Shown: piece by piece, positions 1 through 64,000 of the stretch | Numbering within the stretch: position 1 is the stretch's first letter | Layout: each line of letters opens with the position of its first letter | Source of the DNA: Halodesulfurarchaeum sp. HSR-GB | Lineage (GTDB): Archaea; Halobacteriota; Halobacteria; Halobacteriales; Halobacteriaceae | Reading direction: 5' to 3' | Length of the DNA: 64,000 bases | Assembly: GCF_031432215.1 (NCBI RefSeq) | Contig: NZ_JAVKGN010000001.1 | Location: 310,001 to 374,000, forward strand | Program-made: the position numbers and the translations under genes | Notes under the pieces: generated by a model | What the model was told of the DNA's origin: nothing | Seen by the model: the letters and a program-made list of their open reading frames with translations, nothing else | Databases searched by the model: none

Positions 1-816
1 CTCGGCATCGCTAGCGAGCGAACCCTCCCGACGTTCGAGGGGCCGCCGCTCCAGGACTGGTTCACGGCTCGGGGCGGCTGTCGAGTTCCAGCATCCGAGG
101 CCGAGCATCGGGTGATCCTCTTCCCGGACACGTACACCAACTACAGCCGTCAGCACGTGGGCAAAGCCGCCGTGGCGGTGCTGGAGGCCGCGGGGGTCCA
201 CGTCGAGGTGGCCGAGCGCTCCGACAGCGGACGGCCGGCCTACTCGAAATCCTTCATCGATCAGGCCCGCCAGGCGGCCGAGGAGAACGTCGCGGCCCTG
301 GAGCCACGAGTGCGAGATGGGTGGACCGTCCTCACCACCGAACCCTCAGATGCGGTCATGTTCCAGCACGATTACCTGGACCTCCTCGATGGTCCGGCGG
401 TCTCCCGGCTCGCCGAGCACACCTACGGGGTCATGGAGTTTCTCGATCGCTTCGACCTGGTCGAGTCGCTTCCTGTGCGAGCGGACGGCGAGACCGTGAC
501 CTACCACGGCCACTGCCACCAGAAGGCGGAAGGAACTGACCACCACGCCGCCCGCGCGCTCGACCGGGCCGGCTTCGACGTCGAGGAACTCGATTCGGGG
601 TGCTGTGGCATGGCCGGGACCTTCGGCTACGAGGCCGAGCACTACTCGATGAGCATGGCCATCGGACGGGACGTCTTCGAACTGATCCGGGAGCGCGACG
701 GCGACGTGCTCGTGGCCCCCGGCGGGTCCTGCCGCACACAGTTTGCGGACAGCCCCGTCGCCGAGGGACAGCCACCCCACCCCATCGAGTTGCTGGCCGG
801 TTCGCTCTCGGAGTGA
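1..816 (+). CDS. FAD/Fe-S oxidoreductase, C-terminal part (5' truncated by window)
   Basis: The reading frame is open from the first base, so the gene begins upstream. The visible 271 residues are the cysteine-rich domain of the heterodisulfide reductase/GlpC/LutA type: GHCHQK near residue 177 and a CCG motif (SGCCGMAGTFGYE) near residue 200, which in this family bind an unusual iron-sulfur cluster. In haloarchaea this domain commonly forms the C-terminus of long proteins that also carry an FAD-linked oxidase domain and ferredoxin-type clusters, acting on D-lactate, glycolate or glycerol-3-phosphate. Which substrate applies here cannot be decided without the missing N-terminus. Confidence 0.8.
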   Translation, partial: LGIASERTLPTFEGPPLQDWFTARGGCRVPASEAEHRVILFPDTYTNYSRQHVGKAAVAVLEAAGVHVEVAERSDSGRPAYSKSFIDQARQAAEENVAALEPRVRDGWTVLTTEPSDAVMFQHDYLDLLDGPAVSRLAEHTYGVMEFLDRFDLVESLPVRADGETVTYHGHCHQKAEGTDHHAARALDRAGFDVEELDSGCCGMAGTFGYEAEHYSMSMAIGRDVFELIRERDGDVLVAPGGSCRTQFADSPVAEGQPPHPIELLAGSLSE

Positions 817-850
817 CGTGTGCCCTCGACCCGTGGGAGGCCCTATCGGG

Positions 851-889
851 GAAGCCTTATCCCTGTCCCTCCATTGTATCTTAATTGCA
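851..889 (+). promoter_or_regulatory. Putative promoter of the cold-shock gene
   Basis: An AT-containing stretch (AAGCCTTATCCC) lies about 30 nt before the cspA start codon, the usual distance of an archaeal TATA box for a leaderless or short-leader transcript. Weak match, position-based. Confidence 0.4.
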
Positions 890-1084
890 ATGGCAACAGG
901 TACGGTCGACTTCTTCCATACGCGGAAGGGTTACGGTTTCATCGAGAGCGACGACGCAGACGAAGACGTTTTCTTCCACATGGAAGATGTCGGCGGTGAG
1001 GACCTCGAAGAGGGCCAGGATGTCGAGTTCGACATCGATCAGGCCCCCAAGGGTCCGCGTGCGGTCAACCTCGAGCGAGTTTAA
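890..1084 (+). CDS. cspA: Cold-shock domain protein, CspA family
   Basis: The 64-residue protein is a complete single cold-shock domain. RNP1 appears as KGYGFIES (residues 13-20) and RNP2 as DVFFHMED (26-33), the aromatic surface that binds single-stranded nucleic acid. Length matches the family. The start at 890 gives the canonical MATGTVDFF N-terminus and sits about 30 nt after a TATA-like sequence. It probably acts as an RNA chaperone in the cytoplasm. It is monocistronic; about 120 bp separate it from ubaA. Confidence 0.93.
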   Translation: MATGTVDFFHTRKGYGFIESDDADEDVFFHMEDVGGEDLEEGQDVEFDIDQAPKGPRAVNLERV

Positions 1085-1203
1085 TCGATCGGGTTTCACC
1101 ACGTTCTCAGGTATCGGTTCGGGACTACCCGATTTTTCGGGCATTCGACAGCCAGCAGCGGCTGGTCGAATTCGTTTTCAGGCAGGCACTCGAATGCAAG
1201 TCG

Positions 1204-2019
1204 ATGAGTGACGACCCCGGCCCAGGCGCGGAGTATCGCTACGCTCGCCACCTCTCGATCGACGTCGTCGGTGGCGCCGGCCAGGAACGCATCCAGCAGG
1301 CAGACGTGCTGGTCGTCGGCGCGGGCGGACTGGGGTCACCCGTCATCGCCTATCTCGCGGCCGCGGGGGTCGGCACGCTGCACATCGTGGATCCGGATAT
1401 CGTCGAGACCTCGAACCTCCAGCGGCAGGTCATCCACACCGAGGCAGACGTCGGCCGGCCGAAAGTAGACAGTGCAAAGGCGTTCGTCGAGTCGCTCAAC
1501 AGCGAAATCGAGGTCCACACCCACGAGGCGGAGTTCGGGCCCGAGAACGCCGAATCGCTCGTGGCGGACCGCGACGTGGTCGTCGACTGTACGGACAACT
1601 TCCGGGCTCGGTATGTCATCAACGACGCCTGTACGCTCGCCGGTGTCCCGTTCGTCCACGGGGCGGTCTATCGACTCGAAGGCCAGATCGGCACCTTCGG
1701 GACCAGCGAGGACGGGCCCTGTTATCGCTGCCTGTTCCCCGAGGCCCCACCCGAGGAGGCGACCCCGGACTGTGCGGTCGACGGCGTTCTGAGCCCGCTC
1801 CCGGGCACGATCGGAACCATGGAGGCCACGGAAGTGCTCAAGGCCGTCGCCGAGTTCGGCGAGCAACTCGACGGGCGGCTACTGGTCTATGACGGCGAGG
1901 ACATGACCACCGAGACACTCCCGATGCGGCAAAACCCCGACTGCCCGGTCTGCGGCGAGCACGCCGAAATCGACTCGGTCGCCGAAATCGAGTACACCCA
2001 CCCCTTCTCGATCGAGTGA
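1204..2019 (+). CDS. ubaA: E1-like SAMP-activating enzyme / ThiF-MoeB-HesA family
   Basis: 271 residues. A glycine-rich nucleotide site GAGGLGSP lies at residues 39-46, followed by the family's acidic and DNLQRQ-like segments (SNLQRQV near 77). Two CxxC pairs (CYRC near 178 and CPVC near 250) form the structural zinc site. Cys190 in the TPDCAVDGVLSP segment is in the position of the catalytic cysteine. In Haloferax this enzyme adenylates the ubiquitin-like SAMP proteins and so serves both protein conjugation and sulfur transfer to tRNA and molybdopterin. The family assignment is firm; the SAMP role is inferred from haloarchaeal orthologues. Confidence 0.88.
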   Translation: MSDDPGPGAEYRYARHLSIDVVGGAGQERIQQADVLVVGAGGLGSPVIAYLAAAGVGTLHIVDPDIVETSNLQRQVIHTEADVGRPKVDSAKAFVESLNSEIEVHTHEAEFGPENAESLVADRDVVVDCTDNFRARYVINDACTLAGVPFVHGAVYRLEGQIGTFGTSEDGPCYRCLFPEAPPEEATPDCAVDGVLSPLPGTIGTMEATEVLKAVAEFGEQLDGRLLVYDGEDMTTETLPMRQNPDCPVCGEHAEIDSVAEIEYTHPFSIE

Positions 2020-2020
2020 T

Positions 2021-3148
2021 TCAGAACGAGTCGTTGCTTTTCCGCCCACTCATAGTCGACGGATCGAGCCGGTACCAGGCAAACTCGACGTCCGCGGGAT
2101 CCATACTGAACACGTCGACGGACGCGAGCTTGGCGTTCGCAAAGACTGAGACGACATCCCGAGATTCGACTTCAGCCGCCGAGAGCTTCGAGAGTTCGCC
2201 CGTGAGGATCACACTTCGCCAGCGATCCGGGCGCTCGTACTGCATGACGACGAGTGAGACCGTCGGGGATTCCTGGAGTCGTTCGAGCTTTTTGCTTCCC
2301 TCGAACAGTCCGAGTTGCAGGTAGCAGTCTCGACGATCGGTATCGTAGCCAAACGACATCGGGATCGCATACGGGGACTCACCGCCAAACGCCAGGATCC
2401 CCAGACTCGAATTATCGAGTACCGCGTCGATATCGGCGTCGGACATCACCACCGGCTCAGCGGAGAGATCCGCCGCCAGTGACGTGTCCGGCGCTTTTGC
2501 CGCGGAATCGGGTTCTCGATCCTCGGATTGTACCGATTCGGTTGTCTGCCTCGCCTCGGTCGACGGGTCCAACCGTTCGACCCGGGTGAAAAGCGACTGG
2601 AACAGGTTCTGTGCACGGGCATCCGTCGCCGCCGGATTCAGATGCATGTGAACGGTCGCACCGGCTCCCATGAGCGTGGCCAAAATCGTGTTCAAAAACC
2701 GATAGAGGAGGTCGGTGTCGTGATACGGGAACAGCGATTCGACCCCCCGGAGACAGACCTCCGTCGAGCCAGTCTGTTGCTCCCACCGGCGCAGGAGCTT
2801 CGAAAAGGCGATCGAAACACCCGTCAGGTCTTCCGGATTGACCTGAAACCCGTACAGGGTCGTTCCGTCACCGACTTCGGCGGTGAGGACCTCCGATTCG
2901 GTCGCCTGTGGACTCAACACGACAGCCGCCGCTTCCGTGGGGTCCTGCAGGTCGCGGAGTTGGGTGTCCAGCGCCTGCTGCAGCGTCGTGAACGACTGGC
3001 CGGCCGTCAGTTGAACGACGCGGTAGTCGGTCCCATCCGCCTCGTCGAAGACGAAGGGGCAGAAGTGACCACTGGTGGCGTTCTGATCGAGGTACAACGT
3101 CGGACCAGCAGGAGTCGATTCATTCGCCGGCCCGTTATGACTCGCCAT
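2021..3148 (-). CDS. Two-domain protein: DUF7504-like RecA-type N-terminus plus FMN-binding split barrel
   Basis: Starting at the ATG at 3148 gives 375 residues beginning MASHNGP; an in-frame upstream start is possible. Residues about 15-200 resemble haloarchaeal RecA/KaiC-like signalling proteins (DUF7504 type) without a clear Walker A motif: beta-strand AAAVVLSP, then VCLRGVESLFPYHD. After a low-complexity acidic linker (about 200-245), residues 250-375 are a pyridoxamine-5'-phosphate-oxidase-like flavin-binding barrel (SLGILAFGGESPYAIPMSFGYD). It may be a redox or light sensor; no reaction can be assigned. It lies downstream of mutL on the same strand, 83 bp away. Confidence 0.65.
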   Translation of the reverse strand: MASHNGPANESTPAGPTLYLDQNATSGHFCPFVFDEADGTDYRVVQLTAGQSFTTLQQALDTQLRDLQDPTEAAAVVLSPQATESEVLTAEVGDGTTLYGFQVNPEDLTGVSIAFSKLLRRWEQQTGSTEVCLRGVESLFPYHDTDLLYRFLNTILATLMGAGATVHMHLNPAATDARAQNLFQSLFTRVERLDPSTEARQTTESVQSEDREPDSAAKAPDTSLAADLSAEPVVMSDADIDAVLDNSSLGILAFGGESPYAIPMSFGYDTDRRDCYLQLGLFEGSKKLERLQESPTVSLVVMQYERPDRWRSVILTGELSKLSAAEVESRDVVSVFANAKLASVDVFSMDPADVEFAWYRLDPSTMSGRKSNDSF

Positions 3149-3231
3149 TGTGCCCCCATCGGCAGCCAGTTCAAAAGGTGTTGGTACAAGACACGCCACG
3201 ACTTGGCGGAGCTAACTGCTCGGCCAGGGAA

Positions 3232-5256
3232 TCAGGATCGCCGCTGGTCGTGCCCGGGATAGTCCCGCTCGAACCGATCCTCGAGTTCCTCAGTCGAGAG
3301 TTCGATGATCGTGGGCCGACCGTGCGGACAGGCATAGGGATTCTCACAGGCATCCAGCGCCCGGAGCAGTTCGAGCACGGCCCCGTCCCTGAGTGAGGTG
3401 TTCCCCGTGATCGAGGGATAGCAGGCCATGTCCGCGAGTAGTTCGTCGGCCGCGGCGGTGATCTGGCCCCCTGGCTCGCCGTCGAGGGCCGTAGAGAGGA
3501 CGTCCCGCAACAGTTCCGGGTTGAGGGTATCATCGAAGACCGATGGCACCCCCTCGACCACCAGTCGCTCCCCGTCAAGGCGGGCCAGGAACCCCCACGC
3601 CGACAGCGTCTCGGCCATCGCCTCGAACTGGCTGGCTTCCTGTGGGGTGACGGACAGCTCGACCGGTTCGACGAGTCGCTGGGTCGTCGGCTGTGAGCCA
3701 AGGGCCGCCTGGAGTCGCTCGTAGTTGACCCGCTCGTCGGCGGCGTGCTGATCGATTAACACCAGCCCGTCCGGGGACTCGGCCACGACGTAGGTGTCCT
3801 GGATCTGGCCCAGAATCCGCAGGGGTGGTAACGTCTCCGGGTCGAATTCGGCCGTTTCGGACTGATCGACTTCGGGCACCAGCGCTGTCTGTAACGGATC
3901 CACCTCGATGGACGAGGCAGTGTCACGGTCGCCGGTCGAATCGACCGGCGCGGAGTCGGCTGCCTCGCGCTCGACGGTCTCCGAACCGCCAGTCGGTTCC
4001 AGGGCCTCGGTAGCGGACGGGTCCGGATCATCCAGTTTCGGCCCGCCCGTCGAGGACTCGTCTGGCGGCTCCTGCTCGGGTTCCCGGGATGGGGTCGCTG
4101 TGCCCGCCCTCGCGTGATCGGAGCCAGGCCCACGCGACTCGGCACCCGCCTCGCCGGTCGGCTCCGATTCGGGTGGCGTCGAATGGCCTGTCTGGGGCTG
4201 CACGGCCGTCTCGTCCGGGGCGGAGCGACCCCGGGGAGCACTCGACCTGAGCAACCCGTGATCGAGCAGTGCCTCACGGACGGCCGCCTCGATCCCGTCG
4301 GTGACCGCCGGCTCGTCGTCGAAGCGAACGGCCATCTTTCGCGGGTGGACGTTCACGTCGACGGTATCCGGCGGCACCGAGAGGAAGAGCACCGCGAAGG
4401 GATAGCGGTCGGCCGCGAGCTGTTTCCCGTAGGCCGAGACGATCGCGTCCCGCAGTTCTCCGGCCCGCACGTATCGGCCGTTGACGTAGGTCGAGACGTA
4501 CTCGGTCCCGCTCCGGGTCGTCTCCGGGTCGCTCACGAGCCCCCTGATCGCGGTGATCGGGCCATCCGGCTCGGCTTCGACGTCGATCATGCTCGTCGCC
4601 ACGTCGCGACCGTAGACCGAGAGCACCGCGCCCTTGCGGTCGCCGGTACCGGCCGTGGCAAACACCTCGTTGTCGTCGTGGGTCAGGGAGATCGCCACGT
4701 CGGGGTTCGCCAGCGCGTACCGGGAGACGATCCGGTTGACGTGGGCGAACTCGGTCGCGTCGCGTTTGAGGTACTTGCGGCGGGCCGGCGTGTTGAAAAA
4801 GAGGTCGGTCACCGTGACTGTCGTCCCGGGCGCGCGACCGACCGGCGCGACATCTGTCACGTCCCCGCCTTCGACCCGCACCTCGGTCCCCACGTCGGCT
4901 CCCGACTGTGGGCGGGTTTCGATGGTCATTCGGGAGACAGCGCCGATGGTATGCAGGGCTTCCCCACGGAAGCCGAGCGTTCCGACCCCCGCTTCGAGGT
5001 CGTCGATCGAGGAGATCTTGCTGGTGGTGTGTTGCTCGACGGCCCGGACCGCGTTCGCCTCGTCCATCCCGACGCCGTCGTCGGCCACGCGAATCAGGTC
5101 GGTGCCACCGGCGCTGACGGTGACGTCGATCCGGTTCGCGCCCGCGTCGAGGCTGTTCTCGACGAGTTCTTTCACCACGGAGGCGGGTCGCTCGATGACC
5201 TCGCCGGCGGCGATCTTTGCGATCGTCGAGTCGTCCAGGCTGGTGATCTCCGTCAT
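3232..5256 (-). CDS. mutL: DNA mismatch repair protein MutL
   Basis: 674 residues. The N-terminal GHKL ATPase has ELVENSLDAGA (motif I, about 32-42), DDGVGM (motif II) and TLGFRGEAL (motif III). A long acidic, proline/serine-rich linker spans about 340-460. The C-terminal dimerisation domain keeps the endonuclease metal motif DQHAADER (near 500) together with ACYPSI and CPHGRPT, so it should nick DNA like MutL proteins of organisms lacking MutH. The start codon overlaps the mutS stop by 4 nt, which indicates translational coupling. Confidence 0.97.
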   Translation of the reverse strand: MTEITSLDDSTIAKIAAGEVIERPASVVKELVENSLDAGANRIDVTVSAGGTDLIRVADDGVGMDEANAVRAVEQHTTSKISSIDDLEAGVGTLGFRGEALHTIGAVSRMTIETRPQSGADVGTEVRVEGGDVTDVAPVGRAPGTTVTVTDLFFNTPARRKYLKRDATEFAHVNRIVSRYALANPDVAISLTHDDNEVFATAGTGDRKGAVLSVYGRDVATSMIDVEAEPDGPITAIRGLVSDPETTRSGTEYVSTYVNGRYVRAGELRDAIVSAYGKQLAADRYPFAVLFLSVPPDTVDVNVHPRKMAVRFDDEPAVTDGIEAAVREALLDHGLLRSSAPRGRSAPDETAVQPQTGHSTPPESEPTGEAGAESRGPGSDHARAGTATPSREPEQEPPDESSTGGPKLDDPDPSATEALEPTGGSETVEREAADSAPVDSTGDRDTASSIEVDPLQTALVPEVDQSETAEFDPETLPPLRILGQIQDTYVVAESPDGLVLIDQHAADERVNYERLQAALGSQPTTQRLVEPVELSVTPQEASQFEAMAETLSAWGFLARLDGERLVVEGVPSVFDDTLNPELLRDVLSTALDGEPGGQITAAADELLADMACYPSITGNTSLRDGAVLELLRALDACENPYACPHGRPTIIELSTEELEDRFERDYPGHDQRRS

Positions 5257-7859
5257 TCGTTCTCACCCAGGCGCTCCTGCCAGGATTCGACCCGCGAGAG
5301 GACCTCGACGGGCGTCATCTCGGCCAGCGAAAGGTCGGACACTTCCTCGATTACAGCCGCCGTCTCCGGGTCCAGATCGGGATCGCTGTCCGCCGATTCA
5401 TCCCCTTCGGCGACGAACTCCCCCTGCCCCACGTCGAAGACCGTCTGGACCGGTTCGCCCCCGCCACCCCGGGCCTCGATCGCCTTCTCGGCCCGGAGTT
5501 TCTCCAGGATCGTCTCGGCCCGACCCACCACTGGCTCCGGAACCCCCGCCAGGTCCGCGACGTGGATCCCGTAGCTTCGATCCGCCGCCCCCGAGCGGAC
5601 GGTCCGGAGGAAGGTCACCGTTCCGTCCTGTTCCTCCGCCGCGACGTGCACGTTGATGACACTGTCGAGGTGATCCGCGAGCGCGGTCAGCTCGTGGTAG
5701 TGTGTCGCAAAGAGGGTCTTCGCTCGCACCTCGTTGTGGAGATACTCCGTCGCGGCCCAGGCGATCGAGATGCCGTCGTAGGTCGCCGTGCCGCGGCCCA
5801 CTTCGTCGAGGATCACGAGTGAATCCGCCGTCGCCGAGTGCAGGATGTTCGAGAGTTCCTGCATCTCGACCATGAACGTCGAGCGCCCCTGGGCGAGTTC
5901 GTCCAGCGCGCCAACCCGGGTGTAGATGCCATCGACCAGCCCGATCCGAGCCTCCGTGGCCGGCACGAAGCTCCCGATCTGAGCGAGCAGGACGATCAGC
6001 GCCGTCTGGCGGAGATACGTCGACTTCCCGGACATGTTCGGGCCCGTCACGAGTTGCAGGCGACGGTCGCTGTCGAGTTCCGCGTCGTTGGGAACGAACT
6101 CCGTCGTCTGCTCCACGACGGGGTGGCGACCGGCCCGGATCTCGATCCCCGACTCGACGAGGTCGGGCCGGACCCAGTCGTTTCTGACCGCGTGGGTGGC
6201 CAGACTCGCGAACGCGTCGACCCTGGCCAGCGCCGTGCCGACCGACCGCAACAGGTCAGCCCGCTCGGCCACCTGCTCGCGGAGGTCCTGGAACAGCTCG
6301 TACTCCAGGTCCGCCCGGCGCTCTTCGAGTCGCAGGGCGGTCCGTTCGTGTTCCTCAAGGGCGTCGGTCGTGTATCGCTTCGAGTTTTTCAGGGCCTTGA
6401 TCTCCCGGTACTCCTCGGGCACTGCATCCGTCTCCGAGCGCCCGACCTGAATGTAGTACCCGTCGGTCTGGTTCCGACCGGTCTGGAGGTGGGTGATCCC
6501 CAGCCGGGACTTCTCCCGGTCGGCGAGCGAGTCGATCCACTCGACTGCCCGTTCGTACTCGGTCAAAATCTCGTCGAGCTCCGGGTCATACCCACGTTTG
6601 AAGATACCGCCCTCTCGGACAGTCTTCGGCGGATCGTCGACGATGGCCTCCTCGAGGGTCTCGATGAGGCCTTCGACTGCCTGCTCGTCCGGTTCGGCGA
6701 GTGCCGCCCTGACTGGCGACTCGGCGAGGACGGGATCGCCAGCGACCGTCTCGACGACGGCCGGGTGGACCGAGAGGGTCTCCCCGACGGCCCTGAGATC
6801 GCGTGCATCAGCCGTGCCGTGGGCGATTCGGCCTGCCAGTCGCTCCAGATCGAGGGCGCCATCGAGGGTCGCCTGGATCGAGTCCCGAGCGAGTGCCCGC
6901 TCGGTGAACGCCGCGACCGCCGCCTGGCGCCGGTCGAGTTCCTGCCGGTCCTGACGCGGTCGCTGGAGCCACTCCCGGAGCAGCCGACCGCCGCCGGCAG
7001 TCACCGTGTGATCGATCGTCTCGAAGAGCGAACCCGCCGTGTCCCCCTGCATCGTCTCGGTGAGTTCGAGGTTGCGCTGGGTCGTCGCGTCGAGTTCGAC
7101 GTGATCGTCGGCCCGGTAGGGCTGGAGTCGCGTGAACGAGCGGGTAACACCCAGACCGGTCGCGTCCACGTAATCCAGGGCCGCTCCCGCCGCCTGCACG
7201 GCCGGGCTCTCGGGTTCGATACCCAGGCTCCGAAGCGCGCCCTCGCCGAACTGCTCTCGGAGCCGATGGGTTGCCCGGCCCGGGGCGAAGGCGTCTGGGT
7301 CGTGCTCGGTCACGGTCGCGTCAGTCCGATCGCGGAAGGGCTGGAACCGCTCCGCACGCAGGTCCGGCCCCGGCAGGAGTTCCGCCGGGTCGAAGCGATA
7401 GACCTCCGTCAGGGCGTCTTCGAGGTCCTCGACCTGCGTGACGTGGAACCGGCCGGTCGTCACGTCCACGAAGGCCAGGCCAAAGGCGTCGGGCCCCTCG
7501 ACGACCGTCGCGAGGTACTGGGCCGCCGCGTCGACGGTGTCCAGGAGGGTTCCCGGAGTGACCACCCGAGTGATCGATCGCGCGTGCCCGGACTCGGTCT
7601 CGTGCTGGTCGGCCACGGCGACCCGGTAGCCCCGCTCGACGAGGGTCTTCACGTAGGGCGTGAGTTCCGAAACCGGGACGCCGGCCATGGGGTAGTTCGA
7701 GCCGTGACTGGACTTCTGGGAGACGGTGAGATCCAGTTCCGCGGCGACCGTCTCGGCGTTCTCGGCGAAGAACTCGTAGAAGTCCCCGACCTGCATCGCG
7801 ACCAGGTCCGCGTCGGTCTCTGCGGCCAGCGCCAGGTACTCGTCGACGATCCCGCTCAT
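5253..7859 (-). CDS. mutS: DNA mismatch repair protein MutS
   Basis: 868 residues, full length for MutS1. The mismatch-reading motif GDFYEFF is at residues 26-32. Connector, lever and clamp regions follow. The ATPase has Walker A TGPNMSGKST near residue 603, Walker B VILDEVGRGT and the ATHYHEL switch. It recognises mismatches and small loops and recruits MutL, encoded directly after it with a 4-nt overlap. mutS starts at the ATG at 7859 with an AT-rich stretch upstream. Confidence 0.97.
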   Translation of the reverse strand: MSGIVDEYLALAAETDADLVAMQVGDFYEFFAENAETVAAELDLTVSQKSSHGSNYPMAGVPVSELTPYVKTLVERGYRVAVADQHETESGHARSITRVVTPGTLLDTVDAAAQYLATVVEGPDAFGLAFVDVTTGRFHVTQVEDLEDALTEVYRFDPAELLPGPDLRAERFQPFRDRTDATVTEHDPDAFAPGRATHRLREQFGEGALRSLGIEPESPAVQAAGAALDYVDATGLGVTRSFTRLQPYRADDHVELDATTQRNLELTETMQGDTAGSLFETIDHTVTAGGGRLLREWLQRPRQDRQELDRRQAAVAAFTERALARDSIQATLDGALDLERLAGRIAHGTADARDLRAVGETLSVHPAVVETVAGDPVLAESPVRAALAEPDEQAVEGLIETLEEAIVDDPPKTVREGGIFKRGYDPELDEILTEYERAVEWIDSLADREKSRLGITHLQTGRNQTDGYYIQVGRSETDAVPEEYREIKALKNSKRYTTDALEEHERTALRLEERRADLEYELFQDLREQVAERADLLRSVGTALARVDAFASLATHAVRNDWVRPDLVESGIEIRAGRHPVVEQTTEFVPNDAELDSDRRLQLVTGPNMSGKSTYLRQTALIVLLAQIGSFVPATEARIGLVDGIYTRVGALDELAQGRSTFMVEMQELSNILHSATADSLVILDEVGRGTATYDGISIAWAATEYLHNEVRAKTLFATHYHELTALADHLDSVINVHVAAEEQDGTVTFLRTVRSGAADRSYGIHVADLAGVPEPVVGRAETILEKLRAEKAIEARGGGGEPVQTVFDVGQGEFVAEGDESADSDPDLDPETAAVIEEVSDLSLAEMTPVEVLSRVESWQERLGENE

Positions 7860-7919
7860 GACTCAATCCACCGCGTTCGGGATCGCAATCGCATATTCCA
7901 GGGCAGGGAACGGGCGTGT

Positions 7920-8948
7920 TTAATCCCTCTGCTCCGGCGGCCCGTACCGTTCCCGCGCCCGTTCGTAGGCCGGCCAGAAGGGGTCCGTTTCGGGCTCCGG
8001 AATCGGGTCGCCGTCCACCCGAACCCCACCACCGGATTCGACGGTCCCGATCTCCCCCGCCCGAATCCCCGCCTCCTCGAGTGCTGAACGGACCGATTCG
8101 ACACTCCCTGGATCGACCGTGAGCAGCACGGTCCCGGAACTGGAGGCCACCCACGGGTCGATATCGAAGGCCGAGCACACTGCCGCGACCCCCGACCCCA
8201 GGGGAACTTGCCCGGACTCGACGCGCAGGCCGACGCCACTCGCGTGGGCCAGTTCGTGGAGCGCGTTCGCCAGCCCGCCCTCGGTCGCGTCGTGCATCGC
8301 GGTCACGGAGCCGGCTCGGGCGGCGATGGCGGCATCCTCCACGGGACTCGCCTCGAAAAAGCGGTCCCGGGCTGCCGCGACCGCCTCTCCATCGAGTCCC
8401 GCTGGTTCGCCGAAGACGGTCCCCAGGATGCCGGTCGTCTCGATCGCCGGCCCCTTGGTGACCAGCAGGCGGTCGCCCGGCTTCGCCCCCGTGGGCCGGA
8501 CCACCGACCCGGGGTCGCCTACAGCTAGTGCCGTCCCGGCCCCGATGGTCGGGAAGGCAGCCCCCGCGTAGGCTCCGGTGTGGCCCGTGACGATGCTCAC
8601 GCCGAGTTCGCGGGCCTCCGCGTCGAAGACCGTCCAGATGGTCTCGAAGGTCTCGGGGTCGGTCCCGGGCGGCAGGGAGAGGTCGACCGCCAGATGAGAT
8701 GGTTCGAGCCCCGAGAGGGCGACGTCGCTCAACAGGACGTGGACCGCGAACCAGGCGGCCCGTTCGAGGCCCAGATCCCGGAGGACGAAGACAGGGTCGG
8801 TCGCGAGTGCGAGCGCGCGGTCGCCGATCGAGAGGAGGCCGAAGTCCGCCCCGAAGGTCGGACCAAGTTCGACGTCCGGTCGGTCGGCCCCCAGTCGGCC
8901 CGCGATGTACTCGCTGAAGAAGTCCCGGTCGACCTTCCCCGGTTGCAT
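7920..8948 (-). CDS. AIR synthase-related protein (HypE/ThiL/PurM superfamily)
   Basis: 342 residues. The PurM-type N-terminal ATP-binding half contains TDPVFVLRDLG and LSDVALSG, and the C-terminal half contains the conserved HDATEGGLANAL motif (about 219-230) seen in HypE-like proteins. No hydrogenase maturation genes are nearby, so the enzyme probably belongs to the uncharacterised haloarchaeal AIR-synthase-related group rather than acting as HypE. Substrate unknown. It is followed 60 bp downstream by mutS on the same strand. Confidence 0.8.
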   Translation of the reverse strand: MQPGKVDRDFFSEYIAGRLGADRPDVELGPTFGADFGLLSIGDRALALATDPVFVLRDLGLERAAWFAVHVLLSDVALSGLEPSHLAVDLSLPPGTDPETFETIWTVFDAEARELGVSIVTGHTGAYAGAAFPTIGAGTALAVGDPGSVVRPTGAKPGDRLLVTKGPAIETTGILGTVFGEPAGLDGEAVAAARDRFFEASPVEDAAIAARAGSVTAMHDATEGGLANALHELAHASGVGLRVESGQVPLGSGVAAVCSAFDIDPWVASSSGTVLLTVDPGSVESVRSALEEAGIRAGEIGTVESGGGVRVDGDPIPEPETDPFWPAYERARERYGPPEQRD

Positions 8949-9035
8949 GCCCCGGGGTTTGACCCCGAGGGGCTTGAGTCGGGCGGTCCATCGATTCGAA
9001 ATCCTTTTTGCGCTGGTCGGCCAGGTTCCAGTTGC

Positions 9036-9109
9036 GCCGCCTTAGCTCAGACTGGGAGAGCACTCGACTGAAGATCGAGCTGTCCCCGGTTCAAATCCGG
9101 GAGGCGGCA
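9036..9109 (+). tRNA. tRNA-Phe (GAA)
   Basis: A full cloverleaf of 74 nt: acceptor GCCGCCU (9036-9042) pairs with AGGCGGC (9102-9108) followed by discriminator A. The anticodon stem CTCGA/TCGAG encloses the loop CTGAAGA, giving anticodon GAA. The T-arm has GGTTCAAAT. CCA is not encoded. A T-rich stretch (CCTTTTT, about 9003-9009) about 27-33 nt upstream may be its promoter. Confidence 0.96.
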
Positions 9110-9356
9110 TTTTCCTGCGAACAACGTGAGCAGTGAAAATGCTCCCGACCGCGATTTGAATCAGACCGAGGTTCTGCGAGCGAAGCGAGTAGGTTCTCGG
9201 GCGTGGTTCACAATCCGGGACGGCATATTTCTGCCACGAACCGACGAGGGAGCGCAGCGACCGAGTCCGTGAGTGGCGAAATTGCCCCGAGCGGATTTGA
9301 GCCCTGGAAACCGAACGCAGAGAGGTTTCCAATGGTTCACAATCCGGGACGGCATA
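9087..9356 (+). repeat. Three copies of a tRNA-Phe 3'-end-like segment in decayed tandem units
   Basis: The T-arm and acceptor tail of the tRNA (9087-9110) reappear imperfectly at 9204-9227 and 9333-9356; the latter two share a 24-nt identical string beginning TGGTTCACAATCC. The flanking sequence is also related: a GTGAG..GTGAAA-type start and a GATTTGA core occur in both spacers, giving a degenerate unit of about 120-130 bp. This looks like the residue of integrations at the tRNA or of tRNA-gene duplication. No integrase is seen nearby. Confidence 0.6.
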
Positions 9357-9745
9357 CCACTTTTACTTCGTCGGGTTCGCCGAAGGCGAACCACTCTCCA
9401 CTCACGGCGGCTTCGCCGCCGTTCGTGCGGTCCGAGGGATCTTCGATCCCTCGCGACTCGCAAAAACTTGGGGAAAACGTTCCGAACACTCCCTTCGGTC
9501 GCGTTCGGCGAAACCGCGCCTCGTCCCTCGGCGCGGTATACTATTCGATTCCAACAGGTCCTCTCTGCGCCCACTCGAGAGCGAGGATCACATCTCGAAG
9601 CGAGGTGAGTCTGCAGTCGACGACGTCCAGCGAAAAAATTTCGGCATATCCGTTCGAATGCATTGCATGCATCCAGCCAGGCCGGGTGTATCCCCGAGAA
9701 CAGATCCAGACCAGAAATTAGTAGCGTTGCTTCACGTTGAGACGG
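9357..9745. other. Gene-free stretch with short perfect palindromes
   Basis: I see no convincing gene. Three compact inverted repeats lie close together: GGTTCGCC/GGCGAACC at 9374-9392, GGCGG/CCGCC with a CTTCG loop at 9406-9420, and GAGGGAT/ATCCCTC at 9434-9452. Their regular TTCG-type loops suggest either RNA hairpins or the remnants of mobile DNA. The following bases to 9745 have no recognised feature. Confidence 0.5.
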
Positions 9746-9750
9746 TGATT

Positions 9751-9800
9751 GGAGGCCACCTAATTCAGCGAGGGGGTCCCGCCGTTTACGGCGGGTGTAG
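9751..9800 (+). mobile_element. Possible relic of an IS200/IS605-type element end
   Basis: A perfect 7-bp stem, CCCGCCG/CGGCGGG with loop TTTA (9778-9795), follows GAGGGGGT. Similar CCCGCCGTTTACGGCGGG hairpins occur at the ends of haloarchaeal IS605-family elements, where the end also belongs to the TnpB guide RNA. No tnpA or tnpB remains in this window, so it could equally be a stand-alone terminator hairpin. From 9800 to 9981 I see nothing else. Confidence 0.3.
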
Positions 9801-9981
9801 GTGATTGCGAAAGTTCCCGATGGGGGTTTGGCAAGAAGAAAAGCGTCAGGGGGAGAGGGGTTGGCGGTGCAAGCGGGTGGGGGGATTCACGCCCCAGTCG
9901 GGACATCGCGCGTGTTCGTAATCAACCCCGTTTCGCAGTTTCAGGACGTGAAACTCGTCCCACCAGGCAACCCGGAAGAAT

Positions 9982-10638
9982 TCAGCCCAGTTCCTCGAAT
10001 GGCTGGACGACGACGAACCCACGCTCGCCGGTGAATTGCATCTGGAATCGCTCGCCGGATTCCTGCCCGACCATGTCCGAGAGGCTGGCGTTTACCTCGA
10101 CGGTTGGAGAGACACCACTCCAGGCGACCGTCGCGCTGGGGTCCGTGGTCACCGGCGGTTGGAGAACGAGCGGGTCTCCGTGGGTTGTGAGTGCCACGTA
10201 CCCCGGTCCCGAGAGATGAACGTTCGTAAATCCGCCGGCGAAGGAACCCGCCAGACTGTCGATCGAACCGATCTCGTAGGAGACCCCCGGTGCGAAAGCG
10301 AGAATGTCCTCCCCATTGACGGTGACCGACTCGCCAGCGTCGAGTTTGAGAATCTGAACCTTCTTCTCTCGATCCGCGAGATACACGTGTCCCTGTCCCT
10401 CGACATCCATGATCGGGGTTCCCTCACCCGTCGCAGCCTCCTTGAGAAACCCCGTGATCCCACCTTCCGCCGAGGCTTTCCCAGTAAACGAAAGGTCTCC
10501 GGTGTGAGCGATCATCGATCCGGCTTTGGCTTTGACCGATCCGTTGACGGTCACATCGAGCGTGTAGTCGTTTTCGAGTTCGAACTGTTCGCCACCCGGG
10601 TCGGGCGCGTTTCGCGCGGTGAATTCGTCGAGATCCAT
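9982..10638 (-). CDS. AIM24 family protein
   Basis: 218 residues from the ATG at 10638 (a GTG three codons earlier is possible). The sequence has the repeated beta-helix character of the AIM24 family: VKAKAGSMIAHTGDL, GQGHVYLADREKKVQILKLDAGESVTVNGEDILAF and the C-terminal GERGFVVVQP. No signal peptide or membrane segment. AIM24 is linked to mitochondrial organisation in yeast; in prokaryotes the function is unknown. It is divergently oriented from the sppA gene and shares its 170-bp upstream region. Confidence 0.85.
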   Translation of the reverse strand: MDLDEFTARNAPDPGGEQFELENDYTLDVTVNGSVKAKAGSMIAHTGDLSFTGKASAEGGITGFLKEAATGEGTPIMDVEGQGHVYLADREKKVQILKLDAGESVTVNGEDILAFAPGVSYEIGSIDSLAGSFAGGFTNVHLSGPGYVALTTHGDPLVLQPPVTTDPSATVAWSGVSPTVEVNASLSDMVGQESGERFQMQFTGERGFVVVQPFEELG

Positions 10639-10810
10639 CGTATTCACGGCCAGTGGATCTAGCCAGGTGGGAAAAGATCAGGGACCTCCCTAAAGCCAGG
10701 CGCTCTGTTTCACTCCCCGAAACTCGACAGTCCGGAAGTCGCCAGCGGAGTTTCTGGCTGTGAAACTGCGCTTGCCATCTTACCTGTGGGACCCACGAGG
10801 AGCAGACTGG

Positions 10811-11722
10811 ATGAGCAATCGAATTGATGACTTCGTACGGGAGCTCCTCTCCTCGTATGCAGTCCTCGCAATAATCGGCATCCTCGTCGGTGCGATACTC
10901 ATCCCTCCGGGACTCGGAGCCGTCGCCGGAGCGGATGGGACCGTCGCCGTCGTAACGATAGACGAATCGATCACTGGCGCAACCGCCGACACGACCGCCC
11001 AGGAACTTCGTGACGTCCGAGAGGACGATTCCATCGACGCCGTTGTCCTCCGTGTGGACAGCGGTGGCGGTGCAGTTACGGGGAGTGAAACCCAGTACAG
11101 GGCCGTCAAACGCCTTGCCCAGGAGAAACCCGTCGTGACGAGCGTCCGCTCGATGGCCGCGTCGGGAGCCTACTACACAATTCTTCCGAGTGACACGATC
11201 TACGCCCAGCCGAGTTCGATGGTCGGCCACGTCGGCGTCATCGCCTCGTATGCGGATAGCGAGGGCGTGCCGGCCTCCATGACCTCCGGGCCCGACAAAG
11301 CGTCTGGGGCCACGATGGACGAGTATCAGGCTCAGCTCGAGACACTCAAACAATCGTTCGTGAGCACGGTCATGAACGAACGGGGCGAGGAGATTACACT
11401 CTCCCGAACCGAAGTTTCGCAGGCGAAGATATACACCGGAGCCGAAGCGGTCGAAAACGGTTATGCCGACAAAATCGGTGGCCTCGAGACCGCGATTCAG
11501 GCGGCTGCTGAGAAGGCCGATCTCGGCTCGTACGAGACCGAACACCGGGATCCAGTTTCGATCACCGACTTGCTCTCGTTGATCGGACTCGAAAGTGGAA
11601 GTACGACTCCTGAAACGCTCTTCCACTCGCCAGGTGTCGACCGTGTTCGGTATCTCGCACTCTGGGGAACGCCCGCCGAAATCGGCACCAACTCCACGGA
11701 GGTGACTACCTATGCAGGGTGA
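10811..11722 (+). CDS. sppA: Signal peptide peptidase SppA (S49 protease)
   Basis: 303 residues from the ATG at 10811 (a GTG at 10760 is an alternative). One N-terminal membrane segment (about 15-37). The S49 core shows VLRVDSGGGAVTGS (79-92), the nucleophile in SMAASGAYY (Ser118) and GHVGVIASY. By analogy with Bacillus and archaeal SppA the general-base lysine lies about 45-55 residues further on; Lys163 in GPDKASG is the best candidate. It would degrade leftover signal peptides in the membrane. Its 3' end overlaps the next gene by 11 bp. Confidence 0.9.
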   Translation: MSNRIDDFVRELLSSYAVLAIIGILVGAILIPPGLGAVAGADGTVAVVTIDESITGATADTTAQELRDVREDDSIDAVVLRVDSGGGAVTGSETQYRAVKRLAQEKPVVTSVRSMAASGAYYTILPSDTIYAQPSSMVGHVGVIASYADSEGVPASMTSGPDKASGATMDEYQAQLETLKQSFVSTVMNERGEEITLSRTEVSQAKIYTGAEAVENGYADKIGGLETAIQAAAEKADLGSYETEHRDPVSITDLLSLIGLESGSTTPETLFHSPGVDRVRYLALWGTPAEIGTNSTEVTTYAG

Positions 11723-12674
11723 CGAGTTGCTGAGTCGGATCGGACTGTTCGTACTGGTAAGCCTCGCCGTCGGGGCGCTGTTCACGATACCGGCGATAAA
11801 CGGTCAGCCGGTATCCGACGAGGCGGATCTGGACGTTAGCTCACACAACTCGGCCAATATCCTGGCCGAGGCCCCAGCAGAGACCGGCGCTGTTTCAATC
11901 GAAGCCGCGGCGGAGCCGAAACACGTGGTAATCGACGCGGCCCACAGTAACGGCATCGACAGAGCCTCACTCGACCCAATTGTCTCCGCCCTCACGGAAG
12001 CGGGCCACGACGTGAGCTTCTACCGCGGAAGTGCGATGGACTCGATCAACACAACACTTCGCCAGGCTGATGCGTTCGTCGTCATCTCGCCGGGGGCGGC
12101 CTATTCGGCTGAAGACAAAGCAGGATTGGAGGCGTTCGTTGACGCCGGCGGCCGAGTCCTCTTCGCCGGCGAGCCCACAACCCAGACGGGAGGTACCTTG
12201 ACGTCCCTGGTGCTGGGTTCGACGCAAGTCACCTCCTCGACACCGCTGACCGGGCTTGCAGCCTCCTTCGGGGTTGCGTATGGAGACGGATACGTGTACG
12301 ACCTGGAACGCTACGACCTCAACTACCGCAACGTCTACGCCACGCCGTCGGGATCGGAATTCCCGAGCGAGGCGAACGTGACCGTTCACGAGGCCGTGCC
12401 GGTTCGGGGCGGGACGCCCGTCCTCGAAACGGCGGAAACGGCAAAGGTATCTAGTGACAGAGAGGCCGCGTCCTATCCCGTCGCCACCCGGAACGGTGAC
12501 GTACTCGCGGTCGGGGACGCGTCGCTCTTCGATACGGAGTGGGCACAACGAAACGACAACGAAGAGTTCGTCGGCGCGGCGATCGAATTCCTCGTGAACG
12601 GGGAGAAGACCCCCGGGGCACCCACACAGCCACAGTCGAGTCAGGGCCCTGGGACACCCGCTGCAATGCCCTGA
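11712..12674 (+). CDS. Secreted/membrane DUF4350-like protein
   Basis: 320 residues. An N-terminal hydrophobic segment (about 9-30) is a signal anchor. The body is a GATase-like fold typical of DUF4350: VVIDAAHSNGID (71-82), DAFVVISPGAAYSAED, AFVDAGGRVLFAGEP and, near the end, GDVLAVGDASLFDTEW. The C-terminal tail is rich in Pro, Gln and Ser. Overlap with sppA implies co-expression; a role in envelope protein quality control is possible but not shown by the sequence. Confidence 0.7.
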   Translation: MQGDELLSRIGLFVLVSLAVGALFTIPAINGQPVSDEADLDVSSHNSANILAEAPAETGAVSIEAAAEPKHVVIDAAHSNGIDRASLDPIVSALTEAGHDVSFYRGSAMDSINTTLRQADAFVVISPGAAYSAEDKAGLEAFVDAGGRVLFAGEPTTQTGGTLTSLVLGSTQVTSSTPLTGLAASFGVAYGDGYVYDLERYDLNYRNVYATPSGSEFPSEANVTVHEAVPVRGGTPVLETAETAKVSSDREAASYPVATRNGDVLAVGDASLFDTEWAQRNDNEEFVGAAIEFLVNGEKTPGAPTQPQSSQGPGTPAAMP

Positions 12675-12739
12675 TCGAAACGCAGGCATCGAGATCTTCG
12701 ACAATATGATTTATACAGAACCACACTGAAATGCGGTCC

Positions 12740-13081
12740 ATGGACGGCGAAGAAATCGAGGTGCTCGAAGCCGTCCACGACGATTTCTCCCGGGAGATTC
12801 TGGAGCGAGTCGCCCAGGAGCCACTCTCCGCCCCCGAATTAGTGGAGCAAGTGGACGCCTCGAAGCCGACGGTATATCGCCGGTTGTCCGATCTGGAGGA
12901 GATGGATCTCGTCGCGGTACGCGTCCAACCAGACGACGCCGGCCACCATCGAAAGCAGTACGTTGCGGCGGTCGACGCAGTTCATATCTGTGTCGAGTCG
13001 GACGGACTGTCGGTTCAGGTCGACCGCTCGGCCGAGGACGCCGTCGATCGCTTCCGGAAGCTCGTGGGTGATATCACATGA
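12740..13081 (+). CDS. Winged-helix transcriptional regulator (ArsR-like)
   Basis: 113 residues from the ATG at 12740, which lies about 25 nt after a TATA box (TTTATACA, 12710-12717) and suits a leaderless transcript; an ATG at 12731 is in frame. The helix-turn-helix is clear: LSAPELVEQVDASKPTVYRRLSDLEEMDLV (about 31-60), followed by a wing. It overlaps the next gene by 4 nt. A regulator of this type followed by two DUF7521-like membrane genes is a common haloarchaeal arrangement, so it probably controls this small operon. Confidence 0.85.
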   Translation: MDGEEIEVLEAVHDDFSREILERVAQEPLSAPELVEQVDASKPTVYRRLSDLEEMDLVAVRVQPDDAGHHRKQYVAAVDAVHICVESDGLSVQVDRSAEDAVDRFRKLVGDIT

Positions 13082-13404
13082 TTGAGACGTTGTTGGCTGC
13101 CATGGGCGGCTCGATTCCGGTCGCCGTGCTCGCCGTCTTCGCGCTCGGAGCCGCGTTCCTGTACGCACTCTGGATCGCGTTTACCCTCCTTCGAGGATAC
13201 CGGGAGGCGAGTTCGCTCCGGAGCGAGGGGCTCGCGGTGGGCCTGGTTCTGGTCACCAGTATCCCAATTGGTCTCCGGTTCCTCGCTGCGACGATGCTCC
13301 CGATCGCCGGAGACGTAATCGCCCTCTTCACGACGGCGATCGAGCTCCTCGGTCTGCTCGTCGTCTTGGCCACGCTGTATTTCCCCGGAGGTGAGCAACC
13401 GTGA
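13078..13404 (+). CDS. Small membrane protein, DUF7521-like
   Basis: 108 residues with three hydrophobic segments (about 12-38, 52-75 and 80-102). The central SSLRSEGLAVGLVLVTSIPIGLRFL resembles the haloarchaeal DUF7521 family. Start and stop overlap the neighbours by 4 nt (ATGA), so it is translated as part of the regulator operon. The function is unknown. Confidence 0.65.
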   Translation: MIETLLAAMGGSIPVAVLAVFALGAAFLYALWIAFTLLRGYREASSLRSEGLAVGLVLVTSIPIGLRFLAATMLPIAGDVIALFTTAIELLGLLVVLATLYFPGGEQP

Positions 13405-13688
13405 ACCCATCACTGGTAAGCGACGTGACGACAGTACTGCTGGCGCTGGTCGGGATCATTGGACTCTTCGTCTCGCTTCAGAGCTACCGAGCGTACCAGC
13501 GATACGGGTCAAAACAGATGGGGTTACTCGCGCTTGGCATCGCCATGCTGACGGTGGTCCCGGTCGGGCTGACTGTTGGGCTCCCAGTGGTCCCCGGAAT
13601 GACGGATGCGGCCTCGCTACTCGTGGTCTCCATTAGTTATCTCGTTGGTCTCGGGGCGATCGATGTCGCGTTCAATCACGTCAAATGA
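13401..13688 (+). CDS. Small membrane protein, DUF7521-like (second copy)
   Basis: 95 residues with three hydrophobic segments, related in layout to the preceding protein: a LQSYRAYQRYGSKQMGLLALGIAMLT segment, then two membrane helices. It closes the three-gene operon. Such tandem pairs are seen with wHTH regulators in haloarchaea; no biochemical role is known to me. Confidence 0.65.
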   Translation: MNPSLVSDVTTVLLALVGIIGLFVSLQSYRAYQRYGSKQMGLLALGIAMLTVVPVGLTVGLPVVPGMTDAASLLVVSISYLVGLGAIDVAFNHVK

Positions 13689-13702
13689 CGGTGGCTCTTT
13701 GT

Positions 13703-14344
13703 TCAGAACACGAGCACTTTCGCAATCTCGAATGCAGCGACAGGTCCCACAGCGAGCGCTGCCTGCCACCACCGTACGTCACGGACCGTCCGGACGAGAA
13801 CGGTCCAGAGCCCAAGCGACCAGGCCGTGGCCAGGTAGTCCACCAGGAGACTGGTCTCGACGATCTGGGTCCCCTGGACTTGCTCAACGAACGCCGCATT
13901 TCCCGCTGACGTCGCAGGGGGCGGGACAGAAGAGGCACTGACGATCATCGCACCGAGCCAGAGCAATCCAGCGAGCGCCCACGGCACGAACCCCCAGGCA
14001 GAGAGCCAGAAGACCGAGGAAAAGGTCCCCGCAGAGGCAAATGGGAGCGATAGCAGATAGAAGATCGCGGCGAAAACCACCCAATAGAGAAAGACGTGGC
14101 CGAAACTGACGAGTGCCCCAGCGACGGTGATCGCCGGGATCTCGATCTGAAACGCCGTACTCACATAGGAGAGGGTTAATCGCTCCCCGATCACGGACAT
14201 CGATGCGAGGAGCAACTGCGCGCCAAGGGTACTGACACCAGTGAGCGTGAGGATCACCACCGGGAGGATGTGACCCGGCCTCTCCATGCGTGAAGAAAAG
14301 AAGGCGGCAGGAGAGCGAACCAGCGCTGAGATGGGAGCGGCCAT
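13703..14344 (-). CDS. YIP1-family membrane protein
   Basis: From the ATG at 14344 the protein has 213 residues and begins MAAPISALVRSPAAFFSSR, the usual N-terminus of haloarchaeal YIP1-type proteins; upstream starts would add an unlikely hydrophilic leader. About five membrane helices follow (for example HVFLYWVVFAAIFYLLSLPF and FWLSAWGFVPWALAGLLWLG). The function in archaea is unknown; eukaryotic relatives work in membrane trafficking. Confidence 0.7.
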   Translation of the reverse strand: MAAPISALVRSPAAFFSSRMERPGHILPVVILTLTGVSTLGAQLLLASMSVIGERLTLSYVSTAFQIEIPAITVAGALVSFGHVFLYWVVFAAIFYLLSLPFASAGTFSSVFWLSAWGFVPWALAGLLWLGAMIVSASSVPPPATSAGNAAFVEQVQGTQIVETSLLVDYLATAWSLGLWTVLVRTVRDVRWWQAALAVGPVAAFEIAKVLVF

Positions 14345-14491
14345 CTGGCTCACGTACCAAAGCATCGCATTTAGTAGTTTCTCGACAGTCTCGGCGTTCC
14401 ACACAGCCGAGCGATCAAGTCCGACGAAGGTCCTTACAGCCACGAAAATCGAGTCGCTGTTCGACGTCCTTGATCGGGTGGGACCCGAAAT

Positions 14492-15073
14492 CTACCGGAC
14501 GACCGCCACCAGGATCGCCCCCACCGTCGCGAACACGAGGGGGTAGACCAGGCCGGCGAGCAGGATCGCGGGGAGCAATTGCGGACCGATCGAACTGGAC
14601 ACGTCGACACCGATCATGGACGCCTCCATAGTCGCTCGACTGACGAACGCGCCGATTCCGAGGACCAGGACGTACCCGAGTGCGACCGGCGCGCCAGCGA
14701 ACACGGCTTCACCCACGTCCTGAACATCGAGTCGATGGGCGAGCAGCGCCCCGACACCCACCAGGACCAGCGGCGGAACCAGATACAGGAGACCGGCCCC
14801 CGCCGCGTTCGACTGGGCGAGGAAGTTGACGCTATCGACGCCGCCGAATCCGCCGATCGAACCGCTGACCTCGGTGTCGACCATGTGGGCGTTCGCGAAG
14901 TACCAGAACAGAACCTTCCACTCCGAGACCTCGGCCATGACGGCATCCCGGGCTTCACCGCTCATCAACAGGGCCGTAAGAAGGTACCCGACAGCCGCAG
15001 CGATGACGCCGAGGCCGGCACTCGCCGCGAGTTCGGTACGGCTCGACTGATCCGTCTGTACAGATGTTGCCAT
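14492..15073 (-). CDS. Haloarchaeal multi-pass membrane protein of unknown function
   Basis: 193 residues from the ATG at 15073, chosen because everything upstream in frame is hydrophilic and unrelated to a membrane protein. About five transmembrane stretches: LAASAGLGVIAAAVGYLLTALLM, then GLLYLVPPLVLVGVGALLAH, AVFAGAPVALGYVLVLGIGAFVS and a C-terminal helix. It resembles the uncharacterised haloarchaeal transporter-like families (DUF7978 type), but I cannot assign a substrate. Divergent from the carbonic anhydrase gene. Confidence 0.6.
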   Translation of the reverse strand: MATSVQTDQSSRTELAASAGLGVIAAAVGYLLTALLMSGEARDAVMAEVSEWKVLFWYFANAHMVDTEVSGSIGGFGGVDSVNFLAQSNAAGAGLLYLVPPLVLVGVGALLAHRLDVQDVGEAVFAGAPVALGYVLVLGIGAFVSRATMEASMIGVDVSSSIGPQLLPAILLAGLVYPLVFATVGAILVAVVR

Positions 15074-15182
15074 ACGCCATGTACGGCGGGCAGACCCAAG
15101 GGGGTTGTGACTGTCCAAGTCGACCTGCGCCACACCTGCCCGGACCCGGAGATAGAAACCGTCGGCGCCCGGACACCGTAAC

Positions 15183-15869
15183 ATGCCCGACACGAACCTG
15201 CAGGAGCTTCTCGAACGGAACACATGCCACACCGAGTCCCTGGAATCGGATCACTTCGACGCGGTCCAGGACGGACAGGAACCGGCCGCCGTCGCCATGA
15301 CTTGCGCGGACTCGCGAGTCAGCCAGGAGGGGATGTGGGCCGTCGAGGAACCCGGCTGGCTGTTCACGCCGAGCACGATCGGCAACCAGGTCTGGGATCG
15401 ACACGAAGGCGATCGAGTCGTGGACGGCAGCATGCTCTACCCACTCGTCCAGACCGGAACCGACGTGGCCGTAGTAGTTGGTCACACCGGCTGTGGAGCG
15501 GTGACGGCGGCACTCGAAGCTGTCAGGGGAGCGGGCGGGGAGTTACCGGCCGGAATACTGAAGTGGATTCAGGAGCTGGTCCCCGTGATCGAGGCGGGCC
15601 TGGCCGACGATCGGATTGATCCAGATCGGGGAGATCTAGTCGATCAGCTCGTCGAATACAACGTCGACCGGCAGGTCGAGTTCCTCCGGGAGAGCGAAAA
15701 TGTGCCCGCTAACGTCTCGATCTACGGCTTCGTCTATGACTTCCAGCAGGTCTACGGATCGGTCCCGGGTCGGGCCTACCTCGTCAACGCCGACGGCGAG
15801 ACCGACCTCGATGCGTTACGAGCCCTGGCCGGGGACGAACACGCCGAGCAGGTCAAACGCCTGCTGTAG
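15183..15869 (+). CDS. Beta-class carbonic anhydrase
   Basis: 228 residues. The zinc and catalytic residues are in place: Cys41, Asp43 and Arg45 in CADSR, and His101 and Cys104 in GHTGCG. It interconverts CO2 and bicarbonate in the cytoplasm. The segment between the motifs is rather short and acidic, as usual in halophiles. It converges with the PEBP gene (stop-to-stop). Confidence 0.92.
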   Translation: MPDTNLQELLERNTCHTESLESDHFDAVQDGQEPAAVAMTCADSRVSQEGMWAVEEPGWLFTPSTIGNQVWDRHEGDRVVDGSMLYPLVQTGTDVAVVVGHTGCGAVTAALEAVRGAGGELPAGILKWIQELVPVIEAGLADDRIDPDRGDLVDQLVEYNVDRQVEFLRESENVPANVSIYGFVYDFQQVYGSVPGRAYLVNADGETDLDALRALAGDEHAEQVKRLL

Positions 15870-16322
15870 TCACGGCGCATACGTCCCGGTGAGTGTGGCC
15901 TGATCGAGGACGTGCCCCTCGATTTCGGCTTCGAGTGTTTCTTTCTCCGCCCCCGAATCGAGGGCCAGATCGGTGTCGAGCGCGAACAGCCGGAACCGAT
16001 AGGTGTGCTCCCGGTCCGGCGGATTCGGCCCACCGTATCCGGGCTCACCGTAGTCGGTGGTCCCCTCGTGTGCGCCCGCGGCGTCCCAGTCCTCCGGGAT
16101 CTGTTCGGTTTCGGGGTCGATGTTCCAGACGACCCAGTGACCCCAGACTTTGCCCGCCGGTTCCACGGCGTCCGGATCGTCCATCACAAGTGCCAGCGAC
16201 ACCGTCTCGCTGGGCACGCCGTCGATCTCCAGCGGCGGGTTCACGTTGGCCTCGGTGTAACCATACCGATCGGGAATGGATTCGCCGTCGGCAAACACCG
16301 GACTGTTGAGTTGAAGTGCCAT
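15870..16322 (-). CDS. YbhB/YbcL family phosphatidylethanolamine-binding-like protein
   Basis: 150 residues from the ATG at 16322, which gives the canonical start MALQLNSPVFADGESIPDRY. Family motifs follow: NPPLEI, LALVMDDPDAVEPAGKVWGHWVVWNIDP and YGGPNPPDREHTYRFRLFALD. It is a small soluble PEBP-fold protein; bacterial YbhB is of unclear function and the name Raf kinase inhibitor-like is historical. Confidence 0.9.
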   Translation of the reverse strand: MALQLNSPVFADGESIPDRYGYTEANVNPPLEIDGVPSETVSLALVMDDPDAVEPAGKVWGHWVVWNIDPETEQIPEDWDAAGAHEGTTDYGEPGYGGPNPPDREHTYRFRLFALDTDLALDSGAEKETLEAEIEGHVLDQATLTGTYAP

Positions 16323-16492
16323 GTTACGTGCCACCAATACCCAATACACGGACGGCCGCCTAAAAGTTAGCCCCAATGATACGTGTCGACCGATTTCGTG
16401 GCAAGTGCATGGGAGCTATTTAGTGTCCGAACCCGTCAAGTGTGAATTATGGGATCGAGCGAGCCGATCGCAGTCGGTGATCGAGGACGGCG

Positions 16493-18376
16493 ATGAGCGC
16501 CAGCACAGCCGGTCAACCCAGCGTGCTGATGGTCGTCGCGGTGATCATCACCCTCGGTGTCGCCGCACAGGTGCTGGCCGACCGGTACCGCGTGCCCAGT
16601 GTGCTCTTTTTGATCCTCACCGGCGTGGCCGTGGGTCCGGAAGGGCTCGGGCTGGTCACCCAGGAGACCTTCGGCGGATCGCTCTCGACCATCGTCGGGC
16701 TGAGCGTCGCGATCATCGTCTTCGAGGGGGCATTCCACCTCGACCACGAGAAGATCCACGAGGCGCGGTCGGCGGCCCTTCATCTGGTGACTGTCGGGGC
16801 GGCGCTCTCGTTTGCCGGGACGACGGTCGCCGCACACTACCTCCTGGGCATCGAGTGGGGAATCGCGGGACTCATCGGCGCGCTCTTGATCGCGACCGGG
16901 CCAACCGTCGTCACGCCGATTCTCGAGGTCGTCCCGGTTCGAGACCACGTGGCCGCGGCCCTGGAGACGGAGGGCATCGTCAACGACGTCACGGCGGCCA
17001 TCCTCGCCGTCGTCGTGTTCAAGCTGCTGGCCGCCACCGAGGCGGCCCCCAGCGCGTACCTGGTTGAGTTCGTCGAGCGTCTGAGCATCGGTGTGTTCGT
17101 CGGTCTGGCAGTTGCGGCCGTACTCTGGTTTCTCCTCACGCAGGTCGAATTGCCCGCGGGATGGAGTCCCCAGAACGCCCGCCTCATGACCCTGGCCGGG
17201 GCGATCCTGGCCTTTAGCCTCGCCGACACCATCGCCACGGAATCGGGGGTGGCCGCAGTCGCCGTGGCCGGGGTGGTCCTCGGGAACGCCGATCTCCCCT
17301 TCGAGGAGACCATCGCGGAGTTCAAAGGCGACATTACCCTGGTGGTGCTCTCCTTTGTCTTCATCGCCCTGGCGACGCTGATCGAGTTCGACGCCCTGTT
17401 CGCGCTGGGGCTCTCGGGACTGTTACTCGTGTTCGTCATCGCAGTCATCCTCCGGCCAGCGCTGGTCTTTATCTCGACGTTCGCCGACCAGTTCACGATG
17501 CGCGAGCGGCTGTTCATGGGTTTCGTGGGCCCGCGAGGGATCATCCCCGCGAGTGTCGCCACTTTGTTCTCGATCCAGTTACAGAACCCGACCCCGCCGT
17601 CGAACCCGGCGGGCGCGGAGGTTCTCGCTGGGACGGTCTTTTTGGTCATTCTTCTCACCGTGATCTTCGAGGGCGGATTCGCCAGAAAGATCGCCGAAAC
17701 ACTCGACGTGATACCAATGCGTGTACTCATCATCGGCGGCGGCCGAGTGGGAAAGGAACTCGCCGAACGGCTCTCGGAGCGGGGCGAAAACGTCGTCATC
17801 ATCGAGCGTGACGACGTGGTCGCCAAACAGCGACGGGCCGAGGGCTTCACCGTGCGAACCGAAAACGGCACCGACGTGGAAGTGCTCAGAGCGGCCGGTG
17901 CCGAACAGGCAAAGACCGTGATCGCGGCGACCGGCGATGACGACACCAACCTGCTGGTCGCCCAGCTGGTCCGGGCGAAGTTCCAGACCGAGGACGTGAT
18001 CGCCCGAGTGAACCGGCCGGACAACAAGGACGCCTTCGAGGAACTGGGCGTAGAGGCCGTTTCGGCCTCCACCGCGACCGCCTGGGCGATCGACAACCTC
18101 GTCGAGCGGCCGGCCCTCTCGGAGTGGATGAGCGAACTCGGCCGGAGCGGGGACGTCCAGGAGGTCGAGATCACCGATGAGAAACTGGTCGGCCGGTCCG
18201 TCGCGGACATCAATCCGGACCTGCCGGAGGGCTGTATCATCGCGCTGTTGACGCGTGAGGGAACGAACACGGTCCCGAAGGGCGATACGGAGCTTTCGAT
18301 GGGCGATCGTCTCACCATCATCGGCCCGCGGGAAGGAGTCAAGGAGGCCGTCTCCTGGTTCCACCCACACGACTAG
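16493..18376 (+). CDS. Cation/proton antiporter with TrkA-N and TrkA-C domains
   Basis: 627 residues. Residues 1-400 form a monovalent cation:proton antiporter of the NhaP/CPA type with about 12 helices, including GPTVVTPILE (near 140) and GPRGIIPAS (near 345). A RCK/TrkA-N domain starts at about residue 409 with the NAD-binding GGGRVGKEL motif, and a TrkA-C ligand domain closes the protein (LVGRSVADINPDLPEGCI). It would exchange Na+ or K+ for H+ under control of nucleotides bound to the RCK part, fitting a high-salt lifestyle. Confidence 0.92.
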   Translation: MSASTAGQPSVLMVVAVIITLGVAAQVLADRYRVPSVLFLILTGVAVGPEGLGLVTQETFGGSLSTIVGLSVAIIVFEGAFHLDHEKIHEARSAALHLVTVGAALSFAGTTVAAHYLLGIEWGIAGLIGALLIATGPTVVTPILEVVPVRDHVAAALETEGIVNDVTAAILAVVVFKLLAATEAAPSAYLVEFVERLSIGVFVGLAVAAVLWFLLTQVELPAGWSPQNARLMTLAGAILAFSLADTIATESGVAAVAVAGVVLGNADLPFEETIAEFKGDITLVVLSFVFIALATLIEFDALFALGLSGLLLVFVIAVILRPALVFISTFADQFTMRERLFMGFVGPRGIIPASVATLFSIQLQNPTPPSNPAGAEVLAGTVFLVILLTVIFEGGFARKIAETLDVIPMRVLIIGGGRVGKELAERLSERGENVVIIERDDVVAKQRRAEGFTVRTENGTDVEVLRAAGAEQAKTVIAATGDDDTNLLVAQLVRAKFQTEDVIARVNRPDNKDAFEELGVEAVSASTATAWAIDNLVERPALSEWMSELGRSGDVQEVEITDEKLVGRSVADINPDLPEGCIIALLTREGTNTVPKGDTELSMGDRLTIIGPREGVKEAVSWFHPHD

Positions 18377-18426
18377 CGCCCGAGGACGCCAACGCACATT
18401 ACCCGGGCCCGCCAAGCACTGCCAGC

Positions 18427-19491
18427 ATGGAGACCCGCCACCGCGTCGAGGTCGCCGACGCCCGCGACATGGGGGCCGTCGAGACCGATTCCGTCGAACT
18501 CGTCGTCACGTCCCCACCCTACCCGATGATCGAGATGTGGGACGACCTCTTCGTCGACCTCGATCCGGCGATCGGCGATCACCTCGACGCCGGCGACGGT
18601 CAGGCGGCCTTCGAGTTGATGCACGAGGCCTTAGACCCCGTCTGGGCGGAACTCAAGAGAGTGCTCGTAGACGGCGGCATCGCCTGCATCAACGTCGGTG
18701 ACGCGACCCGATCGCTGGGCGATAGTTTCCGGGTCTATCAGAACCACGCCCGAATCCTGACCGCTTTCGAGGAACTGGGCTTCGAACCCCTACCCGAGAT
18801 CCTGTGGCGAAAACCGAGCAACTCGGGGGCGAAGTTCATGGGTTCGGGAACGCTGCCGCCGAACGCGTATGTCACGCTCGAACACGAGTACGTGCTGGTC
18901 TTTCGGAACGGGTCGAGTCGCCGGGGCTTCGAGCCACATGCACCGCGTCGCTACGAATCGGCGTACTTCTGGGAGGAGCGAAACAAGTGGTTCTCCGACG
19001 TCTGGACCGATTTGACTGGAGAACTCCAGGCACTGGACCACGACACGTTGCGGGACCGATCCGCGGCCTACCCCTTCACCGTCCCCTACCGGCTCATCAA
19101 CATGTACAGCGTCTATGGCGACACGGTCCTGGACCCATTCTGGGGGACGGGGACGACCAGCCTCGCAGCCATGGCCGCCGGCCGGAACTCGATCGGCTAC
19201 GAACTCGAACCCGAGTTCGCGACGGTCTTCGAAGAGCGGGTGGCGAACGTGCCGACACTCACAGAGCAGGTCATCGAAAAGCGACTCGGGGCCCACCGTG
19301 AGTTCGTCGCGAGCGCCCGCGAGGACGGTCGGGACTTCGGCTACCAGGCCAAACACTACGAGTTTCCCGTGACGACCAAGCGCGAGCGCGGGCTCCGCTT
19401 CTACCCGATCGACCGAGTCGAGGAGACGAAATCGGGATATCGGGCCGTTCACGAGCCCCACGACGACGGCCACACACCGGAGTGGACCTGA
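18427..19491 (+). CDS. zim: DNA methyltransferase, probable orphan CTAG N4-cytosine methylase (Zim-like)
   Basis: 354 residues. Motif IV is TSPPYPMIEMWD (residues 28-39), the TSPPY form associated with N4-cytosine enzymes. Motif I comes late, DPFWGTGTTSLAA near residue 237, so motif order is of the permuted beta class. No restriction endonuclease is adjacent. The sequence around motif IV looks like M.MthZI and its haloarchaeal orthologue Zim, which modify CTAG; that specificity is by family resemblance only. The start at 18427 gives METRHRVEV. Confidence 0.78.
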   Translation: METRHRVEVADARDMGAVETDSVELVVTSPPYPMIEMWDDLFVDLDPAIGDHLDAGDGQAAFELMHEALDPVWAELKRVLVDGGIACINVGDATRSLGDSFRVYQNHARILTAFEELGFEPLPEILWRKPSNSGAKFMGSGTLPPNAYVTLEHEYVLVFRNGSSRRGFEPHAPRRYESAYFWEERNKWFSDVWTDLTGELQALDHDTLRDRSAAYPFTVPYRLINMYSVYGDTVLDPFWGTGTTSLAAMAAGRNSIGYELEPEFATVFEERVANVPTLTEQVIEKRLGAHREFVASAREDGRDFGYQAKHYEFPVTTKRERGLRFYPIDRVEETKSGYRAVHEPHDDGHTPEWT

Positions 19492-19576
19492 AATTCCGGG
19501 CCATGTGTCAGTCCACCGTGCAAAATACTGCCAGGATCAATTCTTTTAAGGCCCCTTCCTCGTGAACCCCTGTTAC

Positions 19577-20926
19577 ATGGCACGAGAAACCTGGGGCACG
19601 CGAATCGGCTTCATCCTCGCCGCGGTGGGGAGTGCAATCGGACTGGGCAACATCTGGCGATTCCCCTTCCAGGTCAGTCAGGAAGGGGGCGCAGCGTTCA
19701 TGGTGATGTATCTGGCCTTCATCATCCTCATCGGCTTCCCGGCGATGCTGGCGGAGTTCGTCGTGGGCCGGAAGACGGAGTTGAACACAGTGGGGGCGAT
19801 ACGTGACTTCGCCGGGGGCTACTGGAAGTATCTCGGTGGCTTGTTCGTCTTCATCGGCTTCGTCATCCTGTCCTATTACAGCGTCATCGGTGGCTGGGTC
19901 CTCCGATACATGCTCGGAAGCGTCACCGGCGGCTACGCGGCAACCGAGAGTGCGGGCGCGTACTTCGTTGACGTCTCGGCGGGTCTCGACACGCTGGTCG
20001 CTCACGCGATCTTCATGCTCCTGGTCATCGGGATCGTCGCGCTCGGCATCAAGCAAGGGATCGAACTCGGTGTGAAAATTATGGTGCCCGCGATCCTCGC
20101 GATCTTCGCCATCCTCGCCGTGTACGCCTTCACATTGCCGGGAGCCGGCGAAGCCTACGCGTACTACCTCTCGCCGGACGTCGGCTACATCATGCAGAAC
20201 TGGCAGAGCCTGGTGCCGGCCGCGGCCGGACAGGGCTTTTTCACCCTCTCGCTGGGGATGGGCGTGATGATCACCTACGCCTCATACCTCGGTGACGACA
20301 AGAACCTCGGCATCGACGGGATCAGCATCGTCGTCCTCAACACTTCCGTGTCGATCCTGACCGGGCTAGTCGTCTTCCCGATCCTCTTCTCGGCCGGCGT
20401 GGATCCGGAGACCTCCGGGCCCGGCGCGATCTTCATCAGCATCGCCGAGGCGGTCCTCGACCTGCCCTTCGGACGGGTCGTGGGCCTCCTGTTCTTCCTG
20501 ACGGTGGCCATCGCCGCGCTGTCCTCCGCGATCAGCCTGATCGAGGTCGTCGTCTCGTATGCGATCGACGAGTTCGGCATGGACCGGCTGAAGGCCACAG
20601 TCATCTCCGGTATCGCCATCTTCCTGCTTGGCGTCCCGGTCACGATGAACACGGTCTTCGTCGACCTGTATGACATCTTCGCCGCCCAGATCCTGCTCGT
20701 GCTCGGCGGCATTCTGCTCATGATCATCGTCTCCTGGCTGCACGCCGGCGAGGCGGTCGAGGAACTGGAGAAGGGCATTGGGAACCTCGGAGGTCTGGGT
20801 ACCCTCTGGATCTGGATGGTTCGGGTCCCGGTCATCCTCGTCCTGCTCGTCTCCCTGTACCTCGGAGTCACGGGCTACATCGACTTCCTGACCGGCACGT
20901 TCGCCGAGTACCTGGGGACGCTTTAG
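19577..20926 (+). CDS. Sodium-dependent NSS-family transporter (SNF type)
   Basis: 449 residues from the ATG at 19577, about 30 nt after a TATA-like TTCTTTTAAGG; an in-frame GTG lies 15 nt upstream. The N-terminal MARETWGTRIGFILAAVGSAIGLGNIWRFPF-type signature with GLGNIWRFPF is diagnostic of the neurotransmitter:sodium symporter family. About 11-12 membrane helices, the length of MhsT/LeuT-like bacterial members. It likely imports an amino acid with Na+. Substrate not predictable. Confidence 0.9.
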   Translation: MARETWGTRIGFILAAVGSAIGLGNIWRFPFQVSQEGGAAFMVMYLAFIILIGFPAMLAEFVVGRKTELNTVGAIRDFAGGYWKYLGGLFVFIGFVILSYYSVIGGWVLRYMLGSVTGGYAATESAGAYFVDVSAGLDTLVAHAIFMLLVIGIVALGIKQGIELGVKIMVPAILAIFAILAVYAFTLPGAGEAYAYYLSPDVGYIMQNWQSLVPAAAGQGFFTLSLGMGVMITYASYLGDDKNLGIDGISIVVLNTSVSILTGLVVFPILFSAGVDPETSGPGAIFISIAEAVLDLPFGRVVGLLFFLTVAIAALSSAISLIEVVVSYAIDEFGMDRLKATVISGIAIFLLGVPVTMNTVFVDLYDIFAAQILLVLGGILLMIIVSWLHAGEAVEELEKGIGNLGGLGTLWIWMVRVPVILVLLVSLYLGVTGYIDFLTGTFAEYLGTL

Positions 20927-20956
20927 GACGACTCGCTTTTTCGATTTTTCCGCCGA

Positions 20957-21388
20957 TCAGCGACGCAGAAACCTGGGCAGCGTGATGGCGTCTGTGCGCT
21001 GGGACGGGCGGTCCAAAAACGAGGGACGATCGAGTGCCTCCGGTAGATCGAGTTGTGACCGGGGCACCTGGACGGCCTCGAAGGCGTCCGAATCTGTCTC
21101 TCGGTCGGCGACCAGTTCCTCCCAGACCGCCCACTCGGGATCGCCGGGCTCGAACTCCGCCCGGTCGGTGGGGGAAAGTCCCCGCTCGGCGATGGCTTCT
21201 TTCGCGCGGGACTCACCCTCCTCGAAGGCAATCTGGATGAGTGCCCGGTGGTGGGCTCGCTGGAGGCGTTCGTACTCGGTCGGGTGGTCGTTGCCGAAGG
21301 CCGCGTCCACGCCCAGCGCGAAGGCCCGGAACATGGCCCGCTCCTGGTCCAACGACTCCCAGTCGCCCTCGAAGTGACGGTCGTACAT
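20957..21388 (-). CDS. Haloarchaeal conserved protein of unknown function, paired with RAD55-like ATPase
   Basis: 143 residues, strongly acidic, no membrane segment. It begins MYDRHFEGDWESLDQERAMFRAFALGVDAAFG and ends LPRFLRR. I do not recognise a named domain. Its ATG (21386-21388) directly abuts the stop of the RAD55-type ATPase gene upstream on the same strand, so the two are very likely co-translated and may act together. Confidence 0.75.
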   Translation of the reverse strand: MYDRHFEGDWESLDQERAMFRAFALGVDAAFGNDHPTEYERLQRAHHRALIQIAFEEGESRAKEAIAERGLSPTDRAEFEPGDPEWAVWEELVADRETDSDAFEAVQVPRSQLDLPEALDRPSFLDRPSQRTDAITLPRFLRR

Positions 21389-22099
21389 CTATCCGTAGGT
21401 CTCCTCCAGAGTGCGATCGGGGTACACCTGGATGCCACCGTCGGTGAACTCGATCGAGCGCATGTCACAGTCGATGGCCGTCCCGCGCATCTTGATGAGC
21501 TGCACAGCACGGGTCATCCCCCCGCCATCCAGGAAGTTGTGGAAGAAGAGCACGCCATGAGCGAGGTAGTGCTCGTTCGAGTAGGCCGTGGGATCGGTCA
21601 TCTCCGAGATCAGGATGATGGTCGTGTCCGTGTCCTTGAGCCGGGTGATGAACTCGGTCAGCTCCGCATCGGGGTCATCGACGAAGTGTTCGAGGAGCAT
21701 CGTCGAGTCGATGACCGCCCGGTCGGCGTCCAACCCCTCCAGCATGGCTGGCACCCGATTTCGCAGCCCGCCCGCCGAGCCATACTGGGTGAGTGTCTGG
21801 CGGGCCGACTCGTCGGTCAGATCGAGGAAGTGCGTGTTCGAGGCACGCATAGCCTTCTCGAACCCGAAGTCGAAGGCGGCCATGTCCTGGGTGAGTTCGG
21901 TCCTGGTCTCGTGCATGGTCACGTAGACACACTCCTCGCCCCGGCGGGCCCCCGCCGTGATGAACTGGGCGGCGAAGGTGGTCTTGCCGCTCCCCGGCGG
22001 GCCGCTGACGACGTGAAGCCGATCACGGGGGAGCCCGCCGGAGAGCAACTCGTCCATGCCCGGACTCCCGGTAGAAGCTCTGGAGAGACGTGAAGACAT
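21389..22099 (-). CDS. RAD55/KaiC-like RecA-superfamily ATPase
   Basis: 236 residues. Walker A GPPGSGKTT at 33-41; Walker B-like DRAVIDSTMLLEHF near 123. The layout (STGSPGMDELLSGGLPRDRLHVVSG) is that of the archaeal RAD55/KaiC/GvpD-like group: single RecA domains often tied to signalling or gas-vesicle control. It has no DNA-binding helix-hairpin-helix domain, so a role in recombination is not indicated. Followed without a gap by a 143-residue partner gene. Confidence 0.85.
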   Translation of the reverse strand: MSSRLSRASTGSPGMDELLSGGLPRDRLHVVSGPPGSGKTTFAAQFITAGARRGEECVYVTMHETRTELTQDMAAFDFGFEKAMRASNTHFLDLTDESARQTLTQYGSAGGLRNRVPAMLEGLDADRAVIDSTMLLEHFVDDPDAELTEFITRLKDTDTTIILISEMTDPTAYSNEHYLAHGVLFFHNFLDGGGMTRAVQLIKMRGTAIDCDMRSIEFTDGGIQVYPDRTLEETYG

Positions 22100-22138
22100 G
22101 GCCCCCGATTCACGCGGGGGCTATTTCAATCGTGAGGC

Positions 22139-23353
22139 TCAGTCCGACCGGCGAGCCAGCCCCACGCCCATCGCGAGGACCAGTCCCAGAAGCGCCAGAA
22201 GCGGGCCAAATCCGGGGGACGTGGCCGTCGTGGTGTCGGGAGTCGGTGTCTCGGTCGGCGTCACCGTTCCGGCGGTGGTCGTCGCCGGCGTCACCCCCCA
22301 CACTGTTTTCTCCTCGGAGGTGATGTCCTCGTCTTCGACCACGATCGTGTGCTCACCGGTGTCCTCGATCAGGATCTGCGCGCGGCCATCGCTGTCGGTC
22401 TCGGTGACTTCCTCGCCGTCTAATCGAACCGTCGCGTTGGCGACCGGATCCTCGTACTCGTCGGTCACGGAGATGAAGGCTGGCTGTCCGACTACCACCT
22501 CAGTCGCGTGGACGGTTACCTGGAGTGTGTTCGCCCGGTCGATTTCGGCATCGAGGGTCAGATCTTCTTCCCCGGTCGTGATCGAGCGCTCGACGGTCTC
22601 GTAGCCCTCGCCTTCGAACCGAACCGTAAGCGGCGTGTTCACGGGCACGGAGAGTTGCTGGGTCCCGTCCGATTGGGTGTTGACCGAGCCCTCGTCCACG
22701 ACGGTGACGGTGATGCCTTCGAGGGCCCGGGGCGGCTCGAAGTACGGGTCAGTCACGTTGACCCGAAGGGTCACCGACCCCGACTCCAGTCGAACCGATT
22801 CGGTCACCGGCTCGTCGGCCGTGACGTTGATGGTGGTCGATTCCTGGTAGTAACCCGCCTTCCGGACGGTGAGGGTGTAGGTTCCCACCTCGACCGGGCC
22901 GTTGTCGAGGGTCCCATCGACGGTTCGCTCGCTGTAGACGGTCGTTCCATCCTGTTTGAGTGTCACCAGCGCGTCGTCGAGCGGGCCCGCGGCGTCAGTC
23001 ACCTCGACGTTCACTTCACCCTTGGGTCGGACCGTCATGTCGACGGTCTCCTCCCCCGGTTCTTCGATCACGAGGGGCGTGTTTTTCATGTACGTCTCGT
23101 GTTCGATGCTGAGTTCCACACTCGCATTCGCCGGCACGTCGAGTAGCACCTGCCCGTTCGAGGCGGTCGTTCCCGTGGCGGTTCCATCGTCCCACTCGGC
23201 AGTTACGGTTGCGCCACCAACCCGGTCGCCATCCGGTGTCTGTACGGCCACGGAGAGTGTTACGAGGTCGGCACCGGCCACACTCGCCGGGAGGAGGGAA
23301 ACGAGGAGGACCAGTACGACTGCACCGACGAGCAGAGATCGAATTGTTACCAT
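22139..23353 (-). CDS. Surface protein with carboxypeptidase-regulatory-like domains and PGF-CTERM tail
   Basis: 404 residues from the ATG at 23353. N-terminal signal peptide ([22 protein letters not shown], ending about residue 28). Four beta-sandwich units of the carboxypeptidase regulatory type follow (for example [40 protein letters not shown] and [16 protein letters not shown]). A Thr/Pro-rich spacer precedes [16 protein letters not shown] and a basic RRSD end, a PGF-CTERM signal. It should be processed by archaeosortase A, encoded at 35331, and anchored by lipid to the cell surface. Several N-glycosylation sequons. Confidence 0.85.
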
Positions 23354-23446
23354 ACCTACCCAAATGGTTGCAAACCTTATCAATACCGGCCCCGAATCTC
23401 GGCTGACTGGCCCCACCACCCTCCCGGGGTGCCGGGGCTTCGAAGG

Positions 23447-23455
23447 TCTTATACG
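23447..23455 (+). promoter_or_regulatory. TATA box of the L10e gene
   Basis: TCTTATACG lies 31-39 nt upstream of the rpl10e start codon, in the normal place for an archaeal TATA box driving a short-leader transcript. Confidence 0.6.
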
Positions 23456-23485
23456 CGTACTCTGTCTGATTCTCCAGTAGTACCT

Positions 23486-24016
23486 ATGTCCGATAAGCCG
23501 GCCTCCATGTACCGGGACATCGACAAGCCGGCGTACACGCGCCGCGACTACGTCACCGGTATCCCGGGCTCGAAGATCGCACAGCACAACATGGGCGACC
23601 TGGATTCCGACCCCGACGAGTGGCCCGTCCAGATCTCCCTCGTTCCCGAAGAGACCTCCCAGATCCGCCACGGATCCCTCGAGGCGGCCCGTCTCTCGGC
23701 GAATCGCCACCTCATCAAGGAATTCGGCGAGGGCAACTACAAGATGGTCCTCCGGAAGTTCCCCCACCAGATCCTGCGTGAGAACAAGCAGGCGACCGGC
23801 GCGGGCGCGGACCGTGTCTCTGACGGCATGCGCCAGTCCTTCGGCGTCCCGGTCGGGACCGCCGCACGCGTGCACGCTGGCGAACAGCTCATGACCGCCT
23901 GGTGTACTGTCGAACAGGCACCGGCCGTCAAGGAAGCCTTCCGTCGCGCGTACAACAAGATCACACCGCCCTGCAAAATCAACGTCGAACGGGGCGCGGA
24001 ACTGCTCGTCTCCTGA
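23486..24016 (+). CDS. rpl10e: 50S ribosomal protein L10e / uL16
   Basis: 176 residues from the ATG at 23486 ([22 protein letters not shown]). Full-length archaeal uL16 with the conserved [32 protein letters not shown] and [27 protein letters not shown] segments; the last is the loop near the peptidyl-transferase centre. It stands alone here, as in other haloarchaea, not within a large ribosomal operon. Confidence 0.98.
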
Positions 24017-24082
24017 TTCGGCCCTCGAGGCCGGCTCCTTCTCGACCGGAGCTGCTTTGTCGATTCCGCCGCACCGACAGGT

Positions 24083-24943
24083 ATGCTCACCCTCGGCATC
24101 GCCCACAAAGCCGAGACCGCTGCCCGAATACGCGATCCCCTCGCCGCCCGGGACATCGACGTCGAACACGTCTCGCTGACGGGCGACACGACGGCTCTGT
24201 CGAGCGACGTGGCCCACGACCTCGACGTCGGGCTGGTCTTCCCGAGCCGACTCATGGAAGGCGGCCTGCTCACGGCGCGACTGGACATTCCCTGGGTGAA
24301 CGGCCGAACCGCCGTGCTCCGGTCCCGGAACAAAGCCGAAACACTCGCCCGACTCGACGCGGCGGGTCTCCCCGTCCCGGAGACGGTCTTCGTCTCCGAT
24401 CCAGTTTCTGACGCGGAACTCCGCTCGGCCGCCGACAAATTCGAGCCCCCGATCGTGATCAAGCCGAATTCGACGACCCGTGGCGAGGGAATTTTGAAGG
24501 TCACGGAGTGGGACTCGCTTTTGGGCGTGACTGACTATCTGGACTTGCTCCACCAGTTCCCGGCGACGCGTGATCGGTCCTATCTCCTCCAGGAGTACCT
24601 TCCAGCGGCCCGGGACATCCGCGTGATGGTCATCGACGGACAGGTGGTCGGCGCGGTTGAGCGAACGCTCCCGGAATCGGCCCGTGAAGCGGGCCACTGG
24701 AAGCACAACGTCCATCGCGGCGCGGAAGCCACCGCGATAGAACCACGCGAATCGATTTGCGAGCTGGCCGAGGCCGCCGCGGCCACGATGGACATCTCGC
24801 TGCTCGGGGTCGACATCCTGGAGACCGATTCACGAACGGTGATCTCGGAGACGAACGCGCGACCGACCGTCGACGTGGCCGAAAAGTACGACGAACGGTT
24901 CTACGACGTGCTGGCGGCGACGATCCGTGCGACGGCTCGCTGA
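24083..24943 (+). CDS. RimK-type ATP-grasp ligase
   Basis: 286 residues. ATP-grasp features: lysine in PPIVIKPNSTTRGEGI (about 128-143), LLQEYLPAARDIRVMVIDGQVVGA (172-195), and the metal-binding end VISETNARPTVDV. RimK-family enzymes join an amino acid or glutamate to a carboxylate, for example in lysine/arginine carrier-protein pathways, coenzyme F420 tails or protein tails. No LysW-like carrier gene is near, so the substrate is open. Converges with the hsp20 gene. Confidence 0.82.
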   Translation: MLTLGIAHKAETAARIRDPLAARDIDVEHVSLTGDTTALSSDVAHDLDVGLVFPSRLMEGGLLTARLDIPWVNGRTAVLRSRNKAETLARLDAAGLPVPETVFVSDPVSDAELRSAADKFEPPIVIKPNSTTRGEGILKVTEWDSLLGVTDYLDLLHQFPATRDRSYLLQEYLPAARDIRVMVIDGQVVGAVERTLPESAREAGHWKHNVHRGAEATAIEPRESICELAEAAAATMDISLLGVDILETDSRTVISETNARPTVDVAEKYDERFYDVLAATIRATAR

Positions 24944-25336
24944 CTACTCGATGTCGATGTCCGTGGTCTCCCGGGCCCGGTCGAAGATGATTTCGAGGAC
25001 GCCGTTATTGTACGTCCCGGAGCCGGATTCGGGATCGACCGGTGCAGGCAGGGCGATCCGCTCGTCGTACTGGCGGGTTTCGTTTTCAGCACTCACGGTC
25101 ACGTACTCCCCGTCGCTCTGGACGCTGATGTCCTCGCGAGCCACGCCAGGCAGGTCGGCGACCACTCGGATCTGGTCGTCGTCCTCGTAGGCGTCAATAT
25201 GCGTCGGGCCCACGGTGCCGACGCCGCTCTGTTGAATGCCACCCTCCTGGGGGCCGGCGGTCCCGACCATGTCGTTCATCATGCGCTCTATCTCGCGGAA
25301 AATGTCGTCGAACGGATCCTCACGATCGTCTCTCAT
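24944..25336 (-). CDS. Hsp20/alpha-crystallin family small heat-shock protein
   Basis: 130 residues from the ATG at 25336 (MRDDREDPFDDIFREIERMM). The alpha-crystallin domain covers about 45-130: DDDQIRVVADLPGVAREDISVQ and the consensus NNGVLEIIF near the end. The C-terminal IXI-type motif appears as DIDIE. It would hold unfolded proteins for refolding in the cytoplasm. Confidence 0.92.
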   Translation of the reverse strand: MRDDREDPFDDIFREIERMMNDMVGTAGPQEGGIQQSGVGTVGPTHIDAYEDDDQIRVVADLPGVAREDISVQSDGEYVTVSAENETRQYDERIALPAPVDPESGSGTYNNGVLEIIFDRARETTDIDIE

Positions 25337-25379
25337 ACCTGGCGGTTGGCTACGGCCGCGGATAAGGATTCGGGCTGTC

Positions 25380-26387
25380 CTAGAGGCCAAGCGACTCGTT
25401 CGTGCGGGCCATGCTGGTCGCCTTGTCCTCGGCTTCGAGGACCGCCCGGATCGCATCCACGTTCTCGGGCACCACGTCGGACTCCTGGTGGATCGCCTGG
25501 AAGAGATACAGTTCCCGGCCCTTGACGGTGATCGACTTATCCCAGATCGCGTTCTCCCAGAAGTCCCCGCGGGGCCGGCCCATGTCCATCGCGTACTCCT
25601 TGACGTCGGCGGTCCCGGTGATGTCGAGGTCCTCGCCAAGGAGCGCGAGGCGGTCCTCGTCGGCCAGGGCGTCCCGCACCGTCTCGACGTCCGGCGCTGA
25701 CTCCAAAGTCACGTTCAACGAGTGCATGTGCATCAGCGTCGCCGGGACCTTGAGCCCGAGCGTGTCGATCGACAGATCGGGGAAGATCGTCTTCACGTCG
25801 GGTCCGTGATGGGAGGGCAACGTCTTGGGGTCGGGCAGGATGTCGTTGATCGGGCCGCGGTCGCTCTGGGCCGGATCGCCGCCCCGACGGACCAGCGTGG
25901 CCCGAACCCGCTCGATGCCGAAGGCCTCGCGAAGCGGGGCGATCAGCCTGGAGAGCCCGGTCGTGTTACAGGAGACGACCCGGACGTAGTCCGCGTCGGC
26001 GGCCGCCTCGTAGTTCGAGCGGGCGTTGAAGCTCACGTCGACGAGATCGTCGTCCTCGCCGCCCTGGAACAGCGCCGGGGTGTCCGCAGCCTCGTAGAGT
26101 GACTTGTTGTCCGCGCCCACTCCCGAGGGGGTCGCGTCGACGACGATGTCACTCGCTTCGATGAGTTCCTCGACGGTTCCGGCCGTCTTCAGACCCGCCT
26201 CGCCGAACTGGTCGGCGCGCTCGGGGATCGCCGCATAGAGGTCATACCCCGACTCGACGGCCACCGTGGCCTCGTAGTTCGGTCGGGTCTTCGCCACGCC
26301 CACCACAGTCATATCGGGCTGGGCGGCGACGGCGTCGGCCACCCGCTTTCCGATCGTCCCGTAGCCGTTGATTCCCACCTGGATCAT
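25380..26387 (-). CDS. gap: Archaeal-type (class II) glyceraldehyde-3-phosphate dehydrogenase
   Basis: 335 residues from the ATG at 26387 ([20 protein letters not shown]). The Rossmann glycine motif [10 protein letters not shown] is at 5-14; the catalytic cysteine lies in [11 protein letters not shown] near residue 140, the archaeal form. Conserved [11 protein letters not shown] follows. Haloarchaea usually have two GAPDHs and the archaeal type tends to serve gluconeogenesis. Divergent from the small ORF and aminopeptidase genes, in a stretch that matches my memory of the Haloferax HVO_0476 neighbourhood. Confidence 0.93.
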
Positions 26388-26450
26388 GGCCGAGAGTCCC
26401 CCCGCGAGTGGGAAAACCGTTTCGAGTACAGTGGGGGGAAACCGGAGCAT

Positions 26451-26459
26451 ATTTTAAGT
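26451..26459 (+). promoter_or_regulatory. TATA box for the 43-residue protein gene
   Basis: ATTTTAAGT lies about 31-39 nt before the start codon at 26490, consistent with an archaeal promoter reading away from the gap gene. Confidence 0.5.
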
Positions 26460-26489
26460 AGTGTGTGGGAGTACCTACCGTTAGTATCG

Positions 26490-26621
26490 ATGCCAGAGAG
26501 CAGACAGGGGTCAGTCGAGACCCACCTCGAAGCGGCCCTCGGACAGATCGAGAACACGGAAGTCGAGTATCACATCCGGGAGAGCCTGCAGTTGCTCGCT
26601 CACGATAGTCTGAATGAGTAA
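26490..26621 (+). CDS. Small acidic protein, 43 residues
   Basis: An ATG-to-TAA frame encodes 43 residues beginning MPESRQGSVETHLEAALGQI and ending LLAHDSLNE. It has its own TATA box and the amphipathic helical pattern of a genuine small haloarchaeal protein; I believe similar short proteins are annotated next to gap in relatives, from memory only. No function known. It ends 31 bp before the aminopeptidase gene and may be co-transcribed with it. Confidence 0.6.
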   Translation: MPESRQGSVETHLEAALGQIENTEVEYHIRESLQLLAHDSLNE

Positions 26622-26652
26622 GGGCTAACTCCCGTGTGGCCGACCATCGAGT

Positions 26653-27612
26653 ATGGGACTTCGGCCTGGCGCTGAAACGGCGGTCCACCAGTGTCTCGAC
26701 CTGCAACCCGAGGAGCGCTGTGTCGTCGTCACCGACGACGAGCGACGCCCGATCGGCGAAGCCCTCTACGAGGTCGCCGCCGCGGTGACAGATGACGCCG
26801 TCCTCCTGACCTACCCGCCCGGAAAGGAACACGGCCAAGAGCCACCCGACCCAGTCGCCGGCGCGATCAAGGCGAGTGATACCTTCCTTGCACCCACGAC
26901 GAAGAGCATCAGCCACACCCGGGCCAGAAGCGACGCCACCGACGCCGGCGTCCGTGGCGCCACACTACCCGGCATCACGGAAGCCGTCTTCGAGCAGGGC
27001 CTGGAGGCCGATTACGACCGGATCCGGGAAACCTGCGAGCGGGTTCATCAGGCTGTCGCCGACGCGGACGAGATCAGGGTCACCGCCCCGGCGGGGACCG
27101 ACATCGTCGTCGAGCCCGGAGACCGGGAGTGGCGACTGGACACCGGGGACGTGACCGAGCCCGGATCGTTCTCGAATCTGCCCGCCGGCGAAGTGTTCAT
27201 CAGCCCGCAGACGGCCACCGGTCGGTACGTCGTCGACGGGACGATGCGGCCGTACGGGCGTCTGGAAGCGGGCCAGACGCTTGCCTTCGAGGTCGACGAC
27301 GGCGTCGTTACCGACATCGAGGACGATCAGATCCGCGAGACCGTCGAGGGTGCTGCTGAATCGGTCGGCGAGGCGGCCTTCAACCTCGCGGAACTGGGTA
27401 TCGGGACGAACGTCGCCGTCTCCGAACTGGTCGGCTCGGTGCTGCTGGACGAGAAGGCCGCCGGGACGGTGCACTTCGCGATCGGCGACGACGCCGGGAT
27501 CGGCGGCGACACCGACGCGCCGATTCATCTGGATGGTGTGATCCGCGAGCCGACAGTGTTCGTCGACGGCGAGGAGATCGAGTTGCCCGCCCCGAACGCG
27601 GCGAATACTTAG
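26653..27612 (+). CDS. Aminopeptidase, M29-like family
   Basis: 319 residues. Conserved features of archaeal leucyl-aminopeptidase-like M29 relatives: THTRAR-like SISHTRARSDAT near 88-99, RGATLPGI, NLPAGEVFISPQ (near 176-187), and ELGIGTN with a late metal-ligand segment TVHFAIGDD followed by HLDGVI. It would trim N-terminal residues from peptides in the cytoplasm using two metal ions. Followed 23 bp later by the HVO_0476-like gene. Confidence 0.87.
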   Translation: MGLRPGAETAVHQCLDLQPEERCVVVTDDERRPIGEALYEVAAAVTDDAVLLTYPPGKEHGQEPPDPVAGAIKASDTFLAPTTKSISHTRARSDATDAGVRGATLPGITEAVFEQGLEADYDRIRETCERVHQAVADADEIRVTAPAGTDIVVEPGDREWRLDTGDVTEPGSFSNLPAGEVFISPQTATGRYVVDGTMRPYGRLEAGQTLAFEVDDGVVTDIEDDQIRETVEGAAESVGEAAFNLAELGIGTNVAVSELVGSVLLDEKAAGTVHFAIGDDAGIGGDTDAPIHLDGVIREPTVFVDGEEIELPAPNAANT

Positions 27613-27635
27613 GTCCCGGGCCGCTACGCCGGTGT

Positions 27636-28295
27636 ATGAACGATACACCGGACCGAATTGCGGTTCCCTGTCCCTCCTGTTCGCCGGATCTAGAGACCGC
27701 CCACGAGGTCCTTTCGGCGGGCGGCGGCCAGTTGACAGTGCGCTGCACCGAGTGCGATCACGTCCACAAAGTCCAACCCGAAGAAGAGGAAACCGTCGAA
27801 CGGCAGGTCGTCGTCTCCCAGGACGGCGACTCCTTTTCGACGACGGTTTCGGTCCCGGCCGAGGAGCGAGTTCGGGTCGGCGAGGAGTTCATCGTCGAGA
27901 CCGAGGAGGCGATCATGCAGGTTCGGATCACGGACCTGGAGACCGGCGAGGAGACCCGGGCCTCGACCGCCGACGCCGGGGACGTCGAGACCTTCTGGAC
28001 CCGGGCCGTCGACAACGTGAGCGTGAAAGTCACCCTCCATCCCCGCGAGGGTGATCCCGACGACACCCGGAGTTTGACCGCCTACGTGCCCGGGGACTTC
28101 GAGTTCACCATCGGCGAGCGGATGACGCTTGGCGAAGACGAGTTCGAGGTGACCGACATCCACGTGCGCGAGACCGCGATCGATCGCTACCCCTTCCAGA
28201 AGCTTGGCGACGAGGGCGACACAGTCGAGGCCAAAGACGTCAAGCGCGTGTACGGCTACGAGGAGGGGACGACCCGGGCCTGGTCGGCGTGGTGA
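27636..28295 (+). CDS. HVO_0476 family zinc finger protein
   Basis: 219 residues. An N-terminal zinc ribbon (VPCPSCSPDL at 10-19 and VRCTECDHVHKV at 35-46) precedes a beta-rich domain with IMQVRITDLETGEE and the family's VKRVYGYEEGTTRAWSAW end. The family is found across Halobacteria and has no known function; zinc ribbons of this kind may bind nucleic acid. Gene order here agrees with the naming neighbourhood in Haloferax. Confidence 0.87.
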   Translation: MNDTPDRIAVPCPSCSPDLETAHEVLSAGGGQLTVRCTECDHVHKVQPEEEETVERQVVVSQDGDSFSTTVSVPAEERVRVGEEFIVETEEAIMQVRITDLETGEETRASTADAGDVETFWTRAVDNVSVKVTLHPREGDPDDTRSLTAYVPGDFEFTIGERMTLGEDEFEVTDIHVRETAIDRYPFQKLGDEGDTVEAKDVKRVYGYEEGTTRAWSAW

Positions 28296-28335
28296 GACCC
28301 GCTCAGCTTTTGCCCATCCAGCCGTAGGTGGGTGC

Positions 28336-29064
28336 ATGGAGTTCGCGGCGGTCCGGGAATCGATGGTCGACAGCCTGGAACACGACACGAAAGCACTCGT
28401 GGAGGCGACGCCGGTCGGGGACGCGATGCGGACGGTGCCCCGCCACGAGTTCGTCGACGCCGAGCACCGGGCCTACATGGACCAGTCCTTCACCCATCGG
28501 GATTCGACGGTCCTCGCCCCGAGCCTCGCCGGACAGTTGCTGGAAGCGCTCGCCCCGGACCCGGAGGATTCCGTGCTCGTGATCGGGGCTGGGGTCGGGT
28601 ACACGGTCGCCGTCCTCGCCGAAATCGTCGGTGCCAGACGCGTTCACGCCGTCGACATCAGCCGCCAGTTGGTCCACGACGCCCGACACAATCTCCGGAC
28701 CGCCGGATATCGAGACGTGCTGGTCGATTGTCGCGACGGTGCCCAGGGGCTCCCGGAGTACGCCCCCTTCGATCGGATTCTCCTCGAAGCCGCGGTCGCC
28801 GAGGTGCCACGAGCGCTCAGGGATCAGCTGGCCCCGGGCGGTCGGCTCGTCGCCCCCATCGGTCGTGGTGAGCAACGGCTGCTCGCGATCGAGGATCAAG
28901 AGACCGTCGCCGACTTCGGTCAGGTCGGATTCAAACCCCTCTTGATCGACGGCGAGCAGGGCGGCGCCATCACGCGAAATCGGACCGAGCGCGAGGATCG
29001 CGAGCACGCCGCACGGGCACGCGAGCGCCGGCAGGGCTGGGAGATCGAGTGGGACTGTGTCTAA
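28336..29064 (+). CDS. Protein-L-isoaspartate O-methyltransferase family protein
   Basis: 242 residues from the ATG at 28336. Pcm-type N-terminus (VGDAMRTVPRHEFVDAEHRAY at 26-46), SAM-binding VLVIGAGVGYTVAVLAEIVG (near 82) and the LAPGGRLVAPIG post-motif. The C-terminal extension is charged. Many haloarchaea have two Pcm paralogues; this one has TVLAPSLAG rather than the usual SAPHM pattern in the substrate loop, so it may not repair isoaspartate. It converges with the next gene, stops overlapping. Confidence 0.85.
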   Translation: MEFAAVRESMVDSLEHDTKALVEATPVGDAMRTVPRHEFVDAEHRAYMDQSFTHRDSTVLAPSLAGQLLEALAPDPEDSVLVIGAGVGYTVAVLAEIVGARRVHAVDISRQLVHDARHNLRTAGYRDVLVDCRDGAQGLPEYAPFDRILLEAAVAEVPRALRDQLAPGGRLVAPIGRGEQRLLAIEDQETVADFGQVGFKPLLIDGEQGGAITRNRTEREDREHAARARERRQGWEIEWDCV

Positions 29065-29519
29065 TTCACCCCCGAGGCCAGCACGGTGATCTCGCTGTTC
29101 TCCCGACGATCCATGTAGTTCGACCCGGCCGGGGGTTCGACGTCGATCTTGAGCGTGCCTTTCCCCTGATTCGGTCCGAGCGAGGGATCGATCTCCACGG
29201 TCGCCGTGCCGTCCTCGTCGGTCGTCGCCACGGCCATGCTATCTAGCGAGGCGGTGCCACTCTCGACGATGATGGTCGCGTCGGCGACGGGCGTGTCGTC
29301 GCTGCCGATCGCCGTGAGTTCGATCTGGTGCTGTTCGGGCCCGACGACCTGCGGTTCCGGCTTCACGTCGAGTTCAGCCACCGCGAACGATTCCACGCCG
29401 GAAATCATGTTGAGCATCACCGAGAGGGCCGCGACCCCGACCACGAAGGCGATGATGAGCCGCACCGGCAGTCCTTCGATACCCCGTTCGTCTACCGCCA
29501 GTCGTTCGTACCACGACAT
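29061..29519 (-). CDS. Membrane-anchored single Ig-like domain protein
   Basis: 152 residues from the ATG at 29519. After MSWYERLAVDERGIEGLPVR, one membrane helix (LIIAFVVGVAALSVMLNMI, 21-39) anchors the protein. The remainder is a single beta-sandwich domain (IELTAIGSDDTPVADATIIVES), like the carboxypeptidase regulatory fold, outside the cell. The N-terminal GIEGLPVRLII segment resembles the prepilin-like peptide of archaeal pilins, so a pilin-type protein is an alternative. Confidence 0.7.
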   Translation of the reverse strand: MSWYERLAVDERGIEGLPVRLIIAFVVGVAALSVMLNMISGVESFAVAELDVKPEPQVVGPEQHQIELTAIGSDDTPVADATIIVESGTASLDSMAVATTDEDGTATVEIDPSLGPNQGKGTLKIDVEPPAGSNYMDRRENSEITVLASGVN

Positions 29520-29594
29520 GGGCCTGGGTGGCCCGGTGTTCCGTGATAAACCCTCGGCCGAGCCTTTAGGAACCATCGCAGATGATCCCGGCCC

Positions 29595-30617
29595 ATGTCT
29601 CACGTACTCGGTCGGACGGCGCAGGCCGGACCCACCGTCGAACTGGGTTCGTTTCTCGCCCGGGACGGGAGCGAGGGTGCGTCGGTCGCGCTCGACCTCG
29701 ACCGGCCCCACGTCTCGCTGTTCGCTGGCAAGCGCGGTTCGGGCAAATCCTACACCCTCGGCGTGCTCGCGGAGGGACTCGCCGCCGCACGGGGCGTCAC
29801 CGGCGTCGTGATCGATCCGATGGGCGTCTTCTCGGGGTTGAAAGCAGGTGGCGAGGCGACGGTCGTCCCCGCCCCGACCGTCGCTGCGGACGCCCTCGAA
29901 CCCCGGGACTGGTGTGAGCTTCTGGATCTCGATCCCGCCAGTCAAGCGGGGGCGCTCCTCTGGCAGGTCGCCGAATCGGCCCAGACCCTCGAGGGAATGC
30001 AACGGGCCGTCACAGAGGCCGACGCCCCGCGCGCGGCCATCCGTGCGGTGGCAAATCATCTTACTCTCGCCGACGAGTGGGCGGTCTTCAACCCCGACGG
30101 CCTCGACGCCGAGCGATTGCTGGAGCCGGCGGTGACGGTCCTCGACACATCGAAACTCACCGACCAGGCGCTGTCGGTCGTGACCGCAGCGGTAGCGCGG
30201 ACCCTCTACGAGACGGCCGTCTCGGAGTCGATCCCCCGCCTCCCCTGGTTGTTGATCGACGAGGCACAATCGGTCCTCGACGGCATCGCCGAGGGGCCGC
30301 TCCGGACGATCCTGACCCGGGGCCGTCATCCGGGTGTGAGCCTCGCGCTGGCGACACAGCGGCCGGCGGCCCTCCCGCCGGTCGCCATCTCTCAGGCCGA
30401 TTTGATCTGCTCCCACCGGTTGACCGCGACCGCGGACATCGACGCGCTCGCGACTGCACGACCGACCTATCTTGGAGAATCGATTCAGGATCGACTGCCC
30501 GACGGCGTGGGCGAGGCCGTGGTAATCGACGACACGACCGAGTCAGCAGTGACGGTGCAGATTCGAGAGCGACACACACCACATGGCGGGGATTCGCCGC
30601 GGGCTAAAGATGCTTGA
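29595..30617 (+). CDS. HerA/FtsK-like P-loop ATPase
   Basis: 340 residues. Walker A GKRGSGKSYT at 45-54, Walker B LPWLLIDEAQSVL near 216-228, sensor-like LALATQRPAALPP. This is the HerA/VirB4-type ATPase core (RGSGKS, then HPGVSLALATQRP), without the HAS barrel. No NurA nuclease is adjacent, so a DNA end-processing role is not implied. It may move DNA or protein. Its 3' end marks the switch from GC-rich to AT-rich sequence. Confidence 0.83.
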   Translation: MSHVLGRTAQAGPTVELGSFLARDGSEGASVALDLDRPHVSLFAGKRGSGKSYTLGVLAEGLAAARGVTGVVIDPMGVFSGLKAGGEATVVPAPTVAADALEPRDWCELLDLDPASQAGALLWQVAESAQTLEGMQRAVTEADAPRAAIRAVANHLTLADEWAVFNPDGLDAERLLEPAVTVLDTSKLTDQALSVVTAAVARTLYETAVSESIPRLPWLLIDEAQSVLDGIAEGPLRTILTRGRHPGVSLALATQRPAALPPVAISQADLICSHRLTATADIDALATARPTYLGESIQDRLPDGVGEAVVIDDTTESAVTVQIRERHTPHGGDSPRAKDA

Positions 30618-30808
30618 TCATCAATTTCCTGATGAAAAATTAGAACAAGCAATAAATAGCTCAGACATCAGCTGAAATCTATTGTTATATTTCCAGTAGT
30701 TAGAGACAAAGAAGCTAATTCTTAATTGATTGTGAAATTTGAAACCACCATGAAGCGCCAAAGTAACTGTATTAACATCAAATCATTAATAGTTATTATT
30801 TTTATTCA
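30618..30808. other. AT-rich intergenic stretch
   Basis: About 190 bp of very low GC with no gene; it contains TATA-like runs (for example TTAATAGTTATTATTTTTATTC just before the next start) that probably include the promoter of the surface-protein gene. The low GC continues into the first half of that gene. Confidence 0.6.
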
Positions 30809-33800
30809 ATGACTGGGGAAGAAGATACAACTAGGCAAAAAACAGTTTTGTTGGTTATTGGTATAATACTCACATCACAAATCTTGGTTCCAATAGCGGC
30901 TGGAAGCTCTATGATCACTACAAATAACGATTCACCAAGTGATGTTTCCGTATCTGCAGGAGCTACAATTGAGACAGGGGATTTTACAATTAAAAGTGAA
31001 GACGAAATCATCAAAAAGGGGAATATAGTACCCAATATGACAGATAAAAGTAGGCCGATATATCCAAAGGATGCTCAAACAGAAAATTTCTACATAGAAA
31101 ACCGATCAGAAGGCAATAATCAATTCAATTCAGAGGATTATCCAACTCGAATAAAGATACTTACGGATAACTCAACCGAGGATATACAAAACAAACACAT
31201 CCAAAAGTTTGGTTCAAGCAGTATAGCAATCGATAATAATCTGAATAGGAAGTTGGACAGTGATGAGCCTGTATTTTATGACGCAGACAAGAATTATTTT
31301 CTCACTAATGAAGATCATATCTCCAAGCCAGGATCAGCACCGTTGGAAGCATTAAATAAAACGGATGCGACCTACTTCGACCCATCATCCGGAAATCGGA
31401 ATTACACAAAAGGAAAAGCAATTGTTTCAGTAAATGAACAAGGTCAGATCGCAACAGGGCCGCTAAACGAAGGTGAAACTACAGTACAACTTCCAGGACA
31501 GGTGGCCCTATCTGACTTTGGAGGAGAAACTTATGACGAATATGGGTTTTCAAGTTCTGAAACAACAGATCTTCTCAATAATGACACACCTATACTAAAG
31601 ACAAACACAACCGATCAGGTGTTGATAGGGGCTCTAGACAAGGGCGGAACCACACTACAAAAGGAAGGTCCTCTCAATCTTAGCAATTTTGATGCGAATG
31701 AATCGTTTCATTTAGATAGAATAGACCAATCCGCGGATCAACTCAATAGCCAAGAAGCGATAATTAAGGACTCTAGCGAAGGTGAAATTGGCCAGATTGA
31801 TGAGCTGGATGAGGTAGTGAAAGCGGGTAAAGGAGCCGTTCACCCAATTGAGTCAGGCATCTCAACATACAAAACAGGCAATCTGTATATTGGCAACTCA
31901 AACGGCAACAGTGTACTTGAAAGCGGGGAATTTCTATATATTGAGTCAGGAGCGAAAGACGGCTATCAACCAAAGGACGATCTAGTGCTTTCGAATACAA
32001 GTGAAGCAGATGTTACAGTAGAATATGCCGATTCCAGCACCTACAACAGGTTAGATGGTACTGAAGAAACAAATATCTACTTCTTAGATTTGAACGAAAA
32101 TGGAGAGTTAGATGTTAAGGATCAAACACCAGCAGGGTCTGAACCAATACTAAAAACACAAATTGGGCAGGTTGACAAAGGACAGAATATATCAATTGAC
32201 GATGAATTCTTAAAAGCTGCCCCGAAGAATGGAGCCGCATCAACTATTGAAGGCAAGTGGTATAGTAATGGCATTTATCAAGATCTGAATGATTCTGAGG
32301 GACCATACGTTGGGGGAACTCTCAAATTTGTAGGATCATCCAAAGAGGGCCAATACGAGAGAGGATCAATAATTATTGAGAAGACTAGTGAACAAGGATT
32401 GATTAAGAAATCTGATTTTATAATTGTAGGCGGAGACACTTACCAAAACTCGCTGGAGGAGATACCACTTAAGTACAAATTCATTGACCAAAATGGGACT
32501 GGCGAATTTTATAATGATCCCATTATTAACAAGAAATCTGACGTGGAAGGTGTATTAACGAGGGATGACACAGTGGTTGCGAGAGGAAGCTTAAGTAGTA
32601 CATACGAATTCCAAAGTTCATTAGAATATGTTGATCAGGACGGAAGTGGAACGTACTCCAAAAATGAAGCGGTGATAGATTCGCTAAATCCAGGGGATGA
32701 TAAGTTAGAGCCAGGAGATAAAATACTCAACACAGAAAATAATCCTGCTGAGTTGTATGTTGTGAACTTAAATACATATTCCTCAGATTCGATTTCAAAT
32801 ATGCGAGTTTACCTATCTGAAAATGAATCAGATAGTGGTTATGATAAAAATGAGCCAATTGTAAGTATTAATTCCGTAATTGGATGGAACGAGTCCAAAT
32901 CAATCGACTCTAGGCCCTTGCAAACATTTTCAAGGGAGATAGGATATATTGATTCCAACAACGATAGCATACTTGATCCCAATGATTCGATCTATCGCGA
33001 ACACGACCAAGACATTGCCGGCACCAACACCTACGGCGACCACCTCCAGACAATTACTGTCGAAAACACTGGCTCACTCGACCCAACTTACATCGACCAA
33101 ATCACACTCCAAACCGACGGCACGGAAGTTGCCGCTGCGAGCAGCCCAACCGCGAACGAGACCTGGGTGCTCCAGCCGACAGGAGGTGAGGCCACGATCG
33201 ACCCGAGCGGGACGACCGTCACCCTTCAGACCACCCTCGGCGAGGATGCACCAGGTGGTGAAACCGTCTCGTTGCGGGTTCCCGAGCCCGTGGATGCCGA
33301 CGGCGACGGTGCCTATGACCCGGGCGACGCCGGGTTGTTCTTCGAGCAGGACGTGCCGACGGGTGGGTTCGGCCCAGGGCCAACCCTGACTGTCGAATCC
33401 GAATCTGACTCGAGTAGCGAACCGACGACCACCGGCCCCTCACCGATCGCCCTTTCTGTCACCCCGCCAGCGTCGAATCTCTCGGCGAACGCCACAGCAC
33501 TCCCAGTCGAAGTGAGCGGGAACGCCACCGACCGATCAGTGCAGGCGACACTCCAGTACGCCGCGAACAACTCCACGGTAGCAAGCCAGACCGGCTCGCT
33601 GGACAGAAACGGCGAGACCGAGTTCAACTTCGATCCCACACCGGGACGCTACCGGGTCCGGGTCGAGGCCCTGGAATCCGACGGCGTGGCTCGCTCTGCG
33701 GTAATCGTCGTTGAGGAGCCACCCAGTGCAACGCTCGAAGCGCTCGACCACGCCATCACGCGAGGTGAACGAGTCCCAGTCAATCTGACGCTGGAACGCT

Positions 33801-35281
33801 CGGACACGGCCACGATCAGTCTGCGAGGACCGGACGGCGGTCGATTGGAACGGGCGACAGTCACGATGTCGAATACGACGGCCAAGTTTGCGGTCGACTC
33901 GGACGGCACGGGAGCCGAAAACCGAACAGCCGCCGTCGCTCTCGAATCAACTGACACGAGTCGGGCGGGACTGACCTGGCTGACGACGGTGGCGGACAAC
34001 GAAACAGCGACCAATCGATCGACAACCGACGAATCAGGACCCGGCAACGCAAGCGGCAGCCCACCAGCCCACGCAGCGTCGGAAGCCGGAAAGGGCACCC
34101 AAACAGAACCGCTCGAAGCCGGGAACTACACGATTTCGGTGGCGACTGGCGGCACAATCCAGGACAGAGACACCATTCAGGTCGGCGCGAACTGGACGGC
34201 AGCCATCGAACCGATGGTCGCGCCACGAGGAGCCACGATCGCGTCCGCCGAGGACATCGCGAATAACGCGAGCCGACGGGAGAAAATCGCCAGCGGTGAC
34301 CGACTCGTGATCGCCGTCGAGACCGCCGGACTCGGTTCTTACGCCCGGAACATCACCACCGGTCGCGCAGTCGGGCACGCGAGCCAAAACCAATCCCCAG
34401 GTCGTAGCGGTGGCCCGACCGGCCGTAACAAAAGCACCACGACGAAAGCGAACGGAACGCCACCAGCCTTCGTCTCAGTTGGTCCGAAGTCACCAGGAAC
34501 ACGGAGCGAGCAGCCGATGACCGGGCTCCGTCGTGTGGAGGCCCCGAATTCGGACCGCTTTTTCGTAGTCGCGGATCCGAACGCCAGTGGACGTGTGAAC
34601 CCAGGGAAAGCCCTCGAGACGGCCGTCGTCCTCACCGAGAACACACCGTTCGTCCCCGATCGAACAAACAAAACGGAACAGGAGCGACGGCGGGCCGCAG
34701 TTGAAGTGGTCGAGGCCCGGGCCGAGCTCGCTCAGGCCACCGCAAACGACACGCTCGATCTCCCGACGAACGCAACCGTTCCGATCAATGGCTCGACGAC
34801 AGTGGCACCGGGCACGACCGCAACGGTGCACATCGAAGGCACCGAGCGCAACTTCTCGATCGAGACGGAGACGACCGTCGGCGAGAACGGCACCTACGAA
34901 ACGACCGCGAACCTGAGCGAATACGATTCGGGCACGAACTACACCGTAACCGTCACGGCAAACGACGAACAGATCAGTGAGGTTCACACGGGGCAGTTCA
35001 CCGGGACCGAATCCGCGAGCTTGGCGGCCACAGGCGGGGGCGGTGGCGGGGCAAGCGCCGAGGAGTCCCGACCACGCTCGACGCCGGCTGCGACGACCAC
35101 CGCACCGACCGACTCGGTCACCAGCCCCCTTTCGGACCTGCCCGGTGAGCCCGTCGATCGGGTCGTCGAGGCAGTTCCGGAGCCACTTCGGATCGGGCAG
35201 TCGGGGTTGTTGATCCTCGCGTTTGGAACCCTCGCGCTGCTCACGATCGGCGTCGGGCTCAAGCGGCTGATCCGGCCCTAG
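30809..35281 (+). CDS. Giant mosaic surface protein with EF-hand-like loops and C-terminal anchor
   Basis: 1490 residues. N-terminal signal segment (KTVLLVIGIILTSQILVPIAAG, 11-32). Residues 33-730, in AT-rich DNA, carry repeated calcium-loop-like motifs: FLDLNENGELDVKD, FIDQNGTGEFYND, YVDQDGSGTYSKNE and YIDSNNDSILDPND, plus an internal duplication (about 208-265 against 269-325). Residues 730-1490, in GC-rich DNA, have beta-rich segments and a region near 1125-1260 like haloarchaeal S-layer-type DUF7827 domains. A glycine/Thr-rich stalk and one helix (LLILAFGTLALLTIGVGL) with a basic tail anchor it. There is no PGF motif although archaeosortase A follows. Confidence 0.8.
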   Translation: MTGEEDTTRQKTVLLVIGIILTSQILVPIAAGSSMITTNNDSPSDVSVSAGATIETGDFTIKSEDEIIKKGNIVPNMTDKSRPIYPKDAQTENFYIENRSEGNNQFNSEDYPTRIKILTDNSTEDIQNKHIQKFGSSSIAIDNNLNRKLDSDEPVFYDADKNYFLTNEDHISKPGSAPLEALNKTDATYFDPSSGNRNYTKGKAIVSVNEQGQIATGPLNEGETTVQLPGQVALSDFGGETYDEYGFSSSETTDLLNNDTPILKTNTTDQVLIGALDKGGTTLQKEGPLNLSNFDANESFHLDRIDQSADQLNSQEAIIKDSSEGEIGQIDELDEVVKAGKGAVHPIESGISTYKTGNLYIGNSNGNSVLESGEFLYIESGAKDGYQPKDDLVLSNTSEADVTVEYADSSTYNRLDGTEETNIYFLDLNENGELDVKDQTPAGSEPILKTQIGQVDKGQNISIDDEFLKAAPKNGAASTIEGKWYSNGIYQDLNDSEGPYVGGTLKFVGSSKEGQYERGSIIIEKTSEQGLIKKSDFIIVGGDTYQNSLEEIPLKYKFIDQNGTGEFYNDPIINKKSDVEGVLTRDDTVVARGSLSSTYEFQSSLEYVDQDGSGTYSKNEAVIDSLNPGDDKLEPGDKILNTENNPAELYVVNLNTYSSDSISNMRVYLSENESDSGYDKNEPIVSINSVIGWNESKSIDSRPLQTFSREIGYIDSNNDSILDPNDSIYREHDQDIAGTNTYGDHLQTITVENTGSLDPTYIDQITLQTDGTEVAAASSPTANETWVLQPTGGEATIDPSGTTVTLQTTLGEDAPGGETVSLRVPEPVDADGDGAYDPGDAGLFFEQDVPTGGFGPGPTLTVESESDSSSEPTTTGPSPIALSVTPPASNLSANATALPVEVSGNATDRSVQATLQYAANNSTVASQTGSLDRNGETEFNFDPTPGRYRVRVEALESDGVARSAVIVVEEPPSATLEALDHAITRGERVPVNLTLERSDTATISLRGPDGGRLERATVTMSNTTAKFAVDSDGTGAENRTAAVALESTDTSRAGLTWLTTVADNETATNRSTTDESGPGNASGSPPAHAASEAGKGTQTEPLEAGNYTISVATGGTIQDRDTIQVGANWTAAIEPMVAPRGATIASAEDIANNASRREKIASGDRLVIAVETAGLGSYARNITTGRAVGHASQNQSPGRSGGPTGRNKSTTTKANGTPPAFVSVGPKSPGTRSEQPMTGLRRVEAPNSDRFFVVADPNASGRVNPGKALETAVVLTENTPFVPDRTNKTEQERRRAAVEVVEARAELAQATANDTLDLPTNATVPINGSTTVAPGTTATVHIEGTERNFSIETETTVGENGTYETTANLSEYDSGTNYTVTVTANDEQISEVHTGQFTGTESASLAATGGGGGGASAEESRPRSTPAATTTAPTDSVTSPLSDLPGEPVDRVVEAVPEPLRIGQSGLLILAFGTLALLTIGVGLKRLIRP

Positions 35282-35330
35282 ATTCGGGGACCGACACACA
35301 CTTGCCGGGACCGATCTTCACCACGGATAC

Positions 35331-36215
35331 ATGATCGGGGCCACGGATCTAGCCACAGTCACGGACCCACTCGCGTGGATCGTGGTCCTCACCTTCGCCA
35401 CGAGCGCGATCCTGTCCATGCGGGAGTCGCCCGCCGCCCGCTACGGGGCGACCGGGGCCTGGGCACTCTTTGCGGTGTTCTGGGCGCTAATGGTCCCGCA
35501 CTACGCAATCGAGATGCGGAGCATCGTCGAAGGCGTGCTGAGCGCCGCCGCTGTGCCCGGCTCGCTGTACGTCGCGTACCTGATCTATACCGAACGCCGG
35601 TCCTTCGAAGTGCTGACCCGGGCTGTCGCGATCATGGGCTTCATCTACCTCCCATTCGAGGCGATCACGGTCATCAGAAGCGGATCGATCGAGATGGTCG
35701 TGGCCCACGTGGAGTTCATCCTCCGTGCCGTGGGCGTCGAACCGACGGTCATCACTGGTCCCGACGGACTTCGAAGCACCTTCCTCTTCCTGGCCGAGGA
35801 CGGGCACCGGCTGACGACCCGGGTCATTCTAGCCTGTACCGGCATCGGGAGCATCTCGATCGTGGCCGGCCTGGCCCTTTCCGTGGACGCCTCCCCCCGG
35901 CGCAAACTTCTCGGGATCGCGATGGCGGTGCCGATCATCTACGGGCTCAACGTCCTGCGGGTGGCCTTTATCGCGCTGGCGCACGGCTTCCAGTGGTTCG
36001 CCGGCTTCCAGGACCCGATCTTCCTGGTCTTCGGCATCGAGGACCCCTATCTGGTCTCCTACATCGTGGCCGACAGAGTCATCTCCCAGTCGGCCTCGGT
36101 ACTCGTGCTGATACTCATCACGCTGGGGCTCCTGCGGCTCATCCCCGAACTGTCCACGGTCGTCGAGGACGTCCTCTTCCTACTCACGGGCCGGGAGTAC
36201 GACCTCGACCTGTAG
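35331..36215 (+). CDS. artA: Archaeosortase A
   Basis: 294 residues, about eight membrane helices. The transpeptidase-like active site is complete: Cys169 in LACTGIG, Arg210 in NVLRVAF and Arg249 in VADRVIS; the spacing 41 and 39 equals that of Haloferax ArtA. It cleaves PGF-CTERM proteins and links them to membrane lipid on the outer face. A matching substrate with SPGFGP near its C-terminus is encoded at 22139-23353. It lies 49 bp after the giant surface-protein gene and may share its transcript. Confidence 0.96.
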   Translation: MIGATDLATVTDPLAWIVVLTFATSAILSMRESPAARYGATGAWALFAVFWALMVPHYAIEMRSIVEGVLSAAAVPGSLYVAYLIYTERRSFEVLTRAVAIMGFIYLPFEAITVIRSGSIEMVVAHVEFILRAVGVEPTVITGPDGLRSTFLFLAEDGHRLTTRVILACTGIGSISIVAGLALSVDASPRRKLLGIAMAVPIIYGLNVLRVAFIALAHGFQWFAGFQDPIFLVFGIEDPYLVSYIVADRVISQSASVLVLILITLGLLRLIPELSTVVEDVLFLLTGREYDLDL

Positions 36216-36217
36216 AA

Positions 36218-37081
36218 CTAGTCGGTGGGTTTCTGCTCCAGATCTGGGTGGTCCGCGATGAAAACGACGGTGTGATCGGGCACGTCCTCGCTGATCCAGG
36301 AGTTCGCGCCGATCGAGACGTGATCGCCGACCTCGATGGGGCCCATGATGTTCGACCCGGCCCCGATGACGACGTGATCGCCGATGTCCGGGTGGCGCTT
36401 GTAGCCCTTGCGTAGCATGTGCTCCTCGTTCTCGGCCTCCTCGAAGTGGAGTGCCCCGAGCGTGACGTTCTGGTAGATCCGGGCCCAGTCACCGACCGTC
36501 GCGGTCTCGCCGATGACGACACCCGTCCCGTGATCGATGAGACAGTACTCGCCGATCTCGGCCCCAGGGTGGATGTCGATCCCGGTCTCGGTCTTGGCAC
36601 ACTCAGAGAGCTCTCGGGCGTACTCCCCTGCACCTGCCTCGTAGAGTGTGTGGGCGACACGGTGGACCAAAAGCGCCTGGAAACCCGGATACGAGCGGAT
36701 GACCTCCCGGTAGCTCTTGGCCGCCGGGTCGCCCTTGTACGCAGCGACGACGTCCCGCTTCAGCATGTCCCTGATTTCGGGCATCCGATCGAGGACGGTC
36801 GTCACCACCGGGGCCGGATCGGACTCGCCATAGAGTCGGAACCCGGTCACGAAGAGTTCCCCGAGTTCGGAGAGACACTCCTGCACTGCGTCCGGGTCGC
36901 CCACGTTGTTCCCGGAGTTCCAGAGACGCGGAAAGAGCAGACACTTCAGCAGGGCAATCTCCCGGCGGGCGTGATTGCGTTCGGGAGCGACCAGATCGGT
37001 CTCGGTCGGGAACGGCGCTTCGTCGGCCCGATAGGACGCCACGAGGGCGCGGTGGGTGTCGCCAGTGTAGCGATAGGACAT
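36218..37081 (-). CDS. cysE: Serine O-acetyltransferase (EpsC type)
   Basis: 287 residues. An N-terminal helical domain (1-140) is followed by the left-handed beta-helix: DIHPGAEIGEYCLIDHGTGVVIGETATVGDWARIYQNVTLG and IGDHVVIGAGSNIMGPIEVGDHVSIGANSWI. It transfers acetyl from acetyl-CoA to serine, the first step of cysteine synthesis. No O-acetylserine sulfhydrylase gene is adjacent. It converges with artA with 2 bp between stops. Confidence 0.93.
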   Translation of the reverse strand: MSYRYTGDTHRALVASYRADEAPFPTETDLVAPERNHARREIALLKCLLFPRLWNSGNNVGDPDAVQECLSELGELFVTGFRLYGESDPAPVVTTVLDRMPEIRDMLKRDVVAAYKGDPAAKSYREVIRSYPGFQALLVHRVAHTLYEAGAGEYARELSECAKTETGIDIHPGAEIGEYCLIDHGTGVVIGETATVGDWARIYQNVTLGALHFEEAENEEHMLRKGYKRHPDIGDHVVIGAGSNIMGPIEVGDHVSIGANSWISEDVPDHTVVFIADHPDLEQKPTD

Positions 37082-37157
37082 AGTGGATAGGGTGGGGAAC
37101 TTCCTCTACGGCGGCCGTCGGTACAAATCCCTCGATACGACCGATTCACGCCGACAC

Positions 37158-37859
37158 TCACCGCGAGAACTCGAGCAGGCGCTCGCGCTGATAGTACGCG
37201 AGCGCCGCCAGGACCGCGATGAGCGCGATTATGAGTGCCGCCTCGAGCGGCCGGTTGGTCGCGAGTCGGCCGCCAGCGAGACTGAGCATGGCATAGCCCG
37301 GGATCCGGCCGAGCGTGGAGAGGACGACGAGATGGGAGAGCGGGAGCGGCGTGAGCCCGCAGACGAAACACAGCGCGTCGTCCGGGAGCCCGGGAACCAG
37401 AAACACCAGAAAGACGGCCAATCGGCCGTGATCTTCGAGAAATCCGTCGACCATTTCGAGGGTCAGGGGATGGACCAGTCGCTCGACTGCGGGTCGCCCG
37501 AATCGTCGACTCAACCCGAACGCTATCGCACTTCCGATAGTCGCCCCTATGAGGCTGTAGATTGTGCCGAGTACCGGGCCGAAGGCGTACCCGCCGGCCA
37601 GTGCGAGCACCTGGCCCGGGATCGGAGCCACGACGACCTGGGTGGCCTGGATCAGGATGAAAACGAGTGGCGCAAGCAGGCCGAAGGACTCGACGGCCTC
37701 CCGGACGGCCTGGGCATCGAGCATCGATCCGAAGGAGTAGTCGAAAAGAACGAGCCCGACTCCAGCGAGGACCAGAAGGACGAGAATCGAAAGGATGGCG
37801 ATCCATCTCGCCCGGGGAGAGACGAAAATCGGGGGCAACACAGGGCCTCGATCGCTCAT
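37158..37859 (-). CDS. TVP38/TMEM64 (VTT/DedA-like) membrane protein
   Basis: 233 residues, about six hydrophobic segments. The VTT core shows VVAPIPGQVLALAGGYAFGPVLGTIYSLIGATIGSAIAF (about 91-129) and FLVPGLPDDALCFVCGLTPL (148-167), the characteristic G-x-x-x-[DE] re-entrant motif region. Such proteins are thought to move lipids or undecaprenyl-type carriers across membranes. It is the last core-like gene before the AT-rich island begins. Confidence 0.87.
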   Translation of the reverse strand: MSDRGPVLPPIFVSPRARWIAILSILVLLVLAGVGLVLFDYSFGSMLDAQAVREAVESFGLLAPLVFILIQATQVVVAPIPGQVLALAGGYAFGPVLGTIYSLIGATIGSAIAFGLSRRFGRPAVERLVHPLTLEMVDGFLEDHGRLAVFLVFLVPGLPDDALCFVCGLTPLPLSHLVVLSTLGRIPGYAMLSLAGGRLATNRPLEAALIIALIAVLAALAYYQRERLLEFSR

Positions 37860-38463
37860 TGGTGGCTGGTTCCTACGGCGAGGAGTTCAAAAGAAGTTGG
37901 GTGCCGATTAGATGGGCGGTTCTATACCGGCCCGAATCATTCTATTTTCATTATAATTGTGCCGTAACTAATTAACAGGTAGTTAGATAATTACTATAAT
38001 CTATCAGATTATATAATAATTAAGTCGCCGCATTACCAAAGACCGTGGAAATAAGACAGTTCCGATTCCAGTAATGGAATTTTACCGCTTTAAAACCCCA
38101 TCAACCGGAGATACTAGACCGACGAGCCGAACTAATACAATAAAAATCAAAAATTTGATGAAATAATCTTAATACCATATAATGATAAAAACTTGAGAGC
38201 GATAATATTGATTTATTATCCCGTATAGGGAGGCAAATACGAAATATTCCGATTAAACCAATCAATCTAAAGATATATTAATTATAAATGAATAGTATTT
38301 GTAACGACAATAGAGAGGTGGGCCAAATTCCAAAACTATCAAAATTCAATACACTATTTAGAGGAGTAACTTTATCGATATGGTTGCTTAATTGTATAGA
38401 TCAAATTGGAGATAAAAATACCCGAAAACGGATTTCGAGTGAAGGCAATACGAATTTGCCCAT
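37860..38463. other. AT-rich gap marking the left edge of an accessory island
   Basis: About 600 bp with no gene I can support. From about 37930 the sequence becomes strongly AT-rich, with poly-A/T runs and several TATA-like strings in both directions, unlike the GC-rich DNA to its left. I find no tRNA, integrase or direct repeat at the edge. Confidence 0.6.
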
Positions 38464-39225
38464 CTAGCAGTTCCGTAACCTGGTCCGTTCATGTTCAATC
38501 ATGGCTGTATACCCGTCTACCAGGGACGTGATAATGTGCTCACCCACTTCGGGGGTTGCCACAGTCGGATCACCCAAAACTCCAGCATCCGTTACCGACT
38601 GAAAGCCGAGATTCAGGACCGCAGAACGAGATTTTAGACCCTCATTGCCAGGGCGCAATTCGGAATTACGGACACGTGATGGTTCAATAGCCATCATCAT
38701 CGCGGTTTCAGTACCGCCACCATGGATAACCGGCTCCTGGTATTCCAAACCGGCCTCTTCTAGCCCCTGATTTATTAGTTCTGTAAAACGGTTCAGGTCT
38801 ACAATCGGGATGAGCGAGAGCTCCGAGTATTTTGGGGCCAGTTCGGCAGCTGCGGTTTCAACAGGCGGGAAATTTCCACCGTGAGAGGGGAGCAAGACTG
38901 CGAATTGAAATCCATGGCCATCGAGTGAGTCAAGATAATCGTCTATAAGACCTTTGAGAACGTCGGAACTGATCGAGATCGTGCCCGGATAATCGGTATG
39001 GCTAGGTGAACACCCAACTTGAATCGGAGGGGCCACAAGTGTGTCACCGAGCCGGTTTGCGACCCGAGTCGATATTTCCTCGCCAATCATCGAATCAGTT
39101 CCAACCGGGAGGTGTGGCCCATGTTGTTCTGTCGCTCCAATTGGAATGATTACAGTATGGACTTCTTGGCCCGCGACCTCTTCTATGGAAGTCCAAGCGA
39201 GTTCGTTCATTTTTACAGAACGCAT
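38464..39225 (-). CDS. mftE: Creatininase-family peptidase, probable MftE of mycofactocin synthesis
   Basis: 253 residues from the ATG at 39225, about 27 nt after a TATA-like TTATTA (39248-39256); ATG starts at 39210 and 39249 are also in frame. Creatininase-fold metal ligands are visible in GATEQHGPHLPVGTDSMIGEE (glutamate, histidine, aspartate) and LLPSHGGN. In mycofactocin synthesis MftE cleaves the modified C-terminal Val-Tyr dipeptide from the precursor. Family membership is firm; the MftE role rests on the mftA-B-C-F cluster 3 kb upstream on the same strand. A plain creatininase is the alternative. Confidence 0.75.
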   Translation of the reverse strand: MRSVKMNELAWTSIEEVAGQEVHTVIIPIGATEQHGPHLPVGTDSMIGEEISTRVANRLGDTLVAPPIQVGCSPSHTDYPGTISISSDVLKGLIDDYLDSLDGHGFQFAVLLPSHGGNFPPVETAAAELAPKYSELSLIPIVDLNRFTELINQGLEEAGLEYQEPVIHGGGTETAMMMAIEPSRVRNSELRPGNEGLKSRSAVLNLGFQSVTDAGVLGDPTVATPEVGEHIITSLVDGYTAMIEHERTRLRNC

Positions 39226-39487
39226 GGTAAGCAGTTTTGAGCACAGCATAATAAATTTGAAAGCGATGTACTTGAGAAAAGTTAGATACTAAATAGATCA
39301 CAACAATTACGACCCCTGGAAACTGTTAATGAAGTGGGCACCAATAGCCGGAGTTGTATGTCAACAGTTCAGCGAACACCGTATCGCCGCGTGTCACCCA
39401 CCCTTGTTACCTGGCTATTGGGCCCAGATACACGCCGATCCGATCAGTTAATCGAGTCGTGTTCTTGACGCCCACATTCGCACTAAC

Positions 39488-39497
39488 ACTTATAGTA
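39488..39497 (+). promoter_or_regulatory. TATA box of the EamA-type transporter gene
   Basis: ACTTATAGTA lies 24-33 nt before the ATG at 39521, so the transcript is probably leaderless. The rest of 39226-39487 holds only the divergent mftE promoter. Confidence 0.6.
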
Positions 39498-39520
39498 TTC
39501 CGTGTGGATTTTTCTGTAAC

Positions 39521-39937
39521 ATGGCTACGACGGCAATTTGGCTTGCTGTAGTAACAATGGTGGCATGGGGCGGATGGGCAATTTTTGCAAAGATTTCCAC
39601 AGAAACGATCTCGTCGGACTTGGCAACACTTGTAACATATGCATCGGCGAGTGTTTTTTTGTTAGGAAACTACCTGTACAACTCACAGAACCCAGTCGAT
39701 TTTGATCCGACTGGTGTAACATATGCACTGGGAGCAGGAATAACAAGTGCCATCGGGGCAGTAACCATGTATTCCGCACTGAAAACCGGAGATGCATCGG
39801 TTGTAACTCCGATTAGCGGGTTGTACTTCGTCATCGCAGCCATTCTGGGCGTTCTCATATTTAAAGAGCCCATTGGAATGAAAAAGGCTGCAGGGCTCGT
39901 ATTTGCGGTTATATCTATCACTCTTGTAACTCAGTAG
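39521..39937 (+). CDS. Single-domain EamA/DMT-type transporter
   Basis: 138 residues with four to five helices (ATTAIWLAVVTMVAWGGWAIFAKIS, YALGAGITSAIGAVTMYSALKTGDASVVTPISGLYFVIAAILGVLIFKE, and a final LVFAVISITLVTQ helix). This is half the length of a standard EamA exporter, so it would function as a dimer, like small DMT proteins. It lies between the mftE and BCCT genes on the opposite strand to both. Substrate unknown. Confidence 0.8.
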   Translation: MATTAIWLAVVTMVAWGGWAIFAKISTETISSDLATLVTYASASVFLLGNYLYNSQNPVDFDPTGVTYALGAGITSAIGAVTMYSALKTGDASVVTPISGLYFVIAAILGVLIFKEPIGMKKAAGLVFAVISITLVTQ

Positions 39938-39998
39938 AAACTGGGGGGAGAAATCAAAACTAAGATTGCACTATCTTCAAAATTGGCCCGGGGCGGAT

Positions 39999-41612
39999 TT
40001 AATCGTCGTCCGGTGCGGCCTGGGACTGTTTTTGAGCCGTCTGTGACTCTGATTTGCGGGTGATAAACCTGGAATGCTCTTCCCCGTCTTCCAGCATATT
40101 AGCTTTGAAATAATCTCTGGCAGCAACGTAACTGGAGAATGCTATCGCGACAAGGAAGACGGTGAACGGGAATGCCAAAATCACTGGGAATGCCTGCATT
40201 GCGCTAAACAGGGGGAGTTCAATCGTCATCACACCCACGAACGCGAGCAGAACACCCCACCATGCCCGGTTCCGAGCATTGGGATTTTCGGTCCCAAGGG
40301 TAATCGAAGAGAGGATAAACACAGTCGAATCGAGGGAGGTAATCACATACCCGGTGATCACGAGGACGAACAGAACAGCCAAAACCAACCCATATGGGGT
40401 GAGATTGACTGCTTCGGCAATCGCAGCAGGAATTCCTCCGGAAGAAACGGCCTCAGTTACCGGTTCGACATAACCCGGGGAGAGAACCCATCCGCCAATG
40501 ATCGAGTGCTGAATCCACAGGAAGACTCCGGGAATAGCGACCAAACTCACAAACGTCTCTCGAAGAGTTCGGCCCTTGGAGACCCGGGCGACAAAGCTGC
40601 CAACAAAGATGCCCCACGCTGCCCACCAGGCCCACCAGAAACTGGTCCAATAGTGGCCCCAATCGCCAGCTGCGGTGGGATCCGTGAAGAACGAAAGTCG
40701 GAACATGTTGTTGATCCAGATCCCAGTTGCATCCAGCCCGATATTGATCGCGGACAAGGTTGGGCCCACCACCAACAGGAACCCGGCCGAAATCATCGCC
40801 AGAATCACCGTCGCTCTCGCAGCGTTCTGGATGCCCTTGTGAAGTCCGAGCCAGACGTCTCCGAGGAACACTAACCCAATTAATCCAAATAGTATGTACG
40901 TAAGGGAAGATCCTGGCATATTGAATACATCACTGATGAGCGCATCGAATGTCTGGGCAGAGAACCCCATCGTCGCTGCAATTCCCCCTACAATAGCGAT
41001 TAGGGAGGCCAGGTCCACAACCCAGTAGAGGTACTTGTGGTCCCCGTCTCCGAGGAGCGGTTTGAGCATAGAACTGATTTTGAATCGGTCCACGTTCCGG
41101 TTGTAAATTGTGAGGGCAAATGCGAGAGCGAAGGGAGGGTACCACATCGCTAGCCCGGGGAAGATCTCGTGGATAAACATGAACGAAAGCGACATGGATT
41201 CAAGCGCGCCACTCACTGGCCACGGCTCTGGGGGCGGAGCAGCCATGATCGAAGCAGGCTCCCCAACACCCCAAATGATGATCGAACCACTGTATCCGAC
41301 AGTAAATACCATCGCGATCCATCCAAATAGGCCGAATTCAGGTTCTGCATCCTGACCGCCAATGCGAATTTTTCCGTACTTCGAGAAAGTCATGAACACG
41401 GAAAACGCCAGAAGCGCAAATCCCAGTACCATAAACCACCAGCCGAAGTTATGGAGAACAAAGTCATAGCCCGCCATCATCATGTCATTGAACCACTGCG
41501 GGCTCAAAATTCCAATTGCACCGAGAACAGCGAGTCCAACTGCAGTGAGGAAGAAAAGCATTTTCTCATTGAACTCAGCCCCTTCCAAACCAAAAATCTC
41601 CATTAATTTCAT
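39999..41612 (-). CDS. BCCT family (betaine/choline/carnitine-type) transporter
   Basis: 537 residues, about 12 helices. The family signature lies in GHYWTSFWWAWWAAWGIFVGSFVARVSKGRT (about 317-347), and the aromatic WGVGEP segment near 114 corresponds to the substrate pocket. The C-terminal tail is acidic and glutamine-rich. BCCT proteins bring in quaternary ammonium compounds with Na+ or H+. Lying within the mycofactocin island, it may supply the substrate that the SDRs and aldehyde dehydrogenase oxidise (inference); use of betaine as an osmolyte is an alternative. Confidence 0.9.
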   Translation of the reverse strand: MKLMEIFGLEGAEFNEKMLFFLTAVGLAVLGAIGILSPQWFNDMMMAGYDFVLHNFGWWFMVLGFALLAFSVFMTFSKYGKIRIGGQDAEPEFGLFGWIAMVFTVGYSGSIIIWGVGEPASIMAAPPPEPWPVSGALESMSLSFMFIHEIFPGLAMWYPPFALAFALTIYNRNVDRFKISSMLKPLLGDGDHKYLYWVVDLASLIAIVGGIAATMGFSAQTFDALISDVFNMPGSSLTYILFGLIGLVFLGDVWLGLHKGIQNAARATVILAMISAGFLLVVGPTLSAINIGLDATGIWINNMFRLSFFTDPTAAGDWGHYWTSFWWAWWAAWGIFVGSFVARVSKGRTLRETFVSLVAIPGVFLWIQHSIIGGWVLSPGYVEPVTEAVSSGGIPAAIAEAVNLTPYGLVLAVLFVLVITGYVITSLDSTVFILSSITLGTENPNARNRAWWGVLLAFVGVMTIELPLFSAMQAFPVILAFPFTVFLVAIAFSSYVAARDYFKANMLEDGEEHSRFITRKSESQTAQKQSQAAPDDD

Positions 41613-42041
41613 GCGTGTCGTCGATTGGTTTTGGGTTCCGAGTTAGTTTGCAGATGCCCAGCTACTGCGTTGTCGGTTCGCCTCCTGTGTACCGTTCGCC
41701 TCCAATTTTTGGTTGGTGTATTTGGCATGTTGATTTAACCACAGCACGTGCTCCGCTGAACCATCTTTCGCCGTGGGATTGCCGCGTGGATCATGCGGCC
41801 ACACAGCTGGCTCATAGAGTTCGTGCTCGTTCTGTGTCTTTAGGTGGTCGGTGTGTGATTCGGTTCCATCACACTGCTACACACACCCAGTATACGCGGG
41901 GGAATATAAAAATTGGGTTTAGGCATATAGGGATTGGCAATGGAGCCCTCGTTGCCCCAAAATCGAAACCCCGTTCCGATAATGGTCATCTGGGAGTATT
42001 GTTTCTTGCACGAAGAACTGGCCGAGCGACCGACCTTTCGA
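41613..42041. other. Gap between mftF and the BCCT gene
   Basis: About 430 bp without a supported gene. On the minus strand a TATA-like TTTTTATATTC lies at about 41903-41913, nearly 300 nt before the BCCT start, so a long leader is possible; no known riboswitch pattern is recognised. Otherwise I see nothing. Confidence 0.4.
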
Positions 42042-43547
42042 CTACAGAGTGAGAGAAAACCGACTCGAGGGGCGAAGATGGGCAACAGTACGGTTTTCCA
42101 CCGCACCACGGTAGGCTCCAATCTGGTAGGTAAGATGGTCAACGAGGTACAAGAGGGAGTATCGAACAGGGCTTGAAGGCCGATTAACGGACAGATCTAT
42201 AGCCAGAGCCACCACCACACAGATCCCCGGGATGGCAAGTAAGCTAATGGCAAGAAACTCTAAGCCGCCAACACCTGCTAAAATCCCAAGCGCGACTAAG
42301 GGAAGCGAATAATAGCGCGTAACTTCGAGAGCGAAACCGTAGACTCGTGAAAGTGAGCCACGGAAGAGACCAGCCACAGCCGCAGACACACGAATGGACC
42401 CGGTTATCACTGAAGTGAATGCCTGTTTTGTGGGCGTGATGACGAAACCGAGAACCGTCATAGCTGCCAAAAATGTGCCCAGAGAAGCACCAATATTCAG
42501 CATAGAATTGACCACAGGCAAGACCGCGAGCAATACCAAACCAACCAAGGAGATCGCTGGCAGCGACACCGAGCCGGGGTGGCCGTACAATTTGGCCAAA
42601 AGCGCTTCAGAACCGCCGTAAGAAAGACGTCGTCCGAGAAAATTGGTGACTCCTCCGTAGTCGTGCTCGACAACACCAGTTGGATCGTACACCAGATCAA
42701 ATCCATTCGCCAGTGCGTCCCAGCTAACACCAACGTCCTCGGCGACGTTTCGTTCTGGGAAGGGGGTTTTCTCAAACACCTCTCGGTGGCCGACAAGATT
42801 GGCAGTTGGAAGGTAGGGTGTCGACTGTTCTCGGTCCACTGGGGACGCACGTGGACCCATATCCAAAGAGGAGTGGATCCCTTCATACTCATGCATGGGC
42901 CGTGCTGTATCGGTAGGGCGGACACGTCCACCGACCACATCATGAGTGGCCAGAGCGGGAACAAGATTCGATAGCCACGCCCGATTCGGACGACAGTCTG
43001 CATCCGTGAACGCGATGATCTCGTTCGCCGCACTCGAAACACCCCGGTTTCGGCTCGCACCGATGCCGAGTGGTTCCGTGTCAGATCCAACAGGAACGAG
43101 ACGCAAGTTCCCATCCGCTGTCAGAGAGTGTGATCGGATTAATTCCCGTGTGTCGTCTGTGGAGCCGTCATCAACAACGACGACCTCGTACTCAGGGTAA
43201 TTCAGATCGGCCAAAGCGTCCAAAGCCGGCTCTATTGCGTCTGCTTCGTTTCGTACTGTCAAGATGATCGAGACGGGTGGCTGAAACTCTGGGTCACGTG
43301 CGGGCCTCCACTCGAGAAAGCCGCGATTGTAAAGATCACTGAGTAGTGCTCCAGTCGATTCCGCTGAAACCCCGCCTTCCCTAGCAATCGCCGTTACTGA
43401 CTGAAACTCATCAGTGGAAACCGTCTTGAGGAGATCCTGGGCAGAGTCGTTCAACCGAGTTACAACGAGAGGACCAGACCGAGAAACAAGACCATTCTGA
43501 ATCGAAACACTGTCCCGGAGACGGTACTGGCCACTCGTTCGTGACAT
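42042..43547 (-). CDS. mftF: Mycofactocin glycosyltransferase MftF
   Basis: 501 residues. Residues about 18-85 form a PqqD-like winged-helix domain (LNDSAQDLLKTVSTDEFQ and the GGVSAESTGALLSDLYNRGFLEW end). A GT2 glycosyltransferase follows from 91: SIILTVRNEADAIEPALDAL, VVVVDDGSTDDT (121-132), FTDADCRPN (near 175) and a late EDVGVSWDAL. The C-terminal third has several membrane helices. In mycobacteria MftF adds an oligoglucose tail to the cofactor. It follows mftC after a 6-bp gap, completing an mftABCF operon. Confidence 0.9.
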   Translation of the reverse strand: MSRTSGQYRLRDSVSIQNGLVSRSGPLVVTRLNDSAQDLLKTVSTDEFQSVTAIAREGGVSAESTGALLSDLYNRGFLEWRPARDPEFQPPVSIILTVRNEADAIEPALDALADLNYPEYEVVVVDDGSTDDTRELIRSHSLTADGNLRLVPVGSDTEPLGIGASRNRGVSSAANEIIAFTDADCRPNRAWLSNLVPALATHDVVGGRVRPTDTARPMHEYEGIHSSLDMGPRASPVDREQSTPYLPTANLVGHREVFEKTPFPERNVAEDVGVSWDALANGFDLVYDPTGVVEHDYGGVTNFLGRRLSYGGSEALLAKLYGHPGSVSLPAISLVGLVLLAVLPVVNSMLNIGASLGTFLAAMTVLGFVITPTKQAFTSVITGSIRVSAAVAGLFRGSLSRVYGFALEVTRYYSLPLVALGILAGVGGLEFLAISLLAIPGICVVVALAIDLSVNRPSSPVRYSLLYLVDHLTYQIGAYRGAVENRTVAHLRPSSRFSLTL

Positions 43548-43553
43548 TTTGGG

Positions 43554-44513
43554 TCAGTCACCGTGCAAAATCGAGCGTAGTTGAGGATCCTCTCCTTCTG
43601 AGTCCTTGCTACCCATCGCAACTGCTGGACATCCTTCGTGGTCATCGACGTGGGTCCCAAGAGAGGTAAGTTCGTCCCATGCAGTTTGGAAGCCGTCCGA
43701 AATGACGTTGCCCGATTTTACTTCCGGCCATTGAGTGAACGCACAGGGGTACACATCCCCAACGGGATCGACCAAGCAAGTCATAGACCCGGCTCCACAT
43801 TCTTTCAAAGTCTCGTTTCGAACTTCACCCATTGCGTTCAGGTAAAAGAACGAGTCGCCTGTTCGAACATCAGGGTGATCGCTCAACCAGGAATGCAGGT
43901 ACGTGATCTGATCAGTGTCCAGTCGAAGCCTATCCCAGACATCTTCACCACGTCCGCTGGGGCGGAACCGGTTGAGGCGAAGACCCGCTCCATAACTCCC
44001 CGCTAGCTCGTATATTTCGTCCAAATCGTGGACGTTTTGGCTCGTGACAACCGTATTCACGGTGGTCCCAATATCTCGTTCTGCAAGTTCAGAAAGCGTG
44101 TCTAGAACAGAATTAAAAACACCATCCCCACGTAACGCGTCGTTTTCTGGCTGAAGTCCGTCCAGACTCACCTGCAGGTATAAGGGGTCCATCTCTTCCA
44201 GCCGATCCAAAACGGTCGCGTCCAACTGTGTTCCATTGGTACTCACACAAGTAGAGATTCCCCGATCCGTGAGATCAGCGAGGAGTTCAAGGATGTCCGG
44301 TCTAACAAACGGCTCACCCCCACCAATATTCACCTGGAAGATGTCCATCTCGTCACACTCCGCGATGAATTCCTTTGCCTCGGCAGTAGACAGTTCGTCA
44401 GACGATTGCTGTGCGGGGCCACTCCCGGAGAGGCAATGATCACAGTGCAGATTACAGCCAAACGTGACTTCCCACGTGATCGTGACCGGTGAGCGCAACG
44501 GGCTACGTGACAT
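43554..44513 (-). CDS. mftC: Radical SAM mycofactocin maturase MftC
   Basis: 319 residues. The radical SAM cluster motif is C20-x3-C24-x2-C27 in TFGCNLHCDHC, followed by VNIGGGEPFVRPDI and LYLQVSLDGLQ. The SPASM-like end has cysteines in KECGAGSMTC, VYPCAF and EGCPAVA, fewer than the seven or eight of mycobacterial MftC, which is also longer. MftC decarboxylates the C-terminal Tyr of MftA and forms a Val-Tyr carbon bond. It overlaps mftB by 11 nt and lies directly after the precursor gene, which supports the call. Confidence 0.88.
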   Translation of the reverse strand: MSRSPLRSPVTITWEVTFGCNLHCDHCLSGSGPAQQSSDELSTAEAKEFIAECDEMDIFQVNIGGGEPFVRPDILELLADLTDRGISTCVSTNGTQLDATVLDRLEEMDPLYLQVSLDGLQPENDALRGDGVFNSVLDTLSELAERDIGTTVNTVVTSQNVHDLDEIYELAGSYGAGLRLNRFRPSGRGEDVWDRLRLDTDQITYLHSWLSDHPDVRTGDSFFYLNAMGEVRNETLKECGAGSMTCLVDPVGDVYPCAFTQWPEVKSGNVISDGFQTAWDELTSLGTHVDDHEGCPAVAMGSKDSEGEDPQLRSILHGD

Positions 44514-44748
44514 GTATATACCCCTTTTTTCGAGCGACTTCGATTACCTCAGGAGAAAATTCATCCTGGAGGGCTTCCAGCTCGATAGCTGACCGATCCT
44601 CAACATACTCCAAACACGAAATGATGCGCTCGTCGACTGTGCTCAGCGTCGCATCCTCGTAGCCGTAATTTTCGTGGTCATACACGAGACCATACTCGTC
44701 CTCGCGCCGATATTTGATGTACTCAGGCTTCGATACGGTCTTTCCCAT
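44503..44748 (-). CDS. mftB: Mycofactocin precursor-binding chaperone MftB
   Basis: 81 residues, PqqD/RRE-like: an initial beta hairpin region (KPEYIKYRREDEYGLVYDHEN), then helices STVDERIISCLEYV and SAIELEALQDEF, ending with EVARKKGYIHVT. Its length and position, starting one base after the mftA stop and overlapping mftC, match the MftB that hands the precursor to the radical SAM enzyme. Sequence alone would be a weak call; the context makes it strong. Confidence 0.85.
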   Translation of the reverse strand: MGKTVSKPEYIKYRREDEYGLVYDHENYGYEDATLSTVDERIISCLEYVEDRSAIELEALQDEFSPEVIEVARKKGYIHVT

Positions 44749-44868
44749 TCAATAAACTCCGCAAATCCCGTCAATCCGGAGTTCCTCTTTCACCAGGTCG
44801 CTTTCGATCTCCGGCGGTTCAGTGTCGGCAGTTTTCGAGCTTTCAGTTTGAGGGGCTGCTTTTGACAT
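44749..44868 (-). CDS. mftA: Mycofactocin precursor peptide MftA (39 residues)
   Basis: A short ATG-to-TGA frame encodes 39 residues starting MSKAAPQTE and ending with the core IDGICGVY. The C-terminal Val38-Tyr39 pair is what MftC and MftE convert to the redox cofactor; the actinobacterial core is IDGMCGVY. The leader is acidic and Glu/Thr-rich, as usual for such peptides. The stop touches the mftB start, and a TATA-like box lies about 29 nt before the ATG. The gene is easily missed because of its size. Confidence 0.95.
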   Translation of the reverse strand: MSKAAPQTESSKTADTEPPEIESDLVKEELRIDGICGVY

Positions 44869-44890
44869 CATTTAACGTTAGTCCGGTGCA

Positions 44891-44903
44891 AATACTTATA
44901 ATT
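44891..44903 (-). promoter_or_regulatory. Promoter of the mftABCF operon
   Basis: Read on the minus strand, AATTATAAGTATT is centred about 29 nt before the mftA start codon, so the operon would be transcribed with almost no leader. The same AT-rich core could serve the divergent OYE gene on the plus strand, about 75-85 nt before its start. Confidence 0.65.
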
Positions 44904-44977
44904 TGTCACCAGCGCCCGATCCGGCGAGTAGTAGAATACCCTCAATACTCAAGTTGGTCGGTTCACAATGGCACTGT

Positions 44978-46891
44978 ATGGACCTACAGCAAGAGGTCGA
45001 GATTGTGGGGACACCCATATCCAATCGAGCGGTCTTCCGTGCTGTTCGAACAAATCTGGCCGAAAATGGGCACCCGACCGAGGAGCTAAATGAACATCTG
45101 GCGGCTCGCGCTCGAGGTGGAGTCGGCCTGGTGGTCGGTCCAGCCAAAATGCTGGTCGATTCGTCTGCCAGCGGGCCTTGGTTCGTGGATGCGTATGATA
45201 CGGATGTTGTCCCCGCGCTTGAGAGAACTGCCAGATCGATTCACGAGGCAGGGGGAACGGTTTTCGGGCAACTCACACACCCTGGGGCTGAAGCGACTGG
45301 TGATTGGGAAATGCAAGCACAACTTGCACCCTCTGCAGTGGCCTCAGATTCAACCTACGAGATGCCGACGCCAATGAGCCACGACGATATCGAAAGACTC
45401 CAGCGCTCATTCGGGACCGCGGCGAAAAACCTTTCAAACGCAGGATTTGACGGTGTAGAGCTCGCTGCAGGCCCGTATTCGATTCTCAGACAATTCCTCT
45501 CACCAAAGTTCAACGTTCGCGAGGACGAGTATGGCGGTTCATGGGAAAATCGGGCTCGGTTCGTGAACGAAGTACTCGATACAGTCTCAAAAGCAATCGA
45601 TGAACCTGTCGGACTGCACCTCTCGTTGGCCGAGATGGAATATGGTGGATACGAGTATGAAGACATTCCGGACCTACTCAATGCGATTGACGGATTTGAC
45701 TATCTCTCTGTCACTGTCGGAACCGCCTCGACGTACACACAGGGGCACAGTGGAATTGGAATGGATTCCCCCGGCCTTGAATCTGGCATTGAAACAGTTT
45801 CGGACATCGTCGATGTCCCACTCATCGGCCGATCCCCGCTGACGACTGGAGACTCAACAAGAGATCTTCTCGACGCTGGTGCCGATCTGGTGAGTTTTAC
45901 CAGACAACTTCTTGCGGACGAAAATACGGTTCAAAAGCTCCAGGAGGGAGTTCGGCCAAAGCAGTGTATCAAGTGTAATCAGAAATGCCTTGAGGGAGTG
46001 TTTGCAGACGCTCATGGCGGACACGTGGAATGCGTAATCAATCCCCGAACAGGGAGGGAAGCGGAACTTGACCCGATTCAATCACTCCCGGAAGTCAATT
46101 ACAAACAAAACATTCTGGTGGTTGGTGGGGGGCCTGCTGGAATGCGGTTCGCAACAGTTGCCTCCCAACGCGGACACAATGTTACGCTCCGAGAGAGAAA
46201 GGACAAGCTTGGTGGCCAACTGACGGTCGCTGCACAGGGAATACTCTCACCCATCGAACGTGCATTAGAAGACCTCAAGTCGGACCTCATCGAAACGGAA
46301 GTAGCAGTTGAAACAGGGCAAGAGGTGCGTGCAAAAGACATCTCAAATGAATGGGACGCCATCGTCGTCGCAACTGGCGCGCCGATTTCCACGAAGGAAG
46401 GATACGATTTCGAAGAAAAAGTTGTTGATGCCGTCGATGTTCTTCAGGGCGAAGAGACGGCAGATGAGGTACTACTGATCGACGAGAATCGGTGGATTAT
46501 AACCATGCAAGTCGGCTTGGAACTCGCCCGCCGGGGGACTGATCTGGAAATAGTCACCGAAGACCACTATCCAGGTTTCCGAACCGAACAGCCCAACCTC
46601 CCGACGATGGTTGCCAGCCTCCAAGCACAGGGGGTCGATTTCATCGGGAATCACGAAGTGGATGAGATCACAGACGACGGGACAGTAACGATGCATCACA
46701 TCTATTCCGGCACAACCCAGTCCCGAAAACCGGAGACCATAGTGTATGCGGGACGACGGAGTGCAAATGAATCGCTTTACTTGGAGCTCTCAAATGGCCA
46801 CGACGACGTGTACCGGATCGGAGACGCGGTGTCACCGCGTAAATTAGATCGGGCGTATTACGACGCTGAAGATCTCGCCCGGCGGCTTTAG
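44978..46891 (+). CDS. FadH/OYE-type flavin and Fe-S oxidoreductase (mycofactocin-associated), copy 1
   Basis: 637 residues from the ATG at 44978. An old-yellow-enzyme barrel (about 1-320; HPGAEATGD, GVELAAGPYSILRQFLSPKFNVREDEYGGS) is followed by the 4Fe-4S ligands CIKCNQKC near residue 330 and by two nucleotide-binding domains (VVGGGPAGMRFATVA near 382). This is the layout of 2,4-dienoyl-CoA reductase and trimethylamine dehydrogenase, and of the FadH/OYE proteins found with mycofactocin loci. It is divergent from mftA and would move electrons between cofactor pools. Confidence 0.85.
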   Translation: MDLQQEVEIVGTPISNRAVFRAVRTNLAENGHPTEELNEHLAARARGGVGLVVGPAKMLVDSSASGPWFVDAYDTDVVPALERTARSIHEAGGTVFGQLTHPGAEATGDWEMQAQLAPSAVASDSTYEMPTPMSHDDIERLQRSFGTAAKNLSNAGFDGVELAAGPYSILRQFLSPKFNVREDEYGGSWENRARFVNEVLDTVSKAIDEPVGLHLSLAEMEYGGYEYEDIPDLLNAIDGFDYLSVTVGTASTYTQGHSGIGMDSPGLESGIETVSDIVDVPLIGRSPLTTGDSTRDLLDAGADLVSFTRQLLADENTVQKLQEGVRPKQCIKCNQKCLEGVFADAHGGHVECVINPRTGREAELDPIQSLPEVNYKQNILVVGGGPAGMRFATVASQRGHNVTLRERKDKLGGQLTVAAQGILSPIERALEDLKSDLIETEVAVETGQEVRAKDISNEWDAIVVATGAPISTKEGYDFEEKVVDAVDVLQGEETADEVLLIDENRWIITMQVGLELARRGTDLEIVTEDHYPGFRTEQPNLPTMVASLQAQGVDFIGNHEVDEITDDGTVTMHHIYSGTTQSRKPETIVYAGRRSANESLYLELSNGHDDVYRIGDAVSPRKLDRAYYDAEDLARRL

Positions 46892-46893
46892 AA

Positions 46894-47712
46894 TTACTTT
46901 GCCGTCATTCCTGCATCGATAGGAAGGACAGCACCAGTCACGGCACCGGACGCATCACTCGCAAGCCAGAGATGCGCTTCAGCAACGTCTTGCGGGTCGA
47001 GCAGGTTCCCATCGAGGAGATTCATCGGGCCAACGGGGCCCGAAATTCTATCGAAGGGTTCGGTCCCGAGTGATTCGACCATTTTTTCAACCATTGGCGT
47101 ATCGATTCCGGTCGGACTCACTACATTGGCCCGGATCCCATATTCGCCGAGTTCAAGCGCCAGTGATTTCGTAAATCCGATGATCCCGTGTTTTGACGCC
47201 GAGTAATGGGCAGACCAAGCCGCGCCCACTTGCCCCAAAATCGAGGACGTGATTACGATACTCGCCTGTTTCTCGTGCTGAATTGCTTGTCTGGCGATGT
47301 ATTTAGCCGACAACCAGGCACCTTTCAAGTTAGTATCGATGACCAATTCGAATAGCGCCTCGTCAACGTCAGCAAACGGACGACTGTCCCAGACACCAGC
47401 ATTAGCGGCCAAAAAGTCGATATGACCAAATCGATCAACCCCCGTTTCGACAGCGTCTCGAACGGCTGAAGCATCACGCACGTCAACTGGAATTACGAGT
47501 GCCTCAGAACCAGTATCACGAACCAAATCAGCAGTTCTCTCAAGATCTGCCCTGGTACCAAGATCGTACGGAAGCGTTGAAATCTCCGAGCATATGTCGG
47601 TAACAATCACGTCTGCACCTGCCTCAGCGTACCGTTCTGCGGTCTTCCGACCAACGCCACGAGCGGCCCCCGTCACGAACGCAACCCGGTCATCAAAGTT
47701 ATACTGAGGCAT
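46894..47712 (-). CDS. Mycofactocin-coupled SDR family oxidoreductase, copy 1
   Basis: 272 residues. Rossmann motif TGAARGVGR (14-22), catalytic Ser and YSASK (near 161). After the strand-2 aspartate comes the insertion DICSEISTLPYDLGTRADL, the hallmark of the SDR subgroup that holds NAD permanently and needs mycofactocin for turnover. Substrates are usually alcohols. It converges with OYE copy 1 (stop codons 2 bp apart) and is the last gene of the OYE-etfA-fixC-fixX-etfB run. Confidence 0.9.
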   Translation of the reverse strand: MPQYNFDDRVAFVTGAARGVGRKTAERYAEAGADVIVTDICSEISTLPYDLGTRADLERTADLVRDTGSEALVIPVDVRDASAVRDAVETGVDRFGHIDFLAANAGVWDSRPFADVDEALFELVIDTNLKGAWLSAKYIARQAIQHEKQASIVITSSILGQVGAAWSAHYSASKHGIIGFTKSLALELGEYGIRANVVSPTGIDTPMVEKMVESLGTEPFDRISGPVGPMNLLDGNLLDPQDVAEAHLWLASDASGAVTGAVLPIDAGMTAK

Positions 47713-47722
47713 CGTCGTTCAA

Positions 47723-48586
47723 TTAGAGTACCTCATTGGCCTCAAGGTACGACACTACTTGATCGATTGCGTGCTCCGGCGAGTCGTCGATTATTTCCCC
47801 AGCGGTTTGTTCATCCGAATCTGTATCGCCCATGATCTGGTGGATTCGCTGTTCGACGGACCCGTGCCGTGGTGGTGCCCCATGACCCACACGCTCGTAC
47901 GCGTGGATGTCACGGACACTAAGGGAACCAATACTCATGGAAAAGCGCGATTCCCCGGGCACAATCTCGTCCAGTGGAAGCGTTCGAATGGACGCTCTTT
48001 GGGCAGCGAGTACAGAGTCCATAGATCCACGTGAGGGGTTGGCAAATCCGGAATCGATCCCCAAAACAACGGGAGTATTGAGACCAACTATCTCCTGTTC
48101 ACCCAACGCGACACGTCGTTGAACGAGGAGATCATGGTCGGACTCGTAGTGACCATCAACGTCCTCCGTGCCGATTCCGGTCACGCCCGTTGTTGATCGC
48201 CATCCCAGATCAGCTGCTATGGTTGTGATCACCTCGATATCCATCGTCGGTGCCTCGTCACCGATGAATACTGTTTCGGGCTCCTCCTGCTCAATAACCT
48301 TGGCGAGAACCGCCCCATATTTTTCCCCAATCGGGTCTTCGATGGGATCATACTCAATATGGATGGCTTCATCAGCACCCGCCCGTAGCCCGGCTTTGAC
48401 AGCGTCTTTTGCCCGTTCATCGCCAATCCCGAGAACGGTGACATGCTCCGCATGCTGTTGGGCAGCTTCGAGCGCCACCAGATCTGTCTTGTTGGCTAGC
48501 CAGCGTCGGGTTTGAACACCCTCAGACTCCGTGTCCGGGAGGACCTTGTGCGGAGAGGGGCGGATTGGAACAATTGCGTTCATCAT
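47723..48586 (-). CDS. etfB: Electron transfer flavoprotein beta subunit (FixA/EtfB)
   Basis: 287 residues. EtfB traits: VALEAAQQHAEHVTVLGIGDERAKDAVKAGLRAGADEAIHIEYD (about 37-80) and PETVFIGDEAPTMD. The C-terminus is longer and more acidic than in bacterial EtfB. It binds AMP or a second FAD and pairs with EtfA at 50291. Its start overlaps fixX by 4 nt. Whether the pair bifurcates electrons cannot be decided from these motifs. Confidence 0.88.
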   Translation of the reverse strand: MMNAIVPIRPSPHKVLPDTESEGVQTRRWLANKTDLVALEAAQQHAEHVTVLGIGDERAKDAVKAGLRAGADEAIHIEYDPIEDPIGEKYGAVLAKVIEQEEPETVFIGDEAPTMDIEVITTIAADLGWRSTTGVTGIGTEDVDGHYESDHDLLVQRRVALGEQEIVGLNTPVVLGIDSGFANPSRGSMDSVLAAQRASIRTLPLDEIVPGESRFSMSIGSLSVRDIHAYERVGHGAPPRHGSVEQRIHQIMGDTDSDEQTAGEIIDDSPEHAIDQVVSYLEANEVL

Positions 48587-48873
48587 CCTAGATCGTACTC
48601 CACTCCTTTACCACCATCAGGCTTCGTCCAGGAAACGGCTCCCCGGTCCGGATCGTTGGCACAGAAAACCATGCAGGAGCCGCATTCGATACAGTGCTCG
48701 TACGAGAAGTATATCCCACCCTCCTGCTCTTCCTGGTAGTCAAAGCACTGTGCCGGACAGAGGTGCAGACACGGTTTCTCCTCGCAGTCGACACACTCGG
48801 AGTTATCGACGGTGATGTGTCCCTCTTCTCCTACATCCCATTCGACTGTTTCCAGATCTTTTTCTACAGACAT
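48583..48873 (-). CDS. fixX: Ferredoxin-like FixX
   Basis: 96 residues from the ATG at 48873. Cysteines CVDCEEKPCLHLCP (about 27-40) and CIECGSCMVFC (about 61-71) suit a FixX-type ferredoxin with one 4Fe-4S cluster or more. It accompanies FixC in passing electrons from the flavoprotein to quinone. It overlaps etfB by 4 nt. The 110 bp to fixC upstream hold no gene I can support. Confidence 0.88.
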   Translation of the reverse strand: MSVEKDLETVEWDVGEEGHITVDNSECVDCEEKPCLHLCPAQCFDYQEEQEGGIYFSYEHCIECGSCMVFCANDPDRGAVSWTKPDGGKGVEYDLG

Positions 48874-48983
48874 TGGTGTTCGCCTCCATTGAGCCGGGGG
48901 GTGGTAGTTCCTTTTGTACGCATGTCTATCCGGTGAATAACTCCATCGCCGTTTGTAGTCTGTTGTATGTGGAACATAGTTTG

Positions 48984-50294
48984 TCAAAATGACCGTACCG
49001 CTTTCCATCCATCTGCCAGTACACCTCGCAACTTGATATCTCGCTTGCGCAAACTCCGCAGTGCTTGGCGCCAGGTCAGTCCCGAGGCGTCCCCACTCGT
49101 CGAGAACGTGTGTTCGAGGACCTCGCGAGCGACTGCCGGATACTCGTCGAAGAACTTCTCGTTCTCAACCACCGACGGGATTCCCCTATGTTGTTTCATC
49201 TCGGTCATCACATAGGAGTTGTTGAGAAGTTTATCGTACCGCTGGCCAAAGCTATCCCAGTCCTGATTTTGATCGCTACCGATCGCCGCCTCGGCGGCAC
49301 ACATCCCGCTCTTAATACCGAAGTCCAACCCTCGGAACGTGAACCCCTTGTTCAGGGTCAGGCCGGCGGCATCACCAACGAGGCTAATTCGGTCGTCGTA
49401 TCGTTGGGGGAGGTTGGAGTACTTGTACTTCGGCACGAGGATTCCCTGGTATTCAGTAGTTGAACCCCCTTCGACGAGTGGTTTGACCGCCTCGAGCTCT
49501 TTGAACCGGTCCAAGAGATCATACAACGGGGTGCCGCGACCACTATAACCCTGCTTTCCATACTTTTCGAGGGAACTCATGCTCGCGACGGCACCGACCG
49601 CAATACTCGATTCAAATGTATAGAGGAAGTATCCGAGCCCAGGGACCCCTTCAGGAAAGCCTTCGAAAGCGTATGCGGCACCTTCGCCAGGTTCCAGGTT
49701 GAAACGCTCATTGATTGTCGACTTATCGAGATCGATCACGTGTTTGACGGACTGGCCAACGTTTTCATTCCGGACTGTTTCTCGGATCCCAGCGACGCGA
49801 CCAACTGTGGTGTTAACTCCGTCCGCACCAACGACGGCCTTGCAAGTGAGGTCTCCCCCAGTGCGATCTGTTTCGACGAGAACTTCCTCGCCTCGTTGAG
49901 AAACATCCCGAACTGTCGTTTCCGGAATGAACACGGCACCCTTCTCCTCGGCTTTCTTCACGAACCATTGGTCAAACCGCCCAACCTGGATCGTGTAATT
50001 GGGCTCGTCGAGAATGGCCGGATCCCGATAACTGATTCCAATAGACGTGCCTTCGTTGAGGATACGAACGTTATGCTCTACGACATGTCTCCCAAGCGGG
50101 GCCTGATCCGGGAACTCTGGGACCAACTCGCTGAGCACGTCCCCGTAAAGAACGCCACCGGTCACGTTCTTCATCCCAGCCTCTTTCGCCCGCTCAACGA
50201 GGGCGACGTCGATGCCGTGTTCGGCGAGTTTGTACGCTGCTGCAGTCCCCGCTCGCCCGGCACCGACGACGATTACGTCAAAGTCGACCATCAC
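48984..50294 (-). CDS. fixC: FixC / ETF:quinone oxidoreductase-type flavoprotein
   Basis: 436 residues. FAD site VIVVGAGRAGTAAAYKLAEHGIDVALVER at 7-36, GADGVNTTVGRVAG mid-protein, and LVGDAAGLTLNKGFTFRGLDFGI (about 310-332). This is the geranylgeranyl-reductase/ETF-QO superfamily; beside EtfA, EtfB and FixX it is FixC. It would pass electrons from the ETF to the membrane quinone pool. Start overlaps the etfA stop by 4 nt. Confidence 0.9.
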   Translation of the reverse strand: MMVDFDVIVVGAGRAGTAAAYKLAEHGIDVALVERAKEAGMKNVTGGVLYGDVLSELVPEFPDQAPLGRHVVEHNVRILNEGTSIGISYRDPAILDEPNYTIQVGRFDQWFVKKAEEKGAVFIPETTVRDVSQRGEEVLVETDRTGGDLTCKAVVGADGVNTTVGRVAGIRETVRNENVGQSVKHVIDLDKSTINERFNLEPGEGAAYAFEGFPEGVPGLGYFLYTFESSIAVGAVASMSSLEKYGKQGYSGRGTPLYDLLDRFKELEAVKPLVEGGSTTEYQGILVPKYKYSNLPQRYDDRISLVGDAAGLTLNKGFTFRGLDFGIKSGMCAAEAAIGSDQNQDWDSFGQRYDKLLNNSYVMTEMKQHRGIPSVVENEKFFDEYPAVAREVLEHTFSTSGDASGLTWRQALRSLRKRDIKLRGVLADGWKAVRSF

Positions 50295-51301
50295 TCCTCA
50301 CCCCTTGGTTCTTCAGCGTCGCTTGAATTAGTAGCATGCGTTGCTTGGATAGCTTCGGTTAGTTTCGGTCCATACGTTTCGAAATCACCCAAAACCCCAA
50401 TATCCGCCATATCGAAAACGCGAGCGTTGGGATCGGTATTAATTGCCAGAATATGTTCCGCCTGGACGTCGTCCAAGTGATAGGGATCACCGGAAATGGC
50501 AACAGGGACATACAGGTCCGCATCAACAGACTTGCCCGTAACACCGATCTGCCGGTCGTGGGCAACCCACCCCTCATCGACAAGTGGTCGAGACGCTCCA
50601 ACAGTCGCATTGAGAGAGTCAGCAAGGGATCGGATAACCTGGAAGTCATCACGACTTTCGAGGCCGTCCCCACCTGCCACAACCACTTTTGCTTTCGAGA
50701 TGTCCTTTTCGGGGACTTCTATTGTCCGGAGCCGTTCAACGCCCTCTTCAGCCACTCCTTCGACTTCGATGCTGTGTTGGACAGGGGGCGTTTCTGCTCC
50801 GCTACTGGGTTCCGGTAGCCCATCCATGGAGAGTGAGGCGACAAGCGGACGGTTCTCAACCTCAAAGGTCACGAGGGCTCGTTTATCAAACACTGGGCGA
50901 TGCCCGATCAGTTCACCGTTTTTCACTTCGAGCAGTGAATCCAAGAGACCAGCCCCACCTGTTGTGGATGCAAGAGTAGCTGCCATTTCGTCGCCGTCAG
51001 GGGTGCTGGGGAAAAAGACCCCGAGCGGATCTCGGTCAGTTACGATGTCCTGTAATGCCCGCACGCGGACAGACACAGTGGTGGTACTCGGTTCGAATTC
51101 ACCGGAGCGTAATCGAAGGGTCAGATGCTCATCTGCGGCGGATACATCGAGTTCCGACATGTCGTGAATGCCGTCCATCGTGATCACAACCACATCGACA
51201 TCCGAATCGCTGGTCGCTTCCAATCGTTCTTTGAGTCGCTGGGCTTCACCGAGGACCGAACATCCATCCCACTCCGGAACGACGATCAGTTGTTCACTCA
51301 T
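50291..51301 (-). CDS. etfA: Electron transfer flavoprotein alpha subunit (FixB/EtfA)
   Basis: 336 residues. The C-terminal FAD domain has GGDGLESRDDFQVIRSLADSL, VGASRPLVDEGWVAHDRQIGVTGKSV and LAINTDPNARVFDMADIGVLGD. The usual QHL segment reads PYHLDDVQ, and the loop residues VAISGDP differ from the common GISGA pattern. The N-terminal domain has an acidic stretch. It sits between the OYE copy 2 and fixC genes with 4-nt overlaps on both sides. Confidence 0.9.
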   Translation of the reverse strand: MSEQLIVVPEWDGCSVLGEAQRLKERLEATSDSDVDVVVITMDGIHDMSELDVSAADEHLTLRLRSGEFEPSTTTVSVRVRALQDIVTDRDPLGVFFPSTPDGDEMAATLASTTGGAGLLDSLLEVKNGELIGHRPVFDKRALVTFEVENRPLVASLSMDGLPEPSSGAETPPVQHSIEVEGVAEEGVERLRTIEVPEKDISKAKVVVAGGDGLESRDDFQVIRSLADSLNATVGASRPLVDEGWVAHDRQIGVTGKSVDADLYVPVAISGDPYHLDDVQAEHILAINTDPNARVFDMADIGVLGDFETYGPKLTEAIQATHATNSSDAEEPRGEE

Positions 51302-53223
51302 AGTTCTCGGGCCAGTGTTTCACCGTCGTAAATTGCTTTATCCACCAGGCGCGGTGCCACGCTGTCTCCAATCGAGTGGACTGGAATGTCTACCTGGTCT
51401 CTCAATTGGTGGGCGAAATCGTCCCGTGCTTGGCGGCGATTCGCGACAACCAGCGAATCGGCTTCGATCGACTCGATCTCCTGTGAGTAAACGTTCATTG
51501 CCTGGACTAATTTGTCCTCGTACCCGACCACCGTGGCGTGCTCTTTGGTCTCGATGTTCAGATCAACCAGGGATTCAAGGAATGGAGGAACGTTCGATCC
51601 CTCTAATTGATCACCGGGGTGGTACGATGTCGTGACAATGGTGACATCGTGACCCTCTTTTGCAAGCTGCTCTGCCACGCCGACACCAGTGGCATGCTTG
51701 TTCTGGTCAAAGACAACCACGGAGTCACCAACAGATTCTCCCTGTAACACGTCCCACGAGCGATACACATCCTCTCCTGGAAGGTCGGGAGATTGCTCAG
51801 TAGCCCCCGTTGCAGCAACAACAACGTCCCAGCCGCCATCGACATCTTGCGGAGAAACTTGAGATCCAGTTTCGACACTCACGTCCCGGGTTCGAAGTCG
51901 GTTTTCGAGGTTCCTGACAACGTCGCCAAACTCGCGCCGGGCCTCGATATTCGTCGCGATGTTTACTTGGCCACCAAGTTCAGCTCGCTTTTCGTGGATG
52001 GTAACATGATGGCCGAGATCCGCGGCAGTTACAGCAAAGGACATCCCAGCCGGACCCCCACCAACGACCAGGACCTCTTTGGGATCATCCGCTTCCGGAA
52101 GATCAACTAGCCGGTCCATTTCAGTTTCGCGGCCCGAGCGCGGCGTTTGGATGCAACCGATATGGCCTTTGGTGTTTAGGCCGCCGAGGCAGTTCTGATT
52201 GCACGCTATACAGTGAGTGATTTCGGAATCATTGCCCCGTTCGGCTTTTCGAACCGTTTCGGGATCCGCAATCAGTTGTCTGCACATCCCGATAAAATCG
52301 GCTTTGCCCTCCTGTAAAAGATCTTCAGCCTTTGTCAGATCATTGATTCGGCCAGCGGCAATAACTGGGACATCAAGAATACTTCGAGCATCCCCATAAT
52401 ACTCTTCAGTATACCCCAGTGGTGCATGCATCGGGGCGTCCGTCACGTATAGCTTTGAAATCGTAGCGATATCCGAATCGAGAAAGTCCACACTCGGATG
52501 GAGCCGTCGCATGACCGCTACTGCATAATCGTAGTCATAACCACCAGATTCCATCTCGTCGAGAGTCAGCCGGACACCGACTGGAAAGTCCTCGCCGACG
52601 CGGTCTCTGATGACCTCGATCACTTCGTTCAGGAGGCGAACCCGGCCATCAACGTCGCCTCCATACTCATCACTGCGGCGGTTGTATTTTGGCGATATGA
52701 ATTGTCGAAGCAACCCATCATGACCGACCTTCAGCTCGATGCCATCGATGCCGCTTCGCTTCACGTGTTCGGCAGTTTTTGCGTACCCAAGCTTGACCTC
52801 TTCAATGTCCGACTTCTCCATCCGCTTTGGCATCTCATAGCCAAAATTCGACGGAACCGCAGACGGAGCCCACGTCTCATGCATCGCATGTTCACCAGTA
52901 TCCTCGCCCCCAGTATGTTGAAGTTGAGCGAAGACCTTTGAATCGTGACGATGGACGGCCTCGGCTATTTCCTCTAGCCGTGGTATAACCGCTGGGTCAT
53001 AACCGGACGCATACGTCGGGTTAGATGCTGTCGGGTGGACAAGCATGCTGGACGGCCCCATTATGAGACCTGCCCCACCACGAGCACGCGCTTCATAGTA
53101 GGCCGCGTCACGTTCAGTTGGTAATCCATCCTCCGCAAACCCGGTTTCGTGGGCCAAGAATACCGTCCGATTGGGTATCTGGACGTTGCCGATACGTCTT
53201 GGTGTGAATAGTAGCTCGTTCAT
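51298..53223 (-). CDS. FadH/OYE-type flavin and Fe-S oxidoreductase (mycofactocin-associated), copy 2
   Basis: 641 residues from the ATG at 53223 (MNELLFTPRRIGNVQIPNR). Same layout as copy 1: barrel (QLQHTGGEDTG, IDGIELKVGHDGLLRQFISPKYNRRSDEYGGD), Fe-S ligands CIACNQNC near residue 340, and nucleotide domains with VVGGGPAGMSFAVTA. It heads a tightly packed run with etfA, fixC, fixX, etfB and an SDR gene, so its electrons may enter the ETF. About 250 bp upstream separate it from SDR copy 2. Confidence 0.87.
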   Translation of the reverse strand: MNELLFTPRRIGNVQIPNRTVFLAHETGFAEDGLPTERDAAYYEARARGGAGLIMGPSSMLVHPTASNPTYASGYDPAVIPRLEEIAEAVHRHDSKVFAQLQHTGGEDTGEHAMHETWAPSAVPSNFGYEMPKRMEKSDIEEVKLGYAKTAEHVKRSGIDGIELKVGHDGLLRQFISPKYNRRSDEYGGDVDGRVRLLNEVIEVIRDRVGEDFPVGVRLTLDEMESGGYDYDYAVAVMRRLHPSVDFLDSDIATISKLYVTDAPMHAPLGYTEEYYGDARSILDVPVIAAGRINDLTKAEDLLQEGKADFIGMCRQLIADPETVRKAERGNDSEITHCIACNQNCLGGLNTKGHIGCIQTPRSGRETEMDRLVDLPEADDPKEVLVVGGGPAGMSFAVTAADLGHHVTIHEKRAELGGQVNIATNIEARREFGDVVRNLENRLRTRDVSVETGSQVSPQDVDGGWDVVVAATGATEQSPDLPGEDVYRSWDVLQGESVGDSVVVFDQNKHATGVGVAEQLAKEGHDVTIVTTSYHPGDQLEGSNVPPFLESLVDLNIETKEHATVVGYEDKLVQAMNVYSQEIESIEADSLVVANRRQARDDFAHQLRDQVDIPVHSIGDSVAPRLVDKAIYDGETLAREL

Positions 53224-53473
53224 TTTTCTGGATGGACGCCTGGTTCCCGGCGCCGAGATCCTCGTTTCCGAGTAGAGTACCCCCATTAATGAAATTTCCC
53301 CTGGTCGACCGTCGGCTTGTGCGTCTCACGGATACGCCAGGGCTTTCGCCCAGCCCTGGACAAGAGGATGGGATTGAGGGGTTGTAGAAAGGCTCGTTCA
53401 CCGCAACCAGAGCGGATGAACTCGGAAACCGACGGATGGGTGTTCGGGTGCGTTCGGTCGACTTAGGCAGAAA

Positions 53474-54292
53474 TCACTTTGCCATCAACCCAGCGTCCAC
53501 GGGAAGCGCGCTACCGGTTACGTAGCGTGCCGCGTCACTCGAGAGCCACAGATACGCCTCACTGACGTCTCGCGGTTCGACCGGCCCTTCGTCCATAACG
53601 TTCCATTTGCCAGTGTACTCTTCGAGTTCATCAATGGAGTCCTGGCCGTGTTCCTCGATAAGCATCCGGGTCATCGGGGAATCGATGCCGGTGGGTGAAA
53701 CACAGTTCACATTGATGCCGTATTCACCCAGTTCGATGGCCAATGAGCGAGTCAGGCCGACGACGCCATGCTTTGCAGCCGTGTAATGTCCACCGCGATA
53801 GCTCGCACCGTGGCCAGCGGTCGACGCCGTACTGACGATCTTGCCACCTTCGCCACGTTCGACCATGTGCTGGGCCACATATTTACTCGGCAGCCACACA
53901 CCCTTCAGGTCGATGTCGATCATCTCGTCCCATTTCTCCTCACTCATCTCGTGGAGGAAGTCGAGGTTCCAGATGCCGGCGTTGTTCGCCAGAATATCGA
54001 TGTGACCAAAGTGGTCAACAGCTTTCTCAACGGCAGCCTGAACCTCCGCATCGTCGCGGACGTCCATCTCGATCACCAACGCTTCCTGGCCCTCCTCCTC
54101 GACCAACTCGGCGGTTTTTTCCAGATCTTCGCGGGATGAAAGCGGGTAATCAGAGGTCTCCACGTCCTCACAAATGTCGGTGACGACGACGTCGGCCCCG
54201 TTTTCTGCGTACGCTACTGCATGCGATCGTCCTTGACCACGAGCCGCGCCGGTGACGAACGCGACCTGGCCGTTGAAATCGTATTCTACCAT
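53474..54292 (-). CDS. Mycofactocin-coupled SDR family oxidoreductase, copy 2
   Basis: 272 residues. TGAARGQGRSHA at 14-25, catalytic YTAAK near 163, and the insertion DICEDVETSDYPLSSREDL after strand 2, as in copy 1. The GQGRSHA form is typical of mycofactocin-coupled SDRs. Both copies have exactly 272 residues but differ throughout, so they likely act on different alcohols. It is preceded by a 5' region with inverted repeats. Confidence 0.9.
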   Translation of the reverse strand: MVEYDFNGQVAFVTGAARGQGRSHAVAYAENGADVVVTDICEDVETSDYPLSSREDLEKTAELVEEEGQEALVIEMDVRDDAEVQAAVEKAVDHFGHIDILANNAGIWNLDFLHEMSEEKWDEMIDIDLKGVWLPSKYVAQHMVERGEGGKIVSTASTAGHGASYRGGHYTAAKHGVVGLTRSLAIELGEYGINVNCVSPTGIDSPMTRMLIEEHGQDSIDELEEYTGKWNVMDEGPVEPRDVSEAYLWLSSDAARYVTGSALPVDAGLMAK

Positions 54293-54302
54293 GGGCTGTT
54301 AT

Positions 54303-54363
54303 GGTAACACCATCTCTCGATGGGCGGGAGATAGTGTCTCACCGCGGGATGTCCCCTGTTACC
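54303..54363. repeat. Inverted repeats upstream of SDR copy 2
   Basis: GGTAACA (54303-54309) is repeated inverted as TGTTACC (54357-54363), and between them ATCTC (54312-54316) pairs with GAGAT (54328-54332). A TATA-like TTAAATTTATGC on the minus strand lies near 54389-54400, so these bases would fall in the 5' leader of the SDR mRNA or form an operator. The remainder of 54364-54511 holds no gene. Confidence 0.4.
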
Positions 54364-54511
54364 TTCATTGCATTCGAGAACCTTACTATGCATAAATTTA
54401 ACCCTCACAAATCGGAGATGGCATAGCCCGTAGTAAATCAAAAACAGCGCCCGGCCAAGCGGTGCAAACGTCTCGGTCCCTCTACTCTGAGCAGTCCATC
54501 CACGTCCGGGA

Positions 54512-56026
54512 CTACAGATCGGGGTCGCCCAAATTGACGTATACGGACTTGGTCTGCTGGTAGTGATCGAGTGCTTCTTCGCCTAGGTCCCGCCCAATAC
54601 CGGAATCCTTGAACCCGCCATAGGGGGCATCAGGTAGAATGGGACCGTACTCGTTGACATAGACTAACCCTGCTTCGAGGTCAGCTGCCGCATTGTGTGC
54701 GATGTCAGTCGATTCAGTCCCCACCCCTGCTGCAAGCCCATACCGGGTGTCGTTGGCAAGTTCGATCGCTTCTTCATAGCTACTGAACGTTTGGATGGTC
54801 TGGACGGGGCCGAAGATCTCCTCCTGAGTAATACGCATCTCATTGTCTACGTCCCCATAGACAGTTGGTTCAACATACCACCCGCCACTGATCTCATCGG
54901 CATCGGGTGTGCCACCACCCGTGAGGAGATTTGCTCCCTCGGACGATCCGATATCTATGTACGATGTCACAGTCTCAAACTGCTCCTTGGAAGTTAGGGG
55001 ACCCATGGTAGTCTCCTCCAAAAGCGGGTCACCAAGCTGGTAAGATTCGGCCTTCTCCACAAACCGTTCCGTGAATTCATCGACGATATCTTCGTGAACG
55101 AGGGCGCGTGAAAAGGCATCACAGATTTCGCCAGTGCTATAGAAGATTCCGGATGCGACGGCGTCGACAACCTTGTCGAGATCCGCATCGGGGAAGACCA
55201 GGAACGGCGACTTCCCACCAAGTTCCAGCGTAACTGGAGCAAAGTGGCCTGCAGCAGCCTCCATGATTCCCTTTCCAACCCCAGTACTCCCGGTAAAGGA
55301 GACCTTTCGGATGTCCTCGTGCTCGGTCACTGCTCCACCGGTTACCGAGCCGGTCCCAGTAACGACGTTAATCACCCCGTCGGGTATCACGCCTGCTGAT
55401 AGCTCAGCCATTCGGACCGTAGTCAACGGGGTGGTGGCAGAAGGCTTCAGGACCGACGTGTTGCCAGCGGCGAGGGCTGGGCCAAGTTTCCAGGCAGCAG
55501 CCCACATTGGGAAGTTCCATGGCGTGATCTGACCAACCACGCCATACGGTTCACTTCGGGTGTAGGTGTGCACGTCGTTACGGGCCGGCACCTGTTTTCC
55601 ACTCTGCGTGCGAGCCAACGATGCATAATATTCGAGAGTATCTATCGCACCCAGAACCTCGCCCCGGGCATCACCGATCGGTTTGCCAGTGTCGAGTGAC
55701 TCGAGAAGGGATAGCTCCTCAACATGGTCCGATAGAACGTCGATCCAGTCAAACAACATCTCAGAGCGGTCGGCGGGATTGGTATTCGACCACTCCTCGT
55801 CATATGCGTCCCAAGCCTCGGCGACGGTGTCGTCGACGGTGTCAGAATCGAAGAGCGGGACTTCCACGATGGACTCGTTCGTCACCGGGTCCCGAGTTTC
55901 GATAGAGTCGTCAGTCTCAACGTGTGATCCGCCTACCCACGCATTAAATGAGCTGACCTCAGTTGCCCACTCCTGTGCGTTGGCATGCCTCTCTCTAACG
56001 GAGTCGCCCATATTACTGGGTTCCAT
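54512..56026 (-). CDS. Aldehyde dehydrogenase
   Basis: 504 residues (or 499 from the ATG at 56011). NAD site region PWNFPMWAAAWKLGPALAAGNTSVLKPS (about 167-194), the catalytic glutamate in LELGGKSPFL near 267, and catalytic cysteine in GEICDAFSRAL near 302. It oxidises aldehydes to acids with NAD(P)+. In this locus it most likely removes aldehydes made by the SDRs. Betaine-aldehyde dehydrogenases have a similar length, which would agree with the BCCT transporter, but specificity is not readable. Confidence 0.9.
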   Translation of the reverse strand: MEPSNMGDSVRERHANAQEWATEVSSFNAWVGGSHVETDDSIETRDPVTNESIVEVPLFDSDTVDDTVAEAWDAYDEEWSNTNPADRSEMLFDWIDVLSDHVEELSLLESLDTGKPIGDARGEVLGAIDTLEYYASLARTQSGKQVPARNDVHTYTRSEPYGVVGQITPWNFPMWAAAWKLGPALAAGNTSVLKPSATTPLTTVRMAELSAGVIPDGVINVVTGTGSVTGGAVTEHEDIRKVSFTGSTGVGKGIMEAAAGHFAPVTLELGGKSPFLVFPDADLDKVVDAVASGIFYSTGEICDAFSRALVHEDIVDEFTERFVEKAESYQLGDPLLEETTMGPLTSKEQFETVTSYIDIGSSEGANLLTGGGTPDADEISGGWYVEPTVYGDVDNEMRITQEEIFGPVQTIQTFSSYEEAIELANDTRYGLAAGVGTESTDIAHNAAADLEAGLVYVNEYGPILPDAPYGGFKDSGIGRDLGEEALDHYQQTKSVYVNLGDPDL

Positions 56027-56090
56027 GGGATTATGTTCTAACCAGGTGGTCCTTAATCTTTGTGTGTGGAAAATAGGAGCACGATAGGCA

Positions 56091-56900
56091 CTAGAGAGGT
56101 GCTTCCTCCTCCAATGTCTGCTCTAAGGAATCGACCACCGCGATCAGTTCGTTCGGTATCTTTTCCTGTAGAACCACCCCATCAACTCGATAAGCGGGAC
56201 CGGAGACACTAAGCGCCCCTAACACTCGACCATCGGGACCGTGGACTGCTTTACCGATACTGCGCATGCCCTCTGCGTACCCTTGATCGTCTACAGAATA
56301 TCCTCGCTCCGCTACCTGCTCTAATTCATCGAACAGGGTAGATTGGGAAGTGATCGTGTACTCTGTCTTCGCTGGAAGGCCCCATTTATTGATGATCTCA
56401 TTGACGCGTTCGGTCGGATATTCGGCCAAAATAGCCAAACCAGACGCTGTAGCGTGAATATAATAGTACGATCCGATCCTCGCCCGATACTCTTTCGACG
56501 GGGGCCCATCCGATGGCTCCTCGTATTTCACCCATTTGTGGTAGGACTCCTCGATTGTCGTCACACGCCCATGATCCTCGACGACGAAATCACACTCCTC
56601 ATCCGTCCGTTCAGTGAGTTCCCCAACTGCGTTTTTGATGTACTCGAATCCAGGCCACCGCTCCCTGGCGTACTCGCCGAGATTCAAGAATTTCAGACCG
56701 ATCTGGTACGTTCCGCCCTCTTTGATCAGGTAACCGGCTTCCTCCAGCGTATGAAGATGCTTGTGAGCGGTACTCTTTGCAATATCTAATGAAGAAACAA
56801 TCTCAGAAAGCCGTGCCCCATCTAACTCCTTGATCGTCTCAAGAATTCGAATAGATAATTGAGTCGTTTTGACCCGGTTATACTCTGATCCATCAGTCAT
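56091..56900 (-). CDS. IclR-family transcriptional regulator
   Basis: 269 residues. N-terminal wHTH (TTQLSIRILETIKELDGARLSEIVSSLDIAKSTAHKHLHTLEEAGYL, about 12-58) and an IclR effector domain (ARIGSYYYIHATASGLAILAEYP; RGYSVDDQGYAEGMRSIGKAVHGPDGRVLGALSVSGP). It likely controls the aldehyde dehydrogenase and SDR genes downstream on the same strand. A partial palindrome with TTATCCAAA lies directly between its likely TATA (TTTTTACC near 56923-56930) and start, suggesting self-regulation. Confidence 0.92.
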   Translation of the reverse strand: MTDGSEYNRVKTTQLSIRILETIKELDGARLSEIVSSLDIAKSTAHKHLHTLEEAGYLIKEGGTYQIGLKFLNLGEYARERWPGFEYIKNAVGELTERTDEECDFVVEDHGRVTTIEESYHKWVKYEEPSDGPPSKEYRARIGSYYYIHATASGLAILAEYPTERVNEIINKWGLPAKTEYTITSQSTLFDELEQVAERGYSVDDQGYAEGMRSIGKAVHGPDGRVLGALSVSGPAYRVDGVVLQEKIPNELIAVVDSLEQTLEEEAPL

Positions 56901-57323
56901 AGTTTATCCAAATCCAAGCATTGGTAAAAATGTTCGGCATCCGTAAACCACCGGATTCGAGAGATCGACAGGGATTCTAAGCGAGGAAATTCCGAGTCAT
57001 GGTTTGAATTTTTGAGTTTGTTGGCAAGGTCAACTCGAATACGACACAATGGGCATCAGCATGAATACCGTCGCAAAAACTCAGCCGCAAAGTGTTCCCA
57101 CAATTCGAACTATTAAGTTATGTGCGGCCAGATTTGAGTCAACGCCGAGGACTTGATATTCACAATAGCGGGCGTTATGTTGAATAAGCGCGTGAAAGCG
57201 GATTTGCTTCTATTGGCCGACACTCACCTTCACTGGTTACTCCCAGTCAGACCAAATTATAGGTTTTTAGATTTTTCAGCAATATATTTCAATTCGTGGG
57301 ATTAAGTAGCATTAATTATTACA
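56901..57323. other. Gene-free AT-rich stretch upstream of the IclR gene
   Basis: Contains the IclR promoter at its left end and no supported gene. The sequence mixes moderate GC (56930-57240) with an AT-rich block (57255-57320). Confidence 0.5.
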
Positions 57324-57560
57324 TCACGTTCGGTTTGGTTTTTGCTTATAAGTAGAGAGTTCCCATAGACAGAACAAAAGACAATCCTGTAAACCCCCCT
57401 TTTTGGAAATCAGATTGCTGAATGATGGTGATGCTTTATACCAATAGCCACGTTGGTTGTTGTTGTAGTTCACTCCGTTCGTAAAATTCGAATAACCATG
57501 GACTGCCGTGACGCCGCCCCATCGGCGAACGATGTCACTGTAAACTCGAAAAATGGCCAT
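57324..57560 (-). CDS. Short unassigned reading frame behind two palindromes
   Basis: 78 codons starting MAIFRVYSDIVRRWGGV, with no recognised domain and several N-rich stretches. Its first half is GC-richer than its second, and its codon use is unlike that of neighbours, so it may be the stub of a gene deleted downstream. I list it because two near-perfect palindromes and a TATA-like sequence lie directly in front of its start codon. It may well be untranslated. Confidence 0.25.
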   Translation of the reverse strand: MAIFRVYSDIVRRWGGVTAVHGYSNFTNGVNYNNNQRGYWYKASPSFSNLISKKGGLQDCLLFCLWELSTYKQKPNRT

Positions 57561-57563
57561 TGT

Positions 57564-57584
57564 TATCCAAACTAAGTTTGGATA
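57564..57584. promoter_or_regulatory. Perfect palindromic operator-like site 1
   Basis: TATCCAAACT and AGTTTGGATA are exact inverted arms around one central base. Size and symmetry suit a dimeric IclR-type regulator. Confidence 0.6.
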
Positions 57585-57610
57585 GAATTTGAGGGCAGGG
57601 ATTGGTTATT

Positions 57611-57633
57611 TTATCCAATCTAAGAATGGATAA
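57611..57633. promoter_or_regulatory. Near-perfect palindromic operator-like site 2
   Basis: TTATCCAATCT and AGAATGGATAA are inverted arms around one base with a single mismatch. Its centre lies 48 bp from that of site 1 and shares the TATCCAA..CTAAG core. The bases 57634-57716 hold nothing else recognised. Confidence 0.6.
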
Positions 57634-57716
57634 ATAACTCCCACCCGGGAGCCTTCAGACGCCCGACGAGGATCCAACTCTAAATTTTTACTTGGAGACC
57701 ACCGACGGGCCCGTCA

Positions 57717-58271
57717 TCACGATGAATCCAATTCGCGAAAGTAATCCTCAACCCGTATGGATTCTCCAGTTTTGTCGTTTATCAAACGGAGATCCGTATG
57801 GATATCCCATTTCTCTCCATCAAAATCATCGACGGTCTCGAGAATCTCCGCAATTATCGACTCCTCCTGGTTTAGAACTCCGCGGATGTCAGTGAGCACT
57901 TCGTTATGGGTCCGTGATTGCCGCTGTCGGGAGGTGTCTATATTGAGGACTCGATTCAAATACGATCGAACAGTCATGTGTTCGACCCAGTCTTTCCGTA
58001 ATTCGTCAATGTCGATGCCTTCCTCGCTTAATCGTTTCCTGAGTTCAGTCTCGGTTCGTTTGGAAAATTCATCGGGTTCGTTAAGGACTCGATATACATG
58101 TTCGGGTGAAAATGGTTTGTCCTGAAAGAACTGGCGGGCTATCTCTATGTTCACGTACGCCGCTAGATCCCGAAGCGCCTTATTTTGGTTTTCATATTGG
58201 TGTTTGAGTTCGTCATCAAGCCCCTCAAGATCGTACTCCTCTTTCAGTCGCTGGAGCTTGAGTTTTCTCAT
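57717..58271 (-). CDS. rdfA: Rod-determining factor RdfA-like protein
   Basis: 184 residues, charged and helical, without membrane segments: RLKEEYDLEGLDDELKHQYENQNKALRDLAAYVNIEIARQ at the N-terminus, then HVYRVLNEPDEFSKRTETELRKRLSEEGIDIDELRKDWVEHMTVRSYLNRVL. This matches the haloarchaeal RdfA family, required for rod shape in Haloferax volcanii. It overlaps the SMC-like gene by 4 nt, the pairing seen for this family. Family recognition is from memory of these conserved segments. Confidence 0.8.
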   Translation of the reverse strand: MRKLKLQRLKEEYDLEGLDDELKHQYENQNKALRDLAAYVNIEIARQFFQDKPFSPEHVYRVLNEPDEFSKRTETELRKRLSEEGIDIDELRKDWVEHMTVRSYLNRVLNIDTSRQRQSRTHNEVLTDIRGVLNQEESIIAEILETVDDFDGEKWDIHTDLRLINDKTGESIRVEDYFRELDSS

Positions 58272-60184
58272 GACTGAGCTTCAAAGGAAGGGGCGGTGAT
58301 CGTCCGTTTCTCGATCGCATCTGCCTCTTCTGGAAGAAGAGCCACAATAAGGTAGGGCGCATACTCACTGATGTATTCCAACAGTGCTTCTAATCGGGTT
58401 GCGTCAATCGCCTCTACAGAGTCAAATAGCATCAATGGGATCTCTTCATCGAGCCCATGGACAAAATATCCCGAGACCGAAATCATGATTCCAATAATTT
58501 CCCGTTCGGACTCGGAGAGTGTCGAAAGTGAGTCCTCATATACGGATCCATCTTCAGCTTCACGAACCACATGAATCGCGAATTCAGCCGCTTCTGGCCC
58601 GTTCTCCACGATACGCTCCAGCCAGACACGCGATATATTCTCGTACCCTAGAATGTCAATCAGATCTTCCATTTGCCCATTGAACTGATCCACAAGGTTT
58701 TGTTCGATTTGTTTGATCTGACCTCTTGTCTCGTCTAGATCGCGTTTCACCTGGCGCAATTGCCCGGCTACTTCATCCTTGTTCGCAATCGTCGCCTCGA
58801 GCTCCTCGATTGTTTCTTCGACTTGCTCTAGCTGTGCCTCTTTCTGTCCCCTGTCGTGCTGTAATTGGTTTAGCCGCTGGTATGCATCGGGAAGTTCACT
58901 TTCCCGAAGTTCTTCCGTGTTTGCTACTTGCTCCTGCAGGCCTTCAACCTCCTCCCGGAGGTTTGTAGCACGGGCATTGAGATCGGCTAGTGATTCCGTT
59001 TCAGCGTCAATAGCGGATTTGGTGTCCCGGAGCTCGTCCTCAAGCTGATAACGCTCCCTCTCATTTTCTTTGATCGATGATAGCTCCGACTTTACCGACT
59101 CGAATTCCTGCCTGCGGTTCTGTAATTGCTGATGTGTCTGTTTTCGAATGTCTTCCAACGTTTCCATTCGAGATTCGATCGTCGAGCGTTCAACTTCACT
59201 GCCACAGGTCCAACACTCAACCGTCGATCCACTCGGGTCAATCTGGCTTACCACCGTCTCGTCCGTTTCAAACGAATGAACGACCTCATCATCCTCGAGC
59301 ACTGATCGATTGTGCGATATAATGTCGCTCAGATCAGTTACCGTGCTCTGCAATTCGCTGATTTCAGAATCTAAGGCTTCTCGCTTGGTTTGTAATTCGG
59401 AACGCCGTTTGTCGGAGACAGAAATTTCGTCGAGTTCCGCCTCGATCGTTTGCCGCTCTTGTTTCAGTTGGGACAAGTTTTGTTCCGTGGCCTCGATTCG
59501 ATTTTCAACACGCCGCAAATCTTCACGACGATCTTCAAGCGCATTGAGAACTTCTTCAGCCGCATCAATCTCATCGGCTGTCGCTTTGTACTCCTCAATA
59601 TTTTGTTCAACCTCCTCGATCGTTTGCTCTATTTCATGTAACTCAGACTTGAGGCTCTGTTGACGGCTTTCTTTAGCGGGTAATTGGGCCTGTGCACGTT
59701 CAATTTCATCAAGCTGAGATTGTAACGAAGCGCGGCGCTGTTTGAGAGACTGTATTTCTGATTTGATTTCAGCAGTATCCACCCCGCTCATCAAAATATC
59801 TCTCAATCCGGTGCCTCCGCTTCGAATAGCAGTCCGAGCGGGGTTTGTCGAGAACAACGACACGTAGTTATCGACCAATTCTGATTTGTCAGTAAGTGGA
59901 TCACCCGTTCGAATCACAGACCCATTGGTTCGTTCATAGTCGCGTCTCATAGTTTCGCCATCAAACGACAGCGATACATATCCCACATTAGAATCCGTCT
60001 TAAGAGTGCCTGCTGATTGATCAGCACCCAATGCGGCAGCTACCGAACGGAGAAACGACGTCCGATTTGTTGCGTTTTTCCCCGACAAAATATTGATTCC
60101 GGGAGGAATTGCGGTGGTTAGTGAATTTATTCCACCGAGATTTTCTATTTCGATTTGGATAGAGCCATGAGTTGAATTACCCAT
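58268..60184 (-). CDS. Archaea-specific SMC-related protein (Sph-like)
   Basis: 638 residues: ATPase head, long coiled coil (about 140-300 and 340-490), central CxxC hook-like CWTCG near 326-330, then the second head half. The nucleotide motifs are altered: Walker A reads SGKNATNRTS (Arg for Lys), the signature is LSESER near 555, and Walker B is LMLFDSVEAID with Ser in place of the catalytic Glu. It probably does not hydrolyse ATP normally. It forms an operon with rdfA and may organise DNA or cell shape. Confidence 0.87.
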   Translation of the reverse strand: MGNSTHGSIQIEIENLGGINSLTTAIPPGINILSGKNATNRTSFLRSVAAALGADQSAGTLKTDSNVGYVSLSFDGETMRRDYERTNGSVIRTGDPLTDKSELVDNYVSLFSTNPARTAIRSGGTGLRDILMSGVDTAEIKSEIQSLKQRRASLQSQLDEIERAQAQLPAKESRQQSLKSELHEIEQTIEEVEQNIEEYKATADEIDAAEEVLNALEDRREDLRRVENRIEATEQNLSQLKQERQTIEAELDEISVSDKRRSELQTKREALDSEISELQSTVTDLSDIISHNRSVLEDDEVVHSFETDETVVSQIDPSGSTVECWTCGSEVERSTIESRMETLEDIRKQTHQQLQNRRQEFESVKSELSSIKENERERYQLEDELRDTKSAIDAETESLADLNARATNLREEVEGLQEQVANTEELRESELPDAYQRLNQLQHDRGQKEAQLEQVEETIEELEATIANKDEVAGQLRQVKRDLDETRGQIKQIEQNLVDQFNGQMEDLIDILGYENISRVWLERIVENGPEAAEFAIHVVREAEDGSVYEDSLSTLSESEREIIGIMISVSGYFVHGLDEEIPLMLFDSVEAIDATRLEALLEYISEYAPYLIVALLPEEADAIEKRTITAPSFEAQS

Positions 60185-60228
60185 ACGCGAGATATCTGTG
60201 CTGTGGATACTAAGATTTTCCCAAAATA

Positions 60229-60239
60229 GGATTTATACG
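60229..60239 (-). promoter_or_regulatory. Promoter of the sph-rdfA operon
   Basis: On the minus strand CGTATAAATCC lies about 45-55 nt before the SMC-like start, consistent with a TATA box and a 20-nt leader. Confidence 0.6.
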
Positions 60240-60960
60240 TCAAAGACGGGTCGACCACAAAAATACAGATTGAGTCGTTCAAATCTATCAAGAAAAATCC
60301 CATCCACCACACAGAACACCAAACCCAAAAATTTGCTAACCGGTAGAAAAGACGGCTATCGTTTATTTACAATAAAATTATGGTTAATCAAATATTTATA
60401 ATATCAGTTAATAGAATGATGGGCAAAAAGATGCGGCAACACGGCCTACCAAAACTGTCTTGTCTAGTTTCGATAGATAATAATTTGTGGGACTATGCTT
60501 TACGTTTAAGCTTTTGCTATGGCTAAAAATATAGTTTCCAAAGTTTAATAGAGCAAATTTTCATAATATGTATTATTTTCTTCACGCCATATTTCAAACT
60601 TTGTTTAAGTCATTGTTTCCTTTGTAAAATGCCATTCTATACCCGTTAATCGGGTTTTCCGCCGATTTTTCGAGTGTCCGTTCTTGCCTTTTTGTCACCT
60701 GCCATCAAAATGTTCTCCTTCATCATAAAACCGCACACGTACCAATTTGCAAAGTAATATTGTAAATTTATAATTCACCACATACATAACGGATCACCGC
60801 AGGGACAACCCCCCATCCCACTAATTCAACTCACAATTCAACATGATGGCAGATACGAACCCGTGATAAATGCTACAGAACCGATTTAAAACGATCCGGC
60901 TGAAAACCGCTCACCCATACCAAATCACGTGGGCTGTCTCCCTAACCCCATGTCCCCCAT
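60240..60960. other. AT-rich gap marking the right edge of the island
   Basis: About 700 bp, mostly low GC, without a supported gene. GC content rises again from about 60790. I see no tRNA, integrase, or repeat matching the left edge at 37.9-38.4 kb. Confidence 0.55.
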
Positions 60961-60973
60961 TGGCTCGCTTGCA

Positions 60974-61144
60974 ATGTCACAACAGGTCGAGTGCATCGTC
61001 GACGGCTGTCACGGTATCTGTGAAGGCGAAACGGAGGAGGAAGTACTGAGCGAGGTCGAGGCCCACGTGCAGGAGGCCCATCCCGACCTCACACTCGACG
61101 AGGAGACGGTCAGTGCCGTCAAAGCCGAGATCGAGACGGTCTAG
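60974..61144 (+). CDS. DUF1059 family small protein
   Basis: 56 residues from the ATG at 60974 (MSQQVECIVDGCHGICEGETEEEVL). Two cysteines (C7, C12, with C16 nearby) and the pattern EVLSEVEAHVQEAHPDLTL fit DUF1059, a small predicted metal-binding family. Function unknown. It is the first core-like gene right of the island. Confidence 0.78.
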   Translation: MSQQVECIVDGCHGICEGETEEEVLSEVEAHVQEAHPDLTLDEETVSAVKAEIETV

Positions 61145-61224
61145 AAGGAATCCCACGGCTGCGTCCCAGCCAGTTTTTCGACACAACCGGTTCTCATTAG
61201 GCCCTGGTCCGTGTAGACGAAGGT

Positions 61225-61434
61225 ATGACAGACACGGACGAGGACCTGCCGGCACTCACGATCACATGTGAAGCCTGTGGGACCGAGACCAGAGTCCCCT
61301 TCGACGAGGTCGAGGCGACAATCGAGGCGCACAACGAGCGTCAGCACGACGGGGAACCGGTCGCGGAGATCGACCCCGCCGTGAAATCCCGGCTCCAGGA
61401 CCTGCTCGCCGAGGAGATGGGGCTGCTCGACTAG
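61225..61434 (+). CDS. Small zinc-ribbon-like haloarchaeal protein
   Basis: 69 residues, acidic. A single CEACGTETRVPFDEVEATIEAHNERQH segment resembles half of a zinc finger (CxxC followed by HxxxxH at 36-41), so it may be a treble-clef-like C2H2 site. The end overlaps the converging hydrolase gene by 4 nt. Unknown function. Confidence 0.65.
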   Translation: MTDTDEDLPALTITCEACGTETRVPFDEVEATIEAHNERQHDGEPVAEIDPAVKSRLQDLLAEEMGLLD

Positions 61435-62180
61435 CGCCTCGCCGCGAAGTATTCGACAAGGGCCGACTGGAGACGTTCGTGTGCAGTTTCTCGTGAGATC
61501 GTCGCCGGACTGTCCCCCGGTTGGCCCGCGTAGCTGCCGAACTGCGTGTGATTGAGTCCCCCGATCCGATAGATCGTGGCGTTTTCCGGGAGATTCTCCG
61601 GGCGAAGCGCCGCTCTATCAGTCCCAAGCACCGTATCCCGAGTCCCGCCGACCGAAAGCACCGAGAGCCCCGTGTCCGCGATCGAGCGGTCACAGTACGA
61701 ACCGAAGAGAACCAAGCCCTCGACCCGCTCCGGGTTCGACGCAGCGACACGACAGGCCATCGCGCCACCCAGCGAGTGGCCGCCGACGTACCACTGCTCG
61801 ATCTGGGGGGTGGCTGCCCGGACGGACTCCGCCATGTTCGGGTCGAAGACCGCCAGGTTCAATCGCGGCCGAGGAACGAACACGGCGACGTCACTCTCGG
61901 CGACGACCGGGCCCATGACCGGCACGTAGGCACTCGGATCCACGCGGGCACCAGGGTAGAAGACGAGCGCAGCCTCGGGTGCGGTTTCGGCAGGAGTGAT
62001 CGCGTAGCCACCCTGGAACGATGTCACGTCGATCGCCGGGTTGGCGGCTGTCGCCTCGACGGCTCCCGACGGGGCCGTGTACGGCGTTCCGGCGAAGCCA
62101 ATCAGAAGCGCAGCGGCAACGACCAACAGGCCGAACATCCAGACGCCGAGGCGTTCCCAGTCCACGCGGTCGCGGCGCAT
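61431..62180 (-). CDS. Membrane-anchored alpha/beta hydrolase
   Basis: 249 residues. N-terminal anchor helix (WMFGLLVVAAALLIGFAG, 14-31). The nucleophile elbow is GGHSLGGAMACRVA (Ser near 135), an acid is probably in SVGGTRDTVL, and the histidine in GGLNHTQFG near 210. Dienelactone-hydrolase or lipase-like; faces outwards if the anchor is uncleaved. Substrate not predictable. Confidence 0.83.
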   Translation of the reverse strand: MRRDRVDWERLGVWMFGLLVVAAALLIGFAGTPYTAPSGAVEATAANPAIDVTSFQGGYAITPAETAPEAALVFYPGARVDPSAYVPVMGPVVAESDVAVFVPRPRLNLAVFDPNMAESVRAATPQIEQWYVGGHSLGGAMACRVAASNPERVEGLVLFGSYCDRSIADTGLSVLSVGGTRDTVLGTDRAALRPENLPENATIYRIGGLNHTQFGSYAGQPGDSPATISRETAHERLQSALVEYFAARR

Positions 62181-62261
62181 ACTGGCCCTTGGCGGCCGGC
62201 TGTCAAAATCCTACCCCGATTTGCGGGCATATTGAAGTAGCCTGGCCGAAAACGACCCACT

Positions 62262-63386
62262 ATGAACCCCCCGCGTGCCATCGTCCTGCTGCTCGCACTC
62301 GCGATTGCGCTGAGCGGTGGCGCGGGCGCGGTCGACGCTGGAGTGCTCGACACGACAGTCACTGGTCCGGCCGCGGCCACGACTGTCGACGGAACCCAGT
62401 ACGTCTGGGCCGACGAAACCCTCGAAATCACGGCCACCGTCGCGACCCCTGTCTTCGAGGACGCACGGGACTATCGACACTACGCCGTTCGAGTAACCGA
62501 AACCCAGGACGAGCACATCGGCCCCGGTGACGAGGCACTGGCCAGCCAGTCGATCGTCCTCCGCGAGGTCGACGAGCAGACCCTCTCGCTCACCCTCCCC
62601 GACGACGCGCTCGACAAGCCGGGCCCCGACTCGGTCGTCGTGGGCTTTTACGACGCGAACGGGGCGCTAATCGATAGCAGCGAAGTCGCGGTCACGGTGC
62701 TGCGAAAGACGAGTGACCGGGACGGAGACGGGCTGCAGAACAGCCAGGAGATCGACGGCCCCACTGACTTCCGCGATCCCGACACTGACGACGACGGCCT
62801 CGAAGACGGACCCGAGGTGACCAAATTTGGCACCGATCCCACCCGGAAAGACACTGACGGGGACGGGATCGACGACGCCCGCGAACTCCAAGTGGGTAGC
62901 GATCCGACCGACGTAGATACGGACGGCGACGGGTTGGACGACCGCCGGGAGATCGAGGATCTGCCGACGGACCCCACACTGGCTGACACGGACGGCGACG
63001 GACTCGACGATCGCCGCGAACTCGATCTGGGCACCGACCCGACCGAGCCTGACACGGACGGCGATGGGCTGAAAGACGCCCAGGAACTCGAACTCGGGAC
63101 CGACCCGACCGATCCGGACACGGACGAGGACGGGCTCCCCGACGGCTGGGAACTGGAACGGTTCGGAACCGATCCACTCACTGCGGACTCCGACGGCGAT
63201 GGGGTAACAGACGGCCAGGCGGCGGGCCACCCACCGGCAGCGTCCGGTGAGAGCGGTGACGGGCAACCGGCCGCGTCGAACTGGAGCTTTCCTGATTCCC
63301 TGGAGAGTGGCTGGGTCGTCCCCGTCACCGGACTCGTCGGAGCGATCGCGATCCGACGAGTCTTCGAGTGGGCCACGTTCCGGTAG
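62262..63386 (+). CDS. Surface protein with thrombospondin-type-3 calcium repeats
   Basis: 374 residues. Signal peptide (AIVLLLALAIALSGGAGAVDA). A beta-rich domain at about 25-150, then about seven acidic repeats of the form DTDGDGLDD..EL..GTDPT..D (150-305), which bind calcium in TSP3/OmpA-linked proteins. A polar linker leads to a C-terminal helix (GWVVPVTGLVGAIAIRRVF) as membrane anchor; no PGF motif. It probably stands on the cell surface stabilised by Ca2+. Confidence 0.85.
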   Translation: MNPPRAIVLLLALAIALSGGAGAVDAGVLDTTVTGPAAATTVDGTQYVWADETLEITATVATPVFEDARDYRHYAVRVTETQDEHIGPGDEALASQSIVLREVDEQTLSLTLPDDALDKPGPDSVVVGFYDANGALIDSSEVAVTVLRKTSDRDGDGLQNSQEIDGPTDFRDPDTDDDGLEDGPEVTKFGTDPTRKDTDGDGIDDARELQVGSDPTDVDTDGDGLDDRREIEDLPTDPTLADTDGDGLDDRRELDLGTDPTEPDTDGDGLKDAQELELGTDPTDPDTDEDGLPDGWELERFGTDPLTADSDGDGVTDGQAAGHPPAASGESGDGQPAASNWSFPDSLESGWVVPVTGLVGAIAIRRVFEWATFR

Positions 63387-63431
63387 TGCCGGAAGGCGAG
63401 TGCTCAAGGGGTTTTCCGCGGTAGCTAGCCC

Positions 63432-64000
63432 ATGAGCGAATTCACCGCGGTACTCACGGGTGCAAGTCGGGGCATCGGTGCCGCCGTCGCCGAAGCGTTC
63501 GCGGGGGCTGGCGGCCAGCTAATTCTCGGGGCTCGCGAGAAATCGGCCGTCGAGGACGTCGCCGACGGGCTCGATGCCGAGGCCGTCGCAGTCGACGTGC
63601 GCGACGAGGATTCGGTCAGCAACCTGCTGGCAGTCGCCGCCGACAGGCTGGGCGAAATCGACGTGCTCGTCCCGAGTGCGGGGGTCTATCACGGGCCGTC
63701 GGGGGCGACCCCGCTCCCGGCCGAGTCCTACGAACGGTACGACGACCACATGGCGACGAACGCCAGAGGCGTGTTCGCCACGATTCGCGAGGCCGTTCCC
63801 CACCTGGCCGCGGACGCGCGGGTGCTCGTTCCATCGGGAAAACCTGCCCGGGTGGCGACTCCGGGAACCGGCTCGTACGCCGTCTCGAAGGCCGCCGCGG
63901 AGGCCATCGCGCGGGGGTTCGCCGCGGATCTCGATCAAGTAGTCGGAATCGTCGATCCGGGACAGGTGCAGACCGAGCTCACGGGCAAGGACTTCGGGCG
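63432..64000 (+). CDS. Short-chain dehydrogenase/reductase (3' truncated by window)
   Basis: 189 residues visible from the ATG at 63432 and open to the edge. Rossmann motif TGASRGIGAAVAEAF (9-23), DVRDEDSV near 56, catalytic YAVSKAAAEAIARGFAADL (Tyr and Lys in YxxxK). Notably the catalytic serine region reads VLVPSGKPAR. It lacks the DIC insertion seen in the island SDRs, so it is an ordinary core-genome SDR of unknown substrate. Confidence 0.85.
   Translation, partial: MSEFTAVLTGASRGIGAAVAEAFAGAGGQLILGAREKSAVEDVADGLDAEAVAVDVRDEDSVSNLLAVAADRLGEIDVLVPSAGVYHGPSGATPLPAESYERYDDHMATNARGVFATIREAVPHLAADARVLVPSGKPARVATPGTGSYAVSKAAAEAIARGFAADLDQVVGIVDPGQVQTELTGKDFG

Follow-up and report, generated by a model that had tools for sequence, protein, structure and literature searches.

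The question raised by this locus is how one uninterrupted reading frame for a surface protein of a Halodesulfurarchaeum species came to consist of an AT-rich front and a GC-rich rear, and whether the AT-rich part is imported DNA. The window analysed is a 64-kb stretch of the genome (2.25 Mb) of this species (G000); it was compared with one genome each of two further species of the genus (G001, the closest relative compared, and G002) and of two species of the sister genus (G003 and G004).

The genes of the locus and their parts lie on the forward strand. The surface-protein gene (positions 30809 to 35281) is an open frame of 1,490 codons, continuous as the original prediction had it, and is placed between two conserved flanks: a HerA/DUF87-like ATPase gene upstream (29595 to 30617; Pfam DUF87, E 3e-10), with 95% DNA identity to G001 as far as base 30606, and artA downstream, encoding archaeosortase A (35331 to 36215; TIGR04125, 295.8 bits, cut-off 75). 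The AT-rich intergenic or promoter region (30618 to 30808), recognized by its GC content and by alignment with G001, had been included in the range given in the prediction, which starts at 30618; the coding sequence begins at 30809. A putative N-terminal signal peptide was identified by eye (about residues 1-32; 30809 to 30904). The AT-rich head (residues 60-727; 30986 to 32989; GC3 0.34), delimited by GC3 and assigned to type A by a BLAST match to the head of G003, carries D/N/G-rich repeats of about 40-50 residues of the form YIDsngdGkyd..EPII. The remainder is a GC-rich stalk (residues 728-1490; 32990 to 35278; GC3 0.73), delimited by GC3 and protein identity and conserved within the genus (protein 85% identical to G001, 40% to G002); it includes the domain BGTF halo_surf_dom (NF045517; residues 1314-1392; 34748 to 34984) and ends in a C-terminal hydrophobic anchor with basic tail (GLLILAFGTLALLTIGVGLKRLIRP; 35201 to 35278), recognized by eye and lacking a PGF motif.

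The composition step is sharp at both ends of the AT-rich stretch. GC falls from 0.68 to 0.35-0.43 at about 30610, where the upstream gene has its stop codon, and recovers at about 32990; in 500-bp intervals it is 0.35-0.43 across 30750-32999 and 0.63-0.69 beyond 33000. A binomial change-point analysis of GC3 places the step at codon 726 (about 32987), where GC3 rises from 0.336 to 0.728; the log-likelihood improves by 118, much more than chance would give. The predicted switch from AT-rich to GC-rich is thereby borne out, its placing at about 32995 being slightly off. Of the 34 coding segments of the window for which GC3 was measured, the head ranks lowest (0.343, followed by 0.477), and among all 2-kb stretches the one with the least GC begins at 30601. 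The step is not merely an amino-acid effect, since it is strong at third positions and at four-fold sites (GC4 0.36 in the head vs 0.74 in the stalk); GC1 and GC2 drop in the head too, so that amino-acid use also shifts, and lysine accounts for 6.1% of the head vs 1.2% of the stalk. Because both halves share one reading frame, expression level alone is unlikely to be the cause.

The window is colinear with the genome of G001 at 93.6-94.8% DNA identity, except at 9227-9805 and 30607-32988. The latter segment has no DNA alignment to G001 between flanks of about 94% identity; the alignment ends at 30606 and restarts at 32989, at most 3 bp from the GC3 change point, and at this junction (32987 to 32990) the change point and the end of the replaced segment meet the start of a conserved IYRE motif. 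The segment runs from the upstream stop codon to the IYRE motif and therefore holds the promoter region, the signal peptide and the entire AT-rich head; its borders are by necessity the ends of homology and need not be crossover points. As the heads of G000 and G001 are unalignable at this locus, the outer part has indeed been replaced, with a conserved 3' part and a variable 5' part, as the prediction had anticipated for a comparison with orthologues. Alignment of the two genomes shows the head, with its putative promoter region and signal peptide, to be a sharply bounded replaced segment.

Stalk DNA is 87% identical to that of G001, below its surroundings; the stalk evolves faster in amino acids, yet its synonymous identity (0.77) is inside the range of the neighbouring genes and its four-fold sites are within the range of other genes. 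Since these sites are in range and upstream identity close to the border is at background, there is no sign of a larger imported tract. Beside the surface-protein gene, no gene of at least 100 aa for a recombinase or mobile element was found, and nothing evident was seen on inspection of the border sequence, for which reason homologous recombination via the shared GC-rich flanks is proposed as the process that would move the heads.

Further differences from G001 were noted elsewhere in the window. At 38464-53286, the four-fold sites of sampled genes show 97-100% identity to G001, vs 73-93% in the genes around them, and GC3 of the sampled genes is low (about 0.49-0.63); this looks like a block recently shared by both species. 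At 9036-9805, the 3' end of a tRNA-Phe gene is echoed twice downstream (about 9205-9230 and 9333-9357), and these echoes and the other break in colinearity (9227-9805) resemble old integration scars. A gene at 62262-63386 encodes a hydrophobic segment at the C-terminus and a run of DTDGDGLDD-type repeats, probably calcium-binding; the repeat copies are also out of register in the alignment with G001. Regions 56900-57800 and 60200-60800 are merely 73-76% identical to G001 amid well conserved DNA.

Orthologues were searched for with the C-terminal half of the protein alone, and the collections yielded five orthologous loci, which belong to two genera of one family; an alignment scan of genome contigs gave a match only to a Halodesulfurarchaeum MAG, and a single-sequence scan of genome contigs gave no matches. 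In G001, G003 and G004 the frame is whole at the corresponding locus, and the copy of G002 is cut by a 5' contig end. The slot between the HerA-like gene and artA, with the surface-protein gene in it, is present in the sister genus as well; artA stands immediately 3' of the gene in all five genomes, and all five proteins have a similar C-terminus with a transmembrane segment plus basic tail. The AT-rich front and GC-rich rear are likewise common to all five, at one domain border: the change points in G001-G004 lie at most about 20 codons from an IYRE-like motif. The signal-peptide region of G003 and G004 (their first 59-64 codons) is GC-rich, and the AT-rich part begins afterwards.

These observations bear directly on the explanation that the step arose when this lineage took up foreign DNA in a single recent event. 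It is consistent with the head being the sole large segment unalignable to G001, and is refuted by the sharing of the step among five species; the head of G001, of another type (type B), is as AT-rich as that of G000, and synonymous sites are saturated within types, which leaves this explanation next to no probability. The original prediction had named, as the observation that would speak against it, orthologues in distant species with the same domain order and composition step. The same order and step were found in five orthologues, which goes most of the way towards refuting the reading of the step as foreign DNA, although these orthologues come from two genera within one family instead of from distant species.

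The age of the AT-richness can be judged from the heads of G001 and G002, in which four-fold sites of identical amino acids are 26% identical, with 28% expected from composition (GC4 0.33 and 0.45 in the heads, 0.75 and 0.66 in the stalks, for G001 and G002, respectively). Synonymous sites are thus saturated between these two heads, and base composition therefore had time to equilibrate; an equilibrium at low GC in the heads, while the stalks stay high, means that the step is maintained. Judged by these sites, the low GC of both head types is old and maintained, and no fresh import. Low-GC surface loci are routinely taken as recent imports, and this usual reading fails here: of the proposed replacement of outer domains by foreign DNA, the replacement stands, and the composition step as a trace of foreign origin does not.

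The heads fall into at least two types, the apparent dimorphism resting on a 2:3 split of five loci. Type A comprises the heads of G000 and G003 (29% identity, BLAST E 4e-64), and type B those of G001, G002 and G004 (30-38% identity; E 1e-131 for G001-G002, 7e-70 for G001-G004 and 4e-65 for G002-G004). Between types, BLAST E values are 0.01-0.05 at best, apart from matches near the shared signal-peptide region (G003-G004, 2e-18; G000-G004, 3e-4) and one further weak match between G003 and G004 (E 0.002). The two halves of the gene show conflicting histories, each tree with full support: in the head tree, sequences cluster by type irrespective of genus, (G000,G003)|(G001,G002,G004), at 100/100, and in the stalk tree they cluster by genus, also at 100/100.

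This conflict argues strongly against the view that the head has always been AT-rich for a functional reason and that types A and B are fast-diverging descendants with no exchange between lineages. Such a history would explain why the same step is found everywhere, and is in line with a weak similarity of the types: hhalign aligned A and B heads over 96 columns with a probability of 47%, and an iterated repeat model found YID..GxY..EPII-like D/N/G-rich repeats in both. However, the surroundings of the gene are 94-95% identical between G000 and G001 and their stalk proteins 85% identical, yet their heads are unalignable, and the head of G000 finds its match in the sister-genus genome G003; we regard divergence without exchange as very improbable. 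A repeat model built from type A alone performed no better on type B than on shuffled controls, and we therefore make no claim that the two types share an ancestor. AlphaFold models of the two head types had a mean pLDDT of 27.5 and 30.3 and were useless for fold comparison.

Within types, head and stalk have diverged to a similar extent (head/stalk identity, pair by pair: 38/44, 31/31, 32/32 and 30/34%), as expected if both types predate the split of the two genera. The simplest history would be that both types existed before that split, and that G000 and G001 either gained different types after diverging from each other or received them from an ancestral population that was mixed. The same numbers weigh on a further explanation, namely that heads were imported again and again into one slot from an unseen pool of AT-rich donors (e.g. 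other low-GC halophiles), the low GC reflecting the donors. Low GC, the higher lysine content of the head and the crossing of genera by head types would all suit such imports; a head divergence that tracks the stalk, among the type B genomes as well as between G000 and G003 of type A, is not expected from them. Moreover, head profiles run against 99 genomes across the order found relatives only in members of the two genera, and no head relatives were found in viral contigs or, with the type A head only, in plasmid and phage collections. Donor-pool import is thus considered unlikely.

The neighbourhood of artA raises the relation of this protein to S-layer glycoproteins. In several genomes of the same family, an S-layer-type glycoprotein with PGF-CTERM occupies the slot before artA (examples: G009, G012, G014, G016 and G019), preceded in some of these genomes by the HerA-like gene; other family genomes have different proteins in the slot, and in G024 and G025 artA follows straight after the HerA-like gene. 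The 1,490-aa protein has one canonical haloarchaeal S-layer feature, the BGTF domain NF045517 (51.7 bits, above the cut-off of 40). Of the features of an ArtA substrate, it has the transmembrane segment and basic tail seen by eye; in spite of the adjoining artA, PGF is absent from its C-terminus (VPEPLRIGQSGLLILAFGTLALLTIGVGLKRLIRP), and there is no NCBIfam PGF-CTERM match. By these features it occupies the S-layer slot of other genera, yet is not a canonical S-layer glycoprotein. A separate 975-aa protein of G000 (C1, 1.087 Mb) has PGF-CTERM and a stronger NF045517 match, and has relatives in G001, G003 and G004. Its gene (L011:4741-7665; C1, about 1.0847-1.0877 Mb) is likewise swapped relative to G001, with flanks 94-96% identical, about 2.2 kb in mid-gene unalignable and proteins only about 42% identical; its GC3 of 0.66 is under that of most core genes and far over that of the AT-rich head. 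A quartet tree of the S-layer-type alleles groups by genus, and no co-variation with head types is therefore claimed.

Exchange of surface proteins is already known in haloarchaea, and the present locus is a variation on it in which the low GC is demonstrably old. In Haloferax (PMC5867893), close relatives also have strongly different surface proteins, and recombination inside S-layer genes and two types have been reported; there the whole glycoprotein differs between clades, whereas here only the head does, the protein is non-canonical, the types cross genera and the border is a conserved composition step. The cell-wall genomic island GI1 of Haloquadratum walsbyi is similar in that surface-protein variants persist in the population and are transferred by homologous recombination, and these variants were interpreted as restricting virus infection (PMC4535781); it is a multi-gene island, in contrast to the head/stalk gene with an intragenic GC step described here. 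The VARTIG module of Thermococcales (PMC8416519) also involves a large archaeal protein with one hypervariable end, ascribed to inter-species recombination. It differs in that a C-terminal Ig region and the downstream genes vary, whereas here the variable part is N-terminal, with two discrete types and a constant downstream artA.

Our favoured explanation, which we consider probable, is an ancient two-type head cassette on a GC-rich stalk, in an artA-adjacent slot, exchanged by homologous recombination through shared flanks. By analogy with known haloarchaeal surface variation (PMC4535781, PMC5867893), both types may be kept by frequency-dependent pressure, most likely from receptor-using viruses, or else from cell-cell recognition. 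More speculatively, the head might avoid the GC-biased gene conversion that would keep the remaining genome GC-rich: unalike types presumably cannot pair and recombine inside the head, and the head would for that reason escape a GC-raising process. Recombining genes are reported to be richer in GC in most bacterial groups tested (PMC4450053). We tentatively suggest, as a possibility that we hold with reserve, a trans-genus balanced polymorphism in which two head alleles are older than the genus split and lasting AT-richness is the footprint of absent recombination between types.

For surface variation in these organisms, the locus means that the low GC outlasts synonymous saturation and coincides exactly with the exchanged segment in five species, so that a cause other than recent import must hold. 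The clean head/stalk design makes it testable what separates the types for so long, and why the exchanged segment remains AT-rich. If the proposed polymorphism is true, balancing selection, and not import, would account for the low GC of loci that vary surface proteins.

Follow-up and report, generated by a model that had tools for sequence, protein, structure and literature searches.

A variant mycofactocin gene cluster linked to an OYE2, Etf and FixCX redox module in Halodesulfurarchaeum sp. HSR-GB

The window, the whole 64-kb stretch of DNA that was analysed, carries mftA, mftB2, mftC and mftF of the mycofactocin pathway as one minus-strand operon; mycofactocin is a redox cofactor of peptide origin, known chiefly from mycobacteria. 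The locus extends beyond these four genes to an mftE-like gene at 38464-39249 and to a redox module of OYE2, EtfA, FixC, FixX, EtfB and SDR genes at 46894-54292. The features, with the models that they match, are as follows.

38464..39249, minus strand: mftE-like creatininase-family peptidase (TIGR03964, about 147 bits, below the cut-off of 172)
39999..41612, minus strand: BCCT-family transporter, between mftE and mftF (PF02028, E 1.2e-110)
42042..43547, minus strand: mftF, glycosyltransferase (TIGR03965, 255.7 bits, below the cut-off of 280)
43554..44513, minus strand: mftC, radical SAM maturase (TIGR03962, 303 bits, cut-off 265)
44503..44748, minus strand: mftB2, precursor-binding chaperone (NF043018, 127 bits, cut-off 62)
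44749..44871, minus strand: mftA, mycofactocin precursor, 40 aa (TIGR03969, 36.6 bits, cut-off 25)
44903..46891, plus strand: OYEd, second OYE/FadH-type flavoprotein (TIGR03997, 428 bits)
46894..47712, minus strand: mycofactocin-coupled SDR dehydrogenase 1 (TIGR03971, 298.6 bits, cut-off 300)
47723..48586, minus strand: EtfB, electron transfer flavoprotein beta (PF01012; best NCBIfam model mft_etfB, 72 bits)
48583..49008, minus strand: FixX-like ferredoxin (ferredoxin models including FixX and the ETF-QO 4Fe-4S domain)
48984..50294, minus strand: FixC-like flavoprotein, ETF:quinone oxidoreductase-like (FixC-type models, 248-277 bits)
50291..51301, minus strand: EtfA, electron transfer flavoprotein alpha (mft_etfA, 115 bits, below the cut-off of 240; PF00766)
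51298..53286, minus strand: OYE2, mycofactocin-system OYE/FadH-type flavoprotein (TIGR03997, 640 bits, cut-off 793)
53474..54292, minus strand: mycofactocin-coupled SDR dehydrogenase 2 (TIGR03971, 342.6 bits, cut-off 300)
54512..56026, minus strand: aldehyde dehydrogenase, betaine-aldehyde-dehydrogenase-like, a putative downstream enzyme (TIGR01804, 497 bits, below the cut-off of 669)

The original prediction, made from the sequence alone, was of a mycofactocin biosynthesis operon, and curated models accept MftA, MftB2 and MftC. The MftF search that it had also proposed gives a score under the family cut-off (255.7 of 280 bits); the match has an E-value of 8.5e-76 with no near competitor family, and the gene has the same position in 13/13 haloarchaeal loci. 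The canonical MftB model (TIGR03967) does not match the mftB of the operon. The predicted spacing agrees with the coordinates: mftB begins right after the mftA stop (44748 and 44749, 0 bp), mftB and mftC overlap by 11 nt (44503-44748 and 43554-44513), and 6 bp separate the end of mftC at 43554 from the beginning of mftF at 43547. The precursor had been given as 39 residues at 44749-44868; its strand and IDGICGVY end hold, but the first of two adjacent ATGs moves the start to 44871 and yields 40 aa. The peptide ends in LRIDGICGVY, and across all six frames of the window there is a single CGVY with a stop right behind it. A lack of model matches or of a conserved IDGxCGVY tail in orthologous loci had been named as refuting the prediction; the tail is conserved in all 13 haloarchaeal loci and is not a product of chance. 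The position of TATAAG at 44895-44900 (minus strand), some 27 nt ahead of the ATG of mftA, suggests that this gene is transcribed without a leader. A scan for bacterial sigma-70 promoters, a bacterial model ill-suited to archaea, gave nothing above chance.

Homologues of mftE adjoin the mft operon in most haloarchaeal loci. A second creatininase-family gene of the same genome (G000:C1:859013-859708, locus L006) scores 155 bits with the MftE model, against 146 for the copy in the window, and both are candidates for MftE. The BCCT transporter is found in the same place only in a same-genus genome (L030), and its membership in the gene set is uncertain. OYEd is divergent from mftA, and its likely start, the ATG at 44978, leaves a shared intergenic region of 106 bp. 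The two TIGR03971 matches, the mycofactocin-coupled dehydrogenases, both lie inside the locus. A homologue of the aldehyde dehydrogenase, 74% identical, adjoins mftA in another haloarchaeal cluster (L041). The presence of a BCCT (betaine/choline/carnitine) transporter and a betaine-aldehyde-dehydrogenase-like enzyme beside a mycofactocin-coupled SDR hints at choline or a related alcohol as substrate. The same genome holds no second MftC and no canonical mft cluster over the cut-offs.

MftC is found over its cut-off in 13/394 sampled Halobacteria, belonging to seven genera, and a sample of 394 genomes from the phylum gave no additions beyond the Halobacteria already found; both samples were searched at E 1e-70, at which more divergent MftCs could escape. 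The other 12 haloarchaeal loci have the IDGICGVY tail, MftB, an MftC of about 319 aa, MftF and usually MftE nearby, and they also carry the block EtfB-(SDR)-FixX-FixC-EtfA-OYE2. Proteins across the locus are 98-100% identical in one same-genus genome (G006). OYE2 homologues with scores of at least 616 bits occur in exactly the 13 MftC-bearing genomes of the 394 Halobacteria, the best score elsewhere being 544 bits, and each of the 13 also has a second OYE paralogue at 405-444 bits. At least two copies of the mft cluster are on large plasmids (pHTUR01 of H. turkmenica and pCBA1230-01 of Halolamina), which suggests horizontal spread.

Mycofactocin in haloarchaea is not new, because Haloterrigena turkmenica was reported in 2011 to carry such a cluster on its plasmid pHTUR01 (Haft 2011, PMC3023750) and RefSeq already annotates mftE, mftA, mftB2, mftC and mftF on pHTUR01 and mftA, mftB2 and mftC in Halolamina. 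The same report describes the last four residues of MftA as invariant into Archaea (Haft 2011, PMC3023750). A literature search, with most subscription papers outside its reach, returned no paper that links mycofactocin to haloarchaea or to electron transfer flavoprotein. A haloarchaeal mycofactocin cluster with a small mftA is thus of an already known type, and the parts worth following are the loss of MftD, the loss of auxiliary cluster II from MftC, and the redox module.

The closest known system is that of H. turkmenica pHTUR01 (NC_013744), which has mftE, mftA, mftB2, mftC and mftF with the etfB, ferredoxin, FixC, etfA and OYE2 block, an MftC 74% identical to that of the window, and no mftD annotated in the region. 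It differs in its megaplasmid location and in having further SDRs, whereas the window cluster is on the main contig of a member of an anaerobic genus, with the divergent second OYE beside mftA and the BCCT transporter between mftE and mftF. The mycobacterial mft operon (mftA-F, mftG) shares the MftA core, the MftB/MftC/MftF order and the mycofactocin-coupled SDRs, but has MftD, MftG and the full SPASM cysteine set; in the window cluster MftD and MftG are not found, the cluster II cysteines are lost and the OYE2/Etf/FixCX module is added. A plasmid of Streptomyces sp. NBC_00557 (NZ_CP107797) has the run mftABC-OYE-OYE2-etfA-fixC-ferredoxin-etfB-SDR-mftF-mftE without mftD, its two OYE-type genes and fixC-like gene included; unlike the window cluster, it is one continuous gene run, and its MftC keeps all cluster II cysteines.

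All 13 genomes, from seven genera, encode an intact haloarchaeal MftC of 319 aa, with a mean column identity of 90%. In the alignment of these 13 proteins, C20, C24 and C27 of the CX3CX2C motif are invariant. When the protein is aligned with bacterial MftC, C239, C246, C257 and C295 match the auxiliary cluster I positions, CX2CX5C is lost through a deletion of 12 residues, and DPQL stands in place of the final DPEC; the four cysteines aligned with the auxiliary cluster II ligands are absent in 13/13 haloarchaeal MftCs, and the four of cluster I are kept. By comparison, the CX2CX5C cysteines are kept in 58/58 bacterial MftCs of alignment A3, and the last one in 57/58, whereas the haloarchaeal rows of that alignment have none of the four. 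In anSMEcpe, auxiliary cluster I is formed by Cys255, 261, 276 and 330 and cluster II by Cys317, 320, 326 and 348, Cys261 being the cluster I residue that is missing from PqqE (PMC5715301). With ligands assigned by alignment, the haloarchaeal MftC appears to have lost the auxiliary cluster II site. The AlphaFold model of MftC has low confidence precisely in the auxiliary cluster region, and with that limit it matches SPASM/Twitch RiPP maturases, SkfB best. SkfB, which has one auxiliary cluster (PMC6231123) and a Twitch domain, is like MftC a radical SAM peptide maturase; however, it forms a thioether and carries a fused RRE, whereas the haloarchaeal protein is of the MftC family by sequence. 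Since MftD-less bacteria keep a full MftC, the losses of MftD and of cluster II are two separate changes. What auxiliary cluster II does in SPASM enzymes has been called unclear (PMC9012708); a natural MftC without exactly this site would be a direct test.

The best match of the MftD model in this genome has 22.9 bits against a cut-off of 471, none of the 13 mycofactocin haloarchaea has an MftD over the cut-off, and the MftG-type model TIGR04542 has no match in this genome. Sub-threshold, partial MftD relatives (up to 154 bits) are found in 5/13 haloarchaea, either on a different contig or at a large distance from the mft genes. A hidden MftD elsewhere in the genome was considered and rejected, the genome search being empty above 23 bits. 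The MftD family occurs in most but not all mycofactocin species (Haft 2011, PMC3023750), and M. smegmatis without mftD makes no mycofactocins and accumulates AHDP (PMC7491314), so the MftD-less haloarchaea need a replacement enzyme. Of 78 bacterial loci fetched with the MftC alignment, none contains both MftD and EtfA (27 have MftD only and 14 EtfA only; Fisher p 0.0016). Over-cut-off MftD is missing in 13/14 bacterial genomes with an EtfA-bearing locus (loci L050 and L051 belong to one MAG). The exception is Saccharopolyspora aridisoli, whose MftD is encoded away from the sampled locus, and a sub-threshold MftD relative (220-307 bits) is present in six of the other 13. On the tree, used unrooted, the exclusion never runs in the opposite direction, but the independent contrasts are too few for significance (sign test p 0.125-1). 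The IDGICGVY tail is not archaea-specific, since seven bacterial MftAs (L050, L051, L052, L054, L056, L059 and L066) have the same tail. Six of the seven come from MAGs, deltaproteobacterial and SAR324 ones among them, whose genomes have OYE2-type loci and no over-cut-off MftD. Judged from these tails, the Met-to-Ile change in MftA may track the MftD-less type.

OYE2 aligns with 2,4-dienoyl-CoA reductase, histamine dehydrogenase (3k30) and trimethylamine dehydrogenase, and among solved structures the reductase is closer to it than either amine dehydrogenase. Its conserved cysteines form a 4Fe-4S-type motif. The closeness to a reductase speaks against an amine dehydrogenase role, as does the KxxH motif of OYE2, since amine dehydrogenases have YxxH. 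Trimethylamine dehydrogenase reduces ETF, and OYE2 is encoded together with an ETF pair and an ETF:quinone-oxidoreductase-like pair. By analogy, a role as an amine dehydrogenase would be chemically reasonable for OYE2; re-oxidation of the cofactor would be so as well, and the sequence fits both roles.

The locus is probably an intact variant mycofactocin system in which, we infer, the OYE2-Etf-FixCX module replaces MftD and/or MftG. As far as AHDP, the proposed pathway is that of known mycofactocin biochemistry (PMC11778925, PMC7491314). MftB2 would present MftA to MftC, which would decarboxylate and cyclise the C-terminal Val-Tyr with its radical-SAM cluster and auxiliary cluster I only; MftE would release the core (AHDP), and MftF would glycosylate it. 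Because MftD is absent, the OYE2 flavoprotein is the most likely catalyst of the oxidative deamination that would give the redox-active keto-amide. Electrons from OYE2 would pass through EtfAB and FixC/FixX to menaquinone, and this chain may also take over from MftG the re-oxidation of reduced mycofactocin. Both mycofactocin-coupled SDRs would oxidise an alcohol with the cofactor, and the adjacent aldehyde dehydrogenase would act next. From gene content, conservation, the lack of MftD and MftG model matches, cysteine loss and linkage, all directly established, we infer every biochemical step, above all the substitution for MftD. Against this reading count the sub-threshold MftD relatives in some of the haloarchaea and Etf-type bacteria, the MftF and MftE scores under their cut-offs, and the small number of independent contrasts behind the MftD/EtfA exclusion.

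A narrower role for the module is possible but rather unlikely: the keto-amide would be made by an unlinked or unrecognised enzyme, and OYE2-Etf-FixCX would only re-oxidise mycofactocinol to the quinone pool, replacing MftG. This genome has no MftG-type match, FixC and FixX resemble ETF:quinone oxidoreductase, about 25% of MftC genomes are without MftG, with the substitute stated to be open (PMC11778925), and five of the 13 haloarchaea hold sub-threshold MftD relatives. The present genome, however, has no MftD relative above 23 bits, and the redox module is exclusive with MftD at the level of the locus, which gives the reading with MftD replaced a modest lead. About a quarter of mycofactocin genomes lack MftG (PMC11778925), and the module is a concrete candidate for what replaces it there.

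It is improbable that the haloarchaeal product is not standard mycofactocin but an AHDP-type or merely decarboxylated peptide derivative with another function. The absence of MftD and of the auxiliary cluster II cysteines in 13/13 MftCs would suit such a product, but the Val-Tyr core, MftE, MftF and the mycofactocin-coupled SDRs are all retained, and the MftD-less bacteria with a complete MftC separate the two losses. Decay of the cluster to a remnant with a non-functional short MftC would account for the shortened C-terminal SPASM part of MftC and for the missing MftD; it was rejected as highly implausible, since the same short MftC is conserved intact in 13 genomes of seven genera, with the whole gene set kept. 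A more specific proposal can be made only tentatively and at somewhat less than even odds: Halobacteria and several bacterial groups may share a second, oxygen-independent route for finishing mycofactocin, in which an OYE2 amine dehydrogenase with Etf and FixCX would replace MftD and couple maturation to the quinone pool, in haloarchaea with an MftC working without auxiliary cluster II.

Halodesulfurarchaeum is described as strictly anaerobic, and strain HSR6 showed no growth at 0.1-5% oxygen and no cytochrome oxidase activity (PMC5437934). A menaquinone pool was predicted for Halodesulfurarchaeum formicicum HSR6 in that work, in which mycofactocin is unmentioned (PMC5437934). Heme-copper oxidase subunit I is not found in the present genome, and a cytochrome bd subunit is present. 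The variant is not restricted to anaerobes, because 11/13 mycofactocin haloarchaea have heme-copper oxidases. A conserved MftD-less lineage, including members of a genus described as strictly anaerobic, implies an unrecognised premycofactocin synthase, MftD being essential in M. smegmatis. An IclR-family regulator (56091-56900, minus strand) flanks the gene set at its far end, and IclR genes 38-40% identical to it are near the L041 cluster; it may regulate the locus. Elsewhere in the window (57717-60184, minus strand), RdfA (rod-determining factor A) is encoded beside an archaea-specific SMC-related protein (ASRP).
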